64,000 bases of DNA from Halobacteria archaeon AArc-dxtr1 (lineage in GTDB: Archaea; Halobacteriota; Halobacteria; Halobacteriales; Natrialbaceae). The notes below the pieces were generated by a model. It searched no databases. It saw only the letters and a list, made by a program, of their open reading frames with translations, and had not been told where the DNA came from. Shown here one piece after another: positions 1 through 64,000 of the stretch; within the stretch, counting starts at the first letter, position 1, and each line of letters starts with the position of its first letter. Location of the stretch: the NCBI GenBank assembly GCA_025517425.1, contig JAOPJY010000004.1, positions 62,001-126,000 of the forward strand, in the 5' to 3' direction. The position numbers were made by a program, and so were the translations under genes.

Positions 1-1824
<1,824 letters not shown>

Positions 1825-1953
1825 CTCCGACAGCGCCCTTCCCGTCCGACGAACTGTTCGATCCGTTCTTTACCGGTACAAAACGGTTCGGTGAGCTATC
1901 CTTTGCCAGATACCGATGTTGCTACCGTTTCGGTTCGCTGATTGCGCCGTTTA

Positions 1954-2178
1954 TCACTCTGATTCGCCGCGACGTTCGTTTGCCCGTTCTTTGACGTCAT
2001 CGAAGAGGGTGCCGGCATCGACCCGTGTTTCGCCAGCGATCGCACCGATTAGACCGCCGATCGCGCCGCCGGTGCTAGCGGCGTTTCGACTCACGAGCCC
2101 ACCGACGGCGGCACCGACTGCCGCCCCGATCGCTGCGTACCGCGCACGACTTACCATTCGACGTATTCGAGTTCCCAT
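1954..2178 (-). CDS. Small glycine-zipper membrane protein
   Basis: Predicted 74-residue protein. Residues about 14-50 are a Gly/Ala-rich hydrophobic stretch with repeated small-xxx-small spacing (AAIGAAVGAAVGGLV, then TGGAIGGLIGAIAG), as in glycine-zipper membrane peptides. It is followed by a charged, cytoplasmic-looking tail (DDVKERANERRGESE). No function can be assigned. It stands alone between the convergent katG and a divergent HAD gene. A competing plus-strand reading over the same bases is proline/alanine-rich and looks like a shadow. Confidence 0.6.
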   Translation of the reverse strand: MGTRIRRMVSRARYAAIGAAVGAAVGGLVSRNAASTGGAIGGLIGAIAGETRVDAGTLFDDVKERANERRGESE

Positions 2179-2350
2179 ACATCTCTCTACGTGATTGACA
2201 CGGATAACTTATTCTCTTTTTTTGATCCTGTGCCGGAACGACCTCTTCCGTTGGGTATCGTCCGGTGGCTCCTCTGGGAGTGGCTGGATCCACTTGTCTC
2301 GACTGCCGCTGGCCGAACGGCTATCCGTTTGGACGCGAAACCCTCCGGCG

Positions 2351-3001
2351 ATGGCTGCCGTACTCTTCGACATGGACGGCGTGATCGTCGACTCGGAAGA
2401 CTACTGGGTCACTTATCAACGTGAGGAGATTTTACCCCGCGCCGTCCCGGACCGCGATGTCGACGTCGCCGAGATTTCCGGGCGAAGCTACCGCGATATC
2501 TACTCGTATCTCGATGAAACGTACGGCGTCGAGATGTCTCTGGAGACGTTCGTCGACGTCTTCGAGGAGACCGCTCGCGAAATCTACGGCGAGCACGTCA
2601 CGTTGCTCGATGGACTTCCTGCATTGCTCGATGAACTGCAGGCGGCTGACGTCCCCGTTGCGCTGGTTTCCTCCTCGCCCCACGACTGGATCGACGTCGT
2701 CCTCGACCGGTTCGATCTCCGACACCAGTTCGATGAGGTGGTTAGCGGCGACGAGTTTGACGGTCCCGGAAAACCGGCCCCGGACGTCTTCGAACACGCG
2801 GCCGGCCGGATTGGTGTTCCACCCGCTGACTGCATCACCGTCGAGGACTCCGAGCACGGCGTCCGGTCGGCTGCCGACGCCGGCACGACCGTCGTCGCCT
2901 ACCGGATCGACGCCCACGATGGAGTCGACCTCTCGGCGGCGGACGTGGTTGTCGACACGCCCCAGAAACTCCGAGAATCGGTACTCGAGCACGCTGCGTG
3001 A
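2351..3001 (+). CDS. HAD-superfamily hydrolase, phosphoglycolate phosphatase/beta-phosphoglucomutase type
   Basis: 216-residue HAD phosphatase. Motif I FDMDGVIVDSE is at residues 6-16 (nucleophile Asp, acid/base Asp), followed by an alpha-helical cap, motif II VSSSP near residue 107, motif III Lys in GKPAPDVF and the metal-binding acids in VEDSEHGV. This is the subfamily I layout of phosphoglycolate phosphatases and beta-phosphoglucomutases; the substrate cannot be told. The frame is open upstream to 2195, but I chose ATG 2351 because MAAVLFDMDG is the family's normal N-terminus and the upstream translation resembles nothing. Confidence 0.9.
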   Translation: MAAVLFDMDGVIVDSEDYWVTYQREEILPRAVPDRDVDVAEISGRSYRDIYSYLDETYGVEMSLETFVDVFEETAREIYGEHVTLLDGLPALLDELQAADVPVALVSSSPHDWIDVVLDRFDLRHQFDEVVSGDEFDGPGKPAPDVFEHAAGRIGVPPADCITVEDSEHGVRSAADAGTTVVAYRIDAHDGVDLSAADVVVDTPQKLRESVLEHAA

Positions 3002-3075
3002 GGATTGGGTCCGATATTTGCTCTACGAGCCAGCCGTTCGCCTCAGCTTTCCCTCCGAAGGTGGCGGTCCTCCGG

Positions 3076-3354
3076 TTACTGCTCGGGAAAGACGGCGATC
3101 TCTCCTCGATTCGTCACCCGAACTCGGTAGTCGGCGTACGAGAACATCACTGCTACCGAATCCTCCTCACCAGATCGTTCGGACGGCGTACAGAGCGTGT
3201 TCAGCGCGTCACAGTCTACGATCTCGTGTAGCGGCGACATCTCGGTCGCCTCTGCGTTTGCGGCGGCGGCCACCGTTTGAACGACGGCGACGACCGGTGA
3301 CTCCGCCTCTCGGCCGACGTGCCGACGTTCAATGGGTGACTCTTCAGTATCCAT
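3076..3354 (-). CDS. HalOD1 output-domain protein
   Basis: 92-residue stand-alone HalOD1 domain, a haloarchaeal output module of signalling systems. The pattern VVAVVQTVAAAANAEATEMSP followed by L.EIVDCDALNTL and a C-terminal beta hairpin (VMFSYADYRVRVTNRGEIAV) matches the family, which usually pairs beta strands of a sensory or regulatory surface. It has no other domain. It lies directly downstream of, and on the same strand as, the HTH_10 regulator (58 bp gap between 3354 and 3418), so the two may be cotranscribed. The partner and signal are unknown. Confidence 0.8.
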   Translation of the reverse strand: MDTEESPIERRHVGREAESPVVAVVQTVAAAANAEATEMSPLHEIVDCDALNTLCTPSERSGEEDSVAVMFSYADYRVRVTNRGEIAVFPEQ

Positions 3355-3417
3355 ATCTCTAGTACGATCTCATCGAAGGAAACGGCTGCAGTTCATATGG
3401 GAACCGTTTTTAGAACC

Positions 3418-4077
3418 TCACTCCGATCGATCCGTCTTGCTCGCTTGCATCAGCGCCGACTCGACGAGGTTTCGCGTGGCGCGACGGAGACGATTCGACA
3501 CGGCTCGCGAGGAAATATCGAACTGCGTAGCCAGATCTTGCTGTGTCACCTCGCGCGGTTCTGCGAAGTAGCCGTCCTCGTAGGCCGTAACGAGCGTCTC
3601 CCGTTGGTCCGGCGTCAGCGGCCGATTTCGCTCGATTTCCTCCGAGAACTCGTAGATGCGCTCCAGTTCGACCGGAATCGCCTGGTCGGTGAAGATCCGC
3701 TGGAAGGTCGCCAGTCGATCCCTGTTTGCCGCACGAATCTGGAACCACCAGCCGTTTTCGTCCGCCGTCGCGTCCATAATCGTCGGCTGGAGCGTTTTAA
3801 TCGCGTTGACGATCTCTGCCTGGGGCGTCCACTTCGCCTCGAACAGCGCACCCTCCTCTCGGGTGGCGAGGATACGAATCTCTGCAATCTCTGGCTCTTC
3901 GTCGGCTGCTGTGGTGATCTCTTCCGGCGGGCAGCCGAACGCCCAGAAGAACGGCATGGCGGTGCCGTTGGCTGGGACGATCCGTTCGAGTTCGATTTGT
4001 GTGTCGGACTCGGCTTCGAGAACCGACTCGAAGGGGAGCGCATTGGCGGGGACCGTAAACTCCGCGATGATCGCCAT
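3418..4077 (-). CDS. HTH_10 (bacterio-opsin activator-like) transcription regulator
   Basis: 219-residue regulator. An N-terminal ligand-sensing-like domain (MAIIAEFTVPANALPFESVL at the start) is followed by a C-terminal HTH_10 domain: LTPDQRETLVTAYEDGYF, then QQDLATQFDISSRAVSNRLRR as helix-turn-helix. This is the Bat/bacterio-opsin-activator architecture that is abundant in haloarchaea. The frame extends to an ATG at 4128, but I chose 4077 because MAIIAEF is the usual beginning and the upstream 17 residues look untranslated. The target genes are unknown; the HalOD1 gene immediately downstream is a candidate partner. Confidence 0.88.
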   Translation of the reverse strand: MAIIAEFTVPANALPFESVLEAESDTQIELERIVPANGTAMPFFWAFGCPPEEITTAADEEPEIAEIRILATREEGALFEAKWTPQAEIVNAIKTLQPTIMDATADENGWWFQIRAANRDRLATFQRIFTDQAIPVELERIYEFSEEIERNRPLTPDQRETLVTAYEDGYFAEPREVTQQDLATQFDISSRAVSNRLRRATRNLVESALMQASKTDRSE

Positions 4078-4146
4078 ACGTCCACTATGCGTTGCGCTCA
4101 CAATAGCTATTTTCCCGTATTTACCCACGCATCACTCCGGTAGTGC

Positions 4147-6513
4147 TTACTCGACGCGAACCGTCCGGCGCTCTTCCCGGGGGACCAGCGGCTCCTCGGG
4201 AAACGCCACGCTCACGGTGAACGTCAGCTCTGCTTCGTCGGCACCGAAGACGCCGACCGGAACCGTCTCCGTGTCCCGGAGGTAGGTGGTCGTCTTCGTC
4301 ATCTCGACGCCGTTTACCGTCACGCGGACGCCGGCTCGCGCCGGCTCCCCGACGTTTCGAACCGTCACCTCGTGGACGGCGCTCTCGCCCGTCGCTACCG
4401 TCTCGGGGAACGATCCCCACTCGACGACCGCGCTGGGAAGTGACTGGGCGTCCTCGCGGACGCGCTCGGCGACGCCTTCCGAGAGCCCCGCCGCGACGAG
4501 GCCGTCGACGTCGGCCTCGACGAGCTCTCTGGGCGTCGAGAGCCCGGCCGACGAGAGCTTACTCGCCCGTCCGGGACCGACGCCATCGACGGCGGTCAGC
4601 CCGACGGCATCCTCGGCGACGCCGTTCTCGATCCGCGCCTCGAGCCGGCGTGCGAGGTTCGCCTCGTGGGGGCCGACGAACCGGTCGAGGAAGGCACGAA
4701 GCGCCGAGAGCAGCCGCGTCGCGTTTCGCTTGATAACCCAGGCGTCGCTGCCGAGCTCCGAGGGGAGCGAGCCGTCCGCGGCCCCGCGCAAGATTGCAAG
4801 CACCTTGCGCTGTCCGGCCTCGAGATCCTCAGTTTCCGTGCCGACCAGCACCGCGCTGATAGCGTCTCGCTCGGCCTGTCTGGCAGAGACGGAGTCGAAC
4901 TCGCCGGCGGTCGCGATCGCTCGGAGGATCGCGTCGGTCTCGAGTTCCTCGTCGGTCGCCTCTACTCGATCGCAGAGGGCCGCAAAGCCAGCCGCGGTCT
5001 CGAGGCGCAGGTAGTACTTCGAGGCGAGCACCCCGCGGGGGGTCGCCTCGATTGAGAGATCCTCGCCGGTCTCGACGAAGCCGCGCTCGACCAGTCCCTC
5101 GAGGCAGTCCCGCACACGCTCGCGAAGGTTCGGAAAGTCGTACGCCTCGGGTTTGGACTGCCCGCGCACGTAGTAGAAAGTCGTCTCGAGCCAGTCCATC
5201 ACGTCCTCGAGATCGGTGATCGTCCCCATCGCAATCTCCGCGTTGAGATGCGTCGCCAGACTCTCGGCGAGGCGCGACTCGATCTCCTTGCCATCCCGCA
5301 GCAGGCGACGGTACTTGTCGGCCTCTGTACCGTCACAGACCACCCAGCCGTAGCCGACATCGTCGTAGCCTGGTCGGCCGGCCCGGCCGAGCATCTGGAG
5401 GACGTCTAAGGGGCTCATGTCGACCTCGCCCTCGAGGGGGTCATGGAGTTTCGTATCGCGGATCACGACGCAGCGTGCGGGGAGGTTCACGCCCCAGGCC
5501 AGCGTCGACGTCGAGAACAGCAACTCGATGGCGCCCTGCTTGAACCACTTCTCGACGAAGTCCCGGTCGCCCTTCGAGAGCCCTGCGTGGTGGAAGGCGA
5601 CCCCGTCGGTGACCGACTTGCGAAGCGTTGCGTTCTCTACCTCCTCTTTCTCGTCGTGGAAGTCGTAGTCGTGAAAGTCTGCGCGGGCCGTCATCGGCAC
5701 GTCGCGCTCTGCGATCTCGTCTCTTGCCTTCTTGGCCGCCTGGACCGTGTCCTGGCGCGAGGCGACGAAGACCAGCGCCTGGCCGTCCTCGCGGAGGTGA
5801 GGCTCGGCGAGGTCGATCGCCCGGTAGAGGCGGCGATACTTGTCCGCAAAGGAGTTCTCGCCGTGCGTGTAGGTCTTGACGCCTGCGTTCAGGTCGACCG
5901 GCCGGTACTCGTCGCCGAACTCGAAGGTCGTCTCCGTGTCGGCATCGAGCCACGCCGCCACGTCGGAGACGTTGGGCATGGTCGCCGACAGCGCGACGAC
6001 CCGCGGCTCACAGAGTCGGCGCAGCCGCGAGATCGTCACCTCCAGCACCGATCCCCGTCGGTCGGCGTCTAACAGGTGGACCTCGTCGATGACGCAGACG
6101 TCGATCTCGGTCACGAAGTCGTACCGTCTCGTGTCGTGCTTTCGGGTCGCCGAGTCCAGCTTTTCGGGCGTCATCACGAGAATGTCCGCGCGTCGCGCGC
6201 GCCGAGGGTTCAGATCGCGCTCGCCGGTCACGACGTACACCGAATATCCTAACTCCTCGAAGCGGTCCCAGTCGGCTTCCTTCTCGTTGGTCAGCGCCCG
6301 CAGCGGCGCGATAAACAGCGCCGTCCCGCCGTCGGCCAAGGCCTTACAGATCGCGAGTTCGGCGAGCGCGGTCTTTCCCGACGCGGTCGGCGCGCTCGCG
6401 ACGACGTTCCCCTCACGCTCGATCAGCGCGGGCAGCGCCTCGCGTTGCATCCGGTTGAACTCCTCGAACGCGAACGCGTCGGCGAACTCGGGTAGAACCT
6501 CGGCGACCTCCAT
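4147..6513 (-). CDS. Ski2-type DEAD/DEAH-box helicase, Hel308-like, with extra C-terminal beta domain
   Basis: 788-residue superfamily 2 helicase. Q-motif region FEEFNRMQREALPAL is at 17-31, Walker A APTASGKT at 41-48, DEVH at 143-146, SAT in VALSATMPN, motif V around STSTLAWGVNLP and motif VI QMLGRAGRPGYD. A winged-helix and ratchet region follows, then a helix-hairpin-helix (LTAVDGVGPGRASKL). The last about 95 residues form a beta-rich segment (VVEWGSFPETVATGESAVHE and onward) resembling an immunoglobulin-like or CARDB fold, which ordinary Hel308 lacks. Probably acts on stalled forks or structured nucleic acid; the distinction from true Hel308 is by inference. Confidence 0.9.
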   Translation of the reverse strand: MEVAEVLPEFADAFAFEEFNRMQREALPALIEREGNVVASAPTASGKTALAELAICKALADGGTALFIAPLRALTNEKEADWDRFEELGYSVYVVTGERDLNPRRARRADILVMTPEKLDSATRKHDTRRYDFVTEIDVCVIDEVHLLDADRRGSVLEVTISRLRRLCEPRVVALSATMPNVSDVAAWLDADTETTFEFGDEYRPVDLNAGVKTYTHGENSFADKYRRLYRAIDLAEPHLREDGQALVFVASRQDTVQAAKKARDEIAERDVPMTARADFHDYDFHDEKEEVENATLRKSVTDGVAFHHAGLSKGDRDFVEKWFKQGAIELLFSTSTLAWGVNLPARCVVIRDTKLHDPLEGEVDMSPLDVLQMLGRAGRPGYDDVGYGWVVCDGTEADKYRRLLRDGKEIESRLAESLATHLNAEIAMGTITDLEDVMDWLETTFYYVRGQSKPEAYDFPNLRERVRDCLEGLVERGFVETGEDLSIEATPRGVLASKYYLRLETAAGFAALCDRVEATDEELETDAILRAIATAGEFDSVSARQAERDAISAVLVGTETEDLEAGQRKVLAILRGAADGSLPSELGSDAWVIKRNATRLLSALRAFLDRFVGPHEANLARRLEARIENGVAEDAVGLTAVDGVGPGRASKLSSAGLSTPRELVEADVDGLVAAGLSEGVAERVREDAQSLPSAVVEWGSFPETVATGESAVHEVTVRNVGEPARAGVRVTVNGVEMTKTTTYLRDTETVPVGVFGADEAELTFTVSVAFPEEPLVPREERRTVRVE

Positions 6514-6568
6514 CAGGTGGATGCGAGAAGCGGTCGGTGAAAGGCGTTTCCTTCGCGGTTCGTCGGGG

Positions 6569-7165
6569 CTACGGCGCCCGGATCACGGCCACGAGCACCG
6601 CGCCCGCAGTGGCGAACACGAGTGGGTAGAGCACGCCCCCCAGAAAGACTGCGGGGACGAGTTCTGGCGCCATCGACCCACTCATGTTGAACCCAAAGAA
6701 CGAACTCTCGCCGCTCGCCTCGGCGACGACAGCACCGATTCCCAGCACGACGGCGTAGCCGACGGCGATCGGTGCGCCCGCGATCACGCCCTCCCCGAGG
6801 TCGCGAGCGTCGAGCTGATAGGCCGCAATCGCCCCGATACCGATCAAGACGAGCGGCGGGACGACGTACAGGAGTTCGGCGCTGGTACTCCCGGATTCGG
6901 CGATGAGGTCGACGGAGTCCGTTCCACTGATGCCGCCCAGCTGACCGCTGACCTCGAGGTCGACCATGTGGGCGTTGTAGTAGTACCAGGCGACCCCCAT
7001 CCACTCTGGTATATCACTCCCTAATTCGCGGGCCTCGTCGGCGACCGCGACGTACGCCACGAGATATCCGATTGCGGCGGCGAGCACGCCGAGACCGCCA
7101 CTCGCCGCGATACTCGCGCCACGCGATGGGGTTCGGTCCGCAGATACTGTCGTCTGTTTGGACAT
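6569..7165 (-). CDS. Haloarchaeal multi-pass membrane protein of unknown function
   Basis: 198 residues from ATG 7165 (MSKQTTVSADRTPSRG). About five hydrophobic segments are visible: GGLGVLAAAIGYLVAYVAV, LLYVVPPLVLIGIGAIAAY, AGAPIAVGYAVVLGIGAVVA, LVPAVFLGGVLYPLVFATAG and the tail AVLVAVIRAP. A polar loop (DIPEWMGVAWYYYNAHMVDL) lies between the first two. No catalytic motif is visible. The layout resembles a common haloarchaeal membrane family with no assigned role. It follows the PH-domain gene on the same strand by about 50 bp, so the two may share a transcript. Confidence 0.72.
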   Translation of the reverse strand: MSKQTTVSADRTPSRGASIAASGGLGVLAAAIGYLVAYVAVADEARELGSDIPEWMGVAWYYYNAHMVDLEVSGQLGGISGTDSVDLIAESGSTSAELLYVVPPLVLIGIGAIAAYQLDARDLGEGVIAGAPIAVGYAVVLGIGAVVAEASGESSFFGFNMSGSMAPELVPAVFLGGVLYPLVFATAGAVLVAVIRAP

Positions 7166-7215
7166 CGTGCCAATGGGAGATTGACGGCTCCACAATAGTT
7201 CTTCCGACTGGCCGA

Positions 7216-7710
7216 TTAGATGACTGGGCCACCCTCGAGTTGCTGGTTCAGAACGCTGTTGGCATCCTGTGGCCGTGGAATCCGTTCGAGGGTCAGCTCC
7301 GGATCTCCCGATCCGGCAGTGAACACGGTGAGCTCGCCGTAGCCGAGGAGTCGACCGATCGCACCCTGTTGCAGGCTCGTGTTTTGGATGCGATCGAGGC
7401 GAAACTGCGTGACGTTGCGCGAGACGATACCTTTCTCCTTGTACAGCTCGTCGTCAGTGATCACGTACCGCGTGTTCGTCCAGACGAGATACCGCGTCAG
7501 CGTCATCACGAGCCCCACTAGCACCACACCCATTCCGATCGTCAGGAAGACGCCCCCGTCGGTCGAACTCCAGCCGACGATGAGCAGCCCGAGTAACACG
7601 AGCCCGAGCCCGATTGGGAGCCAGGCCCCCATCGTCACCGGGTGGGGACGACTCTCCCAGACGACGTTCGTGCGGTCGGTGGCGTGATTCGGTTCCGTGG
7701 GGGGACTCAT
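7216..7710 (-). CDS. PH-domain (DUF304/bPH2) membrane protein
   Basis: 164 residues. Two membrane helices (MGAWLPIGLGLVLLGLLIVG and GVFLTIGMGVVLVGLVMTL) are followed by a bacterial-type PH domain: TNTRYVITDDELYKEKGIVS, FRLDRIQNTSLQQGAIGRLL and YGELTVFTAGSGDPELTLERI. This is the YdbT/YdbS DUF304 fold that sits under the membrane in bacteria and archaea, with no known enzymatic activity. It is divergent from the multicopper oxidase gene (216 bp between starts). Confidence 0.85.
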   Translation of the reverse strand: MSPPTEPNHATDRTNVVWESRPHPVTMGAWLPIGLGLVLLGLLIVGWSSTDGGVFLTIGMGVVLVGLVMTLTRYLVWTNTRYVITDDELYKEKGIVSRNVTQFRLDRIQNTSLQQGAIGRLLGYGELTVFTAGSGDPELTLERIPRPQDANSVLNQQLEGGPVI

Positions 7711-7926
7711 CGGTGGCCGGCTACTCCGTTCGTCCCCGTAAAACTATCCCGAGAATGGGGTCGTTAACGCGTTGATACCTCGTTCACTCTGCAACCGCCG
7801 TGGTGCTGTCTGTTGTCACTCTCGGCGATATATTGCACATACGTCGCCTGAATGCCCGATAACTTCTTTTCTTGTGGGAATTCCAACCCGGTCCTTCTGG
7901 TCGGGGTGTGTACCTTCACCTGTACT

Positions 7927-9105
7927 ATGCCGAACTCGACTCGGGTTACCGAACTGGAGCGTCGAACCGTCCTTGCGACGGCGGGTGCGGGTCTTCTCGG
8001 TACCGTCGCCGGCTGTCTCTCTTCGATCTCCGGCGACGGTGCCGACGACGATGATTTGAATGGCGATGGCGCTGACGACGGGGAGTCCTCTTCGAACGGA
8101 GACGACGCCCCACTCACTGACTACGCCTACACCGAACCGCCCCAGATCGTTGACCTGGCCGAGCAGGGGTACGCGTCCACGCTTCGGACCGTCCCGGCTC
8201 GCCACGAACTCGTCTCGGCCGACGCGCAGGGCGGACCACTGGAGCTCCCCGAAGTGTGGGCGTGGCAGGCCGACGATCTGGCACCGTCTGTTCCCGGCCC
8301 CATCTACCGGATGGAGGAAGGCGAGACGTTCGAACTCACCTACGACAACTCGGAGCACGACAGACCCCACACCGTACACGTACACGCAGTCGGGAAGACC
8401 TGGAAGGACGATGGTGCACCTGTTACCACGCGCGAGCACGTGGGCGCGGGCGAAACGCACACATACGAACTCCACGGTGACGTTCCTGGAACCCACGTCT
8501 ATCACTGCCATTACCAGACGCACAACCACCTCGACATGGGGATGTACGGCATCCTCCGCGTTGACCCCGAAGAGTACGAGCCGCCAGATCGGGAGTACTT
8601 CTTTACGCTGCGCGACTGGGACACCCGCCTCCACGACCGCGAGGCCGGTGGCGACGCCGAGTACAACCCAACTGAACGGTCCTCGAACGCCTACACACTA
8701 AACGGCCGCAGCGCTCCGACAACGTTCCACCCCGAGGATGGCACGCCGTTGGTCGTCTCTGCGGGAGACACTGTCCACCTCCACATTTCGAACAACGGCT
8801 ACGAGTCTCACCCGTTCCACGTTCATGGCCACCGATTCACTGTCATCGAGAAAGACGGCAGTCCCGTTCCCGAAGCGGCCCAACACGACGAGGACGTCGT
8901 CAACATCGGGCCGGCAGAGCGCTACACCCTCGCGTTCGAAGCCGACTCGGATCCGGGAATCTATCCCGCACACTGTCACAAAGTCCACCACGTCACGAAC
9001 GAGGGACGCTACCCCGGTGGGATGGCAACCGCAATCGTTTACGAAGGTGCGATGGAGACAGACGAGTTCGCAGAGATTATGGACGACGCGGGATACGACG
9101 GGTAG
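7927..9105 (+). CDS. Tat-exported two-domain multicopper oxidase lipoprotein
   Basis: 392 residues from ATG 7927. The Tat signal has ERRTVLATAGAGLLG with lipobox VAGC (Cys30), followed by an Asp/Gly/Ser-rich linker to about residue 60. Two cupredoxin domains follow. Domain 1 has HVH (151-153) and HCHYQTHNHLDMGM (193-206). Domain 2 has HPFHVHGH (295-302) and HCHKVHH...GGM (349-366). The duplicated H-C-H ... M sets suggest type 1 copper in both domains plus a type 2/3 cluster at the interface of a homotrimer, as in small two-domain laccases. It probably oxidises Cu(I), Mn(II) or phenolics at the cell surface; the substrate is not determinable. A nitrite-reductase-like role is a weaker alternative. 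Confidence 0.9.
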   Translation: MPNSTRVTELERRTVLATAGAGLLGTVAGCLSSISGDGADDDDLNGDGADDGESSSNGDDAPLTDYAYTEPPQIVDLAEQGYASTLRTVPARHELVSADAQGGPLELPEVWAWQADDLAPSVPGPIYRMEEGETFELTYDNSEHDRPHTVHVHAVGKTWKDDGAPVTTREHVGAGETHTYELHGDVPGTHVYHCHYQTHNHLDMGMYGILRVDPEEYEPPDREYFFTLRDWDTRLHDREAGGDAEYNPTERSSNAYTLNGRSAPTTFHPEDGTPLVVSAGDTVHLHISNNGYESHPFHVHGHRFTVIEKDGSPVPEAAQHDEDVVNIGPAERYTLAFEADSDPGIYPAHCHKVHHVTNEGRYPGGMATAIVYEGAMETDEFAEIMDDAGYDG

Positions 9106-9284
9106 AACGGTTCCGTTGGGCCTATTCTACCGTTTGCCACCGCTGAGTCACAGCGAGAACGTGACAGCCTTGAGAAAATCAACCGAACAGGGCGACTGAC
9201 GGCCCACGAGACTCCCTCTGCGAACTGCGTGAACGATCAGAGTCGGTCCCGACCTCTCTCCTCACCAGCGGACCACCTGTGATC

Positions 9285-9662
9285 TCACGTCTCCTTTCGT
9301 ACTTCCGACCACAGCTCTGCGAGCCGTTCGTCGGCCGTCCGGGCGGGACGTTCGATTTTGACCGAGAGTGTTCGGTCGTCTTCCAAGACGAGCGTAATCT
9401 CTTCGAACGCGACCGAGTACTTGCTGGCGTGGTGTCCATCCCGTCTGATTTCGGTAGACTCCTCTAGCAGGGTTGCACCGGTGAGAACCTCGAGTTTCCG
9501 GTACAGCGTCGACTGCGGAATATCACAGCGATCGGTTAACTCGGACGCTGTCTGTGGCTCGTCTAGCCGGCGGATGATCTCTCGACAGTCGGGATCGTCG
9601 AGTGCTGCGCAGATCTCTTCGGCCGGCGGTGTCCGCTCCGAAGTGATCGGGTTCCGCACCAT
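9285..9662 (-). CDS. ArsR-like winged-helix transcription regulator
   Basis: 125 residues from ATG 9662. The N-terminal ICAALDDPDCREIIRRL and the winged helix TASELTDRCDIPQSTLYRKL are the haloarchaeal ArsR-type HTH pattern. The wing (GATLLEESTEIRRDGHHASK) and a C-terminal beta segment follow. No metal-binding Cys/His cluster typical of ArsR itself is seen. It is convergent with the multicopper oxidase gene and sits just before the rRNA promoter region; neither neighbour is proven to be its target. The frame opens six codons earlier (ATG 9680), but MVRNPITSERTPP reads as the natural start. Confidence 0.82.
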   Translation of the reverse strand: MVRNPITSERTPPAEEICAALDDPDCREIIRRLDEPQTASELTDRCDIPQSTLYRKLEVLTGATLLEESTEIRRDGHHASKYSVAFEEITLVLEDDRTLSVKIERPARTADERLAELWSEVRKET

Positions 9663-9965
9663 TCGCTCGGTTCTAGTCACGCCCTCGGTTTATCGCCATC
9701 GGTGCGCTACCGAACACCACTCTGGCGATCGAGGACAATAGATTCTTGCGCGAGCACGCCCGAGTGCAAAGCGCGCGGGTCTCATTCGACCGAACTGTGT
9801 CTGCAAGGACGGAATGACCGGTTGACCTCCGCCCGCGCGATATCACATCTTCTGTAGCGGTGCACCCAGACGGATAGCTCTCTTTTTATACTGTCATCGA
9901 ACTGATTGGGTGGTGTAAAACCGTGCCATGGTAGCGGGATACGATACGTCTCTGGTTCGACGGCC

Positions 9966-10003
9966 TTATATACTAACCCTCTCCTCGTAACTAATGCGAA
10001 CGA
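9966..10003 (+). promoter_or_regulatory. rRNA promoter P1
   Basis: TATA box ttatata at 9966-9972 is followed, 29 bases downstream, by the start motif atgcgaacga (9994-10003). This tata/tgcgaacg pairing is the established haloarchaeal rRNA promoter signature. It is the clearest of the set and lies farthest from 16S (about 560 bp). Confidence 0.75.
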
Positions 10004-10095
10004 CGTGGCGCACGCCGCCACGTTCCCTCCGGCCGTTTCCCGGCACGGAGGTTGACACGTATCCGGCTCGAACATGCGTCGGTGATCCGACGAGG

Positions 10096-10131
10096 TTAAG
10101 TGTTCGAGCCCATTCGGATTCGGACGCGACC
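10096..10131 (+). promoter_or_regulatory. rRNA promoter, weak candidate between P1 and P2
   Basis: Box ttaagtg at 10096-10102, then gacgcgaccg at 10123-10132, keeping the 29-base box-to-start spacing. The box is weaker than the ttatata copies, so I keep it as a candidate. Confidence 0.4.
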
Positions 10132-10165
10132 GTGGCGAGTTACTCTCGCTCCCGAAACGATCCCC

Positions 10166-10203
10166 TTATATACTTGGGGACGTTCGGTTGAGGTACGCGA
10201 AAT
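10166..10203 (+). promoter_or_regulatory. rRNA promoter P2
   Basis: ttatata at 10166-10172 flanked by cccc/gggg, then tacgcgaaat at 10194-10203, again 29 bases from box to motif. Near-identical surroundings to P1. Confidence 0.7.
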
Positions 10204-10248
10204 TCGGTGCCGGTGATCGATTCCGGCCCCGATCTGGATCCGATGCCC

Positions 10249-10288
10249 TTATATGTATAGGGGCGCTCGGATACAAATGCAAACGACG
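10249..10288 (+). promoter_or_regulatory. rRNA promoter P3
   Basis: ttatatgta at 10249-10257, with ggg/ccc flanks, then tgcaaacgacg at 10278-10288. Spacing is 29 bases; this is the best start-motif match after P1. Confidence 0.68.
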
Positions 10289-10343
10289 CGTGATTGATGG
10301 GGCGTTCAACCCGCTCCATCATCTCGGGCGAGGTTCAAAGGGG

Positions 10344-10380
10344 TTAAGTACCCCGGAGAACGTACGAATACGTCCGAAGG
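10344..10380 (+). promoter_or_regulatory. rRNA promoter P4
   Basis: ttaagta at 10344-10350 within aaaggggttaagtacccc, then tccgaagg at 10373-10380, 29 bases on. It is the promoter nearest to 16S and lies upstream of the processing stem. Confidence 0.5.
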
Positions 10381-10462
10381 AAATGAGGATTCCACCCCTG
10401 CGGTCCGCCGTCAAGATGGGATCTGATGTTAGCCTTGGTAGTTCGGTGACGCCTGATCGGTT

Positions 10463-10488
10463 ACACGATCTGGTCACCGAACACGGAC
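10463..10488 (+). other. Left arm of pre-16S processing stem
   Basis: cgaacacggac (10478-10488) pairs perfectly with gtccgtgttcg (12093-12103), and ggtc (10472-10475) with gacc (12107-12110). acacg (10463-10467) also pairs with cgtgt (12113-12117). Flanking short unpaired bases are consistent with an archaeal splicing-endonuclease bulge-helix-bulge around 16S, though the exact bulge geometry is not textbook as I draw it. Confidence 0.65.
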
Positions 10489-10561
10489 CACGTTATGTGT
10501 GAGTGTGTACCTACATTCACCGCCAAATATCCTCCTGGCCTTGGGCCAGGAGTAGTATAGC

Positions 10562-12034
<1,473 letters not shown>

Positions 12035-12092
12035 CAGAACGGGACCAGGACGATGTCCTGGCCCACCACAACGTGGCGCTTTGCGCCACACT

Positions 12093-12117
12093 GTCCGTGT
12101 TCGAACGACCACCGTGT
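12093..12117 (+). other. Right arm of pre-16S processing stem
   Basis: gtccgtgttcg then gacc and cgtgt, complementary to the left arm at 10463-10488. The stem encloses 16S and excludes tRNA-Ala, so 16S and the tRNA would be released separately. Confidence 0.65.
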
Positions 12118-12175
12118 CGGCCGACCGGGCACCTTTGAACTACCAAGGCTAACGAATTGGTCCCCGAGAGGGGAT

Positions 12176-12247
12176 GGGCCCATAGCTCAGTGGTAGAGTG
12201 CCTCCTTTGCAAGGAGGATGCCCTGGGTTCGAATCCCAGTGGGTCCA
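12176..12247 (+). tRNA. tRNA-Ala (anticodon TGC)
   Basis: 72-base tRNA in the 16S-23S spacer. Acceptor gggccca (12176-12182) pairs with tgggtcc (12240-12246), with discriminator A. The anticodon stem cctcc/ggagg frames loop tttgcaa, anticodon TGC at 12208-12210. T-arm is gttcgaatc. The 3' CCA is not encoded. A spacer tRNA-Ala is standard for haloarchaeal rRNA operons. Confidence 0.97.
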
Positions 12248-12397
12248 TCACTCGGGTGACGATCGTGAACCGTGTCCCTTAAGTGGGAGACGGCGCTACG
12301 ATCTAATCCGAACGAAACCGATGCACCACTCCGCGCAAGTGTGGGTGGGAAGGGTTAATGCAGGCCGGCCGTCTACCGGCGTGCAGATGAAACCGTG

Positions 12398-12432
12398 TGT
12401 AAGTGTAGTCCAGGCGTCCACTGGACCCGTTC
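12398..12432 (+). other. Left arm of pre-23S processing stem (bulge-helix-bulge)
   Basis: Outer helix of 16 bases (12398-12413) pairs with 15444-15459. The central helix gcgtcc (12414-12419) pairs with gggcgc (15435-15440). A three-base bulge act (12420-12422) opposes the tail of the 3' side bulge taa (15441-15443), and inner helix ggacccgttc (12423-12432) pairs with gaacgggtcc (15425-15434). Two three-base bulges on opposite strands around a short helix are the splicing-endonuclease target. Confidence 0.8.
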
Positions 12433-12478
12433 CCGGGTCACGATGTTGCGACTTTGTCGCAACGCCGATCCGATGAAC

Positions 12479-15391
<2,913 letters not shown>

Positions 15392-15424
15392 ATCATACTA
15401 CATCGCATTGGATCCGTGATTCGA

Positions 15425-15459
15425 GAACGGGTCCGGGCGCTAACTGGACTACACTTACA
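15425..15459 (+). other. Right arm of pre-23S processing stem
   Basis: Complement of 12398-12432 with the taa bulge at 15441-15443. The paired arms enclose 23S and exclude tRNA-Ala and 5S. Confidence 0.8.
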
Positions 15460-15513
15460 TACGGTCATACCACCGATATTGGCATCGTCGTGGTTCGATT
15501 CCACGAATCGGCG

Positions 15514-15635
15514 TTAAGGCGGCCACAGCGGTGGGGTTACACCCGTACCCATCCCGAACACGGAAGTTAAGCCCGCCTGCGTTTCGGCGAGTACTGGAGT
15601 GGGAGACCCTCTGGGAAATCCGATTCGCCGCCTCC
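15514..15635 (+). rRNA. rrf: 5S ribosomal RNA
   Basis: About 122 bases beginning ttaaggcggccacagcggtg and including tacccatcccgaacacgg, the universal 5S loop. The 3' strand cgccgcctcc closes helix I with the 5' ggcggcc. Placed 120 bases after 23S. Confidence 0.95.
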
Positions 15636-15671
15636 ACTCATACTGCGATCCACATCGGATCGCTGCAATTA

Positions 15672-15707
15672 CCCTCGCACAGTGACGACGCTGTGCGGGG
15701 GTTTTTT
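15672..15707 (+). terminator. Hairpin plus T-run terminator after 5S
   Basis: An 11-bp hairpin (ccctcgcacag at 15672-15682 with ctgtgcggggg at 15691-15701, one G-T pair) with an eight-base loop, followed directly by six Ts (15702-15707). This is an intrinsic-type terminator ending the rRNA transcript before tRNA-Cys. A U-run stop is expected in Archaea; the long hairpin is not required there and is notable. Confidence 0.7.
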
Positions 15708-15735
15708 GCGTGTATGGATCGGCCATACCGCTACG

Positions 15736-15742
15736 CTTAAAC
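15736..15742 (+). promoter_or_regulatory. Promoter of tRNA-Cys (TATA-like box)
   Basis: cttaaac box 26-32 bases before the mature tRNA 5' end at 15768, after the 5S terminator, so tRNA-Cys may be transcribed on its own. Confidence 0.5.
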
Positions 15743-15767
15743 AATCACAGTTGCTACTGACACGTGC

Positions 15768-15843
15768 GCCAAGGTGGCAGAGTCCGGCCGAACGCAGCGG
15801 CCTGCAGAGCCGCCCACCGCCGGTTCAAATCCGGCCCTTGGCT
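15768..15843 (+). tRNA. tRNA-Cys (anticodon GCA)
   Basis: 76-base tRNA with acceptor gccaagg/ccttggc (15768-15774 and 15836-15842). The anticodon stem gcggc/gccgc frames loop ctgcaga; anticodon GCA is at 15804-15806. T-arm is gttcaaatc. A distal tRNA-Cys after 5S is a common haloarchaeal arrangement. No encoded CCA. Confidence 0.96.
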
Positions 15844-16405
15844 TACATCAAAATCCTCACAATCCAATCGCGGTTGGGAGGTTCAGTCGCGCACTTCCGC
15901 GGCTGACGAAGCTGTTTCCCATACTTCTGAGCGACGCGACCAATCCGATTTCATGAGACAGTGATCGCGCCGGCTCTCTCTATGAGGGTACACGATCGCT
16001 CGCAGATGTGGGTTGGCACGACGAGTACACACTTGCCTGGAAACCCAACTTCACGAGATCTTCTCGCTGTTCAAACTGCGGGCGGTGTTGTGGTACTTTC
16101 GAGGGTCAGGCCGGGGGTTTGGAGCCGTCAAAGGTAACTCCGACCTCTGAGGAGCGTATGGTACCACTGTCTCGACTGCGCGACCGATCTCATCCAGGAA
16201 CAGCACGATATCGATGACCGCGCGAAAGCCGAGCACGAGGTCCGGTGGGAGCGATTGCGATGATGTTCACTGGTTAGTACTCGTGAGTGCCGAGATCCTG
16301 CTCGCTTACCGTGCAGGCTACTTGTTCATATTGCGGCGACGGTTCACCGCCCGCTATCGTGGCCTTCTCTTCGTTCGCGCCACGCACCGCTGACCAGTTC
16401 GTTGC
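15844..16405 (+). other. Gene-poor region with degraded gene remnant
   Basis: About 560 bases with no intact gene. One stretch (16158-16261, plus) reads VWYHCLDCATDLIQEQ and onward to a stop, a CxxC metal-binding tail with acidic, haloarchaeal composition, but the same frame carries a stop (taa) just upstream and no start. A nearby CSNCGRCC-like reading in another frame fits a broken zinc-binding protein. I see no complete gene and treat the stretch as decay next to a tRNA. Confidence 0.4.
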
Positions 16406-16535
16406 ACGGGCCGGGCGCGATTATGAACTACGCCGAGACGTTCCAGTTTGTTCGCTTCGCTCACTCACGGGCTGCGACTCGTCTAGTTCAAATCGCGGCG
16501 GCCGTTTCACTCTTCATGTCCGTTCGTCGTGAAAA

Positions 16536-16556
<21 letters not shown>
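16406..16556. repeat. Repeated and inverted pieces of the tRNA-Lys 3' end
   Basis: The 17 bases acgggccgggcgcgatt occur at 16406-16422 and again at 16535-16551, where they are the 3' end of the minus-strand tRNA-Lys. A 12-base inverted copy of its T-arm, gttcaaatcgcg, is at 16486-16497 (its complement is at 16545-16556). Such copies of a tRNA 3' end are what integrase-mediated insertion and loss leave behind. Confidence 0.55.
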
Positions 16557-16609
<53 letters not shown>

Positions 16610-16663
16610 ATTATCCCGTAGTATCCGTCTATTGCGGTTAAACGTTTCTTTCTGCTGGCCCGG

Positions 16664-17365
16664 TCAGGACTCGTCGAGGTACGTTTCGAGTGCCTCCGCG
16701 ACGACCTCTCCAGGGGGGACGCCGTCCAGCGATGCCTGTTGTCGCAGATCGCGATAGGTCGAGGCCGGAAGCGTCAACTCGATCGTGCCCAACCCGACGT
16801 CGCAGTCGGCCAGCGCGCGATCGATGGGGTCTCCGTTGTTGACGGCGCTTGCGACGCTGCGAACCTGGCGCACCGTCAGGTCTCCGTCGAGTGTCGCCCA
16901 GGCCAGAAGAAGGCGATACTCTCCGCTAACCCGAGCGATGTGTTTGGCCGCCGTCGGCGCGATTGCACCGAGGGCCACCTGTCTGCGGACCGATCGCGGC
17001 AGATCGTGGACGCGGGCCCACTTGCGGATGAACGAGACGTTGGCGTCGCCACCGGCTCGCTTCGCTGCTGCCTTATACGATCCTTCGCCGCGGACGAGAG
17101 CTGCACAGGCCGCTGCTCCTCGGAGCATATAGAGGTGGTCTTCTGCCCCGGTCCCGGCTGCGAACTCCCGGACGGTCTCTGCGGCTCTGGCAAGGCTCTC
17201 GGCGTCGTCCGGATCGAACTGGACTGCCTCGCGTGCTCGCGTCCCGGCGACAGACTCGTCGCCGCGGATGACGGGCGCGCCGACAGGGGACTTTCGATCG
17301 GTCGGTATCGGCTCACCGCTCTGGCCCTGACTGCGGTCCCCGTCTCGCGTCCGGTCGTCGCTCAT
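16664..17365 (-). CDS. DUF7119-type haloarchaeal protein
   Basis: 233 residues. A variable, polar N-terminus to about residue 50 is followed by an alpha-helical core: DPDDAESLARAAETVREFA, MLRGAAACAALVRGEGSYKA, AAKRAGGDANVSFIRKWARVH and PRSVRRQVALGAIAPTAAKHI. The last two look like a helix-turn-helix/ParB-like DNA-recognition region. The C-terminal LTLPASTYRDLRQQASLDGV is ribbon-helix-helix-like. Family name by recognition; the DNA-binding role is inference. It begins 44 bp from the short gene at 17410-17553, same strand. Confidence 0.75.
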   Translation of the reverse strand: MSDDRTRDGDRSQGQSGEPIPTDRKSPVGAPVIRGDESVAGTRAREAVQFDPDDAESLARAAETVREFAAGTGAEDHLYMLRGAAACAALVRGEGSYKAAAKRAGGDANVSFIRKWARVHDLPRSVRRQVALGAIAPTAAKHIARVSGEYRLLLAWATLDGDLTVRQVRSVASAVNNGDPIDRALADCDVGLGTIELTLPASTYRDLRQQASLDGVPPGEVVAEALETYLDES

Positions 17366-17409
17366 CGCTCCCTCTTTCGAGCCGAGCCGTCAAAAGTGCC
17401 CGTATCGCG

Positions 17410-17553
17410 TCACTCCTCGCGTTGTTCAGCGAGGTGTTCCCAGATTTCCGTACAGCCAGCGCCGACCTCGACGTCGTCGAGATGGGCGTCATCCCGTGGA
17501 TCGTCGTCGTCCTCGTCTGGAGGCTCCATCGTACACTTCGCTCCGTCAGTCAT
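17410..17553 (-). CDS. 47-residue conserved-looking haloarchaeal protein (GCTEIWEHL)
   Basis: Short gene from ATG 17553 to TGA 17410. Residues: an acidic middle (EPPDEDDDDPRDDAHLDD) and the tail VEVGAGCTEIWEHLAEQREE. The GCTEIWEHL tail is one I associate with small haloarchaeal proteins; codon third positions are mostly G/C. Upstream of, and same strand as, the DUF7119-type gene, so probably cotranscribed. Two Cys (residues 7 and 34) could bind metal. No function known. Confidence 0.65.
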   Translation of the reverse strand: MTDGAKCTMEPPDEDDDDPRDDAHLDDVEVGAGCTEIWEHLAEQREE

Positions 17554-17816
17554 GTGTCCTCCATTTGCTTCGCAGGTCGGTCGTTTCGTTTGGCTGTCGA
17601 CTCATATCTCCCCGTTCGAACGGTATGTGCATAAGTTCGTTTTCCCAAGCAATCAATACCCGTACTCACCCGTACCGGAATGGATAGCCGCTATCTCGGT
17701 TTCCGACGCGTCGCTGAATCAGCTCTCTCCGAGGCTTTGGCACTGATTAGTATCACCACGACGGTAATCCTTGCACAGGTCAACGCTGAAATAGCCGCTC
17801 GCACTGATCGACACGT

Positions 17817-18131
17817 ATGGCCATCGCACTGCGGACACTCGATGACGGCGCGTGGATCAGCGTCAACGACGCTCGACAGGTGAGCGTAAGCGACGTCTGG
17901 ACGCTCTCGCGTGGCGTCTTCTGTGATTGCGAGCCAGCCTACATTTTGCTCGAGGGGTTTTACGACGTTAGCGTCGACGGCGCGATCGTCTTCGCCGGTG
18001 CAGTGGGGCAGTGCCTCGACTGTGGGACGCGCGACTCCATCGACCAGCTTCCAGTGGGACGTCTCGTCGACGGTGAGTTCGAGCCTTACGACCCCGCTGG
18101 CATTCAGTCGACGCTCGAACCCGAGTCATAA
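17817..18131 (+). CDS. Small protein with two Cys pairs, unknown function
   Basis: 104 residues. Beta-rich, with pairs CDCEP (residues 36-38) and CLDCGT (66-69), a possible zinc site. No signal peptide. The acidic composition and frame fit a haloarchaeal protein, and the family is not recognised. About 140 bp upstream of the nitrite/sulfite reductase on the same strand. Confidence 0.6.
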   Translation: MAIALRTLDDGAWISVNDARQVSVSDVWTLSRGVFCDCEPAYILLEGFYDVSVDGAIVFAGAVGQCLDCGTRDSIDQLPVGRLVDGEFEPYDPAGIQSTLEPES

Positions 18132-18270
18132 CGTTACCTCCCTGTCTGGAGGTCGACTCGAACCGTCCCACTACAATGAGGCAACAATATCCGCTACGCG
18201 GTAGCTCCGGGGGTAACTGACGAAACACGTCGGGGTTTACGTGATCAGTGCATGGCTAGGGACAACGATG

Positions 18271-20043
18271 CCTACCGACGTCGAGCAGTGGAAGGACGAA
18301 CTATACGGGACCGATATTCGTGCCGAGATCGATCGCTTCGCCGAGGCGGGCTGGGAGTCGATCCCTGAAGACGAGCGAGACGCGTGGTTCGAGCGGTTCA
18401 AGTGGTACGGTCTGTACCACCAGCGAGCCGGCCAGGAGTCGTACTTCATGCTCCGGGTCGGGCCGCCAAGTGGCATTCTTGAACCCGGACAGTTTCGCCG
18501 ACTCGTCGAAATCGCCGACGAGTACTCTCGCGGCCCGGTCGAGAACCCCGAGTTCGGGAACGGCTGGCTCGACGTCACCACACGCCAGGCGGTCCAGTTT
18601 CACTGGATTCGACTCGAGGACGTCCCGGATCTCTTCGACGATCTCGACGAGGTAGGTCTTTCTGCCGTTCAAGCCTGCGGTGACTCGTGGCGAAACATCG
18701 TCGGCTGTCCCGTCGCCGGCAAGGACAAACACGAACACGTCGACGCCCACGAGTTTGCTCACGAACTCAACGACACGTTCAAAGAAAACGAGGCACACTC
18801 GAACCTCCCACGGAAGTGGAAGGTCTCTGTCACGGGGTGTGACGAGGGCTGTGGCCAGGGCGACATCAACGACCTGGCGTTCGAACCGGCCCGTAAGGAG
18901 ATAGACGGCGAGACGGTCACGGGCTACAACGTCCGCGTCGGCGGTGGCCTCTCCCGAAACGAGCCGCGCTTTGCACGCAACATCGACGTCTTCGCCACGC
19001 CGGAGCAGGCCGTCGAGGTCGCAGGCGGTATCTCTGCACTCTTTCGCGACCACGGCGACCGCGAGAACCGGTACAACGCCCGAATCAAGTTCCTCGTCGA
19101 CGAGTGGGGTCCGGAGAAGCTCCGCGAGATCCTCCAGGAGGACTACGTCGACTTCGAACTCGAGACGGCTGGGGAAGACCTGCGCGATTCGTACAGCTAC
19201 AACTCCGGCAGCGGCGACGGGAAGCAAGACCACATCGGCGTTCACGAGCAAGCCGACGGCAACTACTACGTTGGCTTGAACGTCCTCGTCGGTCGCATCG
19301 GCGTCGACGAAGCTTACGAGATCGCAGACGCCGCCGAGGAGTACGCCTCCGGCGAGGTCCGACTGACCCAGCGCCAGAACATCATCCTCACCGACGTGCC
19401 CGAGGAGAATCTCGATGACCTCCTCGCCGAACCCGTCTTCGAGACGTACAGTCCGGACCCACACCCCTTCCAGCGCGGCTCGATCGCCTGTACCGGCACC
19501 GAGTTCTGCTCGCTCTCGATCGTCGAGACGAAAAATCGCCAGGTGCGCTTTGCGCGCTGGCTGAAAGCGAACGTCGACCTTCCCGACGGCGTCGAGGACT
19601 TCCACATCCACCTCTCGGGCTGTACCGCCTCCTGTGCCCAGCCCCAGATCGCGGACGTCTCGCTGCGGGGCATGAAGACCCGCAAGAACGGCGAACCCGT
19701 CGAAGCCCTCGACATCGGTCTCGGCGGCGGGCTCGGCGAGAACCCGCAGTTTGCCTCCTGGGTTGCCGAGCGGGTCGCCGCCGACGAGGTTCCAGGCGCT
19801 ATCAAGAACCTGCTTGCGAACTTCGAGGCGGCCCGCGACGGCGAGGAGAGTTTCCGTGAGTTCGTCGAGGCTCGCGACGACGAGGACCTCGCTGACCTCA
19901 TCGAACCTGAGGAGACGAGCTACGAGGATCCGTTCCTCCACAACACGAAGCGGACCTGGTACCCCTACGCCGAAGAGGACGACTTAGACGCCAGTCCTGC
20001 GCCTGCGAAGGCAGACGGCACGCCAATCCCGTCTGACGACTGA
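18271..20043 (+). CDS. Siroheme nitrite/sulfite reductase
   Basis: 590 residues from ATG 18271 (MPTDVEQWKDEL). Two ferredoxin-like/siroheme repeats are visible. The DVTTRQAVQFHW motif near 110 and the KVSVTGCDEGCGQGDINDL segment (about 185) mark the first half. RLTQRQNIILTD marks the second. Cysteines of the coupled [4Fe-4S]-siroheme are C407, C413 (ACTGTEFCS) and C451, C455 (SGCTASCAQ), C-x5-C and C-x3-C. Catalyses six-electron reduction of nitrite to ammonia or sulfite to sulfide using ferredoxin. Nitrite versus sulfite cannot be decided; no other nitrogen or sulfur genes flank it. The frame opens at 18241, but ATG 18271 has the better start. Confidence 0.92.
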   Translation, partial: PTDVEQWKDELYGTDIRAEIDRFAEAGWESIPEDERDAWFERFKWYGLYHQRAGQESYFMLRVGPPSGILEPGQFRRLVEIADEYSRGPVENPEFGNGWLDVTTRQAVQFHWIRLEDVPDLFDDLDEVGLSAVQACGDSWRNIVGCPVAGKDKHEHVDAHEFAHELNDTFKENEAHSNLPRKWKVSVTGCDEGCGQGDINDLAFEPARKEIDGETVTGYNVRVGGGLSRNEPRFARNIDVFATPEQAVEVAGGISALFRDHGDRENRYNARIKFLVDEWGPEKLREILQEDYVDFELETAGEDLRDSYSYNSGSGDGKQDHIGVHEQADGNYYVGLNVLVGRIGVDEAYEIADAAEEYASGEVRLTQRQNIILTDVPEENLDDLLAEPVFETYSPDPHPFQRGSIACTGTEFCSLSIVETKNRQVRFARWLKANVDLPDGVEDFHIHLSGCTASCAQPQIADVSLRGMKTRKNGEPVEALDIGLGGGLGENPQFASWVAERVAADEVPGAIKNLLANFEAARDGEESFREFVEARDDEDLADLIEPEETSYEDPFLHNTKRTWYPYAEEDDLDASPAPAKADGTPIPSDD

Positions 20044-20119
20044 TCTCGCAGTCGTTTCTCTATCCTGGTTACGGTATCACTGGCGCCGGGTCTAAGTGCA
20101 CTCGACACCGTCTTCGACT

Positions 20120-20404
20120 ATGGCCGACCGACTGATGAAGGTAAACGCCTACACGACGCTCGATCTCGTCGACGCGACTGTGACGGGACACGATTTCGAG
20201 ACGACGTCCGTCGCCGTCGTGAACGCGACTGCGCCCCGCGAACAGCCGGACAGCGTACGCCTCCAACTCGAACTCGACAACATGACCGAACAGCACTTCC
20301 CGGCACATATGGAGGAACTCGAGTTGACGCCCGAGCAGGCTCGAACGCTCGCTGACGACCTCCAGAAGCACGCCAATCGCGTCGAGGACGAACTCGCCGA
20401 GTGA
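20120..20404 (+). CDS. DUF6360 family protein
   Basis: 94 residues: MADRLMKVNAYTTLDLVDAT then a beta-sheet core (FETTSVAVVNATA, SVRLQLELDNM) and helix ELTPEQARTLADDLQKHANR. No signal peptide, no catalytic motif. 76 bp after the nitrite/sulfite reductase stop and on the same strand, so it may be cotranscribed. The function of this haloarchaeal family is unknown. Confidence 0.8.
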   Translation: MADRLMKVNAYTTLDLVDATVTGHDFETTSVAVVNATAPREQPDSVRLQLELDNMTEQHFPAHMEELELTPEQARTLADDLQKHANRVEDELAE

Positions 20405-20459
20405 CGCTCCGAACGCACGGACGTACCGTTTTTTGTCGCTCGGGCCCGATACGGTCTGT

Positions 20460-20933
20460 ATGACGACTGTCGATCCGTCGGCAGCTCCCGACCGTTCGAT
20501 TCGGGGGGCCGAGCGAGCTGATCTGCTGGGGATCGTCAGGATCGAGAACGCCTCGTTCTCACAGCCCTGGCCCTATGACGCCTTCGAGAGCTTCTTAGCG
20601 GAGCCGGGGTTTCTGGTCGCGACGGAGGGTGGTCGGATCACCGGCTACGTCGTCGCCGACGTGACGCCCTCGCTTGGCTGTCGGCTCGGCCACATCAAGG
20701 ATCTCGCCGTCCACCCGGACCGGCGTGGAACCGGGATCGGTTCGACGTTGCTTGGTCGAGCACTCGTCGTTCTGGCGGCCCACGGCGCCACGTCAGTAAA
20801 ACTCGAAGTTCGACCCTCCAATGACGGAGCCAGATCCCTCTACCGTCGGTTCGGATTCGAGCCGACCCGGCGACTCGACGGCTACTACGGCGACGGCGAG
20901 GATGCTCTCGTGATGGTTCGTGACCTCGGCTGA
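20460..20933 (+). CDS. rimI: RimI-like GNAT N-acetyltransferase
   Basis: 157 residues from ATG 20460. GNAT fold with acetyl-CoA motif A: GHIKDLAVHPDRRGTGIGS (Arg-Arg-Gly-x-Gly-x-Gly) at about 80-98. The opening IRGAERADLLGIVRIENASF and the end ARSLYRRFGFEPTRR fit ribosomal-protein-alanine/N-terminal acetyltransferases, which modify protein N-termini. Substrate is inferred from family. It overlaps no neighbour and starts 56 bp after DUF6360. Confidence 0.88.
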   Translation: MTTVDPSAAPDRSIRGAERADLLGIVRIENASFSQPWPYDAFESFLAEPGFLVATEGGRITGYVVADVTPSLGCRLGHIKDLAVHPDRRGTGIGSTLLGRALVVLAAHGATSVKLEVRPSNDGARSLYRRFGFEPTRRLDGYYGDGEDALVMVRDLG

Positions 20934-20980
20934 CGCCGTCGGGCGCATCCGTTTTGGGGCTCGCGTTCGAATCAACCAGT

Positions 20981-21382
20981 ATGGGATACGCCTGTCCGGT
21001 CTGCGATGTCCAGGAGGCAGACGCAGTCCACCTCGCGAACCACCTCGCCGTCACCGCCTCGCTGGGCCGCGAGGAGCACCGCTCGTGGCTCGACGATCAC
21101 GCCCCCGACTGGCAGGGGTGCAGTCCGGCTGAACTCGGAGAGATCGTCGCCGAGTACGCTGACGAAGTCGAGACGCCCGAATTCGAACGCGGTCCCGGCC
21201 GATCTCCCTCGATCGACGCCGCACACCAGCGCGGCTCCGAACGTCCACACCCCGAATCCGATACCGATCTGGATCCGGAGGCTGCTGCAGTACTCGAGGA
21301 GGCTCGAGAGCTGACCCGGCAGCGACAGTCTGCTGATGGTTCCGGTACTACTGTCTCCGACGCCGACACCGAAACCGAGTAA
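20981..21382 (+). CDS. DUF5810 zinc-finger-like protein
   Basis: 133 residues from ATG 20981. MGYACPVCDVQEADAVHLANH has C-x2-C followed by H-x3-H, a C2H2-type zinc site, then helices (SWLDDHAPDWQG; ELGEIVAEYADEVE) and an acidic, low-complexity tail. Recognised as the haloarchaeal DUF5810 family; nucleic-acid or protein binding is inferred. Lies 25 bp before the DUF5809 gene, its usual partner. Confidence 0.82.
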   Translation: MGYACPVCDVQEADAVHLANHLAVTASLGREEHRSWLDDHAPDWQGCSPAELGEIVAEYADEVETPEFERGPGRSPSIDAAHQRGSERPHPESDTDLDPEAAAVLEEARELTRQRQSADGSGTTVSDADTETE

Positions 21383-21407
21383 CGCCCGGAGGATCACCCG
21401 TTCGCAT

Positions 21408-21818
21408 ATGCACACGACAGGGACGTTCGATCCGGCCTCGATGAAAGCGGCTCGTGAGCGATACGCCGAGGTCGGCCCTGCAGCCCAGACGGTCGTCCGC
21501 GAGGTCGCCCGCACGATGGAGTTCGATCGCCAGGAGTACGACGACCGCGTCTCGAGCGACGTCGTCGAGACGGCCCGAGACGCACTGTTTGCGAGCCTAC
21601 TCTCCGTCCACGTCGGAACGCGCGAGGAGTACGAGGCGTGGCGCGAAGAGTACGACGGCGAGGTCGTCGAGGCCGGCCACGAGGCCGTCGACCGCGTCGT
21701 CTGGCACGCCGGCCCCGACGGTGAGGCCGTCGCGGCAACGTTCCAGGAGGAAGAAGACGCTGCGATCGCGACGCTGCGCCGGCAGGCGTTCGGACGGCTC
21801 TACCGAGACGAACTGTAG
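21408..21818 (+). CDS. DUF5809 family protein
   Basis: 136 residues from ATG 21408. All-helical: FDPASMKAARERYAEVGPAA, QTVVREVARTMEFDRQEYDD and DALFASLLSVHVGTREEY, then KVWHAGPDGEAVAA-like and AAIATLRRQAFGRLYRDEL. Paired with DUF5810 upstream, suggesting joint action. No motif gives a function. The frame opens earlier (21336), but that part overlaps the DUF5810 gene and does not look coding. Confidence 0.82.
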   Translation: MHTTGTFDPASMKAARERYAEVGPAAQTVVREVARTMEFDRQEYDDRVSSDVVETARDALFASLLSVHVGTREEYEAWREEYDGEVVEAGHEAVDRVVWHAGPDGEAVAATFQEEEDAAIATLRRQAFGRLYRDEL

Positions 21819-21898
21819 CTCGCCGATATCGATCTGCAGTCTCCTCACACCGCGCACGAAGCGCTACCTATTCCAGCGCTCGATTCTCATTCCAACCG

Positions 21899-22504
21899 AT
21901 GACAGACGCCGACGAGTGGTCTCTGATCGACGCCGAAACCGAGTACGAGACGGGCTGGTACGATGGCGGATACGATCTGGTCGAACAGCCCGACGGCAGC
22001 AAAAAGCGCTACTACTGGGCCGATCTGCCGCCGGCGGTCGTCGTCGTCGCGCGCCTCGATGCCACTGCTGTCGAGCGCGTCGATGCCGACACCACACCGT
22101 CATCGGACGCCGACACTCCAGCGTCCGGCGATCGACTCCTGTTCGTCGAACAGTACCGGCCCGCGATCCGCGAACACCACCTCGAGCTTCCGGCTGGCAT
22201 CGTCGAAGACGGCGAGTCCTACACCGAGGCGGCCGCCCGTGAACTCGAAGAAGAGACCGGATTCTCCCCTTCGAGTACCCTCCTCCTCCAGGAGTATGCG
22301 GTCGCGACGGGCGTCTTGCGCCACGATCGCGCAATCGTGTACGCTGACGGACTCGTCCCTGGCGAGCGCGATCTCGATGGGAACGAGTTCCTCGAGGTGA
22401 CGACGGTGCCCGTCGAGGACGCACTCTCTCGCGCCCGCGAGTCGCCGGCCAACGACGCGACGCTCAGCGCGCTGTTGCTCGCGAGCGAGGACGGCCTTCT
22501 GTAG
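21899..22504 (+). CDS. Nudix hydrolase, ADP-ribose pyrophosphatase-like
   Basis: 201 residues. The Nudix box GIVEDGESYTEAAARELEEE continues TGF (about residues 100-122), with REL, EE and G intact. The N-terminus (ETEYETGWYDGGYDLVEQPD) and substrate-loop residues resemble ADP-ribose/NDP-sugar pyrophosphatases. It hydrolyses an X-linked nucleoside diphosphate; specificity is not visible. Cotranscription with neighbours is possible: 80 bp after DUF5809, 75 bp before the rhodanese. Confidence 0.9.
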   Translation: MTDADEWSLIDAETEYETGWYDGGYDLVEQPDGSKKRYYWADLPPAVVVVARLDATAVERVDADTTPSSDADTPASGDRLLFVEQYRPAIREHHLELPAGIVEDGESYTEAAARELEEETGFSPSSTLLLQEYAVATGVLRHDRAIVYADGLVPGERDLDGNEFLEVTTVPVEDALSRARESPANDATLSALLLASEDGLL

Positions 22505-22579
22505 CCGTACTGCCGGGGTCTGTCGGCGGCACTTCCCGGATCCGTGTACTTTTCCTCTCCCCCGTTCCAAACACGGACG

Positions 22580-22948
22580 ATGGACGGCGAGATCTCCCCG
22601 GCCGAGGTACACGAACTGCTCTCCGCCGACGAGGACGTCTGCATTGTGGACATCCGTGACCAGCACAGCTTCGAACGGAGCCGAATTCCGGGCAGTCAGA
22701 ACCTCCCCTTTCACGAACTCTCCGGCCGCGTGGATGAGCTCACAGACGAAGACCACATCGTGACCGTCTGCCCGCACGGCAAAGCCAGCGTGCAGGCGGC
22801 TCGGCTCGTCGGCTCCTACGAGGGAACCGCTGACGCCCGCGTCGAGAGCATGGCTGGCGGACTCGAGGAGTACGGCATCCAGTTTGGCCTTCGACGCGAG
22901 GACGACGCGCCAGCCGAGGAGTCGGCAGACGCGGATGCGCCCTTCTAG
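22580..22948 (+). CDS. Rhodanese-like protein
   Basis: 122 residues from ATG 22580 (MDGEISPAEVHEL). Single rhodanese domain: VCIVDIRDQHSFERSRIPGS, then active-site Cys in VTVCPHGKASVQAARLV, a typical CxxGxxS loop variant (C-P-H-G-K-A-S). Sulfur-carrier or sulfurtransferase role by family. C-terminal EEYG...FGLRRED tail is acidic. Starts 75 bp after the Nudix gene. Confidence 0.9.
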   Translation: MDGEISPAEVHELLSADEDVCIVDIRDQHSFERSRIPGSQNLPFHELSGRVDELTDEDHIVTVCPHGKASVQAARLVGSYEGTADARVESMAGGLEEYGIQFGLRREDDAPAEESADADAPF

Positions 22949-23109
22949 CCGAGGTTGAAACTGGCCGCAGTGTACGCTGTGAAGTTTGTTTACAGCGTGA
23001 GAACACTGCTCGCGGCGATCGGTCGACGAGAACACCAGTCCGATCGCTCGGGCGTACGTGGTGAAGAGTGGATCGCGCGGTTCGGAAGCCGTCTCGGCTT
23101 AGACGGGTA

Positions 23110-23403
23110 TCAGGCGACGTTGAAGCCGCGATCCCGAAGGAACTCCTCGATGCGCCCAGTGTGGTTCCCCTGTAACTCGATGTGACCGTCCTCAACGGTC
23201 CCGCCACAGGCAAACTTGGACTTCAAGTCCGAGGAAAGACTATCGAGATCGACGTCCTTCGGATCGAACCCTTCGACGATCGTTACCTCCTTACCGTATC
23301 TGCGCTCGTCAATGCGGATGGTGAGTTGCTGTTGTCCCTTGGCCACGTCTTCACAGACGCAGAGTTCCTCGGGCAGCCCGCACGTCGAGCAGACTTCCGA
23401 CAT
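23110..23403 (-). CDS. Translation initiation factor aIF1 (SUI1)
   Basis: 97-residue archaeal IF1/SUI1 protein. N-terminal [15 protein letters not shown] (C-x2-C...C-x-C) zinc-ribbon, then the SUI1 core: [40 protein letters not shown] and [17 protein letters not shown]. It acts on the small ribosomal subunit in start-codon selection. Complete, leaderless-looking start at 23403. Confidence 0.95.
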
Positions 23404-23550
23404 TACGTTCGTTCGTACGAAATGGGCATATTAAACACTATCGGGACCTCGGCTCGTCGCCCATGCCCAGGACGACGATCCATCCCAGCGAACTCGGGAC
23501 GTGGGACTGCTCGATGGTGTGTTCGCAGAACGATACCCCAGCGTGGACAC

Positions 23551-23745
23551 TTACAGGCGCTCGACGTTCGTCGCGCGCGGTCCCTTCTCGGCCTCGACGA
23601 TTTCGAACTCCAGCTCTTGGCCCTCCTCCAGATCGGGGCCGCCGATGTCCTCCATGTGGAAGAACACGTCGTCGTCTGCGTCGTCGGTTTCGATGAATCC
23701 GTAGCCGCCAGTGTCGTTGAAGAACGCGACCGTACCTTTCGCCAT
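23551..23745 (-). CDS. Cold-shock protein CspA family
   Basis: 64 residues: MAKGTVAFFNDTGGYGFIET, then DDVFFHMEDIGGPDLEEGQE and EFEIVEAEKGPRATNVERL. RNP1-like GYGFIE and RNP2-like VFFHM are intact. Single-stranded nucleic-acid chaperone. The surface is more acidic than in bacterial Csp, as in halophiles. Complete. Confidence 0.95.
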   Translation of the reverse strand: MAKGTVAFFNDTGGYGFIETDDADDDVFFHMEDIGGPDLEEGQELEFEIVEAEKGPRATNVERL

Positions 23746-23858
23746 TGCGTTCGACTAGTCCCCCGATACGTGCTTAAAACTTCTGTCAACGATGTATCTG
23801 GTCCGGCAATTCTCCCGATTAGTGGCCGCTCACGCCGGATACGCCGTCTTCGTAGTTT

Positions 23859-24101
23859 TCAATCCCAGTCCGTACACGCCGGACAGTGCGGTTCGCTGTC
23901 CCGGTACCAGACGCGTTCAGTTCGTTCGCCACACGCTGTACACGCGTACTCACCCCAGGCGTACGTCGGAGACGGCTCCTTGACGTCGGCCGGGACTCCG
24001 TCGGCGCTCTCCGTCTCTTCGCTCGGCCCCTCGTCTTCGCACGGCTCCCCCTCGTCGTCGCGCGACGAGGCGAAGTCGGAGAGGGTCGCGTCGTCGGTCA
24101 C
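23859..24101 (-). CDS. DUF7573-type zinc-ribbon protein
   Basis: About 80 residues, starting at GTG 24101 (VTDDATLSDFASSRDDE). An acidic, disordered middle is followed by a C-terminal zinc ribbon YACTACGERTERVWYRDSEP and HCPACTDW (two C-x2-C). The start by GTG is chosen because the TDDATLSDF opening is the usual family beginning; the longer frame to 24245 reads arginine-rich and overlaps the small gene at 24230. Function unknown; probably binds metal. Confidence 0.68.
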   Translation of the reverse strand: MTDDATLSDFASSRDDEGEPCEDEGPSEETESADGVPADVKEPSPTYAWGEYACTACGERTERVWYRDSEPHCPACTDWD

Positions 24102-24229
24102 GCGCCGACGTACGTCCGGGCCGCGCTTAACCGCACCGACCACAGATCGTGTCCGTCTCCGCTCCTGGCCACCGGCTGACGATCCGTCGAATCGGCACGG
24201 CCAAGTACCGGCGATCACAATCTGCGTGT

Positions 24230-24421
24230 ATGACCGCCGTGCCATTCAACATCATTGTCGACAACATCGTCGAGATGAACGAGTACCTCACCGACGTCGC
24301 GATGGGCGACGGGCTCTCCTTGCTGTTGGTCGCCGTCGGCTCGATTCTGATCGCGTTCAGCCTGGGCGTCTTCGGTCTCCTCTCGCTTGGCGCCGCCGCC
24401 AGCCTCGTCACCTCGGACTGA
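24230..24421 (+). CDS. 63-residue membrane protein
   Basis: From ATG 24230: TAVPFNIIVDNIVEMNEYL then two hydrophobic segments (LSLLLVAVGSILIAFSLGVF and GLLSLGAAASLV). I recognise the VVDN-VE-NEYL opening as one seen in small haloarchaeal membrane proteins. No function. It overlaps in opposite strand with nothing conserved. Confidence 0.6.
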   Translation: MTAVPFNIIVDNIVEMNEYLTDVAMGDGLSLLLVAVGSILIAFSLGVFGLLSLGAAASLVTSD

Positions 24422-24445
24422 GCGCCCTCCACAGTTGTTCGCGCG

Positions 24446-25462
24446 CTACTCCTGTGCCAACTCGAGCGCCTCGCTCGCGCGAGAGATTGCGTCGTCGAGA
24501 TCCGGCCCGAGTGGCGAGCCGACGACGATTCCGTCGACGTGTTCGAGTGCGGCCGCGAACTGATCGGCGACCGTCTCGGTCGTGCCGGCGATACAGAACG
24601 CGTCGATCATCGCCGGCGTGACGCGCTCGAACGCCGTTCCCAGGTCGCCACGCTCTAGGGCCTCGCTGACGTCGGCTGCGGCCTCGCGGTCGATGTCGTG
24701 GCGGGCTAACACCGGCTCGGCCGCCCCACCTGCGATGAACGCCACCGGCGGACGGGCGGCCTCTCGGGCCGCGTCCTCCTCGGCGGCGACGCTGACGCTC
24801 GCGAACGCGAGTGCCGTGAACGATCCGCGGTCGTCGGGGCGTTCGTCGAGTCCCTCTGCGACGCGCGCTGCGGACCACTCCAGATCTGCGGGATGGGATG
24901 CGTTGATCAGCACACCGTCGGCGTACTTCGCGCTCATCCGTAGCATGTGTGGCCCCTGTGCGCCGACGTAGACTGGAATCTCGCTGGGCTCGAAGTTCAG
25001 CGAGGCGTCCGTCGCCTGGAAGGTGCCGTCGTGATCGACGGCCTCACCGTCCCACAGCTCCCGCGAGACGGTCATCGTCTCGAGTACCCGCCGCAGGGGA
25101 CGCTCGCGCTCGATTCCGAGTGCCGCCAGCGCCGACCGGTCGCCGGCGCCGACGCCGAGCATTCCTCGCCCACCGGAGACCTCGTCGACCGTCGCCGTCT
25201 GGGCGGCGAGTTTCACCGGGTGGGTCTCGTAGGGGTTGACGACGCCTGGCCCGACCTGAATCTCCTCTGTGGCAGCGGCCATCTGCGTACACGCCACGAA
25301 CGGATCGCGGTTGAAGTAGTGGCTGCTCGCGAACGCGGCGTCGAAACCTTCGTTTTCGGCCAGCACGGCCAGTTCGGCCACGCGCTCGACAGGGTGTTCG
25401 GGTGTGAGTTCGATTCCGCTTCGGATCTCCTCGCCGGCTCTCGCGCCATCATCGTCGCTCAT
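24446..25462 (-). CDS. F420-dependent LLM-family reductase, Mer-like
   Basis: 338 residues from ATG 25462, sharing ATGA with the stop of cofE. Luciferase-like TIM barrel: GIELTPEHPVERVAELAVLA, EGFDAAFASSHYFNRDPFVA, IQVGPGVVNPYETHPVKLAA and the F420-pocket GGRGMLGVGAGDRSALAALG. The pattern is that of 5,10-methylene-tetrahydromethanopterin reductase relatives; in haloarchaea such proteins likely reduce a folate C1 carrier or another substrate with F420H2. The four-base overlap with cofE indicates a two-gene operon. Confidence 0.88.
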   Translation of the reverse strand: MSDDDGARAGEEIRSGIELTPEHPVERVAELAVLAENEGFDAAFASSHYFNRDPFVACTQMAAATEEIQVGPGVVNPYETHPVKLAAQTATVDEVSGGRGMLGVGAGDRSALAALGIERERPLRRVLETMTVSRELWDGEAVDHDGTFQATDASLNFEPSEIPVYVGAQGPHMLRMSAKYADGVLINASHPADLEWSAARVAEGLDERPDDRGSFTALAFASVSVAAEEDAAREAARPPVAFIAGGAAEPVLARHDIDREAAADVSEALERGDLGTAFERVTPAMIDAFCIAGTTETVADQFAAALEHVDGIVVGSPLGPDLDDAISRASEALELAQE

Positions 25463-26235
25463 GCACTCACCTTCCACTCCCAGCCACGAAGCGCTTGTCG
25501 TATGAGGTCGTCGTCGACCTCGCGAAAGAGCTCGTCGCTGCCGTCGAGATCGCCGAACGCCCAGTCGCGGACGACGACCGCGGGGATGCCGTCGGCACCC
25601 TCGCCAGCGACGAGATTCGCGGCCGACGCCAGCTCGTCGACGACGGACTCGACGGTGACGCCGAGCGCTCGCCCGTCGCGGTCGACTTCGCCCCGCCAGT
25701 CGCGGCTCGCCGGTATTCCCGCCCAGCCCAGCGCGACGCCGCGTTGCCCGTGGCGAAACGGTCTGCCACAGGTATCTGTCACGATCACGGCGACGTCCTC
25801 TATTCCGCGCTCTGTGAGTCCCGCACGGATTCGCTGGGCGCTCTCCGTCGGTTTTCGGGGGAGCAACAACAGATCGTGATCGGGGACGTTCGAGCGGTCG
25901 ATTCCGGCGTTGACACAGATGTGGCCGAAGTGAGTCTCCGTCAGCATGAACGGCGCCTCGATCAGCAGCTCGCTGCTCTCGGCCAACACGGCCTGGGCGA
26001 ACCGCGGGTCCTTCTCCTCGCCGGCAATTTCGCCGATTCGGGTCGCGAGCTCGCGGGCGCGAGCGCTAACTGGATAGTCTGCCAGATCCGCCGTCCGCCC
26101 CTCGGCTTTCGAGACGACGGTGCTCGCGACGGTGAGCACGTCGCCCGACTCGAGGGCGGCCCGATCCGCGATCAGCGCGGCGAGATCGTCACCGGGGCGG
26201 ATCTCGGGCAGGTCCGCCACTGGTGTCAGTTCCAT
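25459..26235 (-). CDS. cofE: Coenzyme F420-0:L-glutamate ligase CofE
   Basis: 258 residues. Adds gamma-linked glutamate to F420-0 using GTP. Visible family hallmarks: DVLTVASTVVSKAEGRTADL, the metal-binding region ETHFGHICVNAGIDRSNVPD, then VIVTDTCGRPFRHGQRGVAL and GDLDGSDELFREVDDDL. Length is typical of archaeal CofE. The stop overlaps the start of the F420-dependent reductase downstream. Confidence 0.95.
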   Translation of the reverse strand: MELTPVADLPEIRPGDDLAALIADRAALESGDVLTVASTVVSKAEGRTADLADYPVSARARELATRIGEIAGEEKDPRFAQAVLAESSELLIEAPFMLTETHFGHICVNAGIDRSNVPDHDLLLLPRKPTESAQRIRAGLTERGIEDVAVIVTDTCGRPFRHGQRGVALGWAGIPASRDWRGEVDRDGRALGVTVESVVDELASAANLVAGEGADGIPAVVVRDWAFGDLDGSDELFREVDDDLIRQALRGWEWKVSA

Positions 26236-26314
26236 ACCGGAGGGTAGGCGAGTGCCCTAAAAAGCGCACCGTCACCGGAGAATGGAGTCGCGATTCGGTC
26301 GGCCTACCGCCGGC

Positions 26315-28012
26315 TCACTCCGCGTCGCGGTCGGAGTACTTTCCCGCGTCTCGGTCGGCCTCGTTCGCCTTTCGGTCCCGCTCTCCCGGATCGCCGTGAC
26401 CGCCCCCGCCGGGCGTCCGGACCGTCACCGTCGTCCCCACCAGCGCGTCGACGGTTGTCTTCGCCGGGACGACCTCGCCGTCGATCAGGTTCTGCCCCGG
26501 TGCGCCGTCTCTGCCGCCAGCCACGCCCCTCGGCGCCCGCTGCCGGCGCTCGGTCAGCAGCGAGACCGTCGCGTCCGCTTCGAGGGTGACTGCCCGCTCC
26601 AGCCCGAGTCCGCCACGGTACCGCCCCTCACCGCCGCTTCCCGGTCGGAAGGCGTAGCACTCGACCCGCAGCGGGTACTCCGTCTCGAGGGCCTCGATTG
26701 GGGTGTTCAACGTGTTCGTCATGCCGATCTGGACGCCGTCCATCCCGTCGCGGTCGGGGCGGGCGCCGAAGCCGCCGGCGATCGTTTCGTAGTACGTAAA
26801 GGAGCCGTCCCGGGCGCCGATGGTCAGGTTGTTCATCGTGCCCTGACTCTGGGCCGGGACGCGATCGGGTGCGGCCGCGGCCAGGGCGGCGAAGACGACG
26901 TCGGCGACGCGCTGGCTGGTTTCGACGTTGCCGCCGACGACTGCGGCAGGCGGCTCCGGGTTCAGCAGCGATCCCGCGGGCGCCGAGACCGTGACGGGAT
27001 CGTAACAGCCCTGGTTCGGCGGAATTTCGGGGTCGGTCAGACAGCGTATGACGAAGTGGACTGCGCTCTCTGCCACCGCCAGCGGGGCGTTGACGTTGCC
27101 CGGAACCTGGGCGGCGGTGCCCGCGAAGTCGACTGCGATCTCGGTGCCGTCGATCGTCACCGCGACCGTGATCTCGATCTCGTCGTCGGTGACGCCGTCG
27201 CCCTCGAGGACGTCCGTCGCCTCGTAGGTGCCGTCCGGAAGCGCCGCGATTTCGGCCGCGACGCGCTCGCGGGAGTAGTCGATCACGGCGTCGAAGCCGG
27301 CGCGGACGGTCTCGGAGCCGTGCTCTGCGAACAGCTCCGCGAGCCGTTCGTCGGCGCGCTCGTTGGCCGCCCGCTGGGCGCGCAGGTCCGCCCGGCGCTC
27401 CCTCGGATTGCGAACGTTCGCCAGCAGGAGCGACCGGACGTCCTCGCGGGGCTCGCCGCCCGCGACCAGCCGGACGGGCGGCAGCCGCAACCCTTCCTCG
27501 TGGATCTCCCGCGCCCCGGCCGGCATGCTGCCCGGCGTCGCCCCGCCGACGTCGGCGTGGTGGGCCCGCGAGACGGCGTAGCCGACGATTTCGGCTGTCG
27601 TGGTACCTTCACCGCCTCCACTATCGCCGTCAGTCCCTTCCCGCGCCGTGAGCGGCGAGACCATCGTCACGTCCGGCAGGTGGGTTCCGCCGGCGAATGG
27701 ATCGTTGAGTACGAAGACGTCACCTGGCTCGGGGTCGCGCTCGCGGACGGCGGCCACCGCTGCCGGCATCGCCCCGAGGTGGACGGGGATGTGCTCTGCC
27801 TGGGCGATCAGTCGCCCCGCGGCGTCGAACAGCGCGGTCGAGCAGTCCCGGCGCTCCTTGATGTTCGGCGAGTACGCCCCGCGGATCAGCGTCTGCCCCA
27901 TCTCCTCGGCGATTCCCTCTAGCTGATTGCGCAACACCTCGAGGGTGACGGGGTCGATCTCGTCGTCGTCTCTCGCATTCTCGCCTGCTCCCCTCCCACC
28001 ATCTCGAGTCAT
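26315..28012 (-). CDS. hyuB: Hydantoinase B/oxoprolinase family protein
   Basis: 565 residues. IDPVTLEVLRNQLEGIAEEM starts the family domain, with RGAYSPNIKERRDCSTALFD, PEPGDVFVLNDPFAGGTHLP, VDVGG-type ADVGGATPGSMP and EAGGFGARPDRDGMDGVQIG-like segments; the end has RTPGGGGHGDPGERD. Partner of HyuA in ATP-dependent hydantoin or 5-oxoproline hydrolysis, or acetone/acetophenone carboxylation. ATGA overlap with hyuA (28009-28012) shows one transcript. Substrate not determinable. Confidence 0.92.
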   Translation of the reverse strand: MTRDGGRGAGENARDDDEIDPVTLEVLRNQLEGIAEEMGQTLIRGAYSPNIKERRDCSTALFDAAGRLIAQAEHIPVHLGAMPAAVAAVRERDPEPGDVFVLNDPFAGGTHLPDVTMVSPLTAREGTDGDSGGGEGTTTAEIVGYAVSRAHHADVGGATPGSMPAGAREIHEEGLRLPPVRLVAGGEPREDVRSLLLANVRNPRERRADLRAQRAANERADERLAELFAEHGSETVRAGFDAVIDYSRERVAAEIAALPDGTYEATDVLEGDGVTDDEIEITVAVTIDGTEIAVDFAGTAAQVPGNVNAPLAVAESAVHFVIRCLTDPEIPPNQGCYDPVTVSAPAGSLLNPEPPAAVVGGNVETSQRVADVVFAALAAAAPDRVPAQSQGTMNNLTIGARDGSFTYYETIAGGFGARPDRDGMDGVQIGMTNTLNTPIEALETEYPLRVECYAFRPGSGGEGRYRGGLGLERAVTLEADATVSLLTERRQRAPRGVAGGRDGAPGQNLIDGEVVPAKTTVDALVGTTVTVRTPGGGGHGDPGERDRKANEADRDAGKYSDRDAE

Positions 28013-30096
28013 TGCTCCACCTCCGAACTCGCGACGACCGTGCCGTCGGCGAGTATCTCGCCGGTCCAGCCCGGCGGCAGCACCGCCGTGCTCTCGGCCT
28101 GCTCAAGGATCGCCGGCCCGGAAACCGTCGCCCCCAGCCCGAGGCGGTCGCGGTCGTAGACTGCCGTCTCGACCGTCCCGGCGTCCGGGAACGTCGCCTC
28201 ACGCGTTCCGAGGCGGGCTGCCTCGCCACCATCGTGGCCGATCGGCGGCGTCGAGCCCGGAATCGTCGCCGTCGCCCGGAGGGTGACGACCTCGACGGCC
28301 TCGTCCATCCGATAGCCGTAGGCGCGCTCGTGGGCGGCGTGGAATCGCTCTGCAACCGTCGCGGGGTCGAACGCCTCGTCCGCGGAAACGGTCAGCTCGA
28401 AGCTCTGGCCGGCGTACCGGCAGTCGGCCGCGCGCTCGATTCGGGCGCGATCCGGGTCCGACGCGTCCGCGAGGACGTCTGCGACGAGGCCGTCGTAGAT
28501 CCCTTCGATCCGATCCGAACCGTCCGTCTCGAGGGCGACGCCCACCGTTCGGGCGGCGTCGTGGCGCTCGTCGGCCGCGAGCAGCCCGAACGCCGAAAGG
28601 ACCCCGCCGGGTCGTGGGAGGACGATTCGGTCGACCGAGAGCGCGTCGGCGAGCGCCGCCGCGTGCATCGGCCCCGCGCCGCCGAAGGCGACCAGCGCCA
28701 GATTGCGGGGGTCGTGACCGCGCTCGACCGTGACGGAGCGAATCGCCCGCGTCATCGTCGCGTTCGCCACGCGGTAGACTCCCTGGGCCGCCGCGCGCGC
28801 CCCCTCGAGCCCGGCTTCGTCGGCGAGTTCGGCGAGGGCGTCACGGGCCGCCCCGACGTCGAGGCGCATCGAGCCTCCCAGCTCGGTCTCCGGACCGATG
28901 TAGCCCAGGACGACCGCCGCGTCGGTGACCGTCGGCTCCGTCCCGCCCCGGCCGTAGCAGGCCGGACCGGGCTCTGCGCCCGCCGATCGCGGGCCGACCC
29001 GCAGCGCGCCGCCGGCGTCGACCCGGGCGATCGAGCCCCCGCCTGCCCCAACCGTCGTCACGTCGACCATCGGCGTCCGGATCGGTATTCCGTCGATCTC
29101 GGCCTCGGTCGTCCGCTCGGCCCCGCCCTCTCGGACGAGGCTCACGTCGCTCGAGGTGCCGCCCATGTCGAACGTGATCTGGCCCGCGGTATCGTCCCGG
29201 CTCTCGCCGCCGGCAGTGTCGCCCCCGGCGATCGCCCCGGCCCCGACGACGCCCGCTGCGGGCCCCGACAGCGTCGTCGTGACGGGAGTGGTCCGGACGG
29301 TCTCGGCATCGGCGGTGCCGCCGTTTGCTCGCATGATTCGCGGCGCCGGTAGCCCCACCTCGGCGGCCGCCTCGACCAGCCGGCCGACGTAGCCGTCGAT
29401 CGCCGGCCGGACGTAGGCGTCGGCGGCGGTCGTCGCCGTCCGCTCGAACTCGCGGAACTCCGCGAGCACCTCGTGGGAGACCGAGACGGGAACCGACAGC
29501 TCCTGGCGGAGAATCTCAGTCGCGACGCGCTCGTTCTCGGGCTCGGCGTAGGCGTGGAGGAAGCAGACCGCGACGGCCTCGACGTCCCGTTTCCGGAGGT
29601 CGGCTGCGATGGCGCGGATCTCCTCGGGATCAATTGGCTCCTCGATTCCCTCGGGTGTCGCCCGTTCCGAGACGCCGATCCGGCGGCTCCGGGGGACCAG
29701 CGGCGCGGGTTTCTCGGCGTCGAGATCGTACAGCGAGGGGCGGTTCTGCCGGCCGATCTCGAGGACGTCCCGAAAGCCCGCAGTCGTGACGAGCGCCGTC
29801 CGCGCGCCGTCGCGCTCTAACAGTGCGTTGACCGAGACGGTCGTCGCGTGGGCGAAGTCGTCGACGTCGGCGGGCTCGATTCCCGCCCGGTCGCAGGCCT
29901 CGGCGATTCCCTCGCGGACGCCGACGTGCTGGTCGTCGGTTGTCGGCACTTTCGCGGTCACGAGCCGGTCGCCGACCGAGAGCGCAACGTCAGTGAACGT
30001 CCCGCCGACGTCGACGCCGACGCGGACATCGGCGCTTCGAGTCTGTTCGGTTCCCGGTGGACGGACGGACCCGTCTGCAGCCTCCTCGCGTGCCAT
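28009..30096 (-). CDS. hyuA: Hydantoinase A/oxoprolinase family protein
   Basis: 695 residues from ATG 30096. Actin-like ATPase fold: VRVGVDVGGTFTDVALSVGD phosphate-1, ITFDMGGTSSDVSLVREGGA phosphate-2, and SAGAEPGPACYGRGGTEPTV as part of the sugar-kinase-like fold. Forms a complex with HyuB. ATP-driven ring opening or carboxylation. The start is placed at MAREEAADG, since the longer frame to 30153 overlaps the divergent promoter zone of the Nudix-eIF2B gene. Confidence 0.92.
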   Translation of the reverse strand: MAREEAADGSVRPPGTEQTRSADVRVGVDVGGTFTDVALSVGDRLVTAKVPTTDDQHVGVREGIAEACDRAGIEPADVDDFAHATTVSVNALLERDGARTALVTTAGFRDVLEIGRQNRPSLYDLDAEKPAPLVPRSRRIGVSERATPEGIEEPIDPEEIRAIAADLRKRDVEAVAVCFLHAYAEPENERVATEILRQELSVPVSVSHEVLAEFREFERTATTAADAYVRPAIDGYVGRLVEAAAEVGLPAPRIMRANGGTADAETVRTTPVTTTLSGPAAGVVGAGAIAGGDTAGGESRDDTAGQITFDMGGTSSDVSLVREGGAERTTEAEIDGIPIRTPMVDVTTVGAGGGSIARVDAGGALRVGPRSAGAEPGPACYGRGGTEPTVTDAAVVLGYIGPETELGGSMRLDVGAARDALAELADEAGLEGARAAAQGVYRVANATMTRAIRSVTVERGHDPRNLALVAFGGAGPMHAAALADALSVDRIVLPRPGGVLSAFGLLAADERHDAARTVGVALETDGSDRIEGIYDGLVADVLADASDPDRARIERAADCRYAGQSFELTVSADEAFDPATVAERFHAAHERAYGYRMDEAVEVVTLRATATIPGSTPPIGHDGGEAARLGTREATFPDAGTVETAVYDRDRLGLGATVSGPAILEQAESTAVLPPGWTGEILADGTVVASSEVEQ

Positions 30097-30240
30097 TGAT
30101 ACGTGTGCTCTGGCCGCGTGCGTCTTAACGTTCGTCACTCGCCACGAAGCCACGGCGGTACCTGGCTCATCTCTCCCGTCGGGACGGGCGACGCCGCCGC
30201 TCCCGAAAACGATTCACGCCGGGCGGCCGTCCGATCGCCC

Positions 30241-31602
30241 ATGAGCGACGACGGTGATGCGCACGCGCTGGAGGAGACCCACGTCGTCACGGCCTTCCTG
30301 CGAAATCGTGGCGAAGTGTTGCTGGCGCGGCGCAGCGATGCAGTCGGAACGTATCGGGGACGGTGGGGCGGCGTTTCGGGCTTCGCCGAGGGCGACCCCG
30401 ACGAGCAGGTGCTGGCCGAAATCGAGGAGGAAACTGGCCTCGGGGAGGCGGCCAATCTCGTCCGATCGGGGCGTCCAATTCGGGTGACCGACGACGAGCT
30501 GGGTCGCGAGTGGGTCGTCCACCCGTACCTGTTCGACTGCGCCACCCGCGAGGTCGCGCTGAGCGAGGAACACGACGCAGCCGAGTGGGGTTCGCCGACG
30601 GCGATCCTCGATCCGGCCGACGACCGGGAGACGGTGCCCGGCCTCTGGACGGCCTACGAGCGCATCGCGCCGACGGTCCGGACGATCGCGGCCGATGACG
30701 AGCGCGGGGCCGCCGCCCTCTCGATCGCGGCGCTTCAGGTGATTCGGGACCGCGCCGGCCTCCTGCTGGCCGAGCGCGCCGACTCCGGGGCGAGCCCAGC
30801 CGACGAGCGCGAGGAACTCGCCGCGCTCGCCCGCCAGCTGCTCGAGGCGCGCCCGGCGATGGCAGTCATGCGAAACCGGGTGAACCGCGCGATGGCCGAC
30901 GCGCTGGGGGACGAGGAGCCGGGCGAAGACACTTCGACCGACGACCCGACCGCCCGCGGCGCTCGGGCGGTCCATCAGGCGGCGCTCGTGGGAATCGACC
31001 GCGCCCTCACCGCCGACGACGACGCGGCCGCAACGGCGGCCGAGCGGATCGACGGGCGCGTGGCAACCCTCTCGCGGTCGGGGACGGTGCTGGCCGCGAT
31101 CCGGGAGGGCGAACCGGCACGAGTCTTCGTCGCGGAGTCCCGGCCGGCCGACGAGGGTGTCGCGGTCGCCGAGGAACTCGCCGGCGATGGGCCGCCGGTG
31201 ACTCTCCACACCGACGCGGCCGTAGCGCACGTCCTCGCGACCGAATCCGTCGACCGCGTGGTGGTCGGTGCTGACGCGATCCGCTCTGACGGCGCGGTGG
31301 TGAACAAAGCCGGCACGCGGGCCCTCGCGATCGCTGCTGCTCGGGAGGGAGTTTCGGTCTCGGTTGTCGCGGCTACCGACAAGATCACTCCTCGTGAGGA
31401 ACTCTCGCTCGAATCCGGCCCACAGAACGCGGTTTACGACGGGAACGCGACCGTCGACGTCCTGAACCCGACGTTCGACGTCACCCCGACAGACTGCGTG
31501 ACGGAGTACCTGACCGAGCGCGGCGCGCTTGACGTAGACGGCGTGGCGGCCGTCGCCGACGAGCTGCGCTCTCTCGAGTCGTGGACCGAGCGCATCGACT
31601 GA
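30241..31602 (+). CDS. Nudix domain fused to eIF2B-alpha/R15P-isomerase-like domain
   Basis: 453 residues from ATG 30241. Residues about 12-150 are a Nudix fold (THVVTAFLRNRGEVLLARRS; RWGGVSGFAEGDPDEQVLAE) with a partly degenerate box: the EEETGL core is kept, but the Arg of REU and the first Glu are replaced. Residues about 165-450 are an eIF2B-alpha/ribose-1,5-bisphosphate isomerase-type domain, with AMAVMRNRVNRAMAD, RVFVAESRPADEGVAVAEEL and VDRVVVGADAIRSDGAVVNK, including the GAD-ir-DG-vvNK signature. Possibly a nucleotide-sensing sugar-phosphate isomerase. Divergent from hyuA. Confidence 0.85.
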   Translation: MSDDGDAHALEETHVVTAFLRNRGEVLLARRSDAVGTYRGRWGGVSGFAEGDPDEQVLAEIEEETGLGEAANLVRSGRPIRVTDDELGREWVVHPYLFDCATREVALSEEHDAAEWGSPTAILDPADDRETVPGLWTAYERIAPTVRTIAADDERGAAALSIAALQVIRDRAGLLLAERADSGASPADEREELAALARQLLEARPAMAVMRNRVNRAMADALGDEEPGEDTSTDDPTARGARAVHQAALVGIDRALTADDDAAATAAERIDGRVATLSRSGTVLAAIREGEPARVFVAESRPADEGVAVAEELAGDGPPVTLHTDAAVAHVLATESVDRVVVGADAIRSDGAVVNKAGTRALAIAAAREGVSVSVVAATDKITPREELSLESGPQNAVYDGNATVDVLNPTFDVTPTDCVTEYLTERGALDVDGVAAVADELRSLESWTERID

Positions 31603-31766
31603 CGACCCCAGAAAGCGACAGACGGAAAGTCCCGGCCGTCGTACCCGCCACCGGGGCGGCCGTGACGAACTGTTACCCCCACCGAGCCCCGTGTGACGAG
31701 GGACTTTTCCCGAGCCGCCCGATTTCGATCTGAACGTTCAGGTGCACCTGCTCCCTAGCGCCGAGC

Positions 31767-31985
31767 ATGCGACTCGATATCGATCGACTCGGCGTCCACG
31801 ATTCGGTCAGCGAGCTGTTTCCACCAGCCGAACTCGTCGATCTCCTCGCCGAGATGGACGAGGTGATCGTCACGCCCCACTGTGCGGGGTTTACGCGTGA
31901 CTACGCCGGCGACGTGGCCGATCTCGCCCGCGAGAACCTGACGCGTCTCGAAGCCGGTGACGATCTCGTCAACCGGGTCGTGTAG
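31767..31985 (+). pseudogene. C-terminal remnant of D-2-hydroxyacid dehydrogenase
   Basis: The frame carries EMDEVIVTPHCAGFTRDYAG, VADLARENLTRLEAGDDLV and NRVV at its stop, the usual C-terminus of haloarchaeal D-2-hydroxyacid (phosphoglycerate-type) dehydrogenases, including the catalytic-His segment. The Rossmann domain and active-site Arg/Glu are absent and there is no such sequence upstream, so only the last fifth remains. The first codons (MRLDIDRLGVHDSVS) do not match and are probably fortuitous. Confidence 0.7.
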
Positions 31986-32067
31986 GGTCTGTCGGTGCGG
32001 TCGCTGGTGACTTCGGACGTACCCGTCTCACACCTCTCTCGTCCGCAAAAATGGGAGGACCGACCGC

Positions 32068-34053
32068 TTATTCGTCGTTGTTGTCGTCAGCGCCGTTATC
32101 GTCGTCGGCGCCGTTCTCTTCGTCATCATCGTCGACGTCGTTGTCGTCGACGTCCTCCTCGTCATCGTCATCGTGCTCGTCGGCCGGCACGATCCGACTG
32201 ACGTACCCCTCGCCCTCGATGGTGGAGGAATCGCTCGTTAGCACGTACACCTCGCCGTCGTCGTCGCGGCCGAAGGCGTTGACAAACTGCTGCATCATGC
32301 CGTCGTCGGCCAGCTCCTCGTCGTCGCTCTCGACCGTGAGCTCTTCCATCTCCCAGAGGTCGACCTCGTCCGGCGGGTGGTACCGTTCTAAGTCTTCGTC
32401 GCCGACGCCGTTCTCGTCGTCGTTCTCATCCTCGTCGTCGACATCGTTCTCGTCGTTGTCGGCGTTATCGACGTCGTTGTCGTCGTTGTTCTCTACGTCG
32501 TTGTCGTTTTCATCGGCGTCGTTTTCGTCTTCATCATCATTTTCGTGATCCATCCACTCCTCGTCTGGATGGGCGATGAACAGCCGACCGCCTTCGCCGC
32601 CGTCCCAGCTCCAGTCGCCGAAGATGTACGTGTCCTCGAGGTCCTCGACCTCGCTTCCCTCGTACATGTAGCCGCCGATGATCGCGGTTCCGATACGGTC
32701 GCGATCGTCGCCGATCGTTCCGGCTTCGTCGTACTCGTCTGCGTACCGGCCCATGTCTGCCTCCTGTGGGTACTCGAGGACTGGACCGAGCAGGGGCTCG
32801 CCACCGCGGGGCTCGGTGACGTCGTCGTCGACCGAGTCGGGGCAGTCTTCGGGCGGCTCCTCGGGGGTGTCCGGATCGAAGCAGTGAGTCCCTTCCCAGG
32901 GATTCCACGCGTAGTTGCCGCCGGCCTCGACGTGGTTGACGATCTCGAACAGCGCCTGTCCCACGTCGCCGGTTAGCAACTCGCCGTCCTCGAAGGACAT
33001 CCGCCACGGGTTTCGCAGTCCCCAGGCCCAGTACTCGGGTAGCTGGCCCTCGTCTTCGTAGTCGACCAGCGGATTATCGTCGGGGATGCCGTAGTTGCGC
33101 TCGTCGTCGCCGTCGTCGTCGACGTCGATCCGCAGGATGCCGCCGAGGAGGTTGTGCTCGGTGTCCTGGCCGTTTCCACCCTCGATCTCGTCGTACCAGT
33201 CCTCGACGTGCCCCTCGTCGGCGTCGCCTGCGCCGCCACCGTCGCCGGTGGTGACGTAGAGGTAGTCGTCGGGACCGAACCGGATCGGGCCGGCGTTGTG
33301 GTTGAACTGTGGCTGTGCGATCTCGAGGATAATCTCCTCGGAGTCGGGGTCGACCTCCGTATTGTCGTCGTCGGTCGTCTCGAATCGAGACAGCCGGTCT
33401 AAGTGATCGACCTCTTCGGGAACCTCGGTGCCGGGGGCGCCGTACTCCGGCTCATCGCCTTCGGCACTATACCGCACGAAGATCTGTCCGTTCTCCTCGA
33501 ATTCGGGGTGGAACGCGAGCCCCAGTAGCCCTCGCTCATCGAAGTCGTCGTCGAGGTCGACCATATCCTCTGGGGTGTCGAGGAAGATGTTGTTGTCATT
33601 GTCGTCAACGTCGTTTTCATCGTTCTCGTCGGCGTCGTTATCGTTCTCATCGGCGCCGTTCTCATCGTCCTCGACGTCGTTGTCGTTCTCGTCGTCCTCG
33701 ACGTCGTTGTCGTCGACGTCCTCGTCCTCCTCGTCGTCATCGTCGACGTCGTTCTCGTCGTGGATATGGATCTGGCCGGTCTGATCGACGATGAACAGCC
33801 GGTCGTCGCCCTCCGGGACCTGGAGGTCGGTGGGCTGATCGAGCCCGTCGGCGATCGTTTCGAGGGCCACCGTTGGCCCCTCACCGAATATCGCGCCGTT
33901 GTCGTCGACGTCCTCGTCGTCATCGTCGACGTCGTTCTCGTCGTCGTCCTGTGCCACTGCTGTCGGTACGCCCAGGGCAGCCACAGCAGTACCGGCTGCG
34001 GCTCCCTGAAGCATCGTTCGCCGTCGAATCTCGGAAATATCTCGTTCTGACAT
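32068..34053 (-). CDS. Tat-exported soluble-glucose-dehydrogenase-like (PQQ-type) beta-propeller with long acidic inserts
   Basis: 661 residues. Tat signal RRRTMLQGAAAGTAVAALG, cleaved near VAQ, no lipobox. The six-bladed GSDH propeller has the signatures GLLGLAFHPEFEENGQIFVR, FNHNAGPIRFGPDDYLYVTT (His253 region), GILRIDVDDDG, WGLRNPWRMSFE and VNHVEAGGNYAWNPWEG; the His in NHNAG matches the catalytic base of soluble glucose dehydrogenase. Odd: four Asp/Glu/Asn runs (residues 36-52, 99-154, 503-553 and 627-661) interrupt or extend the fold. It likely oxidises aldose sugars outside the cell with PQQ; no PQQ-synthesis genes are in view. Confidence 0.85.
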   Translation of the reverse strand: MSERDISEIRRRTMLQGAAAGTAVAALGVPTAVAQDDDENDVDDDDEDVDDNGAIFGEGPTVALETIADGLDQPTDLQVPEGDDRLFIVDQTGQIHIHDENDVDDDDEEDEDVDDNDVEDDENDNDVEDDENGADENDNDADENDENDVDDNDNNIFLDTPEDMVDLDDDFDERGLLGLAFHPEFEENGQIFVRYSAEGDEPEYGAPGTEVPEEVDHLDRLSRFETTDDDNTEVDPDSEEIILEIAQPQFNHNAGPIRFGPDDYLYVTTGDGGGAGDADEGHVEDWYDEIEGGNGQDTEHNLLGGILRIDVDDDGDDERNYGIPDDNPLVDYEDEGQLPEYWAWGLRNPWRMSFEDGELLTGDVGQALFEIVNHVEAGGNYAWNPWEGTHCFDPDTPEEPPEDCPDSVDDDVTEPRGGEPLLGPVLEYPQEADMGRYADEYDEAGTIGDDRDRIGTAIIGGYMYEGSEVEDLEDTYIFGDWSWDGGEGGRLFIAHPDEEWMDHENDDEDENDADENDNDVENNDDNDVDNADNDENDVDDEDENDDENGVGDEDLERYHPPDEVDLWEMEELTVESDDEELADDGMMQQFVNAFGRDDDGEVYVLTSDSSTIEGEGYVSRIVPADEHDDDDEEDVDDNDVDDDDEENGADDDNGADDNNDE

Positions 34054-34465
34054 GGTTCGTATGTTCTCGCCACTCGTTCGATTGTGCTCGCTTTCCGCCC
34101 CGGCGCGTTCGTTGGTCGACGTTCAGCGACCAGCTCCCGATCGGCTCTGCCGGGTGCTCTAAATACCGTCACTGCGCTGAATAAGCCGCCAGCACCGTTC
34201 CCTCCCACAATTCCGACTTGAACGCAATCGGGTGTGGGTAATCCCGATTTGCCGGCAGGTGGGACTATCCGCTCAGTGGAAATGCCCTGACAGCGGCGCC
34301 GTTCGTCTGTTTCGAACCACAGTGCTTCTCACGCTGTTGCCTGTCTCCTCGGGCCAGTCTCTGCGGAGAAATAGATCCTTTTTTTCGGGCCAGCGTCGAC
34401 CGTCCGTTGCAATCTCCGAATTCTCGGGAAAGGTTTTTATACACCGATGCGACCGGCCTGCTTGC
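34054..34465. other. Gene-free stretch between sugar dehydrogenase and engB
   Basis: About 410 bases with no gene. Its right end carries a TATA-like tttttata (34433-34440, plus), and the left third, read minus, would hold the promoter of the 34053 gene. No tRNA or repeat is seen. Confidence 0.5.
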
Positions 34466-35083
34466 TTAAAAGAATTTGAACAGATCGTCTCGCTGCTGCT
34501 CGTGGAGGTGTGACCGGACGGCATCGTACAGGGGGTCGAGCTGTCCCCGCTTCGCGCTGATTGGTGCGATGGTCTCTTGCCACTGTTTCCACGGCGGGAG
34601 CAGTCCGAGGCGGTCACAGAGTTCGTCCAACCGCTCGTCGCGGTCGTCGACCTTGTCCATCTTGTTGACCGCGACGACGGTCGGGACGTCCAGTTCGCGC
34701 AGGAAGTGAAACATCTCGACGTCGTAGGGAATCGACTCGGGCCCCGAGTGACGGTCGATGATGTCGATGACGCTCTTTCCGTCGACGACGAGGATGGCCA
34801 CGAGGAGTTCGTCGGCGTGATCCTCGAGATAACGTACGATGGCGGTCTTGATATCATCCTGGCGATCGGACTCGACGCCACTCATAAAGCCGAAGCCGGG
34901 GAGATCGGTGAGTACGAAATCTTCCGGTGCCCAGTCGTAGTGGTTTGGCTGCCGGGTGACGCCCGGCTTGCCGCCGGTCTCGAACGTGTGCCCCGTCAGT
35001 TCGCGCATGAGCGTCGACTTGCCCACGTTCGAGCGACCGACGAGGGCGACCTCCGCGTCGCGATCCGGGCGAGTGTCGAACAT
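34466..35083 (-). CDS. engB: Ribosome-associated GTPase EngB
   Basis: 205 residues. G1 GRSNVGKST (16-24), G2 Thr in [15 protein letters not shown]3 [13 protein letters not shown]4 NKMD, G5 [10 protein letters not shown]. EngB/YihA acts in large-subunit assembly or a related step; the archaeal function is inferred. Length is typical. It starts at ATG 35083 and is divergent from the DUF389 gene. Confidence 0.93.
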
Positions 35084-35228
35084 ACCGGTATCGTTGGTGC
35101 GGCGACGGTAATAAGGGCCGCGGCGTGTCCGTGTCGGAGTTCGCCGGTTTCGACCGAAACGCCGAGGCGCGTCGCCGAGTTGGGCCTCCCACCGGAATTA
35201 TTATTTCCCCGAACCGTCTCTCGCCGGT

Positions 35229-36521
35229 GTGCGGCTGGTACAGCTGACGGTTCCGACCGGATCGCGTCAGGCGATCCTCGAGACCTTAGACGAGCGGGGG
35301 ATCGATTACGTCGTGAGCGACGAGACCAGCGACCGAACCTACAACGCGGTGGTCTACTTCCCCCTCCCGTCGGCTGCCGTCGAACCTGTCCTCGATGCCC
35401 TGCAGGATCAGGGGATCGACGAGGACGCGTACACGGTGGTCGTCGACGCCGAGACGGTCATCTCGAGTCGTTTTGAAGAGCTTCAAGCGGAGTACGAGAG
35501 CGGCGACGTCGAGTCCGATCGCATCTCGAGACAGGAACTGCGTGCGGAAGCCGAGTCGTTGACGCCTTCCTTTGGCATCTACGCGACGATGACGATCGTG
35601 AGTGCGATCGTCGCGACCGCCGGACTCTTACTCGACTCGCCGGCCGTGGTGGTGGGATCGATGGTGATCGCCCCTCTGATCGGTCCGGCACTGGGGGCGA
35701 GCGTCGGGACCGTGCTAGACGACGAGGAGCTGTTCACGAAGAGCGTGAAGTACCAGCTACTCGGCGTCATCCTCGCGATTGCAGCCGCCGCGATATTCGC
35801 GTTCGCGGTCAGGATGGGAAACATCGTTCCGCCCGGGCTCGACATCGCGGCCGTCGACGAGATTGCAGAGCGACTGACGCCCGATCTGCTCTCGCTTGCG
35901 GTCGCGCTCGGCGCCGGCGTCGCCGGAATCGTCGCGATCTCGACCGGGATCGCGGTCGCGCTCGTCGGCGTGATGATCGCGGCGGCGCTTATCCCGCCCG
36001 CGGCAGCCGCAGGCGTCGCCATCGCGTGGGGACAGCCGAGCGCGGCTATCGGCGCGACCGTCCTCGTGCTGGTCAACGTCCTCTCGGTGAACCTCGCCGG
36101 ACTGCTCACGCTGTGGTACACCGGCTACCGACCGGACGACTTCTTCCGGATTGGCACTGCAGAAAAGCGAGTTCGACGGCGCGTCGTCGGGCTCGTCCTC
36201 ATCGTTCTCGTCTTCGCCGTCTTTCTCGGCGGAATCACGTTTGCCTCGTACACGGCCGGGACCTTCGAGGAAAACGCCCGCGACGAGGTCGAACTGGTCC
36301 TCGAAGAGGAGGAGTACGCCGAGTTCCAGTTGCTCGATCTCTCGGTCGAACTCGACGACAGCTATCCGTTCCGTAGCCCCGAGCGGGTCGTAGTCACGAT
36401 CGGTGGTCCCCCCGGCGTTGACGCCCCGGAGCTGGTCGACGAGATTCACGAACGGGTCGTCTCCCAGACTGACGAGGACATCACGGTCGAAGTCCGGTAC
36501 GTCGAACGCGCCGTGCGGTAA
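35229..36521 (+). CDS. DUF389 family membrane protein
   Basis: 430 residues starting at GTG 35229 (VRLVQLTVPTGSR). An N-terminal alpha/beta domain (RQAILETLDERGIDYVVSDE; VDAETVISSRFEELQ) is followed by the DUF389 membrane core: FGIYATMTIVSAIVATAGLL, LDSPAVVVGSMVIAPLIGPA, LGASVGTVLDDEELF and KSVKYQLLGVILAIAAAAIF. About eight membrane helices, then a soluble C-terminal domain. No transport substrate is known for this family. The start could also be a few codons upstream. Confidence 0.88.
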   Translation: MRLVQLTVPTGSRQAILETLDERGIDYVVSDETSDRTYNAVVYFPLPSAAVEPVLDALQDQGIDEDAYTVVVDAETVISSRFEELQAEYESGDVESDRISRQELRAEAESLTPSFGIYATMTIVSAIVATAGLLLDSPAVVVGSMVIAPLIGPALGASVGTVLDDEELFTKSVKYQLLGVILAIAAAAIFAFAVRMGNIVPPGLDIAAVDEIAERLTPDLLSLAVALGAGVAGIVAISTGIAVALVGVMIAAALIPPAAAAGVAIAWGQPSAAIGATVLVLVNVLSVNLAGLLTLWYTGYRPDDFFRIGTAEKRVRRRVVGLVLIVLVFAVFLGGITFASYTAGTFEENARDEVELVLEEEEYAEFQLLDLSVELDDSYPFRSPERVVVTIGGPPGVDAPELVDEIHERVVSQTDEDITVEVRYVERAVR

Positions 36522-36529
36522 GCGGAGCG

Positions 36530-36910
36530 CTATCGCCTACGAATCCGCTTTTTGATTCGTCGGAGCCGTTTTACGGTATCCGATCCGTGCGCCTCAGTGG
36601 GCTCTTCCGTGACGTCGTCCGACTGCTCCGTGGAACCATCCGATTCGCCGACTGCGATCGTCGACTCCGCCGCGGTCTCGTCCTCGGATCCTCCGCGCCG
36701 GAGCCGTCGTCGAATCCAGGTCCGCGGACCGCCGATGCGCGCTAAAACGTACGTCGGCGCGTAGGTGACGACCGCGCCGAGTGCAAAAAAGAACACGCCC
36801 AACAGGACGTCTCCGGTGCTGACGTACGCGATCCCGAGATAGAATATCGGGCCGGCCATCGAGAGCCCGGCTGCGTACTGCAACATCGCGAACAGTCCCG
36901 GACCCCTCAT
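36530..36910 (-). CDS. Membrane protein, unknown function
   Basis: 126 residues. Hydrophobic N-terminal half (LQYAAGLSMAGPIFYLGIAY; VLLGVFFFALGAVVTYAPTY) gives two helices; the C-terminal half is Ser/Glu-rich, ending RRIKKRIRRR. It immediately follows the Nog1-like GTPase on the same strand (4 bp gap), so likely cotranscribed. No family assigned. Confidence 0.65.
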   Translation of the reverse strand: MRGPGLFAMLQYAAGLSMAGPIFYLGIAYVSTGDVLLGVFFFALGAVVTYAPTYVLARIGGPRTWIRRRLRRGGSEDETAAESTIAVGESDGSTEQSDDVTEEPTEAHGSDTVKRLRRIKKRIRRR

Positions 36911-36914
36911 TCGC

Positions 36915-37946
36915 TCACCCCTCGAAGGGGAGCTCCGGCTCGTGTCCGATCGCCTCGACGGCCGCTTCGAGCACCGTCTCGACGTTCTCGCCCGTCTCGA
37001 CGCTCATCTCGTAGTCGGCCGCGACGTCTTTGGTCCAGCGGTCAGCGCGGTCTACCTTGTTGGCGACCGTGTACACCGGGGCATCCTCGAACTGCCCCGC
37101 GATCGCGTCTCGGAGTTCGAGCTGGTCCTCGATCGGGTAGCCACACTCGCCGGTCGGGTCGACCAGGACGAGCAGGCAGTCTCCGAGGTGCTCGAGGGCA
37201 CTCACCGCCTGGGCTTCGATCTCGTTTCGGTCGTCCGGCTTCCGGTCTAACAGCCCCGGCGTGTCGACGATCTGGTGGCGAACGTGATCTCGTTCGAAGT
37301 GGCCGACTCCGATCCCCTTCGTGGTGAACGGGTAGGACGCGGTCTCGCCGCGAGCGCGGGTCACGTCGTTGACGAACGAGGACTTGCCGACGTTCGGGTA
37401 GCCCGCGACGACGATCGTCGGCTCTTCGGGGTTGATCTCAGGGAGGTCCCGGAGCGCGTTTCGCGCGTCGTTGATCTCCCGCAGCTCGTCGTCGACCTGC
37501 TCGACGATATCTGCCAGCCGGGCGAAGGCCTGCTTGCGGTGTTTTCGGGCGGTGTCGACGTCTGTCTTGCGCAGTCGGGGCTGGTACTCGTTGTGGATCT
37601 CGCGAGCTTTGCGGCTGGCCCACATCACCTCCGAGAGACTCTGTCGGAGCGCGTCGACGCCCGTGGAGTCCCCGTCTTCGGAGCTCCCCGAGCGCTGCTG
37701 GTTCCCCGCCAGAATTGCGTCCGCGAGCTCGTAGTAGAACGGGTGAACGTCGTCCTCGTAGGCGAAGTCGGGCCACGCCGTGACGACGTTCTCTAAGTTG
37801 TCCGAGATGATGTTCGCCGCCGTCTGGAGCATCGACTGCTGGGCGTCGAGTCCGCCCTTAGATCTGCCGGCTCGCGATGCCCGCGAAAACGCCTTGTCGA
37901 TCAGCTCTTCCGACGTGGGCGTCGTCGGAAGGTCTTCGAAAATCAT
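36915..37946 (-). CDS. Nog1-like GTPase (OBG/TRAFAC class)
   Basis: 343 residues from ATG 37946 (MIFEDLPTTPTSEELIDKAF). A helical N-terminal region, about 1-155, precedes a GTPase domain: VVAGYPNVGKSSFVNDVTRA (G1), PFTTKGIGVGHF (G2), VDTPGLLDRKPDDRNEIEAQ (G3) and TVANKVDRADRW (G4). The archaeal version of Nog1, probably involved in 50S assembly. The frame extends upstream to 38729, but that extension overlaps other genes and is not coding. Confidence 0.9.
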   Translation of the reverse strand: MIFEDLPTTPTSEELIDKAFSRASRAGRSKGGLDAQQSMLQTAANIISDNLENVVTAWPDFAYEDDVHPFYYELADAILAGNQQRSGSSEDGDSTGVDALRQSLSEVMWASRKAREIHNEYQPRLRKTDVDTARKHRKQAFARLADIVEQVDDELREINDARNALRDLPEINPEEPTIVVAGYPNVGKSSFVNDVTRARGETASYPFTTKGIGVGHFERDHVRHQIVDTPGLLDRKPDDRNEIEAQAVSALEHLGDCLLVLVDPTGECGYPIEDQLELRDAIAGQFEDAPVYTVANKVDRADRWTKDVAADYEMSVETGENVETVLEAAVEAIGHEPELPFEG

Positions 37947-38027
37947 GCCTCGACCTACGTCGTGCGGTCTTAAAAGGTCGTTCGTTGCGCGGCGAGGGCT
38001 TATTTTCCCGAATCGCCTCCCGCCCGT

Positions 38028-38315
38028 ATGACGAACTGGCGCGCCGTCTTCGTCGGGTTTCTCACCGCGACCGTCCTCGGTATCGTCGGGCTGGTCGTGC
38101 CCGGAATCGGCCAACTCGTCGCCGGACTCGTCGGCGGCTTCGTCGCCGGCTACATAGCCGGCGGCGGCCTCGCGGGTCTCGCACTCGGCCCCGTCGGCGC
38201 GGTGATCTCGAGTGCCGCGGGCATCGGTATCTTCGCGTTCGCCGTGCTCCTCGCACTGATCATGGCGATCGAAAGCGCGATCGCGGGGGCCGTTGGCGGC
38301 CTGCTCAACCCCTGA
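38028..38315 (+). CDS. DUF5518 membrane protein
   Basis: 95 residues, nearly all hydrophobic: WRAVFVGFLTATVLGIVGLV, VPGIGQLVAGLVGGFVAGYI, AGGGLAGLALGPVGAVISSA and IGIFAFAVLLALIMAIESAI. Three membrane helices with Gly-rich turns fit DUF5518. No function known. Start has ATG directly after a TATA-bearing gap (ttattttcccg); it is likely leaderless. Confidence 0.78.
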   Translation: MTNWRAVFVGFLTATVLGIVGLVVPGIGQLVAGLVGGFVAGYIAGGGLAGLALGPVGAVISSAAGIGIFAFAVLLALIMAIESAIAGAVGGLLNP

Positions 38316-38334
38316 GGTGGCGCTCCCAGCTCGG

Positions 38335-38511
38335 CTATGCCGCGTCTCGAAGCGCGCGGAGCGCGTCGCGCTCGGCGTCGATCTCCTCGGGTGGTCGGCG
38401 TAGTACTGCAGCCGGTCGGCGGTCTCCCGTCGGATTCGTTCGTTCACCGCCTTGGGGGAACTCTCTGATACGTGCTCGGCCGTGTCGGGGGACAGCCATC
38501 GTCGTTCCCCG
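38335..38511 (-). pseudogene. Frameshifted remnant of a small ERIRRET-type protein
   Basis: Minus-strand frame NGERRWLSPDTAEHVSESSP, KAVNERIRRETADRLQYYAD, HP then breaks by one missing base; one frame over it continues EEIDAERDALRALRDAA and stops. The ERIRRETADRL-type helix occurs at the start of several haloarchaeal small proteins. A single-base deletion near 38390 explains the break. Confidence 0.5.
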
Positions 38512-38859
38512 TTAGCCAGACGCCATCTCGCGGCAGCTCTCGGCACACGTCGGCAGAATCTCCGCGCAAGCCTGGCAGTGGTCGTGGTCGTGCTTTGCAC
38601 ACTCCTCGGCACACTCCTCACAGAGCTCGGCACAGAGCTCGGCCAGCTCCCGGTGGTACCCGGAGTTTCGCGCCATCCAGCGCGCGTGTAGCGTCGTGAT
38701 GTCGGCGACGTCCCGACAGAGTCGGACACAGCGGGCCATCTCCTCGCCCTCGCCTACGCAGGCGTCAGCGCACCACTCACAGACTTGGGCGGCTTCGAGG
38801 CAGTTGTCGAGACACTCCTGTATGTGGTCGTCGGCGTGGTCGATCTCTTGTAGCGCCAT
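38512..38859 (-). CDS. Four-helix-bundle copper-binding protein (Csp/DUF326)
   Basis: 115 residues from ATG 38859 (MALQEIDHADDHIQECLDNC). Cysteines repeat along helices: ECLDNCLEAAQVCEWCADAC, MARCVRLCRDVADI, LAELCAELCEECAEECAKHD and HCQACAEILPTCAESCREM, about 16 Cys. This is the copper-storage (Csp) pattern, in which Cys thiols line the bundle core and hold many Cu(I) ions. No signal peptide, so cytoplasmic storage. Alternative start at 38874. Confidence 0.85.
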   Translation of the reverse strand: MALQEIDHADDHIQECLDNCLEAAQVCEWCADACVGEGEEMARCVRLCRDVADITTLHARWMARNSGYHRELAELCAELCEECAEECAKHDHDHCQACAEILPTCAESCREMASG

Positions 38860-38950
38860 CGCGGCATTCGACACTGGCGGTCGACATCAACCCGGGACGG
38901 GCGAGTGCAAGTCGCATCGTCTTTCCCGGCCCGATACTCGCGACGCGTGA

Positions 38951-39235
38951 TTACCGCCGCGCCTCGAGTTCGGCTTCGAGCTCGGAGACGTCCATGTCCT
39001 TCATCGAGAGCAACACGAGCAGGTGGTAGACGATGTCGGCGGCCTCGTAGGCGATCTCCTCGCGGTCGTCGTCTTTGGCCGCGAGCACGAGCTCCGTCGT
39101 CTCCTCGCCTAACTTCTCTAAGACCGCGTTCTCGCCTTTCTCGTGGGTAAACAGGGAGGCGGTGTAGGAGTCTTCGGGCAGCGTTTCCTTGCGATCCTCG
39201 ATCACGGCGAACAGCTCGTCTAGGGTCTCCTCCAT
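38951..39235 (-). CDS. hisE: Phosphoribosyl-ATP pyrophosphatase HisE
   Basis: 94 residues. Second step of histidine synthesis. Signature all-helical NTP-pyrophosphohydrolase: ETLDELFAVIEDRKETLPED, SYTASLFTHEKGENAVLEKL, GEETTELVLAAKDDDREEIA and YEAADIVYHLLVLLSMKDMD. The metal-binding EE..E...D pattern is intact (EETTE...EAAD). Abuts the bifunctional-nuclease gene (stop 39236). Confidence 0.95.
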   Translation of the reverse strand: MEETLDELFAVIEDRKETLPEDSYTASLFTHEKGENAVLEKLGEETTELVLAAKDDDREEIAYEAADIVYHLLVLLSMKDMDVSELEAELEARR

Positions 39236-39703
39236 TTAGATCTCACCGGGAACGTCACGGATGTCTTCGAGTTGGGCGAACTTCTCCCTGTCGTCTCGGC
39301 CGCTCTCGAAGACCGCCGACGTGACCTTGATCGGCGCGTTGGTCCGGGCGGCGAGCGCGAGCGAGTCACTCGGTCGGGCGTCGATCACCTGCTCGCCGCG
39401 GGGCGTCTGGACGTGGAGGTCGGCGATGTACGTTCCGCCCTGGCCCTCCTCTGCCGACTCGATCCCGTTGACGACGACCCGGTCGAGCCGACCGCCGAGT
39501 TCCTCCATGACGTCCAACAGCAGGTCGTGGGTCAGCGGTCGGCCGATGTCCTCAGCTTCGAGTCCACGGGCGATGCTCGTCGCCTCGGGGAACCCGACGA
39601 AGATGGGCACGATATCGTCCTCGCCTTCGACGTCCAGAACGAGTACCGGAACCGGGCCCTGTGGAGTTCCGGCGACTCGAACCGCGTCGATAGAAGCGTC
39701 CAT
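39236..39703 (-). CDS. Bifunctional nuclease-domain (BFN) protein
   Basis: 155 residues from ATG 39703. MDASIDAVRVAGTPQGPVPV and VLDVEGEDDIVPIFVGFPEA, then ATSIARGLEAEDIGRPLTHD and LLLDVMEELGGRLDRVVVNG. Fits the BFN/DUF151 family (known from plants and thermophiles, with nuclease activity in vitro); archaeal function is inferred. The stop is adjacent to the start of hisE, on the same strand. The upstream extension to 39949 is arginine-rich and rejected. Confidence 0.9.
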   Translation of the reverse strand: MDASIDAVRVAGTPQGPVPVLVLDVEGEDDIVPIFVGFPEATSIARGLEAEDIGRPLTHDLLLDVMEELGGRLDRVVVNGIESAEEGQGGTYIADLHVQTPRGEQVIDARPSDSLALAARTNAPIKVTSAVFESGRDDREKFAQLEDIRDVPGEI

Positions 39704-39810
39704 ACCCTTCCAAGGGACGGGAACGTCAAAAGTGTGTACACGGCGACCTCTTGCATCGCTGGCCCGGATCCGGCTGCGTCTGGACGATCCGATAGCTCGG
39801 GGCGTTTGCC

Positions 39811-40419
39811 TCACTCGGCGGGTTCTGCGCCGACTCTCTCCCGGCCGAAGAAGGCCAGCTCGTGGAGCCGATCGTCGGTCGTCAGCTCGGGGTGGAACGC
39901 GGTGGCGACGACGGGGCCGTCGCGAACGGCCACCGGTCTGTCGTCCCACGTCGCGAGCACCTCGGCGTCGCCGACCTCATCGATGGCCGGCGCCCGAATG
40001 AAGACGGCCGGAAACGGCTCCGCAAGCCCCGTGACGTCGAGCGGGGCCTCGAAGCTGTCGCGCTGGCGGCCGAAGGCGTTTCGCTCGACGCTCGCGTCGA
40101 TCAGTCCGAGTTCGTCGATCCGGTCGTCGGCGGCGTCCCGAGAGGCGACGATCAGGCCCGCACAGGTCGCGAGCAGGGGTTTACCGGCTGCGACGTGGTC
40201 ACGAATCTCCGGGGCGATTTCCTCGCCGTGGATCAGCCGCGAGATGGTCGTCGACTCCCCGCCGGGCATCGCCAGCAGGTCGCAGTCGGGGACGATCCCC
40301 GCCTCGCGGATCTCGTGAACCTCGACCGTCTCGCCGCGGGCCTCGCCAGCTCGCCGGATGGCGGCTGCGTGCTCTGAGACGTCGCCCTGAACGGCGACGA
40401 CGCCTGCTACCAGTGACAT
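39811..40419 (-). CDS. pdxT: Pyridoxal 5'-phosphate synthase glutaminase PdxT
   Basis: 202 residues. Class I glutamine amidotransferase: VAGVVAVQGDVSEHAAAIRR, LLAMPGGESTTISRLIHGEE (oxyanion GGEST), PLLATCAGLIVASRD (catalytic Cys) and FHPELTTDDRLHE (catalytic His/Glu). Supplies ammonia to PdxS in vitamin B6 synthesis; PdxS is not in the window. Length is typical. Confidence 0.95.
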   Translation of the reverse strand: MSLVAGVVAVQGDVSEHAAAIRRAGEARGETVEVHEIREAGIVPDCDLLAMPGGESTTISRLIHGEEIAPEIRDHVAAGKPLLATCAGLIVASRDAADDRIDELGLIDASVERNAFGRQRDSFEAPLDVTGLAEPFPAVFIRAPAIDEVGDAEVLATWDDRPVAVRDGPVVATAFHPELTTDDRLHELAFFGRERVGAEPAE

Positions 40420-40525
40420 ACGCGGGGTTAGGGAGGCGACGACAAAAAGGCCGCGTCAGGACCGTCCACATTCGGGCGAAAGCCCACCGCTATCCGGGTG
40501 GTAACACGTCGAAAAGCGAGCCGAG

Positions 40526-40687
40526 TTACGAGACGAACGTGAGCAGCTGTACGAGCACGCCGAGCATCACGCCCGTCGCGATGACGGTCTTCGGGTTGAT
40601 GAGAATCGCGTTCGAGTCTTCCGAGTCGAAGTACCGGACGAGTCCGGCACTGGACATCAGCCCGCCGGTGTTCTGTCCTTTGTCCAT
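40526..40687 (-). CDS. secG: Sec61-beta-type preprotein translocase subunit SecG
   Basis: 53 residues ([53 protein letters not shown]), on the minus strand from ATG 40687 to TAA 40526. The [16 protein letters not shown] stretch and single C-terminal membrane helix are the archaeal Sec61-beta signature. It is a small accessory of the SecYE channel. Not detected by simple ORF length filters but clear by reading. Confidence 0.93.
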
Positions 40688-40735
40688 GGTCGGACATACA
40701 GCGCCCGGGCACTAAGTCTTTCGACCAACCGCCGA

Positions 40736-41800
40736 CTACTCGGTCGTCGACCGACGCTCTCCGTCTAGCGACCGTGCCACTCGCTTCCCGACGTCGAGGC
40801 CGTTCGCGAGCGCCGCGTGGATCCGACCGTCGCCGGCCACCCAGTCGCCCGCAAGGTACAGTCCCGCATCAGTGCCGGCCTCGAGCGCAGCCGAATCCGC
40901 GGCCCCGTCCGGGAGTGCATACCGCCAGCCCTGGTGGTCGGTCCACGCTGGCTCTCGAAGCCGGTCGTCGCCGACGAGTTCCACAGCGTGGGACGCCAAC
41001 TGCGCCACGTTCTCCGCTGGCGGATCGTCGTAGCGGTCGGCAGACCACTCCGGGCTCGCCTGAACGATCAACACCGACTCGCCGTCAGGGACGTGGCCGG
41101 GCTTGCACTCCTCCCGGGAGAGCCAGCCCACCTCGTGGTTCTTGTCGGTGTTCACCAGCGCGTAGTAGGGCACGTCGAGGGTGAACGGGTACCCAAGAAC
41201 TGCGGTCCAGATCGGTTGGTACTCGACTGCGCCGACGGCCGCCGCGAGCGTCTCGCGGCTCGGCGAGTCCCACTCCGCATCCGAAACGAGGTCGGCCGTC
41301 TGGGGCGCCGGTGGGGTCAGTACGAGCGCGTCGAACGGTCCCCAGCGTTCCCCGTCCGTATCGATCACCGACCACTCTGTCCCCTCGCGAACGAGCGTTT
41401 CGGCGCGCGTCCGGCGATGGACCGCCGCATCCGTCCGTGCGAACAGCCGTTTTGCGATCTGGGTTAGTCCCTGCTGGTAGCTCCACTTGTGGTCGTCGCG
41501 GTCGTCTCCCGGCGAGACCGTGCCCGTTTCGTCGAAGGTGTACACCGGCTCCTCGATATCTTCGAGTCCCGCCGCATCTCCCGTCTCGGTCACCAGTTCG
41601 ACGACCCGCTCGTCGGCGTCTTTCAGATAGTTCGCGCCGTAGTCGTAGGTCACCGCTCCGCGCCGCCGCGTCGCCGCTCGTCCACAGACGCCGCCGGATT
41701 TTTCTATGACGGTTACGGAGGTGTCCGGCGCCTCGGTTGCGAGTGCGAATGCGATGGCGGAGCCGGCTGCCCCGGCGCCGACGATTCCGACAGAGTTCAC
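40736..41800 (-). CDS. FAD-dependent amine oxidase/renalase-like oxidoreductase
   Basis: 354 residues from GTG 41800 (VNSVGIVGAGAAGSAIAFAL). Rossmann GxGxxG (GIVGAGAAG) at the N-terminus, then VIEKSGGVCGRAATRRRGAV, ANYLKDADERVVELVTETGD and end GLYLAGDWVAGDGRIHAALA, a NAD(P)/FAD-binding fold with a GD FAD-contact motif near 325. The closest shape is renalase/flavin amine oxidase; substrate unknown. GTG start is preferred because the frame extends to 41848 with no conserved codons. Confidence 0.83.
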   Translation of the reverse strand: MNSVGIVGAGAAGSAIAFALATEAPDTSVTVIEKSGGVCGRAATRRRGAVTYDYGANYLKDADERVVELVTETGDAAGLEDIEEPVYTFDETGTVSPGDDRDDHKWSYQQGLTQIAKRLFARTDAAVHRRTRAETLVREGTEWSVIDTDGERWGPFDALVLTPPAPQTADLVSDAEWDSPSRETLAAAVGAVEYQPIWTAVLGYPFTLDVPYYALVNTDKNHEVGWLSREECKPGHVPDGESVLIVQASPEWSADRYDDPPAENVAQLASHAVELVGDDRLREPAWTDHQGWRYALPDGAADSAALEAGTDAGLYLAGDWVAGDGRIHAALANGLDVGKRVARSLDGERRSTTE

Positions 41801-41918
41801 ACCGGCAGCTTCGGCCGAGAGAGTGATAAATGATCGGGCCGCAGTCATGCGAAATCACGCCGAACGGCGGCAGTGGGAAACCCTTATGCGCGCCGGGCCG
41901 GAACATCGAGTGAACGGT

Positions 41919-42188
41919 ATGACTGTCACGCTCAAGGACTTCTACGCGGACTGGTGTGGCCCCTGTAAAACCCAGGATCCGATCCTCGAGGAACTCGAGG
42001 ACGACTGGGACGGCCGCTTCGAGGTCGAGAAGATCAACGTCGACGAGGCCCAAGATGTCGCAAACGAGTACCAGGTGCGCTCCCTTCCCACGCTGATCGT
42101 CGAGAACGACGACGGCGTCGTCGAGCGGTTCGTCGGCGTCACCCAGCGCGAGGATCTAGAGGACGCCCTGGAATCTGCCGGCGCGTAG
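41919..42188 (+). CDS. Thioredoxin
   Basis: 89 residues from ATG 41919: TVTLKDFYADWCGPCKTQDP carries the active-site WCGPC; cis-proline is in VRSLPTLIVENDDGV. A single-domain thiol-disulfide oxidoreductase, cytoplasmic. The longer upstream frame (from 41706) overlaps the divergent FAD gene and is not used. Confidence 0.95.
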   Translation: MTVTLKDFYADWCGPCKTQDPILEELEDDWDGRFEVEKINVDEAQDVANEYQVRSLPTLIVENDDGVVERFVGVTQREDLEDALESAGA

Positions 42189-42265
42189 ACTGCGTGTCCT
42201 TTTCCGCGTTTCACCGATGTTCGATCAGCACTCAGCTCGCCCCTGTTGACTGTTGTCGGCGTTTC

Positions 42266-42931
42266 TCAGATCCACTTGACGCCGACGTCGTGTAGCTCCT
42301 CGTTGTGTTTGGCGATGTTGATCACTAGGGGGGTGACGCTCTCGACCTCGGCTGCGTTCGCGAGCGGCCCGGCGTCGAGCGCTCGGAGCCCGTCGATCTC
42401 TTCGGCCAGTGCGATCACCCGATCTTTCGGGTCTCCCTCGCCGACGACGAGCGTATCGAGGTCGAGTTCGTGATCCAGGTCGGCGAGCGCCCCCGCTGCG
42501 AGGTTGTGGAAGGCGCCAACTACGGGTACTTCGTCCGGCGCCCGGCTGGCGACGAGTTCGGTGACGCTGCCCGCTGACGGTGGGTGGTAGTGCATCCCGT
42601 GTTCGTCGCCTTTCATTCCGACTGCCGGAGTGACGAGAATCTGGTCCTCGTCTAGCTTCTCGGCGATGGCCTCGACAGTGTCACCGACGTAGTACGGCGG
42701 CACGGCGAGGACGACGACGTCCGCGCGGTCGGCAACCATCTCGTTGTCGAAGCCTTTGATCGACGCCTCAATGTCCCGGGAGGCCAGCTCCGCCTCGTAC
42801 GTTTCGACGGCCTCGCGGGCCTTTTCGGGGTCGCGCGAACCGATCAGAATCTCGTGATCCGTATCGCGTCCAAAGCGCAGTGTGAGCCCCTCGCCGATGT
42901 CTCCAGTTCCGCCGACTAGTGCGATTCTCAT
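42266..42931 (-). CDS. npdG: F420H2:NADP+ oxidoreductase NpdG
   Basis: 221 residues. N-terminal nucleotide-binding MRIALVGGTGDIGEGLTLRF, ILIGSRDPEKAREAVETYEA, then DVVVLAVPPYYVGDTVEAIA and PVVGAFHNLAAGALADLDHE. Family Fno/NpdG, transferring hydride between F420H2 and NADP. With cofE and the F420-dependent reductase at 24-26 kb, it shows an active F420 economy. Complete. Confidence 0.94.
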   Translation of the reverse strand: MRIALVGGTGDIGEGLTLRFGRDTDHEILIGSRDPEKAREAVETYEAELASRDIEASIKGFDNEMVADRADVVVLAVPPYYVGDTVEAIAEKLDEDQILVTPAVGMKGDEHGMHYHPPSAGSVTELVASRAPDEVPVVGAFHNLAAGALADLDHELDLDTLVVGEGDPKDRVIALAEEIDGLRALDAGPLANAAEVESVTPLVINIAKHNEELHDVGVKWI

Positions 42932-43121
42932 ACCCGGGGCTCGGGACGGTACCGAAATAAATGGGGTGGACGGTGGCCGGTCTCGCCGGGGTCTGGGATC
43001 GCTGTGGGTAACTGTATCGCCTCTTCCAAATTTCGCCGGCTGACTCGATTGTCACACGCCCGTGATCTCTTCGGCGCCGACGCAGGCGACCACGTCGGGA
43101 CTCAGCTGAACGCGTCCCGAC

Positions 43122-44465
43122 TTAGGCGAACACCTGGACGGTGACTTCGTCGGAACCGTCGGCGCCGACGACGCGGACGGGAAACTGCTCGTCGTGGTTC
43201 GTCGGATACGTCTCGAACCCAAGCGTCGCCGCCCCCGTTTCGCCGGCCGCGACGGTTACGTCCTGCGTGTCGAGCACCGCCGGATCGTGCCCGACGACCA
43301 GTTCGAGCTCGTCGTCGCGTCGCTGCTCGCCGGTGTTCTCGAGGTCGACGATAACCTCTAGGTACTCGCCGGCGTCGACCGGTGCGTTCGTCCCGCGAAT
43401 GTCGACCGTCAGCTCGCCGCCGTCACCGTCGCCCTCGTCCCAGTGGCGGTCGATCTCCCACGTCTCCTCGAGTCTCGCAGCGCGGCCGTCCGCACAGAGG
43501 ACCCACGGATCGACGCGACAGGTGTGGCAGAGTCCGCCCCCGTCGACCGAGAGCGTCGCCGTATCCTGCTCCCCTGATACGTCGCTGACGTCCAGGATGG
43601 CGTCGGCCTGACTCAGCCACCAGACGACGCGGTCGAGTCCGCCGTTATCGTCGCTGACGTCGAGTTCGAATGTGATCTCGTCGTCGTCGGCGACTCCCAC
43701 CACTTCCTCGTCCGGGCGGAACTCGTCGATCGACGGCGACCTCGCGCCCTCGTCGCCGACGTCTACCTCCCAGCGGGCCGCGTACGTGCCGTCCCCATCG
43801 TCGGGGATGACCGCCGCGGCGACGTCGACCGTTCCCGGCGATTCGAACGTCTCCTGCCAGTAGTGGGCGCCCCGCTCTGCGTAGTAGATGGCAGGAAGCG
43901 GGTTCATCGAGGTGCCGACCTGCTCGCCGTCGACCCACCAGAGCGTCTGCTGGCGCTCGTCGGGATCGAGCGCCTCGACCTCGAACTGGACGGTGGTCTC
44001 TGGGCTGATTGTGAGGTCTCCGTCTGGAATCTTCGTCTCCAGGTCCGAGGCGGCGGTGACAGCGGCGGTCCGCTCGTCGGCGTCGCCCTCGACGTCGACT
44101 CGAACGGGAAACTCCTCGTCTCGGGGAACGGGATACGTGTAAAACCCCTGGCGAAACGACCGCGTCTCGCCGGCGCCGATCGTCGCGGTGATTCGACTCA
44201 GTCGCTCGGGATCGTGCCCGACGACGAGGTCGACGTCCGTCTCGATCGGTTCGGAGCCAGCGTTTTCGACCGCCGTCTCGACTCGGAGGTACTCGCCCGC
44301 GTTCACGGGCGAGTCGAGCTCCTCGATCGTCGCCGTCAGGCCCGACTGCTCCGTTTCGGCCCTGGCGCGGTCGATCCCGGTCTGTGATCGGAGCATCGGT
44401 ACCAGCGCGCTTCCCACTGCTGCACCTGCAAGCACCCGTCGCCGTGTGAAATCCGGTTTCCGCAT
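43122..44465 (-). CDS. Tat-exported protein with two CARDB-like repeats and Cys-pair central region
   Basis: 447 residues from ATG 44465 (MRKPDFTRRRVLAGAAVGSA). Tat RRR signal, no lipobox. Two copies of a beta-domain at residues about 45-130 and 365-445: both read GEYL..-VDLENxG, then ELVVGHDP..L and GAGET. Each looks CARDB-like. The middle has WWVDGEQVGTSMNPLPAIYY, a likely beta domain, and CHTCRVDPWVLCADGRAA (C-x2-C and C). Possibly adhesion or a surface scaffold; function unknown. Confidence 0.75.
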   Translation of the reverse strand: MRKPDFTRRRVLAGAAVGSALVPMLRSQTGIDRARAETEQSGLTATIEELDSPVNAGEYLRVETAVENAGSEPIETDVDLVVGHDPERLSRITATIGAGETRSFRQGFYTYPVPRDEEFPVRVDVEGDADERTAAVTAASDLETKIPDGDLTISPETTVQFEVEALDPDERQQTLWWVDGEQVGTSMNPLPAIYYAERGAHYWQETFESPGTVDVAAAVIPDDGDGTYAARWEVDVGDEGARSPSIDEFRPDEEVVGVADDDEITFELDVSDDNGGLDRVVWWLSQADAILDVSDVSGEQDTATLSVDGGGLCHTCRVDPWVLCADGRAARLEETWEIDRHWDEGDGDGGELTVDIRGTNAPVDAGEYLEVIVDLENTGEQRRDDELELVVGHDPAVLDTQDVTVAAGETGAATLGFETYPTNHDEQFPVRVVGADGSDEVTVQVFA

Positions 44466-44571
44466 CTCGTGCGTAAGACGGACCCCAGAACGCAAAATCC
44501 GACCCACCGTTACGCCTCGAAACGGGAGATTTCGGCGGTTCCCGACCGGTTGTGAGACGGGATTGTGGACC

Positions 44572-44862
44572 CTACGGGGCGTCGTCTTCGTCCGGGTTCA
44601 GCGCAGCACCCAGCTCCTCCTCGTCGCCGTAGGCGTCTCGATTTCGGACCGTTCGCAGATGCTGTTTGACCCGTCGCTCCAGTTCGCGCCGGCGTTCCTC
44701 GTCGACGTCGGGGTCGTCTTCGCACGATTCGAGGCGCCGGCGGGCCTTCTCCAGAAGCGCGATCGCTGACTCCCGCTCGAGTTCGCTCGCCCGACCCAGG
44801 TCGGACTCGATCTCGGTGAACGTGGCCTCGGTCACGCGCCTCCGGATGCGGCCTCGACCCAT
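44572..44862 (-). CDS. Small helical protein, unknown function
   Basis: 96 residues from ATG 44862 (MGRGRIRRRVTEATFTEIES). Highly charged helices (DLGRASELERESAIALLEKA; ERRRELERRVKQHLRTVRNR), coiled-coil-like, then an acidic tail (DEEELGAALNPDEDDAP). No family found by eye. Start could be ATG 44925. Strand reading is the better choice, as the plus strand gives an improbable protein. Confidence 0.55.
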   Translation of the reverse strand: MGRGRIRRRVTEATFTEIESDLGRASELERESAIALLEKARRRLESCEDDPDVDEERRRELERRVKQHLRTVRNRDAYGDEEELGAALNPDEDDAP

Positions 44863-44968
44863 GAACGCTGCCCACGCACTCGCCGACTCGCTGCACTCGT
44901 GGTCGGCCCACGGGGACGCTGTCACCGAGGACCCGAACGTCCATTAGCGCGCTCTCCCGACTACCGCT

Positions 44969-45772
44969 ATGGCTCCCGCCATTATCGCCCACCGGGGCTT
45001 CGCCGGCGTTGCACCGGAAAACACCGTCGGGGCGGCACTCGCTGCCACCGAGGCCGGCGCCGATGCGATCGAGATCGACGTTCGACCGGCGGCCGACGGT
45101 ACACCCGTCGTGTTCCACGACGATCGCCTCGACGGGGCGCGCGACGGCCGACCCCTCACCGACGCGACCGGCCTCGTCACCGAGACGTCCCTCGAGACGG
45201 TCACCGGGGCTACCGTACTCGGTCGTGAGCCGGTTCCCACGCTCTCTCAGTTGCTCGCGGCAGTTCCCGATACCGTCACGCTCAACGTTGAGCTCAAGGC
45301 GCCGGGGGACGCCGCCGAGACGGTCGACTCGAACACGGCGCGCGAGCGCTGGCAGCCCTTCGTCGACCGCGTCGTCGCAGACTGTGACGGGTTTGGCGGT
45401 GACCTGTTGTTCTCGTCGTTCGCCGAGGGTGCCCTCGCGGCGCTGCGCGAGCGCGCCCCGGGGTACGACGCCGCCCCGTTGATCTGGGACGATCTCGAAA
45501 CTGGCCTGGAGATCGCCCGCCGGCACGACTGCGAGGCGATCCACCCACCGCGAAACGCGATCGCCGGGACGGGACTCACAGACACCACCTACGCGGGACT
45601 CCCAGCTGGCGAGCCCGACGTCGACCTCCTTACCGTCGCCCACGAGGAGGGGCGCGCGGTCAACGTCTGGACCGTCGAGACGTGGACACAGTTCGACCAA
45701 CTCGCAGCTGCGGGCGTCGACGGCGTCGTCGCGGAGTATCCGGGAGTAGACGCTAACTCGGGGTCCGCGTAA
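44969..45772 (+). CDS. Glycerophosphodiester phosphodiesterase
   Basis: 267 residues. TIM-barrel GDPD: IIAHRGFAGVAPENT (HRG..APENT), DAIEIDVRPAADGTPVVFHD and the H-D pair, then VNVWTVETWTQFDQLAAAGV and a conserved EYP end. Hydrolyses glycerophosphodiesters to an alcohol and glycerol-3-phosphate. Cytoplasmic (no signal). Length and motif order are typical. Confidence 0.92.
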   Translation: MAPAIIAHRGFAGVAPENTVGAALAATEAGADAIEIDVRPAADGTPVVFHDDRLDGARDGRPLTDATGLVTETSLETVTGATVLGREPVPTLSQLLAAVPDTVTLNVELKAPGDAAETVDSNTARERWQPFVDRVVADCDGFGGDLLFSSFAEGALAALRERAPGYDAAPLIWDDLETGLEIARRHDCEAIHPPRNAIAGTGLTDTTYAGLPAGEPDVDLLTVAHEEGRAVNVWTVETWTQFDQLAAAGVDGVVAEYPGVDANSGSA

Positions 45773-45792
45773 TCCTCTCCACGCCGCGACCC

Positions 45793-46398
45793 TCAGGGAA
45801 CCGTTTTCGTGAACCCGAACCAGCACGCCGCGATCTGCACGCCGAGTGCGGCCACTCCAATGGCGCGGTCGTCGTCCAGCAGCGCGAGGTCGAGAACGAC
45901 GGCCGCCGCCGCCACAACCAGGCCGAACGCGATGGCGTAGGCGATCACTCGAAGGAAATCCTGTGGCACGATTCCGAGTCGCTCGAGGCCGCCGTAAAAG
46001 GCGAGCCAGCCGGCGGCCACCCCCGTGGCCAGCACGAACAGCGCGTCGAGGACGCCGGCCGTCCCGGTCACCGAGCCGAGGGCGACCCGCGTCGGTGCGA
46101 ACGCAAGCGGGACAAAAAAGATCGCCAGCCACGCGAACTGACCGCCGGCGTTCGGATCGGCTCCGATTCGCTCGTAGCCACCCTCCACGAGCCACGTGGT
46201 TCCGGCGAGCGCGACGGCGAGTATCGCGATCGCGCTCACCCGTACCAATGTGGGATTCTCGGTGCCAGACAGCCCTACTACTCGGCTGACAACGAGGCCG
46301 ATGGCGACGCCCAGCCACGCGAGCCCGACGACGGTCCCGACCGAGCTGGCGAGCACGCTGAGAGCGCCGCCGACGCTCGAGCGTGCCGTGTCCGCCAT
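45793..46398 (-). CDS. Multi-pass membrane protein, unknown function
   Basis: 201 residues with six hydrophobic segments (VLASSVGTVVGLAWLGVAIG; VRVSAIAILAVALAGTTWLV; GQFAWLAIFFVPLAFAPTRV; VLDALFVLATGVAAGWLAFY; LRVIAYAIAFGLVVAAAAVV; VAALGVQIAACWFGFTKTVP). No motif. A separate haloarchaeal membrane family is likely. Confidence 0.7.
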   Translation of the reverse strand: MADTARSSVGGALSVLASSVGTVVGLAWLGVAIGLVVSRVVGLSGTENPTLVRVSAIAILAVALAGTTWLVEGGYERIGADPNAGGQFAWLAIFFVPLAFAPTRVALGSVTGTAGVLDALFVLATGVAAGWLAFYGGLERLGIVPQDFLRVIAYAIAFGLVVAAAAVVLDLALLDDDRAIGVAALGVQIAACWFGFTKTVP

Positions 46399-46443
46399 TG
46401 GAAACGTGTTGCTCCGACAACCATATAACGATTCGGTCGGGGG

Positions 46444-48006
46444 TCAGTCTCGTCCGCCGTGTCGGTCGATGACCGAGTTCGGATCCCGGCTCGGCAGATC
46501 CTCGTTCGACGGTCCCTCGAGCACCGCACCGTCGACGTCGAAGCGCGAGCCGTGACAGGGGCAGTCCCAACTGGCCTCCCCGTCGTTCCACTCGACGAGA
46601 CAGTACATGTGGGTACAGACGGCCGAGACGGCGTGGACGTCGCCCGCCTCGTCGCGCACGCAGGCGATCGGCGTGCCGCCCTTCCGAACGATTGTCCCTT
46701 CGCCGGGCTCGAGCGCGGCGAGATCCGGCGAGACGAGCGTGCGCAGCCAGTCGGTCGCGAACTGGCTCGCGGCGTCGGCGTTCTCGGTGACGGTCTTGCT
46801 GAGGGAGGACTTTGGCGTAAACCGGAGCGGGTCGAACAGCGTGAGTGCGGACGGCTCCTCGCCGTCAATCTGGGCCGCGAGCAGCCGCCCCGCGGCGACC
46901 CCGTTCGTCATCCCCCACCCACGGAAGCCGGTGGCGACCAGGACGTTTCGGGCACCTGCGCCGGCGCGACCGATGAAGGGCACCTTGTCGACCGGCTTGT
47001 AGTCCTGGGTCGACCAGCGGTAGGCGATCTCGTCGACTGGAAACCGCTCCCGAGCCCACCGCTCGAGCCGGCGGTACCGCTCGGCAGTCGAACCGCCTTG
47101 CCCGGTCTTGTGGTTCTCGCCGCCGACGAGCAGGAGTTCCCCGTCGTCGTCCCGGTGGGTCCGCACTGACCGGTAGTTTTCGCCGGTGCGGTAGTACATC
47201 CCCTCGGGTGGATTCCCGTCGAGCCGGATCCCGAGGACGTAGGACCGTTTCGGGTGCATCCGGGCGAAGTAGCCCGCCCGATCGAGGATCGGAAATCCCG
47301 TCGCGAGAACGACCCGGCGCGCCGTCACCACCCCCTTCTCTGTCCGGACGCGACAGGGCTCGCCGGGCTCGACGTCGGTGACACGCGTCCCCTCGTAGAC
47401 GCGTGCCCCGTCGTCTGCCCGGAGCTTCTCGGCCAGTCCGAGCAGGTACTTGCGGGGGTGAAACCACGCCTGATCGTCGAACCGAACGGCGGCCTGGGCG
47501 CGCTCGAACGGCGGTACGGAGGTGACCGACGCCGCCTCGATCCCCGCGGCGCGGGCGGCCTCGGCCTCGCGCTCGATGTCGTCGGGCTCGTTTCCGTAGA
47601 GGTACGACGGCTGGCGCTCGAACCCGCAGTCGATTCCCAACTCGTCGATCCGGCGCTCGACCTCGTCGATCGACTTCTCCTGGGTCGTGGCGTAGCACCT
47701 CGCCTGCTTTCGGCCGAACTCACGGCGCAGGTGGTCGTAGATGGCGCCGTGCTGGCTCGTCAGCTTCGCGGTCGATTTTCCCGTAACGCCGGCTGCGATC
47801 CGGTCGCGCTCGAGAACGGTGACCGTGTGGCCGCGTTCGCGTAGGCTGATCGCCGTCGATACGCCTGCGATGCCCCCGCCGACGACCGCGACGTCGACGG
47901 ACTGGTCGGACGCGAGCGGGTCGAACCCCGCGTCGCCCGTCGTCGCGAGCCACGGCGAGGTCGGTCGCCCGGGAAGGTCGTCACCTGCGAACATCTCGTC
48001 GGCCAT
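46444..48006 (-). CDS. FAD-dependent oxidoreductase with C-terminal Rieske domain
   Basis: 520 residues. DAO-type FAD fold: VAVVGGGIAGVSTAISLRER (GxGxxG), AAGVTGKSTAKLTSQHGAIY, YRWSTQDYKPVDKVPFIGRA and NVLVATGFRGWGMTNGVAAG. The last about 110 residues are a Rieske domain: CTHMYCLVEWNDGEASWDCP, then CHGSRFDVDG (C-T-H ... C-P-C-H). The iron-sulfur cluster could pass electrons to or from the flavin within one chain. Relatives occur in bacteria; substrate is unknown. Confidence 0.9.
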   Translation of the reverse strand: MADEMFAGDDLPGRPTSPWLATTGDAGFDPLASDQSVDVAVVGGGIAGVSTAISLRERGHTVTVLERDRIAAGVTGKSTAKLTSQHGAIYDHLRREFGRKQARCYATTQEKSIDEVERRIDELGIDCGFERQPSYLYGNEPDDIEREAEAARAAGIEAASVTSVPPFERAQAAVRFDDQAWFHPRKYLLGLAEKLRADDGARVYEGTRVTDVEPGEPCRVRTEKGVVTARRVVLATGFPILDRAGYFARMHPKRSYVLGIRLDGNPPEGMYYRTGENYRSVRTHRDDDGELLLVGGENHKTGQGGSTAERYRRLERWARERFPVDEIAYRWSTQDYKPVDKVPFIGRAGAGARNVLVATGFRGWGMTNGVAAGRLLAAQIDGEEPSALTLFDPLRFTPKSSLSKTVTENADAASQFATDWLRTLVSPDLAALEPGEGTIVRKGGTPIACVRDEAGDVHAVSAVCTHMYCLVEWNDGEASWDCPCHGSRFDVDGAVLEGPSNEDLPSRDPNSVIDRHGGRD

Positions 48007-48087
48007 GGCCGACCGGCTACCACGGCCGGACTGAAAAAACAGCCCCCTCAGCCGACCGAACCCGTCCGCTTCGTCTTGCCCGCCCCG

Positions 48088-48969
48088 CTACAGCGACTCC
48101 ACATCTTCCAGCCACGCCGGTAGCTCGTTTACCGACTCGAGGACGGCGGTTGCACCGGCCTCGTCGAACCGCTCTCGGCCCGCCTCGCCGGTGAGGCCGC
48201 CAGTCAGGACGCCGATACCGTGGTAGTCGCGTCCGGGATCGGCGTCCTCTGCGTTCACCGCGGTCTGTACGTCGTCGAGCGTATCGCCGACGAAGACGAC
48301 CGACTCCGCGTCGAATCGCGAGGCGAGCGTTCGCAGCGCCGCTGGGTGGGGTTTACCCTCCTCCCAGTCGTCCATCGTGAAGCGTCGGTCGGCCGGTATC
48401 TCGAGGCCGACGCGTCGCAGTGCGATTTCGGCTTCCGCTCGCGGCCGCCCGGTGACGATGCCGACGTCGTAGTCCTTGAGGAGCCGGACTCGGGTCTCTT
48501 CGTCGAGCAGAACCGGCTCGTCGTGGATGAACCCCTCCGTTTCGATGTCGGGTTCGCCACCCTCCAAGCTTCGGTATAGCTCCGCCCCGAGGTACAGTTG
48601 CTGGAAGACGTCTCGAAGCCGCCGGCGGTCCCACTTCTCGCGGACGCGCTGGGTCGCTCTGGCACCGAGTGCCTCCCGGATGACGCGCTCTGCGGACTCG
48701 AGGCCGCCGCCGTCGGCCGCGATGGCGTCGGTAAACTCATCGATCGAGTTCTCGTATCCCGCTTCGGTTGCCAGCACGTAGAGGGCCGCCGCGTACGTGA
48801 GTTCCCAGTCGTTGTTGAACCCACCCGCGTTCTTGAACGCCTGGCTGTCTCCGTCTCGGATCGTCCGCCCGTAGACGCGCTCGACGGCCTCGCGGATCGC
48901 TCGCCGGTAGGAGCCCTCGACGTCGACGAGGACGCCGTCGATGTCGAGCACGACTGCGTCTACACTCAT
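48088..48969 (-). CDS. HAD-superfamily hydrolase (TIGR01548-like)
   Basis: 293 residues. Motif [21 protein letters not shown], a helical cap, motif [22 protein letters not shown], motif III Lys near [14 protein letters not shown] and motif [15 protein letters not shown]. The layout resembles TIGR01548, a HAD phosphatase family often noted near histidine genes. Substrate unknown. Divergent from the first sugar dehydrogenase gene at 49125. Confidence 0.85.
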
Positions 48970-49087
48970 GTCGGTGGATACGGATGCGGGGTGATAAATG
49001 CCGTTGGATTCGCCTCTGTTCCCCGCTCTTACTGGTTGACTGCTTCTTCCCGCAACTGTGGGAACAATTGTTATGTATGCAAAACTC

Positions 49088-49120
49088 TTTTTACTGGAGG
49101 GTGAACATACACAGTACCCG
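49088..49120 (+). promoter_or_regulatory. Promoter region of sugar dehydrogenase 1
   Basis: T-rich box ctttttac (49087-49094), 33-38 bases before ATG 49125, followed by acagtaccc (49111-49119). The acagtaccc and a T-box recur upstream of paralogue 2, suggesting a shared regulatory element. Box quality is modest. Confidence 0.45.
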
Positions 49121-49124
49121 ACGT

Positions 49125-50867
49125 ATGTGTGCTAACACTGAACGGCCCGACGACGGATCAACCGAGGAAACACAGGACCACGACGATACCTCCCGTCGAC
49201 TACTCCAGGGTGCTGGAGCTGCAGCCGGTGCTACTGCGTTGGCCGGCTGTGCGGACATCGTCGACGACATCGTCGACGACGACGATGACGAGCTCGCAGA
49301 CGAGTGGCACCGTGACATCGACGCGGAGGCCGATCCCGACGCCGCAACGGACTGGGACAACTACGAGGTCACCGAAATCCTCGAGCTCGACGACGTACAG
49401 GCGATCGACGTCGCTCCGGACGGGAAGGTCTGGTACGTCAACCGCGGTGCGCACTTCGTGACCCACGGTTCGGACACCTGTCAAATCGGGTGGGTCGATC
49501 CGGACTCCGGCGACCACGAGGTCGCACTTGAACTGGACGTCACCGTCGGCAATCCACACGAGGAGACACTGGCCGAGAACGACGCACGCGAGACGGGCGG
49601 TCAGGGGATCACCTTCGACCCCGACTTCGAGGAGAACGGCTACGTCTACGTGAGCTATCACCCGGCCTGGGACGACATGGAGGATATCGGCCCCAGCCCG
49701 TACGAAGAGTTCTACGAGGTAACCGACGAGATCGACCACGACGGCGACGTTTCGTTCGGTTACCAGCTCGTCTCACGGTTCGAGGTCACAGACGACGATA
49801 CGATCGATCCGGATTCCGAGACCGAGATCATCCGCATCCCCGAGCAGTTCGACTACTGCTGTCACCGTGGCGGCGACCTCGAGTTCGACAACGTCGGTCA
49901 TCTCTACATCTCGACCGGTGACGACGTCACCTCTGGCTGGTCGCTGTGGTCTCCGGCCGACGATCGTGAAATGGCTCACCCGGCGTTCGACGCACGACGT
50001 ACGGCCGCAAATACGGCGGATCTCCGCGGGAGCATCCTTCGGATCATTCCCCAGGAGGACGGCGGCTACACCGTCCCGCCGGACAACCTGTTCCCGTTCG
50101 GCGAGTACCAACAGGAGATCTCCGAGGGGAAGGTCCGCCCCGAGATTTACTCGATGGGGTACCGCAACCCCTACCGGATCGAAGTCGACGATCACACCGG
50201 TGCCGTCTTCGTTGGCGACTACGCCCCTGCCGGAAACTGGACTGACGAGCGGGGTCCTGACGGAATGGCAACCTATCACCTCCTCTGTGAGCCCCAGAAC
50301 GCTGGATGGCCACTCTTCAAAGGATACTACCCGTACCGCCGGTGGGACTACGAGGAGGAAGAGCCAGGTCAACCCTACTGGCCCGACAACCTTCGCAACG
50401 ACTCGCGGAACAACACTGGCCTGGAGAAGTTACCTGACGCCACGCCGGCACTCGTTTGGCAGGCCTACTCCTCCTGGAATGAGTACCCGGTGCTCGCGGA
50501 AGAGGAGCTTCCGTGGGTCGATCTCCCTCGTCCGGGCGAACCAACCTGGCCAGAGCTGCCGACGTCCGGTTCGGCGAACGCAGGTATCGCATACCGGTAC
50601 TCGGATGACTACGGTGAGGGTGCACTCGACCCGTACTTCGAGGGTAAGCAGTTCCTACTCGGTATGTACGACCACTCGGATGAGCGGATCTACTACCTGA
50701 CGTTCAACGAGGACGGTAGCATCGACATCGACACCTTCATGCCGGACAACGAGTTCGAAACGCCATCGGACACGGAGGTCGGTCCCAATGGCCGACTCTT
50801 CTTGGCCGACTACGGCGGCTGGACCGGCGACGAGGGAGCGATCTACATGATTGAGTACGATCCCTGA
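49125..50867 (+). CDS. Tat lipoprotein, GSDH-like (PQQ-type) sugar dehydrogenase 1
   Basis: 580 residues. Twin-Arg [19 protein letters not shown] with lipobox Cys42, so anchored to the outer face of the membrane. Propeller of the soluble-glucose-dehydrogenase superfamily: [20 protein letters not shown] (His after vicinal Cys), [40 protein letters not shown] and [20 protein letters not shown]. First of three tandem paralogues sharing [20 protein letters not shown]. Expected PQQ cofactor and aldose-like substrate are inferred from family. Confidence 0.88.
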
Positions 50868-51009
50868 CCGCCGTCTGGGCGCGATTCGCGCTCTGATATC
50901 AATGTCCTACCTGGACTAAATATTGTGTTATACCCCCTCAAAGTCGTGTTAACCATTTCCTACTGATTGTTCCTCATGTTAACGACATTTTAATGCCACT
51001 TGCCGAAAG

Positions 51010-51043
51010 GCTTTTTTGGTCATGAAAATACAGTACCCATAGA
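51010..51043 (+). promoter_or_regulatory. Promoter of sugar dehydrogenase 2
   Basis: gctttttt (51010-51017) about 27-33 bases before ATG 51044, giving a leaderless transcript. acagtaccc (51029-51037) sits close to the ATG, matching the paralogue-1 element. Confidence 0.45.
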
Positions 51044-52798
51044 ATGTGTAGCAAGCACACATCGACACAGACTGACGAAGATCTACGAGCCGAAGAGACG
51101 GACGCTCCCGAATCCTCGCAGCCCGGGGACGCTGCGGCGGATGCAGGGAACGGCCGTCGCCGACTGCTCCAGGGTGCGGGGGCCGCAGCTGGTGCCACTG
51201 CGTTGGCCGGCTGTGCGGACATCGTCGACGATCTCTTAGACGACGAAGACGAACTCGGAGACGAGTGGCACCGCGACATCGATGCGGAGGCCGACCCCGA
51301 CGCTGCCACGGACTGGGACAACTACGAAGTTACCAGCATCCTGACCGTCGACGACCTGATGGCGCTCGACGTCGACCCCGACGACAACATCTGGTACATT
51401 AACCGCGGGGCGAACTTCACTACCCACGGCGACGCTACCTGTCAGGTCGGCTATGTCGACCCCGATACCGAAGAACACACGGTCGCGCTCGAACTCGACG
51501 TGATGGTCGGCTCCGAGGAATTCGTCGACGGCGGCGAAGCCCGTGAGCTGGGTGGACAGGGGGTCGCGATCTGTCCGAACTTCGAGGAGACTGGCCACGT
51601 CTACGTTTACTATCACCCCTCGAGCGAGAACATCGAGGAGATTGACAACCCGTACCACGAGGATATCAACACCTACCTCCAGCAGGTCTCGCGCTTCGAA
51701 TTCGACGGCGAGGAACTCGACCCTGATTCCGAGGAAACGGTTATCCAGATCCCGTTCCAGCTCGACACCTGCTGTCACTACGGTGGCTACCTCGAGTTCG
51801 GTCCGGAAGGATACCTCTACGTCTCCACCGGTGACGACTCCCAGAACGTCGGCAACCCCGACGACGAGGTCAACTGGTTCATGGGCGACGAGCGCGAGGG
51901 AATCATCAACGATCGTCCAGCGCCCGTCTCGGACGCTCAGCGAACCTCCGGCAACACGGCCGACCTCCGCGGAAGCATCCTCCGGATCATCCCCGAAGAG
52001 GACGGTGGCTACACGGTTCCCCCGGACAACCTGTTCCCGTACAGCGAGTACGAAGACGAGATCTCCGAAGGCCTCGTCCGCCCTGAGATCTACTCGATGG
52101 GATTCCGGAATCCGTACGTCATCCACGCCGACGAACACACTGGCAACCTCTGGGTGTCTGACTACGCCAACGACGCGGACTCATGGGACCCAGATCAGGG
52201 GCCGATGGGGATCGCGACACACTTCCACATCTGTGAGCCGATCAACGGCGGCTGGCCATACTTCAAAGCGTTCTACCCGTACCGCGACCGCGACTACGAG
52301 GCTGGCGAGCCAGGTCAGCCGTTCTGGCCCGACAACCTCCGCAACGACTCGCCGAACAACACTGGCCTGGAGAAGCTACCTGACGTCACTCCGGCGACGC
52401 TCTGGCACAGCAACAACTGGGACGACTACACTGACGCTGCGGCGTGGGTCGACATGCCCGTGCCCGGTGAAGTCACGTGGCCCGACCTGCCCGCCTCCGG
52501 CTCGGCGAACGCCGGTATCGCCTACCGATATCCGGACGAACCGGGAGACGGCGCACTCGATCCCTACTTCGAGGGCAAGCAGTTCATCCTGACCCCGTAC
52601 GGCGGCGGCGGGTGGATTGGCTACCTGACCTTCGGCGAGGACGGTTCGGTCGAGGCCAACGACTTCTTGCCTGACAGCGATATCGGTACCCCGACGGACA
52701 TGGAGTCTGACTCTGAGGGTCGGGTTTACGTCATGGAGTACGGCTCCGTCTGGAGCGGCGCAGACAGCCAGATCCACAAGATCGAGTACACCGGATAA
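51044..52798 (+). CDS. Tat lipoprotein, GSDH-like sugar dehydrogenase 2
   Basis: 584 residues. The Tat/lipobox tract [21 protein letters not shown]57 is almost identical to paralogue 1, and the start of the mature chain repeats [20 protein letters not shown]. Propeller: [60 protein letters not shown] and [21 protein letters not shown] blade carries a typical NVGNPDDEVNWFMGDERE insertion, shared with paralogue 3 but not 1. Separated from paralogue 1 by 176 bp; probably own promoter. Confidence 0.88.
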   Translation: MCSKHTSTQTDEDLRAEETDAPESSQPGDAAADAGNGRRRLLQGAGAAAGATALAGCADIVDDLLDDEDELGDEWHRDIDAEADPDAATDWDNYEVTSILTVDDLMALDVDPDDNIWYINRGANFTTHGDATCQVGYVDPDTEEHTVALELDVMVGSEEFVDGGEARELGGQGVAICPNFEETGHVYVYYHPSSENIEEIDNPYHEDINTYLQQVSRFEFDGEELDPDSEETVIQIPFQLDTCCHYGGYLEFGPEGYLYVSTGDDSQNVGNPDDEVNWFMGDEREGIINDRPAPVSDAQRTSGNTADLRGSILRIIPEEDGGYTVPPDNLFPYSEYEDEISEGLVRPEIYSMGFRNPYVIHADEHTGNLWVSDYANDADSWDPDQGPMGIATHFHICEPINGGWPYFKAFYPYRDRDYEAGEPGQPFWPDNLRNDSPNNTGLEKLPDVTPATLWHSNNWDDYTDAAAWVDMPVPGEVTWPDLPASGSANAGIAYRYPDEPGDGALDPYFEGKQFILTPYGGGGWIGYLTFGEDGSVEANDFLPDSDIGTPTDMESDSEGRVYVMEYGSVWSGADSQIHKIEYTG

Positions 52799-53193
52799 CG
52801 TCCGAACCACTCGAACGCGACACCGTTCTTTCTCGATCTCGTTTCTCTACGCTCCTGAGATCGGCTTCGATTCACACCCCTCGTAGTCTGTCCCTTCCTT
52901 GGCGAATCCGTACGTTCCTACGCTCGCCAATCGAAATCAACGCTTATCCGACATCGCCACTACCGCTTGAAGTCATGCGATCTCGCCAGTGAATACGTTA
53001 TTACTCCTCTCCGAATAACATTTAATATATGGCATATAGAGCGGCTACAGCGCGGATTGATTTCGAACTCGGCCACTGCTCCATTCGGGTGTGCTTTCTC
53101 CCTCGACCAGCTTTATGTGACTATCGCTCTCTTGGACCTGTCTTCTAACAATACTAGCAACTTTTCCCACCGACCCTGGGTAGTTTTCGGCAT
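52799..53193. other. AT-richer intergenic stretch before sugar dehydrogenase 3
   Basis: About 395 bases, no credible gene. A strong TATA-like tttaatatat at 53021-53030 lies 164 bases before the ATG, so transcript 3 may have a leader. The candidate reading through 52967-53281 is rejected. Confidence 0.5.
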
Positions 53194-55026
53194 ATGCCCA
53201 ACGATAAGACCACACAGGGCAGTACCGACTCGATCGGCTCAAAGATGCGCCGAGGGCTCTTTCAGGGTGCCGGCGCACTGAGCGCGCTTGGGCTGGCTGG
53301 CTGTCTTGGTGGCGTCGACGAAGAGGAGGAAAACGGTGAGGAGACCGAAAACGGTGAAGAAACCGAAAACGGCGAGGAGACCGAAAACGGCGAGGAACGC
53401 TCCTCGGAGTGGTATCGAGACTTAGACGAGGAGGCAGATTCCGACGCCGCAACCGACTGGGACAACTACGAGGTGACCGAACTCGTCGAGGTCGAGAATC
53501 TGATGGCGATCGACGTCGACCCCGAGGACCGCGTCTGGTATATTAACCGCGGCGACGTCTTCCCGACGTACGGGGACGGAACCTGCCAGATTGGCTGGGT
53601 CGACGCCGACGGCGAACACGAGGTCGCACTCGAACTCGACGTCTCGCTCGGCGCCGTTCCCCAGGACTGGGGCGTCGACGACTGGGAGGAACTGGAGGAG
53701 GCAGAAGAGAACGACGACGACGAAGACGACGATGAGGAAGAGGCCGAACCGCCGGAGATGGCAACCCGTGAACTCGGGGGACAGGGGATCGCGATCGATC
53801 CCGACTTCCAGGACAACGGCTACGTCTACATCTGGTATCATCCCTCCAGCGAGGACCAGACCGAGGTCGACAACCCCTACAACGAGGGGATCTCGATGGC
53901 TAACGCCCACGTGTCTCGGTTCGTCTTCGACGATGGCGAACTCGACCCCGACTCCGAGGAGGTCATCCTCGAGATTCCGTACAACCGAACGACCTGCTGT
54001 CACCACGGCGGCTACCTCGAGTTCGGCCCCGAGGGTGATCTCTACATCACGACTGGTGACAACTCGAACAACGTTGGCAACCCCGACGGCGAAATCGACT
54101 GGTTCATGGGCGACGAGCGTGAGGGCGAGATTCACGGCCGGCCGGCGGCGGTTTCCGACGCCCAGCGCACCTCCGGTAACACCGCCGATCTCCGCGGGAG
54201 CATTCTCCGCATTACACCCACCGAGGACGGCTACGAGGTTCCCGAGGGGAACTTAAAACACGTCCACGAGGACGAACACGACGAGGAGTGGAGCGACGAG
54301 GAGTTCCGTCCCGAGATTTACGCGATGGGCTTTCGGAACCCGTACGTCATCCACGCCGACCAGCATACTGGCAACCTCTGGGTGTCTGACTACGCCAATG
54401 ACGCCGCGAGCTGGGAGGAGGATCAGGGGCCGATGGGGATCGCGACTCATCACCTCATCTGTGACCCGATAAACGGCGGCTGGCCGTACTGCAAGGCGTA
54501 CTACCCCTACCGCTACTACGACTACGAGGCCGACGAGCCGGGACAGCCCTTCTGGCCCGAGAATCTCCGGAACCGCTCGCCGAACAACACCGGCATCGAA
54601 CCCCTGCCGGACTTCACGCCCGCGACGCTCTGGCACAGCAACAACTGGGACGAGTACGAGAACGCGCCCGCGTGGGTCGACATGCCCCGGCCGGGTGAGG
54701 TCTCCTGGCCGGAACTGCCGGCGTCTGGCTCCGCAAACGCCGGCGTCGCCTACCGCTACCCCGACGACCCCGCCGACGGCGCGTTCGACCCCTACTTCGA
54801 GGGCGCGCAGTTCTTCATGACGCCGTTCGTCGAGGGATGGGTCGGCTACGCTCACTTCAACGACGACGGCACGATCGACATCGGTGAGTTCCTCCCCGAG
54901 GAGTTCGCCGTCCCGACCGATATGGAGTACGACTCCCAGGGTCGGGTCTATCTGATGGACTACGGTGAAGGGTTCGGCGGCGACGGCGAGAACGCCGGCA
55001 TTCACCTGATCGAGTACACCGGCTGA
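53194..55026 (+). CDS. Tat lipoprotein, GSDH-like sugar dehydrogenase 3
   Basis: 610 residues. Signal KMRRGLFQGAGALSALGLAG with lipobox Cys37, then an ENGEETE-type repeat (about residues 45-69) and mature chain starting [20 protein letters not shown]. Same fold as the two paralogues: [61 protein letters not shown] second acidic run (WEELEEAEENDDDEDDDEEE, residues about 165-186) is extra. The linker differs from paralogues 1 and 2, so the N-terminus evolved separately. Confidence 0.87.
   Translation: MPNDKTTQGSTDSIGSKMRRGLFQGAGALSALGLAGCLGGVDEEEENGEETENGEETENGEETENGEERSSEWYRDLDEEADSDAATDWDNYEVTELVEVENLMAIDVDPEDRVWYINRGDVFPTYGDGTCQIGWVDADGEHEVALELDVSLGAVPQDWGVDDWEELEEAEENDDDEDDDEEEAEPPEMATRELGGQGIAIDPDFQDNGYVYIWYHPSSEDQTEVDNPYNEGISMANAHVSRFVFDDGELDPDSEEVILEIPYNRTTCCHHGGYLEFGPEGDLYITTGDNSNNVGNPDGEIDWFMGDEREGEIHGRPAAVSDAQRTSGNTADLRGSILRITPTEDGYEVPEGNLKHVHEDEHDEEWSDEEFRPEIYAMGFRNPYVIHADQHTGNLWVSDYANDAASWEEDQGPMGIATHHLICDPINGGWPYCKAYYPYRYYDYEADEPGQPFWPENLRNRSPNNTGIEPLPDFTPATLWHSNNWDEYENAPAWVDMPRPGEVSWPELPASGSANAGVAYRYPDDPADGAFDPYFEGAQFFMTPFVEGWVGYAHFNDDGTIDIGEFLPEEFAVPTDMEYDSQGRVYLMDYGEGFGGDGENAGIHLIEYTG
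53326..53400 (+). repeat. In-frame 18-base tandem repeat in sugar dehydrogenase 3
   Basis: Unit gagaccgaaaacggcgag, about four copies with silent changes (ggtgag/ggtgaa/ggcgag), coding ENGEET units in the lipoprotein linker. Slippage-prone and likely length-variable among strains. Confidence 0.8.
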
Positions 55027-55111
55027 CTCTCGCTCCCTGTCGGATCACTCACCGTACTTCGGACCGATTTCGAACGAAAAGAAACTGCAAATCGAAGCGC
55101 GGATTCGGCGC

Positions 55112-56938
55112 TTACTCCGCTTGCTCGATCTTGATACCGCTGATTTTCGGCCAGTCCTCAACCGATTCTAACAGCACAACGAGCTCTCCATCGTTCACTT
55201 CGACGGTGTGCGTTTCGTCGTAGGCAGTCGCGGGTCCGACCGCTTCGACGATATCGAACTCCTCCATGACGAGCTCGTCGTTGAGGGAGATGTTCGTGAC
55301 TCGTTCGCCGACGTCTTCCTCTCCGTGGAACGACTCTCCGAAGTAAAGCGTCACGTCGTAGGTGCCGTTCTCGAGGGGGAACGTGTACTCGATGTCGGAC
55401 TCCTCGACGCCGTGTTCCTCGCTGCCGTAGAGGTCGTCGTACTCGGTTCCCTCGACGTCGTCGATCCAGTTGCCACCGTCAACATCGCCTTCGATACCGA
55501 TGAACGGCGACTCGCTCGTGAAGGTGGCGCCGTCGGCCTCCATGTCGTCGACGGTTCCACCGGAGGCGTTGTAACCAAACGGTGTCTCGAAGCCGCCGAA
55601 CTCGCGGACCTCGATGGCTTTGAACGCCGTGCTGTCCTCGATCGACTCCGTTTCGATCGAGATGACGTTGTCGGTTACCTCAATGGGGAACGTCTGTGGG
55701 GTCGCGATGAACGCGCCGTCAGCTTCCGCGTAGGGATCGAACTCTGAGAGGACCTCTTCGCCGTTGATCGTCACATCGAAGACACGGTCGCCTTCGCCGC
55801 CTTCACCACTTCCGCCGTCCTCACCGTGCCACGTCTCGGCAAAGTGCAGCGTCACGTTGTACTGGCCGTTCTCGAAGGGGATGTCGAATCCGATATCCCC
55901 TCCCCAGTGCTCCGTGAGGTAAAGTTCGTCGTGCTCGGTGTTTCCGACCTCTTGCTCGTCTCGAACCGCGACGTTGAGATCTCCGGACGCCGTGACCTGC
56001 TCTGGAATGTGTTCGTCGAAGGTGAGTCCGTCGACCTCGACCGGTCCGTAGACACCTTCCTCCTCGTCGGTGTCGCCGTCTTCACCTTCGCCGCCGTTGT
56101 TCAGTCCCCACGGCGCCGAGAGCGGTTCGACGACCGAGGCGTCGACCGTGACGGAGACGTCGGCATCCTCGTCGAAGATACTGTAACTGACGTCGGCGGT
56201 CAACTCGGCTTCCTCCTCGGCGTCGTCAGAGACGTCGACCTCCCAGCTCGCGTCCTGGCTGCCGATGAATCCGTCGAGGTCCGCTCCATCCTCGTCCTCG
56301 ACGCTCCAGCCGTCTGGCACGCTGAGTTCGACGGTTCCCGAATCGATGGCGACGTTGTACGGACTGTCGATCGTCGCCTCCACGGTGTTCTCTCCGACGA
56401 CGACCTGGACGGGGTCGTCGTCGAAGCTGAGGAGGGGGTGGGGATCGTCGCCGATGACGGGCTCGACGGTGAACGCGCCCATCTCGTCGTCGTCGTCGGT
56501 GAATACGCCGTAATCGTACTCGTCAGGGGTGAGGTCCTCTGTGCCCGCGTCGAAGCTGACGGTGTCCTCCTCGCCGCCGTCGAGTTCGAGGTCCTGTTCT
56601 CCCTCGACGTCGCCGTCGACGTGGAACTCGACGGTCTGTTCGCCGCTGTCCTCGCCGGTGTTCTCGATGGTCGCCTCGACCGAGACGCTGTCGCCGCGGG
56701 TGACGCTCTCCTCGGCCACTTCGAGGTCGGTCACGTCGAAAGAAGCCGGTTCGGGCTCGTCGTCGTCACCATTTGCGTCGTCGCCGTTGGCATCGTCGCC
56801 GTTCTCGTCGTCATCGTCGTCTCCCCCGAGACAGCCGGCCAGCACGCCGGCAACGCCAGTGGCACCGACACCCTGTAACACGCGTCGTCGGGATGCTCGG
56901 TCCGCCACAGACTCGTCTCGCTCCTGGTCAGTTGTCAT
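55112..56938 (-). CDS. Tat lipoprotein with CARDB-like and two malectin domains
   Basis: 608 residues. Signal SRRRVLQGVGATGVAGVLAG, lipobox Cys36. After a DDDENGDDANGDD linker, a CARDB-like domain (FDVTDLEVAEESVTRGDSVS, TIENTGEDSGEQTVEFHVDG) and a further beta segment, then two malectin-like domains (about 295-430 and 452-607): QYNVTLHFAETWHGED and FEDVTINGEE-like segments, and TYDVTLYFGESFHGEEDVGE. Malectins bind disaccharides, so a cell-surface sugar-binding role is inferred. Convergent with sugar dehydrogenase 3. Confidence 0.82.
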   Translation of the reverse strand: MTTDQERDESVADRASRRRVLQGVGATGVAGVLAGCLGGDDDDDENGDDANGDDANGDDDEPEPASFDVTDLEVAEESVTRGDSVSVEATIENTGEDSGEQTVEFHVDGDVEGEQDLELDGGEEDTVSFDAGTEDLTPDEYDYGVFTDDDDEMGAFTVEPVIGDDPHPLLSFDDDPVQVVVGENTVEATIDSPYNVAIDSGTVELSVPDGWSVEDEDGADLDGFIGSQDASWEVDVSDDAEEEAELTADVSYSIFDEDADVSVTVDASVVEPLSAPWGLNNGGEGEDGDTDEEEGVYGPVEVDGLTFDEHIPEQVTASGDLNVAVRDEQEVGNTEHDELYLTEHWGGDIGFDIPFENGQYNVTLHFAETWHGEDGGSGEGGEGDRVFDVTINGEEVLSEFDPYAEADGAFIATPQTFPIEVTDNVISIETESIEDSTAFKAIEVREFGGFETPFGYNASGGTVDDMEADGATFTSESPFIGIEGDVDGGNWIDDVEGTEYDDLYGSEEHGVEESDIEYTFPLENGTYDVTLYFGESFHGEEDVGERVTNISLNDELVMEEFDIVEAVGPATAYDETHTVEVNDGELVVLLESVEDWPKISGIKIEQAE

Positions 56939-56964
56939 ACATATCTGTCCGCGGTACCACTTCC

Positions 56965-56973
56965 AAATAAATC
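56965..56973 (-). promoter_or_regulatory. TATA box of malectin gene
   Basis: On the minus strand, tttattt is 27-33 bases before ATG 56938, with a short aagtggtaccgcgg stretch between. Consistent with a leaderless transcript. Confidence 0.5.
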
Positions 56974-57006
56974 TATTGCTCCCGAAATTAGCCGGGTTAG
57001 GGCCTC

Positions 57007-58125
57007 TCAGACCGTCTCGATCCAGCCGCCGTCTGCGTCGGAGCGCTCGACGGCGTCGAGTAACTCCTGGACACGGTAGCCATCGGCGAACGAGGGCGTG
57101 TGCTCTTCACCGTCGCGAACCGCCGAGAGGAACTCGTAGTTCGCGTGGACGAACGTGTGCTCCCAGCCCAGTACGTGACCCGGCGGCCACCAGTGGTCGA
57201 CGTAGGGGTCGCTCTCTTCTGTGACCATGATCGTCTTGAAGCCCCGATCGTCGGCGCCGCGGTACTCCAGTTCGTTCAGTTTCTCGATCGTAAACCGCAG
57301 GCTCCCTTCGGAGCCGTTGATCTCCATGCTCAGATCGTTCTTGTGACCCGTCGCGAACCGGGAGGCCTCGACGGTCGCCGTGGCGCCGTTTTCGAGCTCC
57401 GCGTGAGCGGTGAAGGCGTCGTCAACGGTGACGTCTCGCATCTCGGAGCCGTCTTCCGTCGGGCGCTCGTCGACGAACGTCTGGAGGTTGCCGTTGATGC
57501 GCTCGACGGGGCCGGCCTGCTCGCCGACGAGGAATCGGACGAGGTCTAACGTGTGCGATCCCAGATCGCCGAGGGCGCCGCTGCCGGCGTACTCCTCTTC
57601 GAGTCGCCAGCTCCAGGGCGCCTCGGGATCGACGAGCCAGTCCTGGAGGTACTGGCCGCGCACGTGGTGAATCTCGCCGAGTTCGCCCGACTGGATCAGG
57701 TTGCGGGCGTACTGTATGGCGGGAATGAATCGGTAGTTGAAGGTGACGCCGGCGGTTCCTGCCGAGTCAGAAGCCGCATCGCGCATCGCCTCCGCCCCCT
57801 CGATCGTGTGGGCCAGGGGTTTCTCGGAGAACACCGATGCCCCTTCTTCCAGCGCGGCGACGGAGGGCTCTTCGTGGAGCCAGTTCGGCCCCAGATTGTA
57901 GAGAACGTCGACCTCGTCGACGACCTCCTCCCAGTCGGTCGCGATCCGGTCGAAGCCGTACAGATCGGCGGCTTCTTCCAGTGCCTCCTCGTTGCGCCCG
58001 ATCAGGACGTCCAGTTCGACCTCGGGGGCGTCCGGGAAGAACATCGGGAGCCGCTGTAAGGCGTTGGAGTGTGCCTTACCCATGAATCGATACCCCAGCA
58101 TGCCGATGGAGAGTGGTTCGCTCAT
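57007..58125 (-). CDS. Gfo/Idh/MocA-family oxidoreductase
   Basis: 372 residues from ATG 58125. Rossmann: SIGMLGYRFMGKAHSNALQR, VLIGRNEEALEEAADLYGFD. EKP motif SEKPLAHTIEGAEAM near residue 97, then GVTFNYRFIPAIQYARNLIQ, SGALGDLGSHTLDLVRFLVG (family C-terminal domain with His) and YVDHWWPPGHVLGWEHTFVH. NAD(P)-dependent oxidation or reduction of a sugar, inositol or 3-keto sugar. No signal peptide: cytoplasmic. Follows the isomerase gene by 10 bp, so an operon. A longer frame to 58185 is not used. Confidence 0.92.
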   Translation of the reverse strand: MSEPLSIGMLGYRFMGKAHSNALQRLPMFFPDAPEVELDVLIGRNEEALEEAADLYGFDRIATDWEEVVDEVDVLYNLGPNWLHEEPSVAALEEGASVFSEKPLAHTIEGAEAMRDAASDSAGTAGVTFNYRFIPAIQYARNLIQSGELGEIHHVRGQYLQDWLVDPEAPWSWRLEEEYAGSGALGDLGSHTLDLVRFLVGEQAGPVERINGNLQTFVDERPTEDGSEMRDVTVDDAFTAHAELENGATATVEASRFATGHKNDLSMEINGSEGSLRFTIEKLNELEYRGADDRGFKTIMVTEESDPYVDHWWPPGHVLGWEHTFVHANYEFLSAVRDGEEHTPSFADGYRVQELLDAVERSDADGGWIETV

Positions 58126-58135
58126 CGTGATCACC

Positions 58136-59104
58136 TTAGACCCAGTATGCGTCGCCGGGCTGACTTTCGAACACCGCGCGTTCAAGCATATCGATTCCCT
58201 TCTCGAGCCCCTCGAGCGAGGAGGTAAGCGAGTCCTCGTGCTCGATCGAGATGGCGCCGTCGTAGCCGACCATCCGCAGCGTCGAGACGACGTTCTTCCA
58301 GAACTCCTCGCCGTGGCCGTAGCCGATCGAACGGAACAGCCAGGATCGGTTGACCTCGTCCGTGTACGGCGTCATGTCGAGGACCCCCTTCTGTCGGACT
58401 TCTGGCTCGTAGACCTTTGCGTCCTTGGCGTGGACGTGGTGGATGGCGTCCTCGCGCCCGAGGGTTCGGATACACTCACTAATGTCGATTCCTTGCCAGA
58501 TAAGGTGGGAGGGATCTAAGTTCGCCCCGATGCGGTCGCCGGTCTCCTCGCGCAGGCGAAGCAGTCCGCGGGGTTCGTAGACGAGCATGTTGGGGTGCAT
58601 CTCGAGGCCGACGTTGACGCCGTGGTCCTCGGCGAAGTCGGCGATTTCAGACCAGTACGGAATCGCGACCTCCTCCCACTGATACTCGTGGGCCTCTAGG
58701 TGCTCGTTTGGCCACGGAGCAGTGAGCCAGTTTGGCACCTGGGCGCTCTCACTTCCACCAGGCAGCCCCGAGAACGTCGTGACGTTCTCGACGCCGAGCT
58801 GGGAGGCCAGTCGGATGGTTTCGCGAAGTTCTTCGTCGTCGTGAGCGGCGCGCTCGTCGTCTGGATGGATCGGATTGTTGTGCGTCGACAGGGCAGAGAT
58901 ATACAGATCGTGTTCGTCGAGCATCGCCTGGAGTTCCTCCTGGGCGTCCTCGTTGTCGAGGTACTCGTCGCGAGGCAGATGGTCGTCACCGGTGAAGCCG
59001 CCACACCCAATCTCGACTGCGCCCACGCCCCGGTCGGCGAGTTTGGCCAACGCGTCGGGAAGCGGATCGTCGCTGAGTGCCACGGTCAGCACGCCTAATT
59101 CCAT
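58136..59104 (-). CDS. TIM-barrel sugar isomerase/epimerase (xylose isomerase-like)
   Basis: 322 residues, no signal. VEIGCGGFTGDDHLPRDEYL, HDLYISALSTHNNPIHPDDE, VNVGLEMHPNMLVYEPRGLL, IGANLDPSHLIWQGIDISEC and HHVHAKDAKVYEPEVRQ carry the family's metal-binding Glu/His/Asp pattern (E..H, D, H). Cytoplasmic, and in one operon with Gfo/Idh/MocA downstream. Substrate probably a keto-sugar or inositol derivative; not decided. Confidence 0.9.
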   Translation of the reverse strand: MELGVLTVALSDDPLPDALAKLADRGVGAVEIGCGGFTGDDHLPRDEYLDNEDAQEELQAMLDEHDLYISALSTHNNPIHPDDERAAHDDEELRETIRLASQLGVENVTTFSGLPGGSESAQVPNWLTAPWPNEHLEAHEYQWEEVAIPYWSEIADFAEDHGVNVGLEMHPNMLVYEPRGLLRLREETGDRIGANLDPSHLIWQGIDISECIRTLGREDAIHHVHAKDAKVYEPEVRQKGVLDMTPYTDEVNRSWLFRSIGYGHGEEFWKNVVSTLRMVGYDGAISIEHEDSLTSSLEGLEKGIDMLERAVFESQPGDAYWV

Positions 59105-59128
59105 ATCCGAAACGTCGATGCCAATTAC

Positions 59129-59138
59129 CTAAAATATG
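59129..59138 (-). promoter_or_regulatory. TATA box of isomerase-oxidoreductase operon
   Basis: Minus-strand catattttagg centred about 30 bases before ATG 59104. A leaderless transcript for the two-gene operon is the likely reading. Confidence 0.55.
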
Positions 59139-59210
59139 ATGGTTTCGCTCGCCCGCAGGCCGGCTCAGCCTGATGCTACCGCGCGATCGAATCGGTTTTC
59201 GTCCTGTTCG

Positions 59211-60038
59211 CTACTCGCTGACGACGAAGATGTTCCCCTGCATCTGTGCGTGGGGCAAGCAGCGGTAGTAGGTCATCTCCGACGATGCAGTAAACTCGAG
59301 TGTCTGCTCGTCGTCGTTGGTCAGTTCGGTCGCGTAGTCGTCGACGATCTCTTCGTTCTGGTCCCAGAGTTCGACGTTGTGTGAATCACCGTCGCCGTTC
59401 TCCCAGGTAAACTCGTACTCCTGTCCTTCGAACAGCACCAGCGTCGCGTTGGTTTCACCCTCGATCATCTCGGGTTCCATACCGTCCCAGCCACCTCTGG
59501 TCCCTTCGACGCGGATCGACTCGACGTCTTCCCACTCGCTGGCATCGATCAGTTCGATCGTCGCCGTTTCGTCGTCGTCGTCGCTGTAGACGCCGTATTC
59601 TATCTCTCCAGAACCGTGTTCGCTGGTATCGACGTCGAACTCGACCGTTTCCTCGTCTCCGCCGTCGAGGGAGACCGTCTGCACGTCGGTGGCATCGCCG
59701 TCGACACGGAGTTCGATGTCTTGCTCCCCGTCCTCGTCCCCGACGTTTGCGATCGTTGCACTCACGTCGACCATCTCGTCGGCCGGAACGGTGATGTCTC
59801 CGGGACTGAGATCGTCCACGTCGAACGACGCAGCTTCCGGCTCTCCGTTGCCGTTGTCGTCGCCATTCTCGTCGTCACCGTTTGCGTCGTCGCCGTTGCC
59901 GTCGTCGTCGCCATTCTCGTCGTCGTCGCCGAGACAACCGGCGAGTAATCCAGTCATACCGACCGCACCCATTCCCTGTAGGACACGTCTTCGATAGCGC
60001 AGTCTATCCGTATTTACAGCCGTTCGGTCGTCTTTGGC
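59211..60038 (-). CDS. Tat lipoprotein with CARDB-like and cupredoxin domains (1)
   Basis: 275 residues from ATG 60038. RYRRRVLQGMGAVGMTGLLA with lipobox Cys36. Asp/Gly/Asn linker (ENGDDDGNGDDANGDDENGD), a CARDB-like domain (FDVDDLSPGDITVPADEMVD) and a C-terminal cupredoxin: FTWENGDGDSHNVELWDQNE supplies the first His and YYRCLPHAQMQGN gives Cys, His, Met (C-x2-H-x2-M, amicyanin-like). A blue-copper electron carrier at the cell surface, probably. Start at 60038 is supported by a TATA box about 30 bases upstream (gcttatt, 60066-60072), which makes the longer frame to 60074 unlikely. Confidence 0.85.
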   Translation of the reverse strand, partial: AKDDRTAVNTDRLRYRRRVLQGMGAVGMTGLLAGCLGDDDENGDDDGNGDDANGDDENGDDNGNGEPEAASFDVDDLSPGDITVPADEMVDVSATIANVGDEDGEQDIELRVDGDATDVQTVSLDGGDEETVEFDVDTSEHGSGEIEYGVYSDDDDETATIELIDASEWEDVESIRVEGTRGGWDGMEPEMIEGETNATLVLFEGQEYEFTWENGDGDSHNVELWDQNEEIVDDYATELTNDDEQTLEFTASSEMTYYRCLPHAQMQGNIFVVSE

Positions 60039-60232
60039 CATGTAATCTTTCATCCGTTTAGGATGAATAAGCATATTGGTTCACCTCGTGAATTGTGAAC
60101 ACACGTTTCGGGTCGGCGCGCTACGCGTCCGGTTCCCCTGCGCATGAACATCTTACGGCCAAATTCTCGCTCTTCAGAACGGGGTGAATAGCATGCGGCC
60201 CGATATGGCCGGCCCGGTAGAACCGATCTCCG

Positions 60233-61336
60233 CTATTCGACGTCTATCTCGCCGCGCATGGCGAGTGGGTGAGGCATGCACAAGTACTCGGCCATGTCAT
60301 CCGTGGCGGTGAACGTAACCGTCTCTGTCTCCCCCTCACCGGAGACCCCGTCCGTACTGACCAGCGTATCACCGCCTTCGGTTTCGATCTCGAAGTTGTG
60401 GAACATCCCATCAACGTTCTCCCATTCGAGCGTATACTCTTGGTCGGCGTGCAGTTCCAGCGTCGGGTTCTCTTCACCGGCGATCTGGTCGGGAGCAACG
60501 CCTACCCATGCCGAGCGATCACCCTCGAGTTCGATCGTTGCGAACGGATCCTCGACCGTCAGCGTCCCCGTCACGTTGTCGTTGCTCGAGTAGACGCCGT
60601 AGCTGTACTCGCCGACGAGATCGTCGGTCCCAACTCCTTCGAAGCTAACCGACTCCGACGCTTCTGGTTCGAGCGTGAGTTCTTGGGAGTCGACAGCGTC
60701 GCCGTCGATTCGTAGTTCGATGTCCTGTGTGCCGTCTTGTTCGCCGGTGTTGGTGACCGTCGCGGAGACGTCGATTTCATCGCCGGGATCGACCGTCACG
60801 GCTTCGGGATCGAGGTCGCTGACCTCGAAGTAGGCGTCGTCAGGATCGGCAGCCTCTTGCACAGTCAGCGTTCCCGTCTCTTCGTCGTCGTCCGAGTGAA
60901 CACCGTACGTGTAACCATCAGCCTCGAACTCCTCGGTCGCGACGCCCTCGAACGAGACGGTTTCCTCGCCGTCGGCATCGAGTGAAACGTCTTCGACTGC
61001 GAGCGTGTCATCGTCGACGCGCAGTTCGATGTCCTGCTCGCCGTCCTGCTCGCCCGTGTTGGTGATCGTCGCGGAGACGTCGATCTCATCACCTTCGGTG
61101 ATCGTCAGCGAGTCGGGATCTAACTCGCTGACCTCGAAGATGGCGGGTTCGGGCTCGCCGTTGTCGTCGCCATTCCCATCGTCGTGGTCATGATCGTCGT
61201 CACCGTTTCCGTCGTCGTCACCGTTGGCATCGTCGCCGTTCTCGTCGTCATCGCCGAGACAGCCTGCAAGGAGGGCTAGGGACCCGGCTCCACCGGTCAG
61301 CTTCAGTAGTGTACGTCGAGATGTATAGTCGGCCAT
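60233..61336 (-). CDS. Tat lipoprotein with two CARDB-like and one cupredoxin-like domain (2)
   Basis: 367 residues from ATG 61336. SRRTLLKLTGGAGSLALLAG and lipobox Cys26. A linker (GDDDGNGDDDHDHDDGNGDD), then two CARDB-like repeats (FEVSELDPDSLTITEGDEID and FEVSDLDPEAVTVDPGDEID). The C-terminal cupredoxin has LEWENVDGMFHNFEIETEGG and YLCMPHPLAMRG (C-x2-H-x3-M). Relative to copy 1, one CARDB domain has been duplicated. TATA-like ttcataat is 27-34 bases before the ATG. Likely partner or duplicate of copy 1. Confidence 0.84.
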   Translation of the reverse strand: MADYTSRRTLLKLTGGAGSLALLAGCLGDDDENGDDANGDDDGNGDDDHDHDDGNGDDNGEPEPAIFEVSELDPDSLTITEGDEIDVSATITNTGEQDGEQDIELRVDDDTLAVEDVSLDADGEETVSFEGVATEEFEADGYTYGVHSDDDEETGTLTVQEAADPDDAYFEVSDLDPEAVTVDPGDEIDVSATVTNTGEQDGTQDIELRIDGDAVDSQELTLEPEASESVSFEGVGTDDLVGEYSYGVYSSNDNVTGTLTVEDPFATIELEGDRSAWVGVAPDQIAGEENPTLELHADQEYTLEWENVDGMFHNFEIETEGGDTLVSTDGVSGEGETETVTFTATDDMAEYLCMPHPLAMRGEIDVE

Positions 61337-61788
61337 CACTTAGATACCGGTATATCTGCGATTATGAATCTTCTGTTGTTATTTTTTGTCCCTTTTCCTA
61401 ACCTTCTGTTCGTCTCGAAATACTTTCTTTGGTGTGTGCGTACTCGCGTTTTTGCCCAAGTCCTATTCTTGCCCTGAGAGATTGTCCTGTTTACCGCCCT
61501 CCGTGACCGGTGTCCAACGGCACTCCATTTCTGACATACATCAATTATATTGACTGTATTGGTGGTTTAATCGTACGATCGTCTAAATGTAGGAAACTGG
61601 TTACGTTAGGATCAATACCTGTGCAGGCACTGGGTTACTACCTATTGTTCATCTTTTGCTTTCCTATGGGTACGTTTACCACTCCCAAAACACTTAAGTG
61701 AAATCAGTTTTCTTAGTCATGTACAGCCTATCATTACCACGATTGAAATGGTAGGATACCAACCGACAACCGACGTTTGAAATCCACT
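61337..61788. other. AT-rich intergenic region upstream of exported TIM-barrel genes
   Basis: About 450 bases, notably AT-richer than surrounding genes, no credible gene (a 63-residue reading at 61510-61701 is unlike haloarchaeal protein). Contains cacttaagtg (61688-61697), a TATA-like candidate about 90 bases before ATG 61789, and tggtagg...aaccgaca (61749-61774), conserved before the next paralogue. Confidence 0.5.
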
Positions 61789-62775
61789 ATGAGCGACTCA
61801 CAGAACCATTCGGCAGGCGACGAGACGGAGAACAAAGGCGGAGCAAATCGACGGCGCGTGTTGCAGGGAATCGGTGCGGCTGGTGTCGCAACCGCTGTGG
61901 CGGGGAAAGCGAGTGCTGACGGCCAGTCCGGTCAGTTCAGCCAGGCCGCCGCAGAGGTTTCCGCAGACCACGACGAGATTCCAACGTCGGCACAGTTTTG
62001 GTCGTTCCGCGACAGCGACCTCTCGACCGCGGAACTGGTCTACGAGATGGACGAGGCCGGCTACGACCACTTCGAGCCGTATTCGATCAGCGAGGATTCC
62101 GACACCGAAGCAATCAACGAGGCAATCGACGACACCGGCGTCACGATGGAAAGCGCACACCAGGGTGTCGGCGACGTGCTCGACGATCCCGACGGCGTCG
62201 CTGAGATGTACCTCGAGTACGGCGAACCCGCGCTCATCGAGGCATATATCGGCGGCTGGGATACCGAAGAGGACGTCCTGGACATCGCCCACGATATCAA
62301 CGAGGCGGCGGACCTGATGGCCGATCACGGTCTCGAGTTCGGCTACCACAACCACGACCACGAGTTCGAGCAGATTGAGGACGGCGACGAGATCGCCTTC
62401 GACATCTTCGCGGAGGAGGTCGAAGACCACGTCCACCTCCAGATCGACGCGGGCTGGGTGCTGACTGGCGGCGAAGATCCGATCCACTACATCGTCGAGT
62501 ACGCTGACCTGGTCGAATCGATTCACATGAAGAACATGCGCGACGGCGACTTCGTCGAGATCGACGAGGGCGAAGTTGGCATGCGTGGTGTCGCGACGGC
62601 GGCCCGTAACGCCGCAGACGTCGACCTGCTCGTCTACGAGCACGACGCTCCCGAGGACCCACTCGAGTCCCTCGAGACCGGTGGCTACTGGATGAACAAG
62701 CTGAACCACCCGTATTCGCCCGGTGGTATCTGTGCGATCCCAGGCGCAGACACTCACCCTGCGAAGCTTCAGTAA
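61789..62775 (+). CDS. Tat-exported TIM-barrel sugar isomerase/epimerase-like protein 1
   Basis: 328 residues from ATG 61789 (MSDSQNHSAGDETENKGGAN). NRRRVLQGIGAAGVATAVAG is the Tat signal, with cleavage near KASADG and no lipobox, so a free exported protein. Xylose-isomerase-like TIM barrel: ADLMADHGLEFGYHNHDHEF, VHLQIDAGWVLTGGEDPIHY, ESIHMKNMRDGDFV and VDLLVYEHDAPEDPL. Usual metal ligands (E, D/H, H) are partly visible: HNHDHEFE, IDAG, HMKN. Enzymatic outside the cell would be unusual; binding or processing of an exported keto-sugar is possible. Confidence 0.85.
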   Translation: MSDSQNHSAGDETENKGGANRRRVLQGIGAAGVATAVAGKASADGQSGQFSQAAAEVSADHDEIPTSAQFWSFRDSDLSTAELVYEMDEAGYDHFEPYSISEDSDTEAINEAIDDTGVTMESAHQGVGDVLDDPDGVAEMYLEYGEPALIEAYIGGWDTEEDVLDIAHDINEAADLMADHGLEFGYHNHDHEFEQIEDGDEIAFDIFAEEVEDHVHLQIDAGWVLTGGEDPIHYIVEYADLVESIHMKNMRDGDFVEIDEGEVGMRGVATAARNAADVDLLVYEHDAPEDPLESLETGGYWMNKLNHPYSPGGICAIPGADTHPAKLQ

Positions 62776-62950
62776 GTAGACGATCTGCGTCTATTATTTG
62801 CGGAGATATTTTCGAACAGTAGTAGCTTTTTACTTTCGCAAACCTCTGGCAGAACCGCTCTGCTGCCTCATTTGCAGATGCATACCATCACCGAAACTAT
62901 TATGCGAGATTGCCTGTATAATCACCTTACGGTCTCCAATCAATCCGTAT

Positions 62951-62990
62951 GGTAGGGGACAGCAACCGACAATCGACTATTAAAATCACT
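62951..62990 (+). promoter_or_regulatory. Conserved 5' leader of exported TIM-barrel genes
   Basis: The about 40 bases before ATG 62991 (tggtagggg...aaccgacaatcgactatt) match those before ATG 61789 (tggtagga...aaccgacaaccgacgttt) at most positions with a one-base length difference. The bases are part of the duplicated unit and may carry a regulator site or a 5' leader element. Confidence 0.45.
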
Positions 62991-64000
62991 ATGAGCGACT
63001 CACAGCAGCAATCCACGAGCGATCGTGCGGAGAACAGTGGCGGTTCCAACCGACGGACAGTCCTGCAGGGCATCGGTGCGGCCGGTGTCGCAGGTGCGGT
63101 TGCGGGTAAGGTCAGCGCTGACGGCCAGTCCGGCCAGTTCAGCCAGGCTGCCGCTAACGTCTCGGCCCAGGATGACGACGCGATCCCAACCGGTTCACAG
63201 TTCTGGTCGTTTGCCTCCAACATTGACGACGACTCGAACGTGAACATGATCGAACTGAGCGGGGAGAACGACCTCCACACCTACGAGCCGTTCAGCGTCG
63301 GCCCGGACACGGATCAGGACGAGATCGACGACATGCTCGACGCCGAGGAGGACGCTGGCGTCTACATGAGCAGCGCCCACATCGGCATCGGCGACGTCTT
63401 CGACTCCGAAGAGGACCTCGTCGGCGTCTTCGAGCAGTTCGAAAGCGACGACGGCTACCCGGCGCTGATCGATCCCTCCTACGGAGGCACCAGCGAGTGG
63501 AGCGACGAGGACGAGGTCATCGAGTGGGCCCAGGAGTGTAACGAGGCCGCCGACATCCTGGCCGACCACGACATGGAGTTCGGCTACCACAACCACGACT
63601 GGGAGTTCACCTATCTCGACGGCTCCGACGAGTACGGCTACGACCTCTTCCTCGAGGAAGTCGAGGATCACGTTCACGTCCAGCTGGACGTCGCCTGGTG
63701 TTTCGCCGGCGAGGACCGACCGGATCCGCTCTACTACCTCACCGAGTACGGTGACCAGATCAACTCCCTCCACATGAAAAACTGGGAGGCAGCTGACAAC
63801 CGCTCGCACGGTTCGGGTGAGATGGGTAACGGCGACCTCACCGAGATTCACGAGGGCGACCTCAACATGCGCGCGATCGCGACCGCAGCGCGCAACGCCT
63901 CCGACGTCGAGTACCTCATCTACGAGTACGATCAGGCTCCGAACCCTGAGGAGTCCTTCGAGTACGCCGGCTACTGGTTGAACAAGATCAACCACCCGTG
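62991..64000 (+). CDS. Tat-exported TIM-barrel sugar isomerase/epimerase-like protein 2, 3' end outside window
   Basis: Frame open from ATG 62991 to the window edge (no stop seen). Translation begins MSDSQQQSTSDRAENSGGSN, with Tat RRTVLQGIGAAGVAGAVAGK and the mature start DGQSGQFSQAAANVSAQ, nearly the same as paralogue 1. The barrel shows EFGYHNHDWEFTYLDGSDEY, VHVQLDVAWCFAGEDRPDPL, LHMKNWEAADNRSHGSGEMG and ending YAGYWLNKINHP. Tandem duplicate; leader of about 40 bases is also duplicated. Missing 3' end is only a few tens of codons judging by copy 1. Confidence 0.88.
   Translation, partial: MSDSQQQSTSDRAENSGGSNRRTVLQGIGAAGVAGAVAGKVSADGQSGQFSQAAANVSAQDDDAIPTGSQFWSFASNIDDDSNVNMIELSGENDLHTYEPFSVGPDTDQDEIDDMLDAEEDAGVYMSSAHIGIGDVFDSEEDLVGVFEQFESDDGYPALIDPSYGGTSEWSDEDEVIEWAQECNEAADILADHDMEFGYHNHDWEFTYLDGSDEYGYDLFLEEVEDHVHVQLDVAWCFAGEDRPDPLYYLTEYGDQINSLHMKNWEAADNRSHGSGEMGNGDLTEIHEGDLNMRAIATAARNASDVEYLIYEYDQAPNPEESFEYAGYWLNKINHP

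Follow-up and report, generated by a model that had tools for sequence, protein, structure and literature searches.

Gene content and order of the island

The window analysed here is a stretch of 64,000 nucleotides (C4:62001-126000) from a 2.8 Mb haloarchaeal genome, and coordinates are given in window numbering unless they carry the prefix C4. An island of ten named proteins occupies its end, and all ten are present where the initial annotation placed them. Three genes on the + strand encode Tat-lipoprotein six-bladed propellers, GSDH-like and of the CCH subfamily: propeller 1 (49125..50867; PF07995, 60 bits), a candidate C3-oxidising module, propeller 2 (51044..52798; 58.9 bits) and propeller 3 (53194..55026; 61.6 bits). 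All three score above the Pfam GSDH (PF07995) cut-off of 25 bits, and propeller 3 is about 47-64% identical to the other two. The next five genes lie on the - strand. The first encodes a Tat lipoprotein with CARDB, NEW3-like and two malectin domains (55112..56938; PF11721 152.5 bits, PF07705 34.5 bits), presumably a glycan-binding scaffold. It is followed by a cytoplasmic Gfo/Idh/MocA dehydrogenase (57007..58125; PF22725/PF01408), a candidate 3-keto-sugar reductase, and, in the same operon, a cytoplasmic TIM barrel (58136..59104; PF01261, 118.8 bits), a candidate 2-hydroxy-3-keto-glycal hydratase. Then come two Tat lipoproteins that are candidate electron acceptors, one with CARDB and cupredoxin domains (P0007, 59211..60074; CARDB 24.1 bits) and one with two CARDB domains and an amicyanin-like cupredoxin (60233..61336). 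On the + strand again are two Tat-exported TIM barrels, both candidate 3-keto-glycoside 1,2-lyases: TIM barrel 1 (61789..62775) and TIM barrel 2 (62949..64000), whose gene runs on for 61 bases past the window and stops at C4:126,061.

A motif scan located a Tat-like twin-arginine motif and an LAGC lipobox in the propellers, the malectin protein and the cupredoxins; the twin-arginine stretch of propeller 1 (P0001), SRRLLQ, falls outside the scan pattern. In the same scan the exported TIM barrels have the Tat motif and no lipobox Cys; both features are absent from the Gfo/Idh protein and from the cytoplasmic TIM barrel. Thus the gene set described in the initial annotation, with its folds, signals and order, is real. 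The extent of about 15 kb proposed for it was too short, however, as the island continues beyond the window with a third exported TIM barrel (C4:126282-127547) and a further cytoplasmic TIM barrel (C4:127568-128416), and reaches C4:128,416 before unrelated genes follow.

Exported TIM barrels and the cytoplasmic pair

More can be learned from the exported TIM barrels than from any other part of the island. Against the Pfam TIM family they score 37.5 bits (cut-off 31.1) and 26.4 bits (below the cut-off), and their PDB relatives found by hmmsearch are 8bvk, 8tct, 8tcs and 8tcd (E 3e-21 to 2e-19). The model of TIM barrel 1 has a pLDDT of 76, mostly above 90 in the barrel with a disordered signal region, and its top folds in Foldseek are 3obe, 8tct, 8tcr, 8tcd, 3l23 and 8bvk (E 6e-16 to 8e-12; TM up to 0.86 by target) at an identity of about 19-21%. 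Among these, 8tct is the 3-keto-beta-glucopyranoside-1,2-lyase of B. thetaiotaomicron, 8tcr and 8tcd are the lyase from Alistipes, and 8bvk is AtOGE. The AL1/BT1 lyase structures (8tcd, 8tcr, 8tct) probably come from the 2024 work of Nasseri et al.

In AtOGE the metal is held by H132, D163 and H189, weakly by E233, and the catalytic residue is H134 (PMC10628242). In our alignment H132, D163, H189, E233 and H134 correspond to H191, D224, H250, E288 and H193 of TIM barrel 1, and among 13 haloarchaeal sequences H191, D224 and H250 are invariant and E288 and H193 nearly so. This conservation of the active site, which is the strongest functional evidence within the island, strongly suggests that the exported TIM barrels are metal-dependent 3-keto-glycoside 1,2-lyases. 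They share the TIM barrel fold with the Mn-dependent lyases AL1/BT1 and AtOGE, and the metal ligands and catalytic His of AtOGE align; they differ in being archaeal and Tat-exported, and their genes lie next to those for propellers, cupredoxins and malectin, to which they are in some cases fused. Because the barrels match 3-keto-glycoside lyases, the predicted chemistry is oxidation at C3 followed by eliminative cleavage, rather than PQQ-dependent oxidation at C1. The earlier proposal of sugar oxidation at the cell surface is retained, whereas C1 oxidation of the kind carried out by PQQ glucose dehydrogenases is replaced.

Relatives of the cytoplasmic TIM barrel include SCO6571 (2zds) and the 2-hydroxy-3-keto-glucal hydratase AtHYD (8ro4, E 9e-12). 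Aligned by eye, the cytoplasmic barrel keeps the E, D, H, E barrel positions of AtHYD, residues that are probably ligands there. It is thus a candidate hydratase, with other sugar isomerase or dehydratase activities possible. Its operon partner has PF01408 and PF22725 above their cut-offs (a Rossmann domain), with the EKP lysine motif at 101 and GDLGSH, which supplies the His of the GDxGxH motif, at 186, and finds its closest PDB matches in 4h3v and 6a3f. Scored against the NCBIfam levoglucosan dehydrogenase NF052479 it reaches 310 bits where the equivalog cut-off is 650, which by this measure makes it a relative of levoglucosan dehydrogenase LgdA and not a member. In a second genome of the same genus (G271, locus L110) the orthologous genes are adjacent to each other and close to a propeller, and in another genome (G208, loci L108-L109) they neighbour lyase and propeller fusions; in G264 (locus L106) the hydratase copy is apparently split over several frames. 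The suggestion that the pair handles the product of the surface reactions is supported by these data.

Oxidation, elimination, hydration and reduction form an established four-step route of levoglucosan breakdown (PMC7676230). The same order is predicted for the island, and like LgdA/LgdB1/LgdB2/LgdC it combines a Gfo/Idh-family dehydrogenase with two different sugar-isomerase-like proteins. The Lgd pathway, however, has an NAD+-dependent dehydrogenase as its first enzyme, and no surface step has been described for it (PMC7676230), whereas the first two steps of the island are predicted to be extracellular, with copper proteins as acceptor.

Propellers, copper proteins and their fusions

Of the roughly 14 GSDH proteins encoded by the window genome, the majority fall in one subfamily, and in most members of that subfamily the active-site His is part of a CCH motif. 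The model of propeller 2, a confident propeller (pLDDT 84.4), has the sGDH structures 5min/1cq1 and HHIP as top folds, with Asd and AA12 also among its neighbours. E. coli Asd was aligned with 31 propeller sequences, in all of which the catalytic His (H245) and the Arg/Asn pair (R355, N356) are kept without exception. By sequence alignment only, none of the 31 has a basic residue at the position of the ALKD Lys of Asd, a single Arg in one of them is all that is seen at the QRIRD Arg positions, and apart from that Arg the Lys377 and C-terminal Arg with which PQQ-dependent GSDH proteins bind the PQQ carboxylates are missing. The propellers of the window type thus resemble sGDH, Asd and AA12 in the six blades, the active-site His and the Arg/Asn pair; they differ in lacking the PQQ-carboxylate Lys/Arg, in having the CCH motif and an RNxSxNNxG stretch, and in their family's fusions with cupredoxin, ThuA or 3-keto hydrolase.

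These observations bear on whether the propellers might be ordinary PQQ aldose dehydrogenases that oxidise free sugars at C1 with scavenged PQQ and cupredoxin acceptors, the lyase-like TIM barrels then being isomerases of the product. The family match above the cut-off, the sGDH and Asd folds and the invariant catalytic residues would all fit such a role. The missing Lys377 was dropped as a proof against PQQ on its own, since AA12 also lacks it and retains one Arg (PMC6881789), and fungal AA12 enzymes use PQQ that they cannot make (PMC6881789, PMC6881810); the haloarchaeal cell, too, could scavenge PQQ. Against it, the Lys and Arg positions are vacant together apart from that lone Arg, PqqC was above its cut-off in 0 of 194 Halobacteria genomes (a search lacking a positive control, the 14 control genomes also giving 0), and the partner enzymes would act on 3-keto sugars and not on aldonolactones. 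PQQ use by the propellers is not supported, because the carboxylate-binding residues are missing from the alignment and no PqqC was found in that uncontrolled search, and we regard ordinary C1 dehydrogenases as an unlikely identity for these proteins.

Evidence of another kind comes from domain fusions. In the window genome, one protein of 1,745 aa joins CARDB, propeller, two 3-keto-disaccharide hydrolase domains (PF06439), a malectin-like domain and a cupredoxin, and two further proteins join ThuA to the propeller. Across haloarchaea the propeller is fused to cupredoxin (at one or both ends), PF06439, malectin or ThuA, in Halostagnicola, Natronococcus, Haladaptatus, Halocatena, Halorubrum saccharovorum and further species, and a TIM barrel is fused to PF06439 in other haloarchaea. 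A single protein of 1,879 aa with a Tat-like signal in G264 holds cupredoxin, two TIM barrels, ThuA, propeller, malectin, PKD and a second cupredoxin; the propeller reading frames of G271 are 1,347 and 1,089 aa long. In a Runella homologue a cytochrome c domain takes the place of the cupredoxin. The 3-ketotrehalose hydrolase BT2157 belongs to PF06439 (PMC9007349). Through its fusions the propeller is linked with a redox carrier as well as with the chemistry of 3-keto sugars. The lactose pathway of Caulobacter, LacABC with DUF1080 (PMC9007349), is comparable in that C3 oxidation outside the cytoplasm precedes cleavage of a 3-keto sugar and PF06439 is involved; its oxidase is the three-component LacABC, whereas the window genome is without GMC proteins and has the propeller instead.

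A GMC C3-oxidase was considered as the source of the 3-keto sugar. No GMC flavoprotein was found in the genome of the window, though a GMC protein of some kind is encoded elsewhere in the genome in 10 of the 11 propeller genomes. Some relatives also carry PF13618. The fusions, the invariant active-site residues and the lack of a GMC protein in the window genome lead us to infer that the propeller is the C3-oxidase, the last argument being weak because ten relatives do have GMC proteins.

The same data could be read differently, with the propellers as non-redox, HHIP-like platforms that bind glycan and array lyases, 3-keto hydrolases and malectin, the 3-keto sugar being supplied by another oxidase or by other organisms. 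A non-catalytic role is possible because the PQQ-binding Lys/Arg are lost and the uncontrolled search of 194 genomes gave no PqqC; HHIP, which the propellers match closely in fold, is not known to be an enzyme, and the propellers are fused to many carbohydrate-binding domains. A mere platform would, however, hardly account for an invariant active-site His and Arg/Asn pair, for two unrelated redox domains (cupredoxin and cytochrome c) fused to one family, or for the lack of a GMC C3-oxidase in the window's genome, and we consider it improbable while giving it some weight. More specific is the proposal that the CCH propellers are a new surface glycoside C3-dehydrogenase that works without PQQ, passes its electrons to a fused or tethered cupredoxin and with the exported lyase makes up a complete extracellular archaeal machine for sugar cleavage. 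In this form we put C3 oxidation forward tentatively, as a minority expectation; in place of PQQ the propeller might rely on a metal, on the two adjacent Cys beside the active-site His or on some other bound cofactor.

Both cupredoxins of the window have the complete type-1 copper ligand set H/C/H/M, including P0007, whose Copper-bind score of 18.9 bits lies below the cut-off of 21.2; the second (60233..61336) scores 37.3 bits and has amicyanin PDB matches. The ligands are those of amicyanin/halocyanin-type blue copper proteins, from which the window copies differ in their CARDB spacers and lipid anchor, and their relatives in being fused directly to propellers. CARDB lipoproteins are numerous in other regions of the window genome. 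Among 52 cupredoxin domains of the loci compared, 32 have the full copper-ligand pattern; many N-terminal domains no longer have the Cys, or end in C-PH-SQ, where Gln stands in for the Met. Because ligands are lost or changed in so many of these, some fused cupredoxins are not electron carriers, and a carrier role is best supported, as judged from ligand patterns, for the standalone and C-terminal ones. With cupredoxins fused to propellers in about nine other genomes, their proposed partnership with the propellers is supported.

Co-inheritance and the proposed pathway

Co-inheritance was checked in 391 Halobacteria genomes. At E <= 1e-60, 11 of them have the propeller; at E < 1e-55, 10 have the lyase-type TIM barrel; 9 have both. 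The Fisher p of 1e-15 counts single genomes, which are not independent within a genus; counted by genus, p is 6e-8. The lyase threshold was set after the scores were seen, and the step there, from 1e-56 to 1e-54, is small, the clear gap lying higher. Ten lyase genomes include two weaker members (G208 and G360), without which the overlap is 7 of 8, and the weak TIM matches at E of about 1e-50 in many genomes were counted as other PF01261 members and not as lyase orthologues. In each of the nine genomes a single contig holds both propeller and lyase, no more than about 7 kb apart. Scanning the GTDB collection with a pattern from the propeller alignment yielded only three loci, and whole-genome searches worked better. 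The propeller is absent from two other genomes of the window genome's genus, and large plasmids carry the set in three species; this patchy, partly plasmid-borne distribution suggests horizontal spread.

A loose regional build-up of Tat-exported proteins with no common pathway would fit the propellers and TIM barrels being tandem duplicates, as well as the CARDB lipoproteins elsewhere in the genome. It is very hard to reconcile with the propeller being present within about 7 kb in 9 of 10 lyase genomes and with all modules being found fused in single proteins, and we give it almost no credence; for the propeller, lyase, cupredoxin and cytoplasmic pair, co-occurrence and fusions rule it out. 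Since the same families recur as neighbours and fusions in other genera, this is not a chance grouping. We looked both for genes scattered apart elsewhere and for cupredoxins routinely beside unrelated enzymes, and the idea of one system survived.

We propose, as the likely reading, that the island serves cell-surface, non-hydrolytic glycoside cleavage through 3-keto intermediates. The basis of this proposal is the presence of the genes, predicted export, homology, conserved residues, fusions and co-inheritance. Lipid-anchored propellers would first oxidise a glucosyl-type unit at C3 and deliver the electrons to the membrane-tethered type-1 copper proteins. The Tat-exported TIM lyases would then release the aglycone or the next sugar by elimination on the outside of the cell, a step strongly suggested by their conserved active site, to give a 2-hydroxy-3-keto-glycal. 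Homology and the conserved adjacency of the cytoplasmic pair suggest that the glycal may be taken up and hydrated by the cytoplasmic TIM barrel, after which the Gfo/Idh/MocA enzyme may reduce C3 to yield an ordinary sugar, while the malectin lipoprotein would keep the glycan close to the enzymes. No sugar transporter was found in the window part of the island; in Natronococcus, Haladaptatus and Halocatena, BMP-type ABC transporter genes are found alongside the system.

To our knowledge, non-hydrolytic cleavage of 3-keto-glycosides has been recognised only recently and so far described in bacteria. The chemistry and most of the enzyme families are already known from there, so the set is less unprecedented than the initial annotation held when it named no described pathway of this composition. 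What looks new is the surface, cupredoxin-linked archaeal arrangement; neither an archaeal nor a cupredoxin-linked version turned up in the open-access literature, a body of work that many journals lie outside. If our reading is true, 3-keto-glycoside cleavage would extend to another domain of life, with blue copper replacing the cytochrome c domain of the bacterial relative. It would also supply a function for a set of proteins whose present annotation is PQQ-dependent sugar dehydrogenase, and would make that annotation testable.

Propellers and exported proteins outside the three-copy set

Besides the three propellers of the island, the window encodes a fourth GSDH propeller of the classical type (32068-34053, minus strand), which carries a Tat signal, has long linkers rich in Asp, Glu and Asn, and lies outside the island; the three in the island belong to another subfamily. 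Short fragments of cupredoxin and propeller on contig C1 (L023:6741-7826, about 1,716.7-1,717.8 kb) are apparent gene remnants, and close to them are one intact propeller and one triple-cupredoxin protein. The third exported TIM barrel (L016:1282-2547, C4:126282-127547) ends in a long C-terminal tail made up almost entirely of Glu and Ala.

Cupredoxin domains and multicopper oxidases

In the 1,745-aa fusion (L025:3069-8306, C2:3069-8306), a Tat/lipobox-like stretch around residues 157-180 comes after a cupredoxin domain, so that this domain would stay in the cytoplasm unless the true start is internal. In loci L035, L053, L054 and L105-L107, many N-terminal cupredoxins have Gln in place of the axial Met (C-PH-SQ) and others are missing Cys and His; standalone or C-terminal cupredoxins are mostly complete. 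A multicopper oxidase with a lipoprotein-like N-terminal signal is encoded at 7852-9105 of the window (plus strand), and multicopper oxidases likewise adjoin propeller/lyase genes in Natronococcus and Haladaptatus.

Gene neighbourhoods in other haloarchaea

The hydratase-like TIM gene of G264, another haloarchaeal genome, is split into several short frames (L106:10220-10779) next to an intact Gfo/Idh gene, and represents either a pseudogene or sequencing errors. In two plasmid-borne loci (L088 and L090), from Natronococcus sp. CG52 and Halocatena salina, the genes for propeller and lyase adjoin a group that encodes a TatD hydrolase, a UbiA prenyltransferase, an inositol-3-phosphate synthase, TIM barrels and a nucleotide pyrophosphatase, which we take to resemble Ebo-type clusters.
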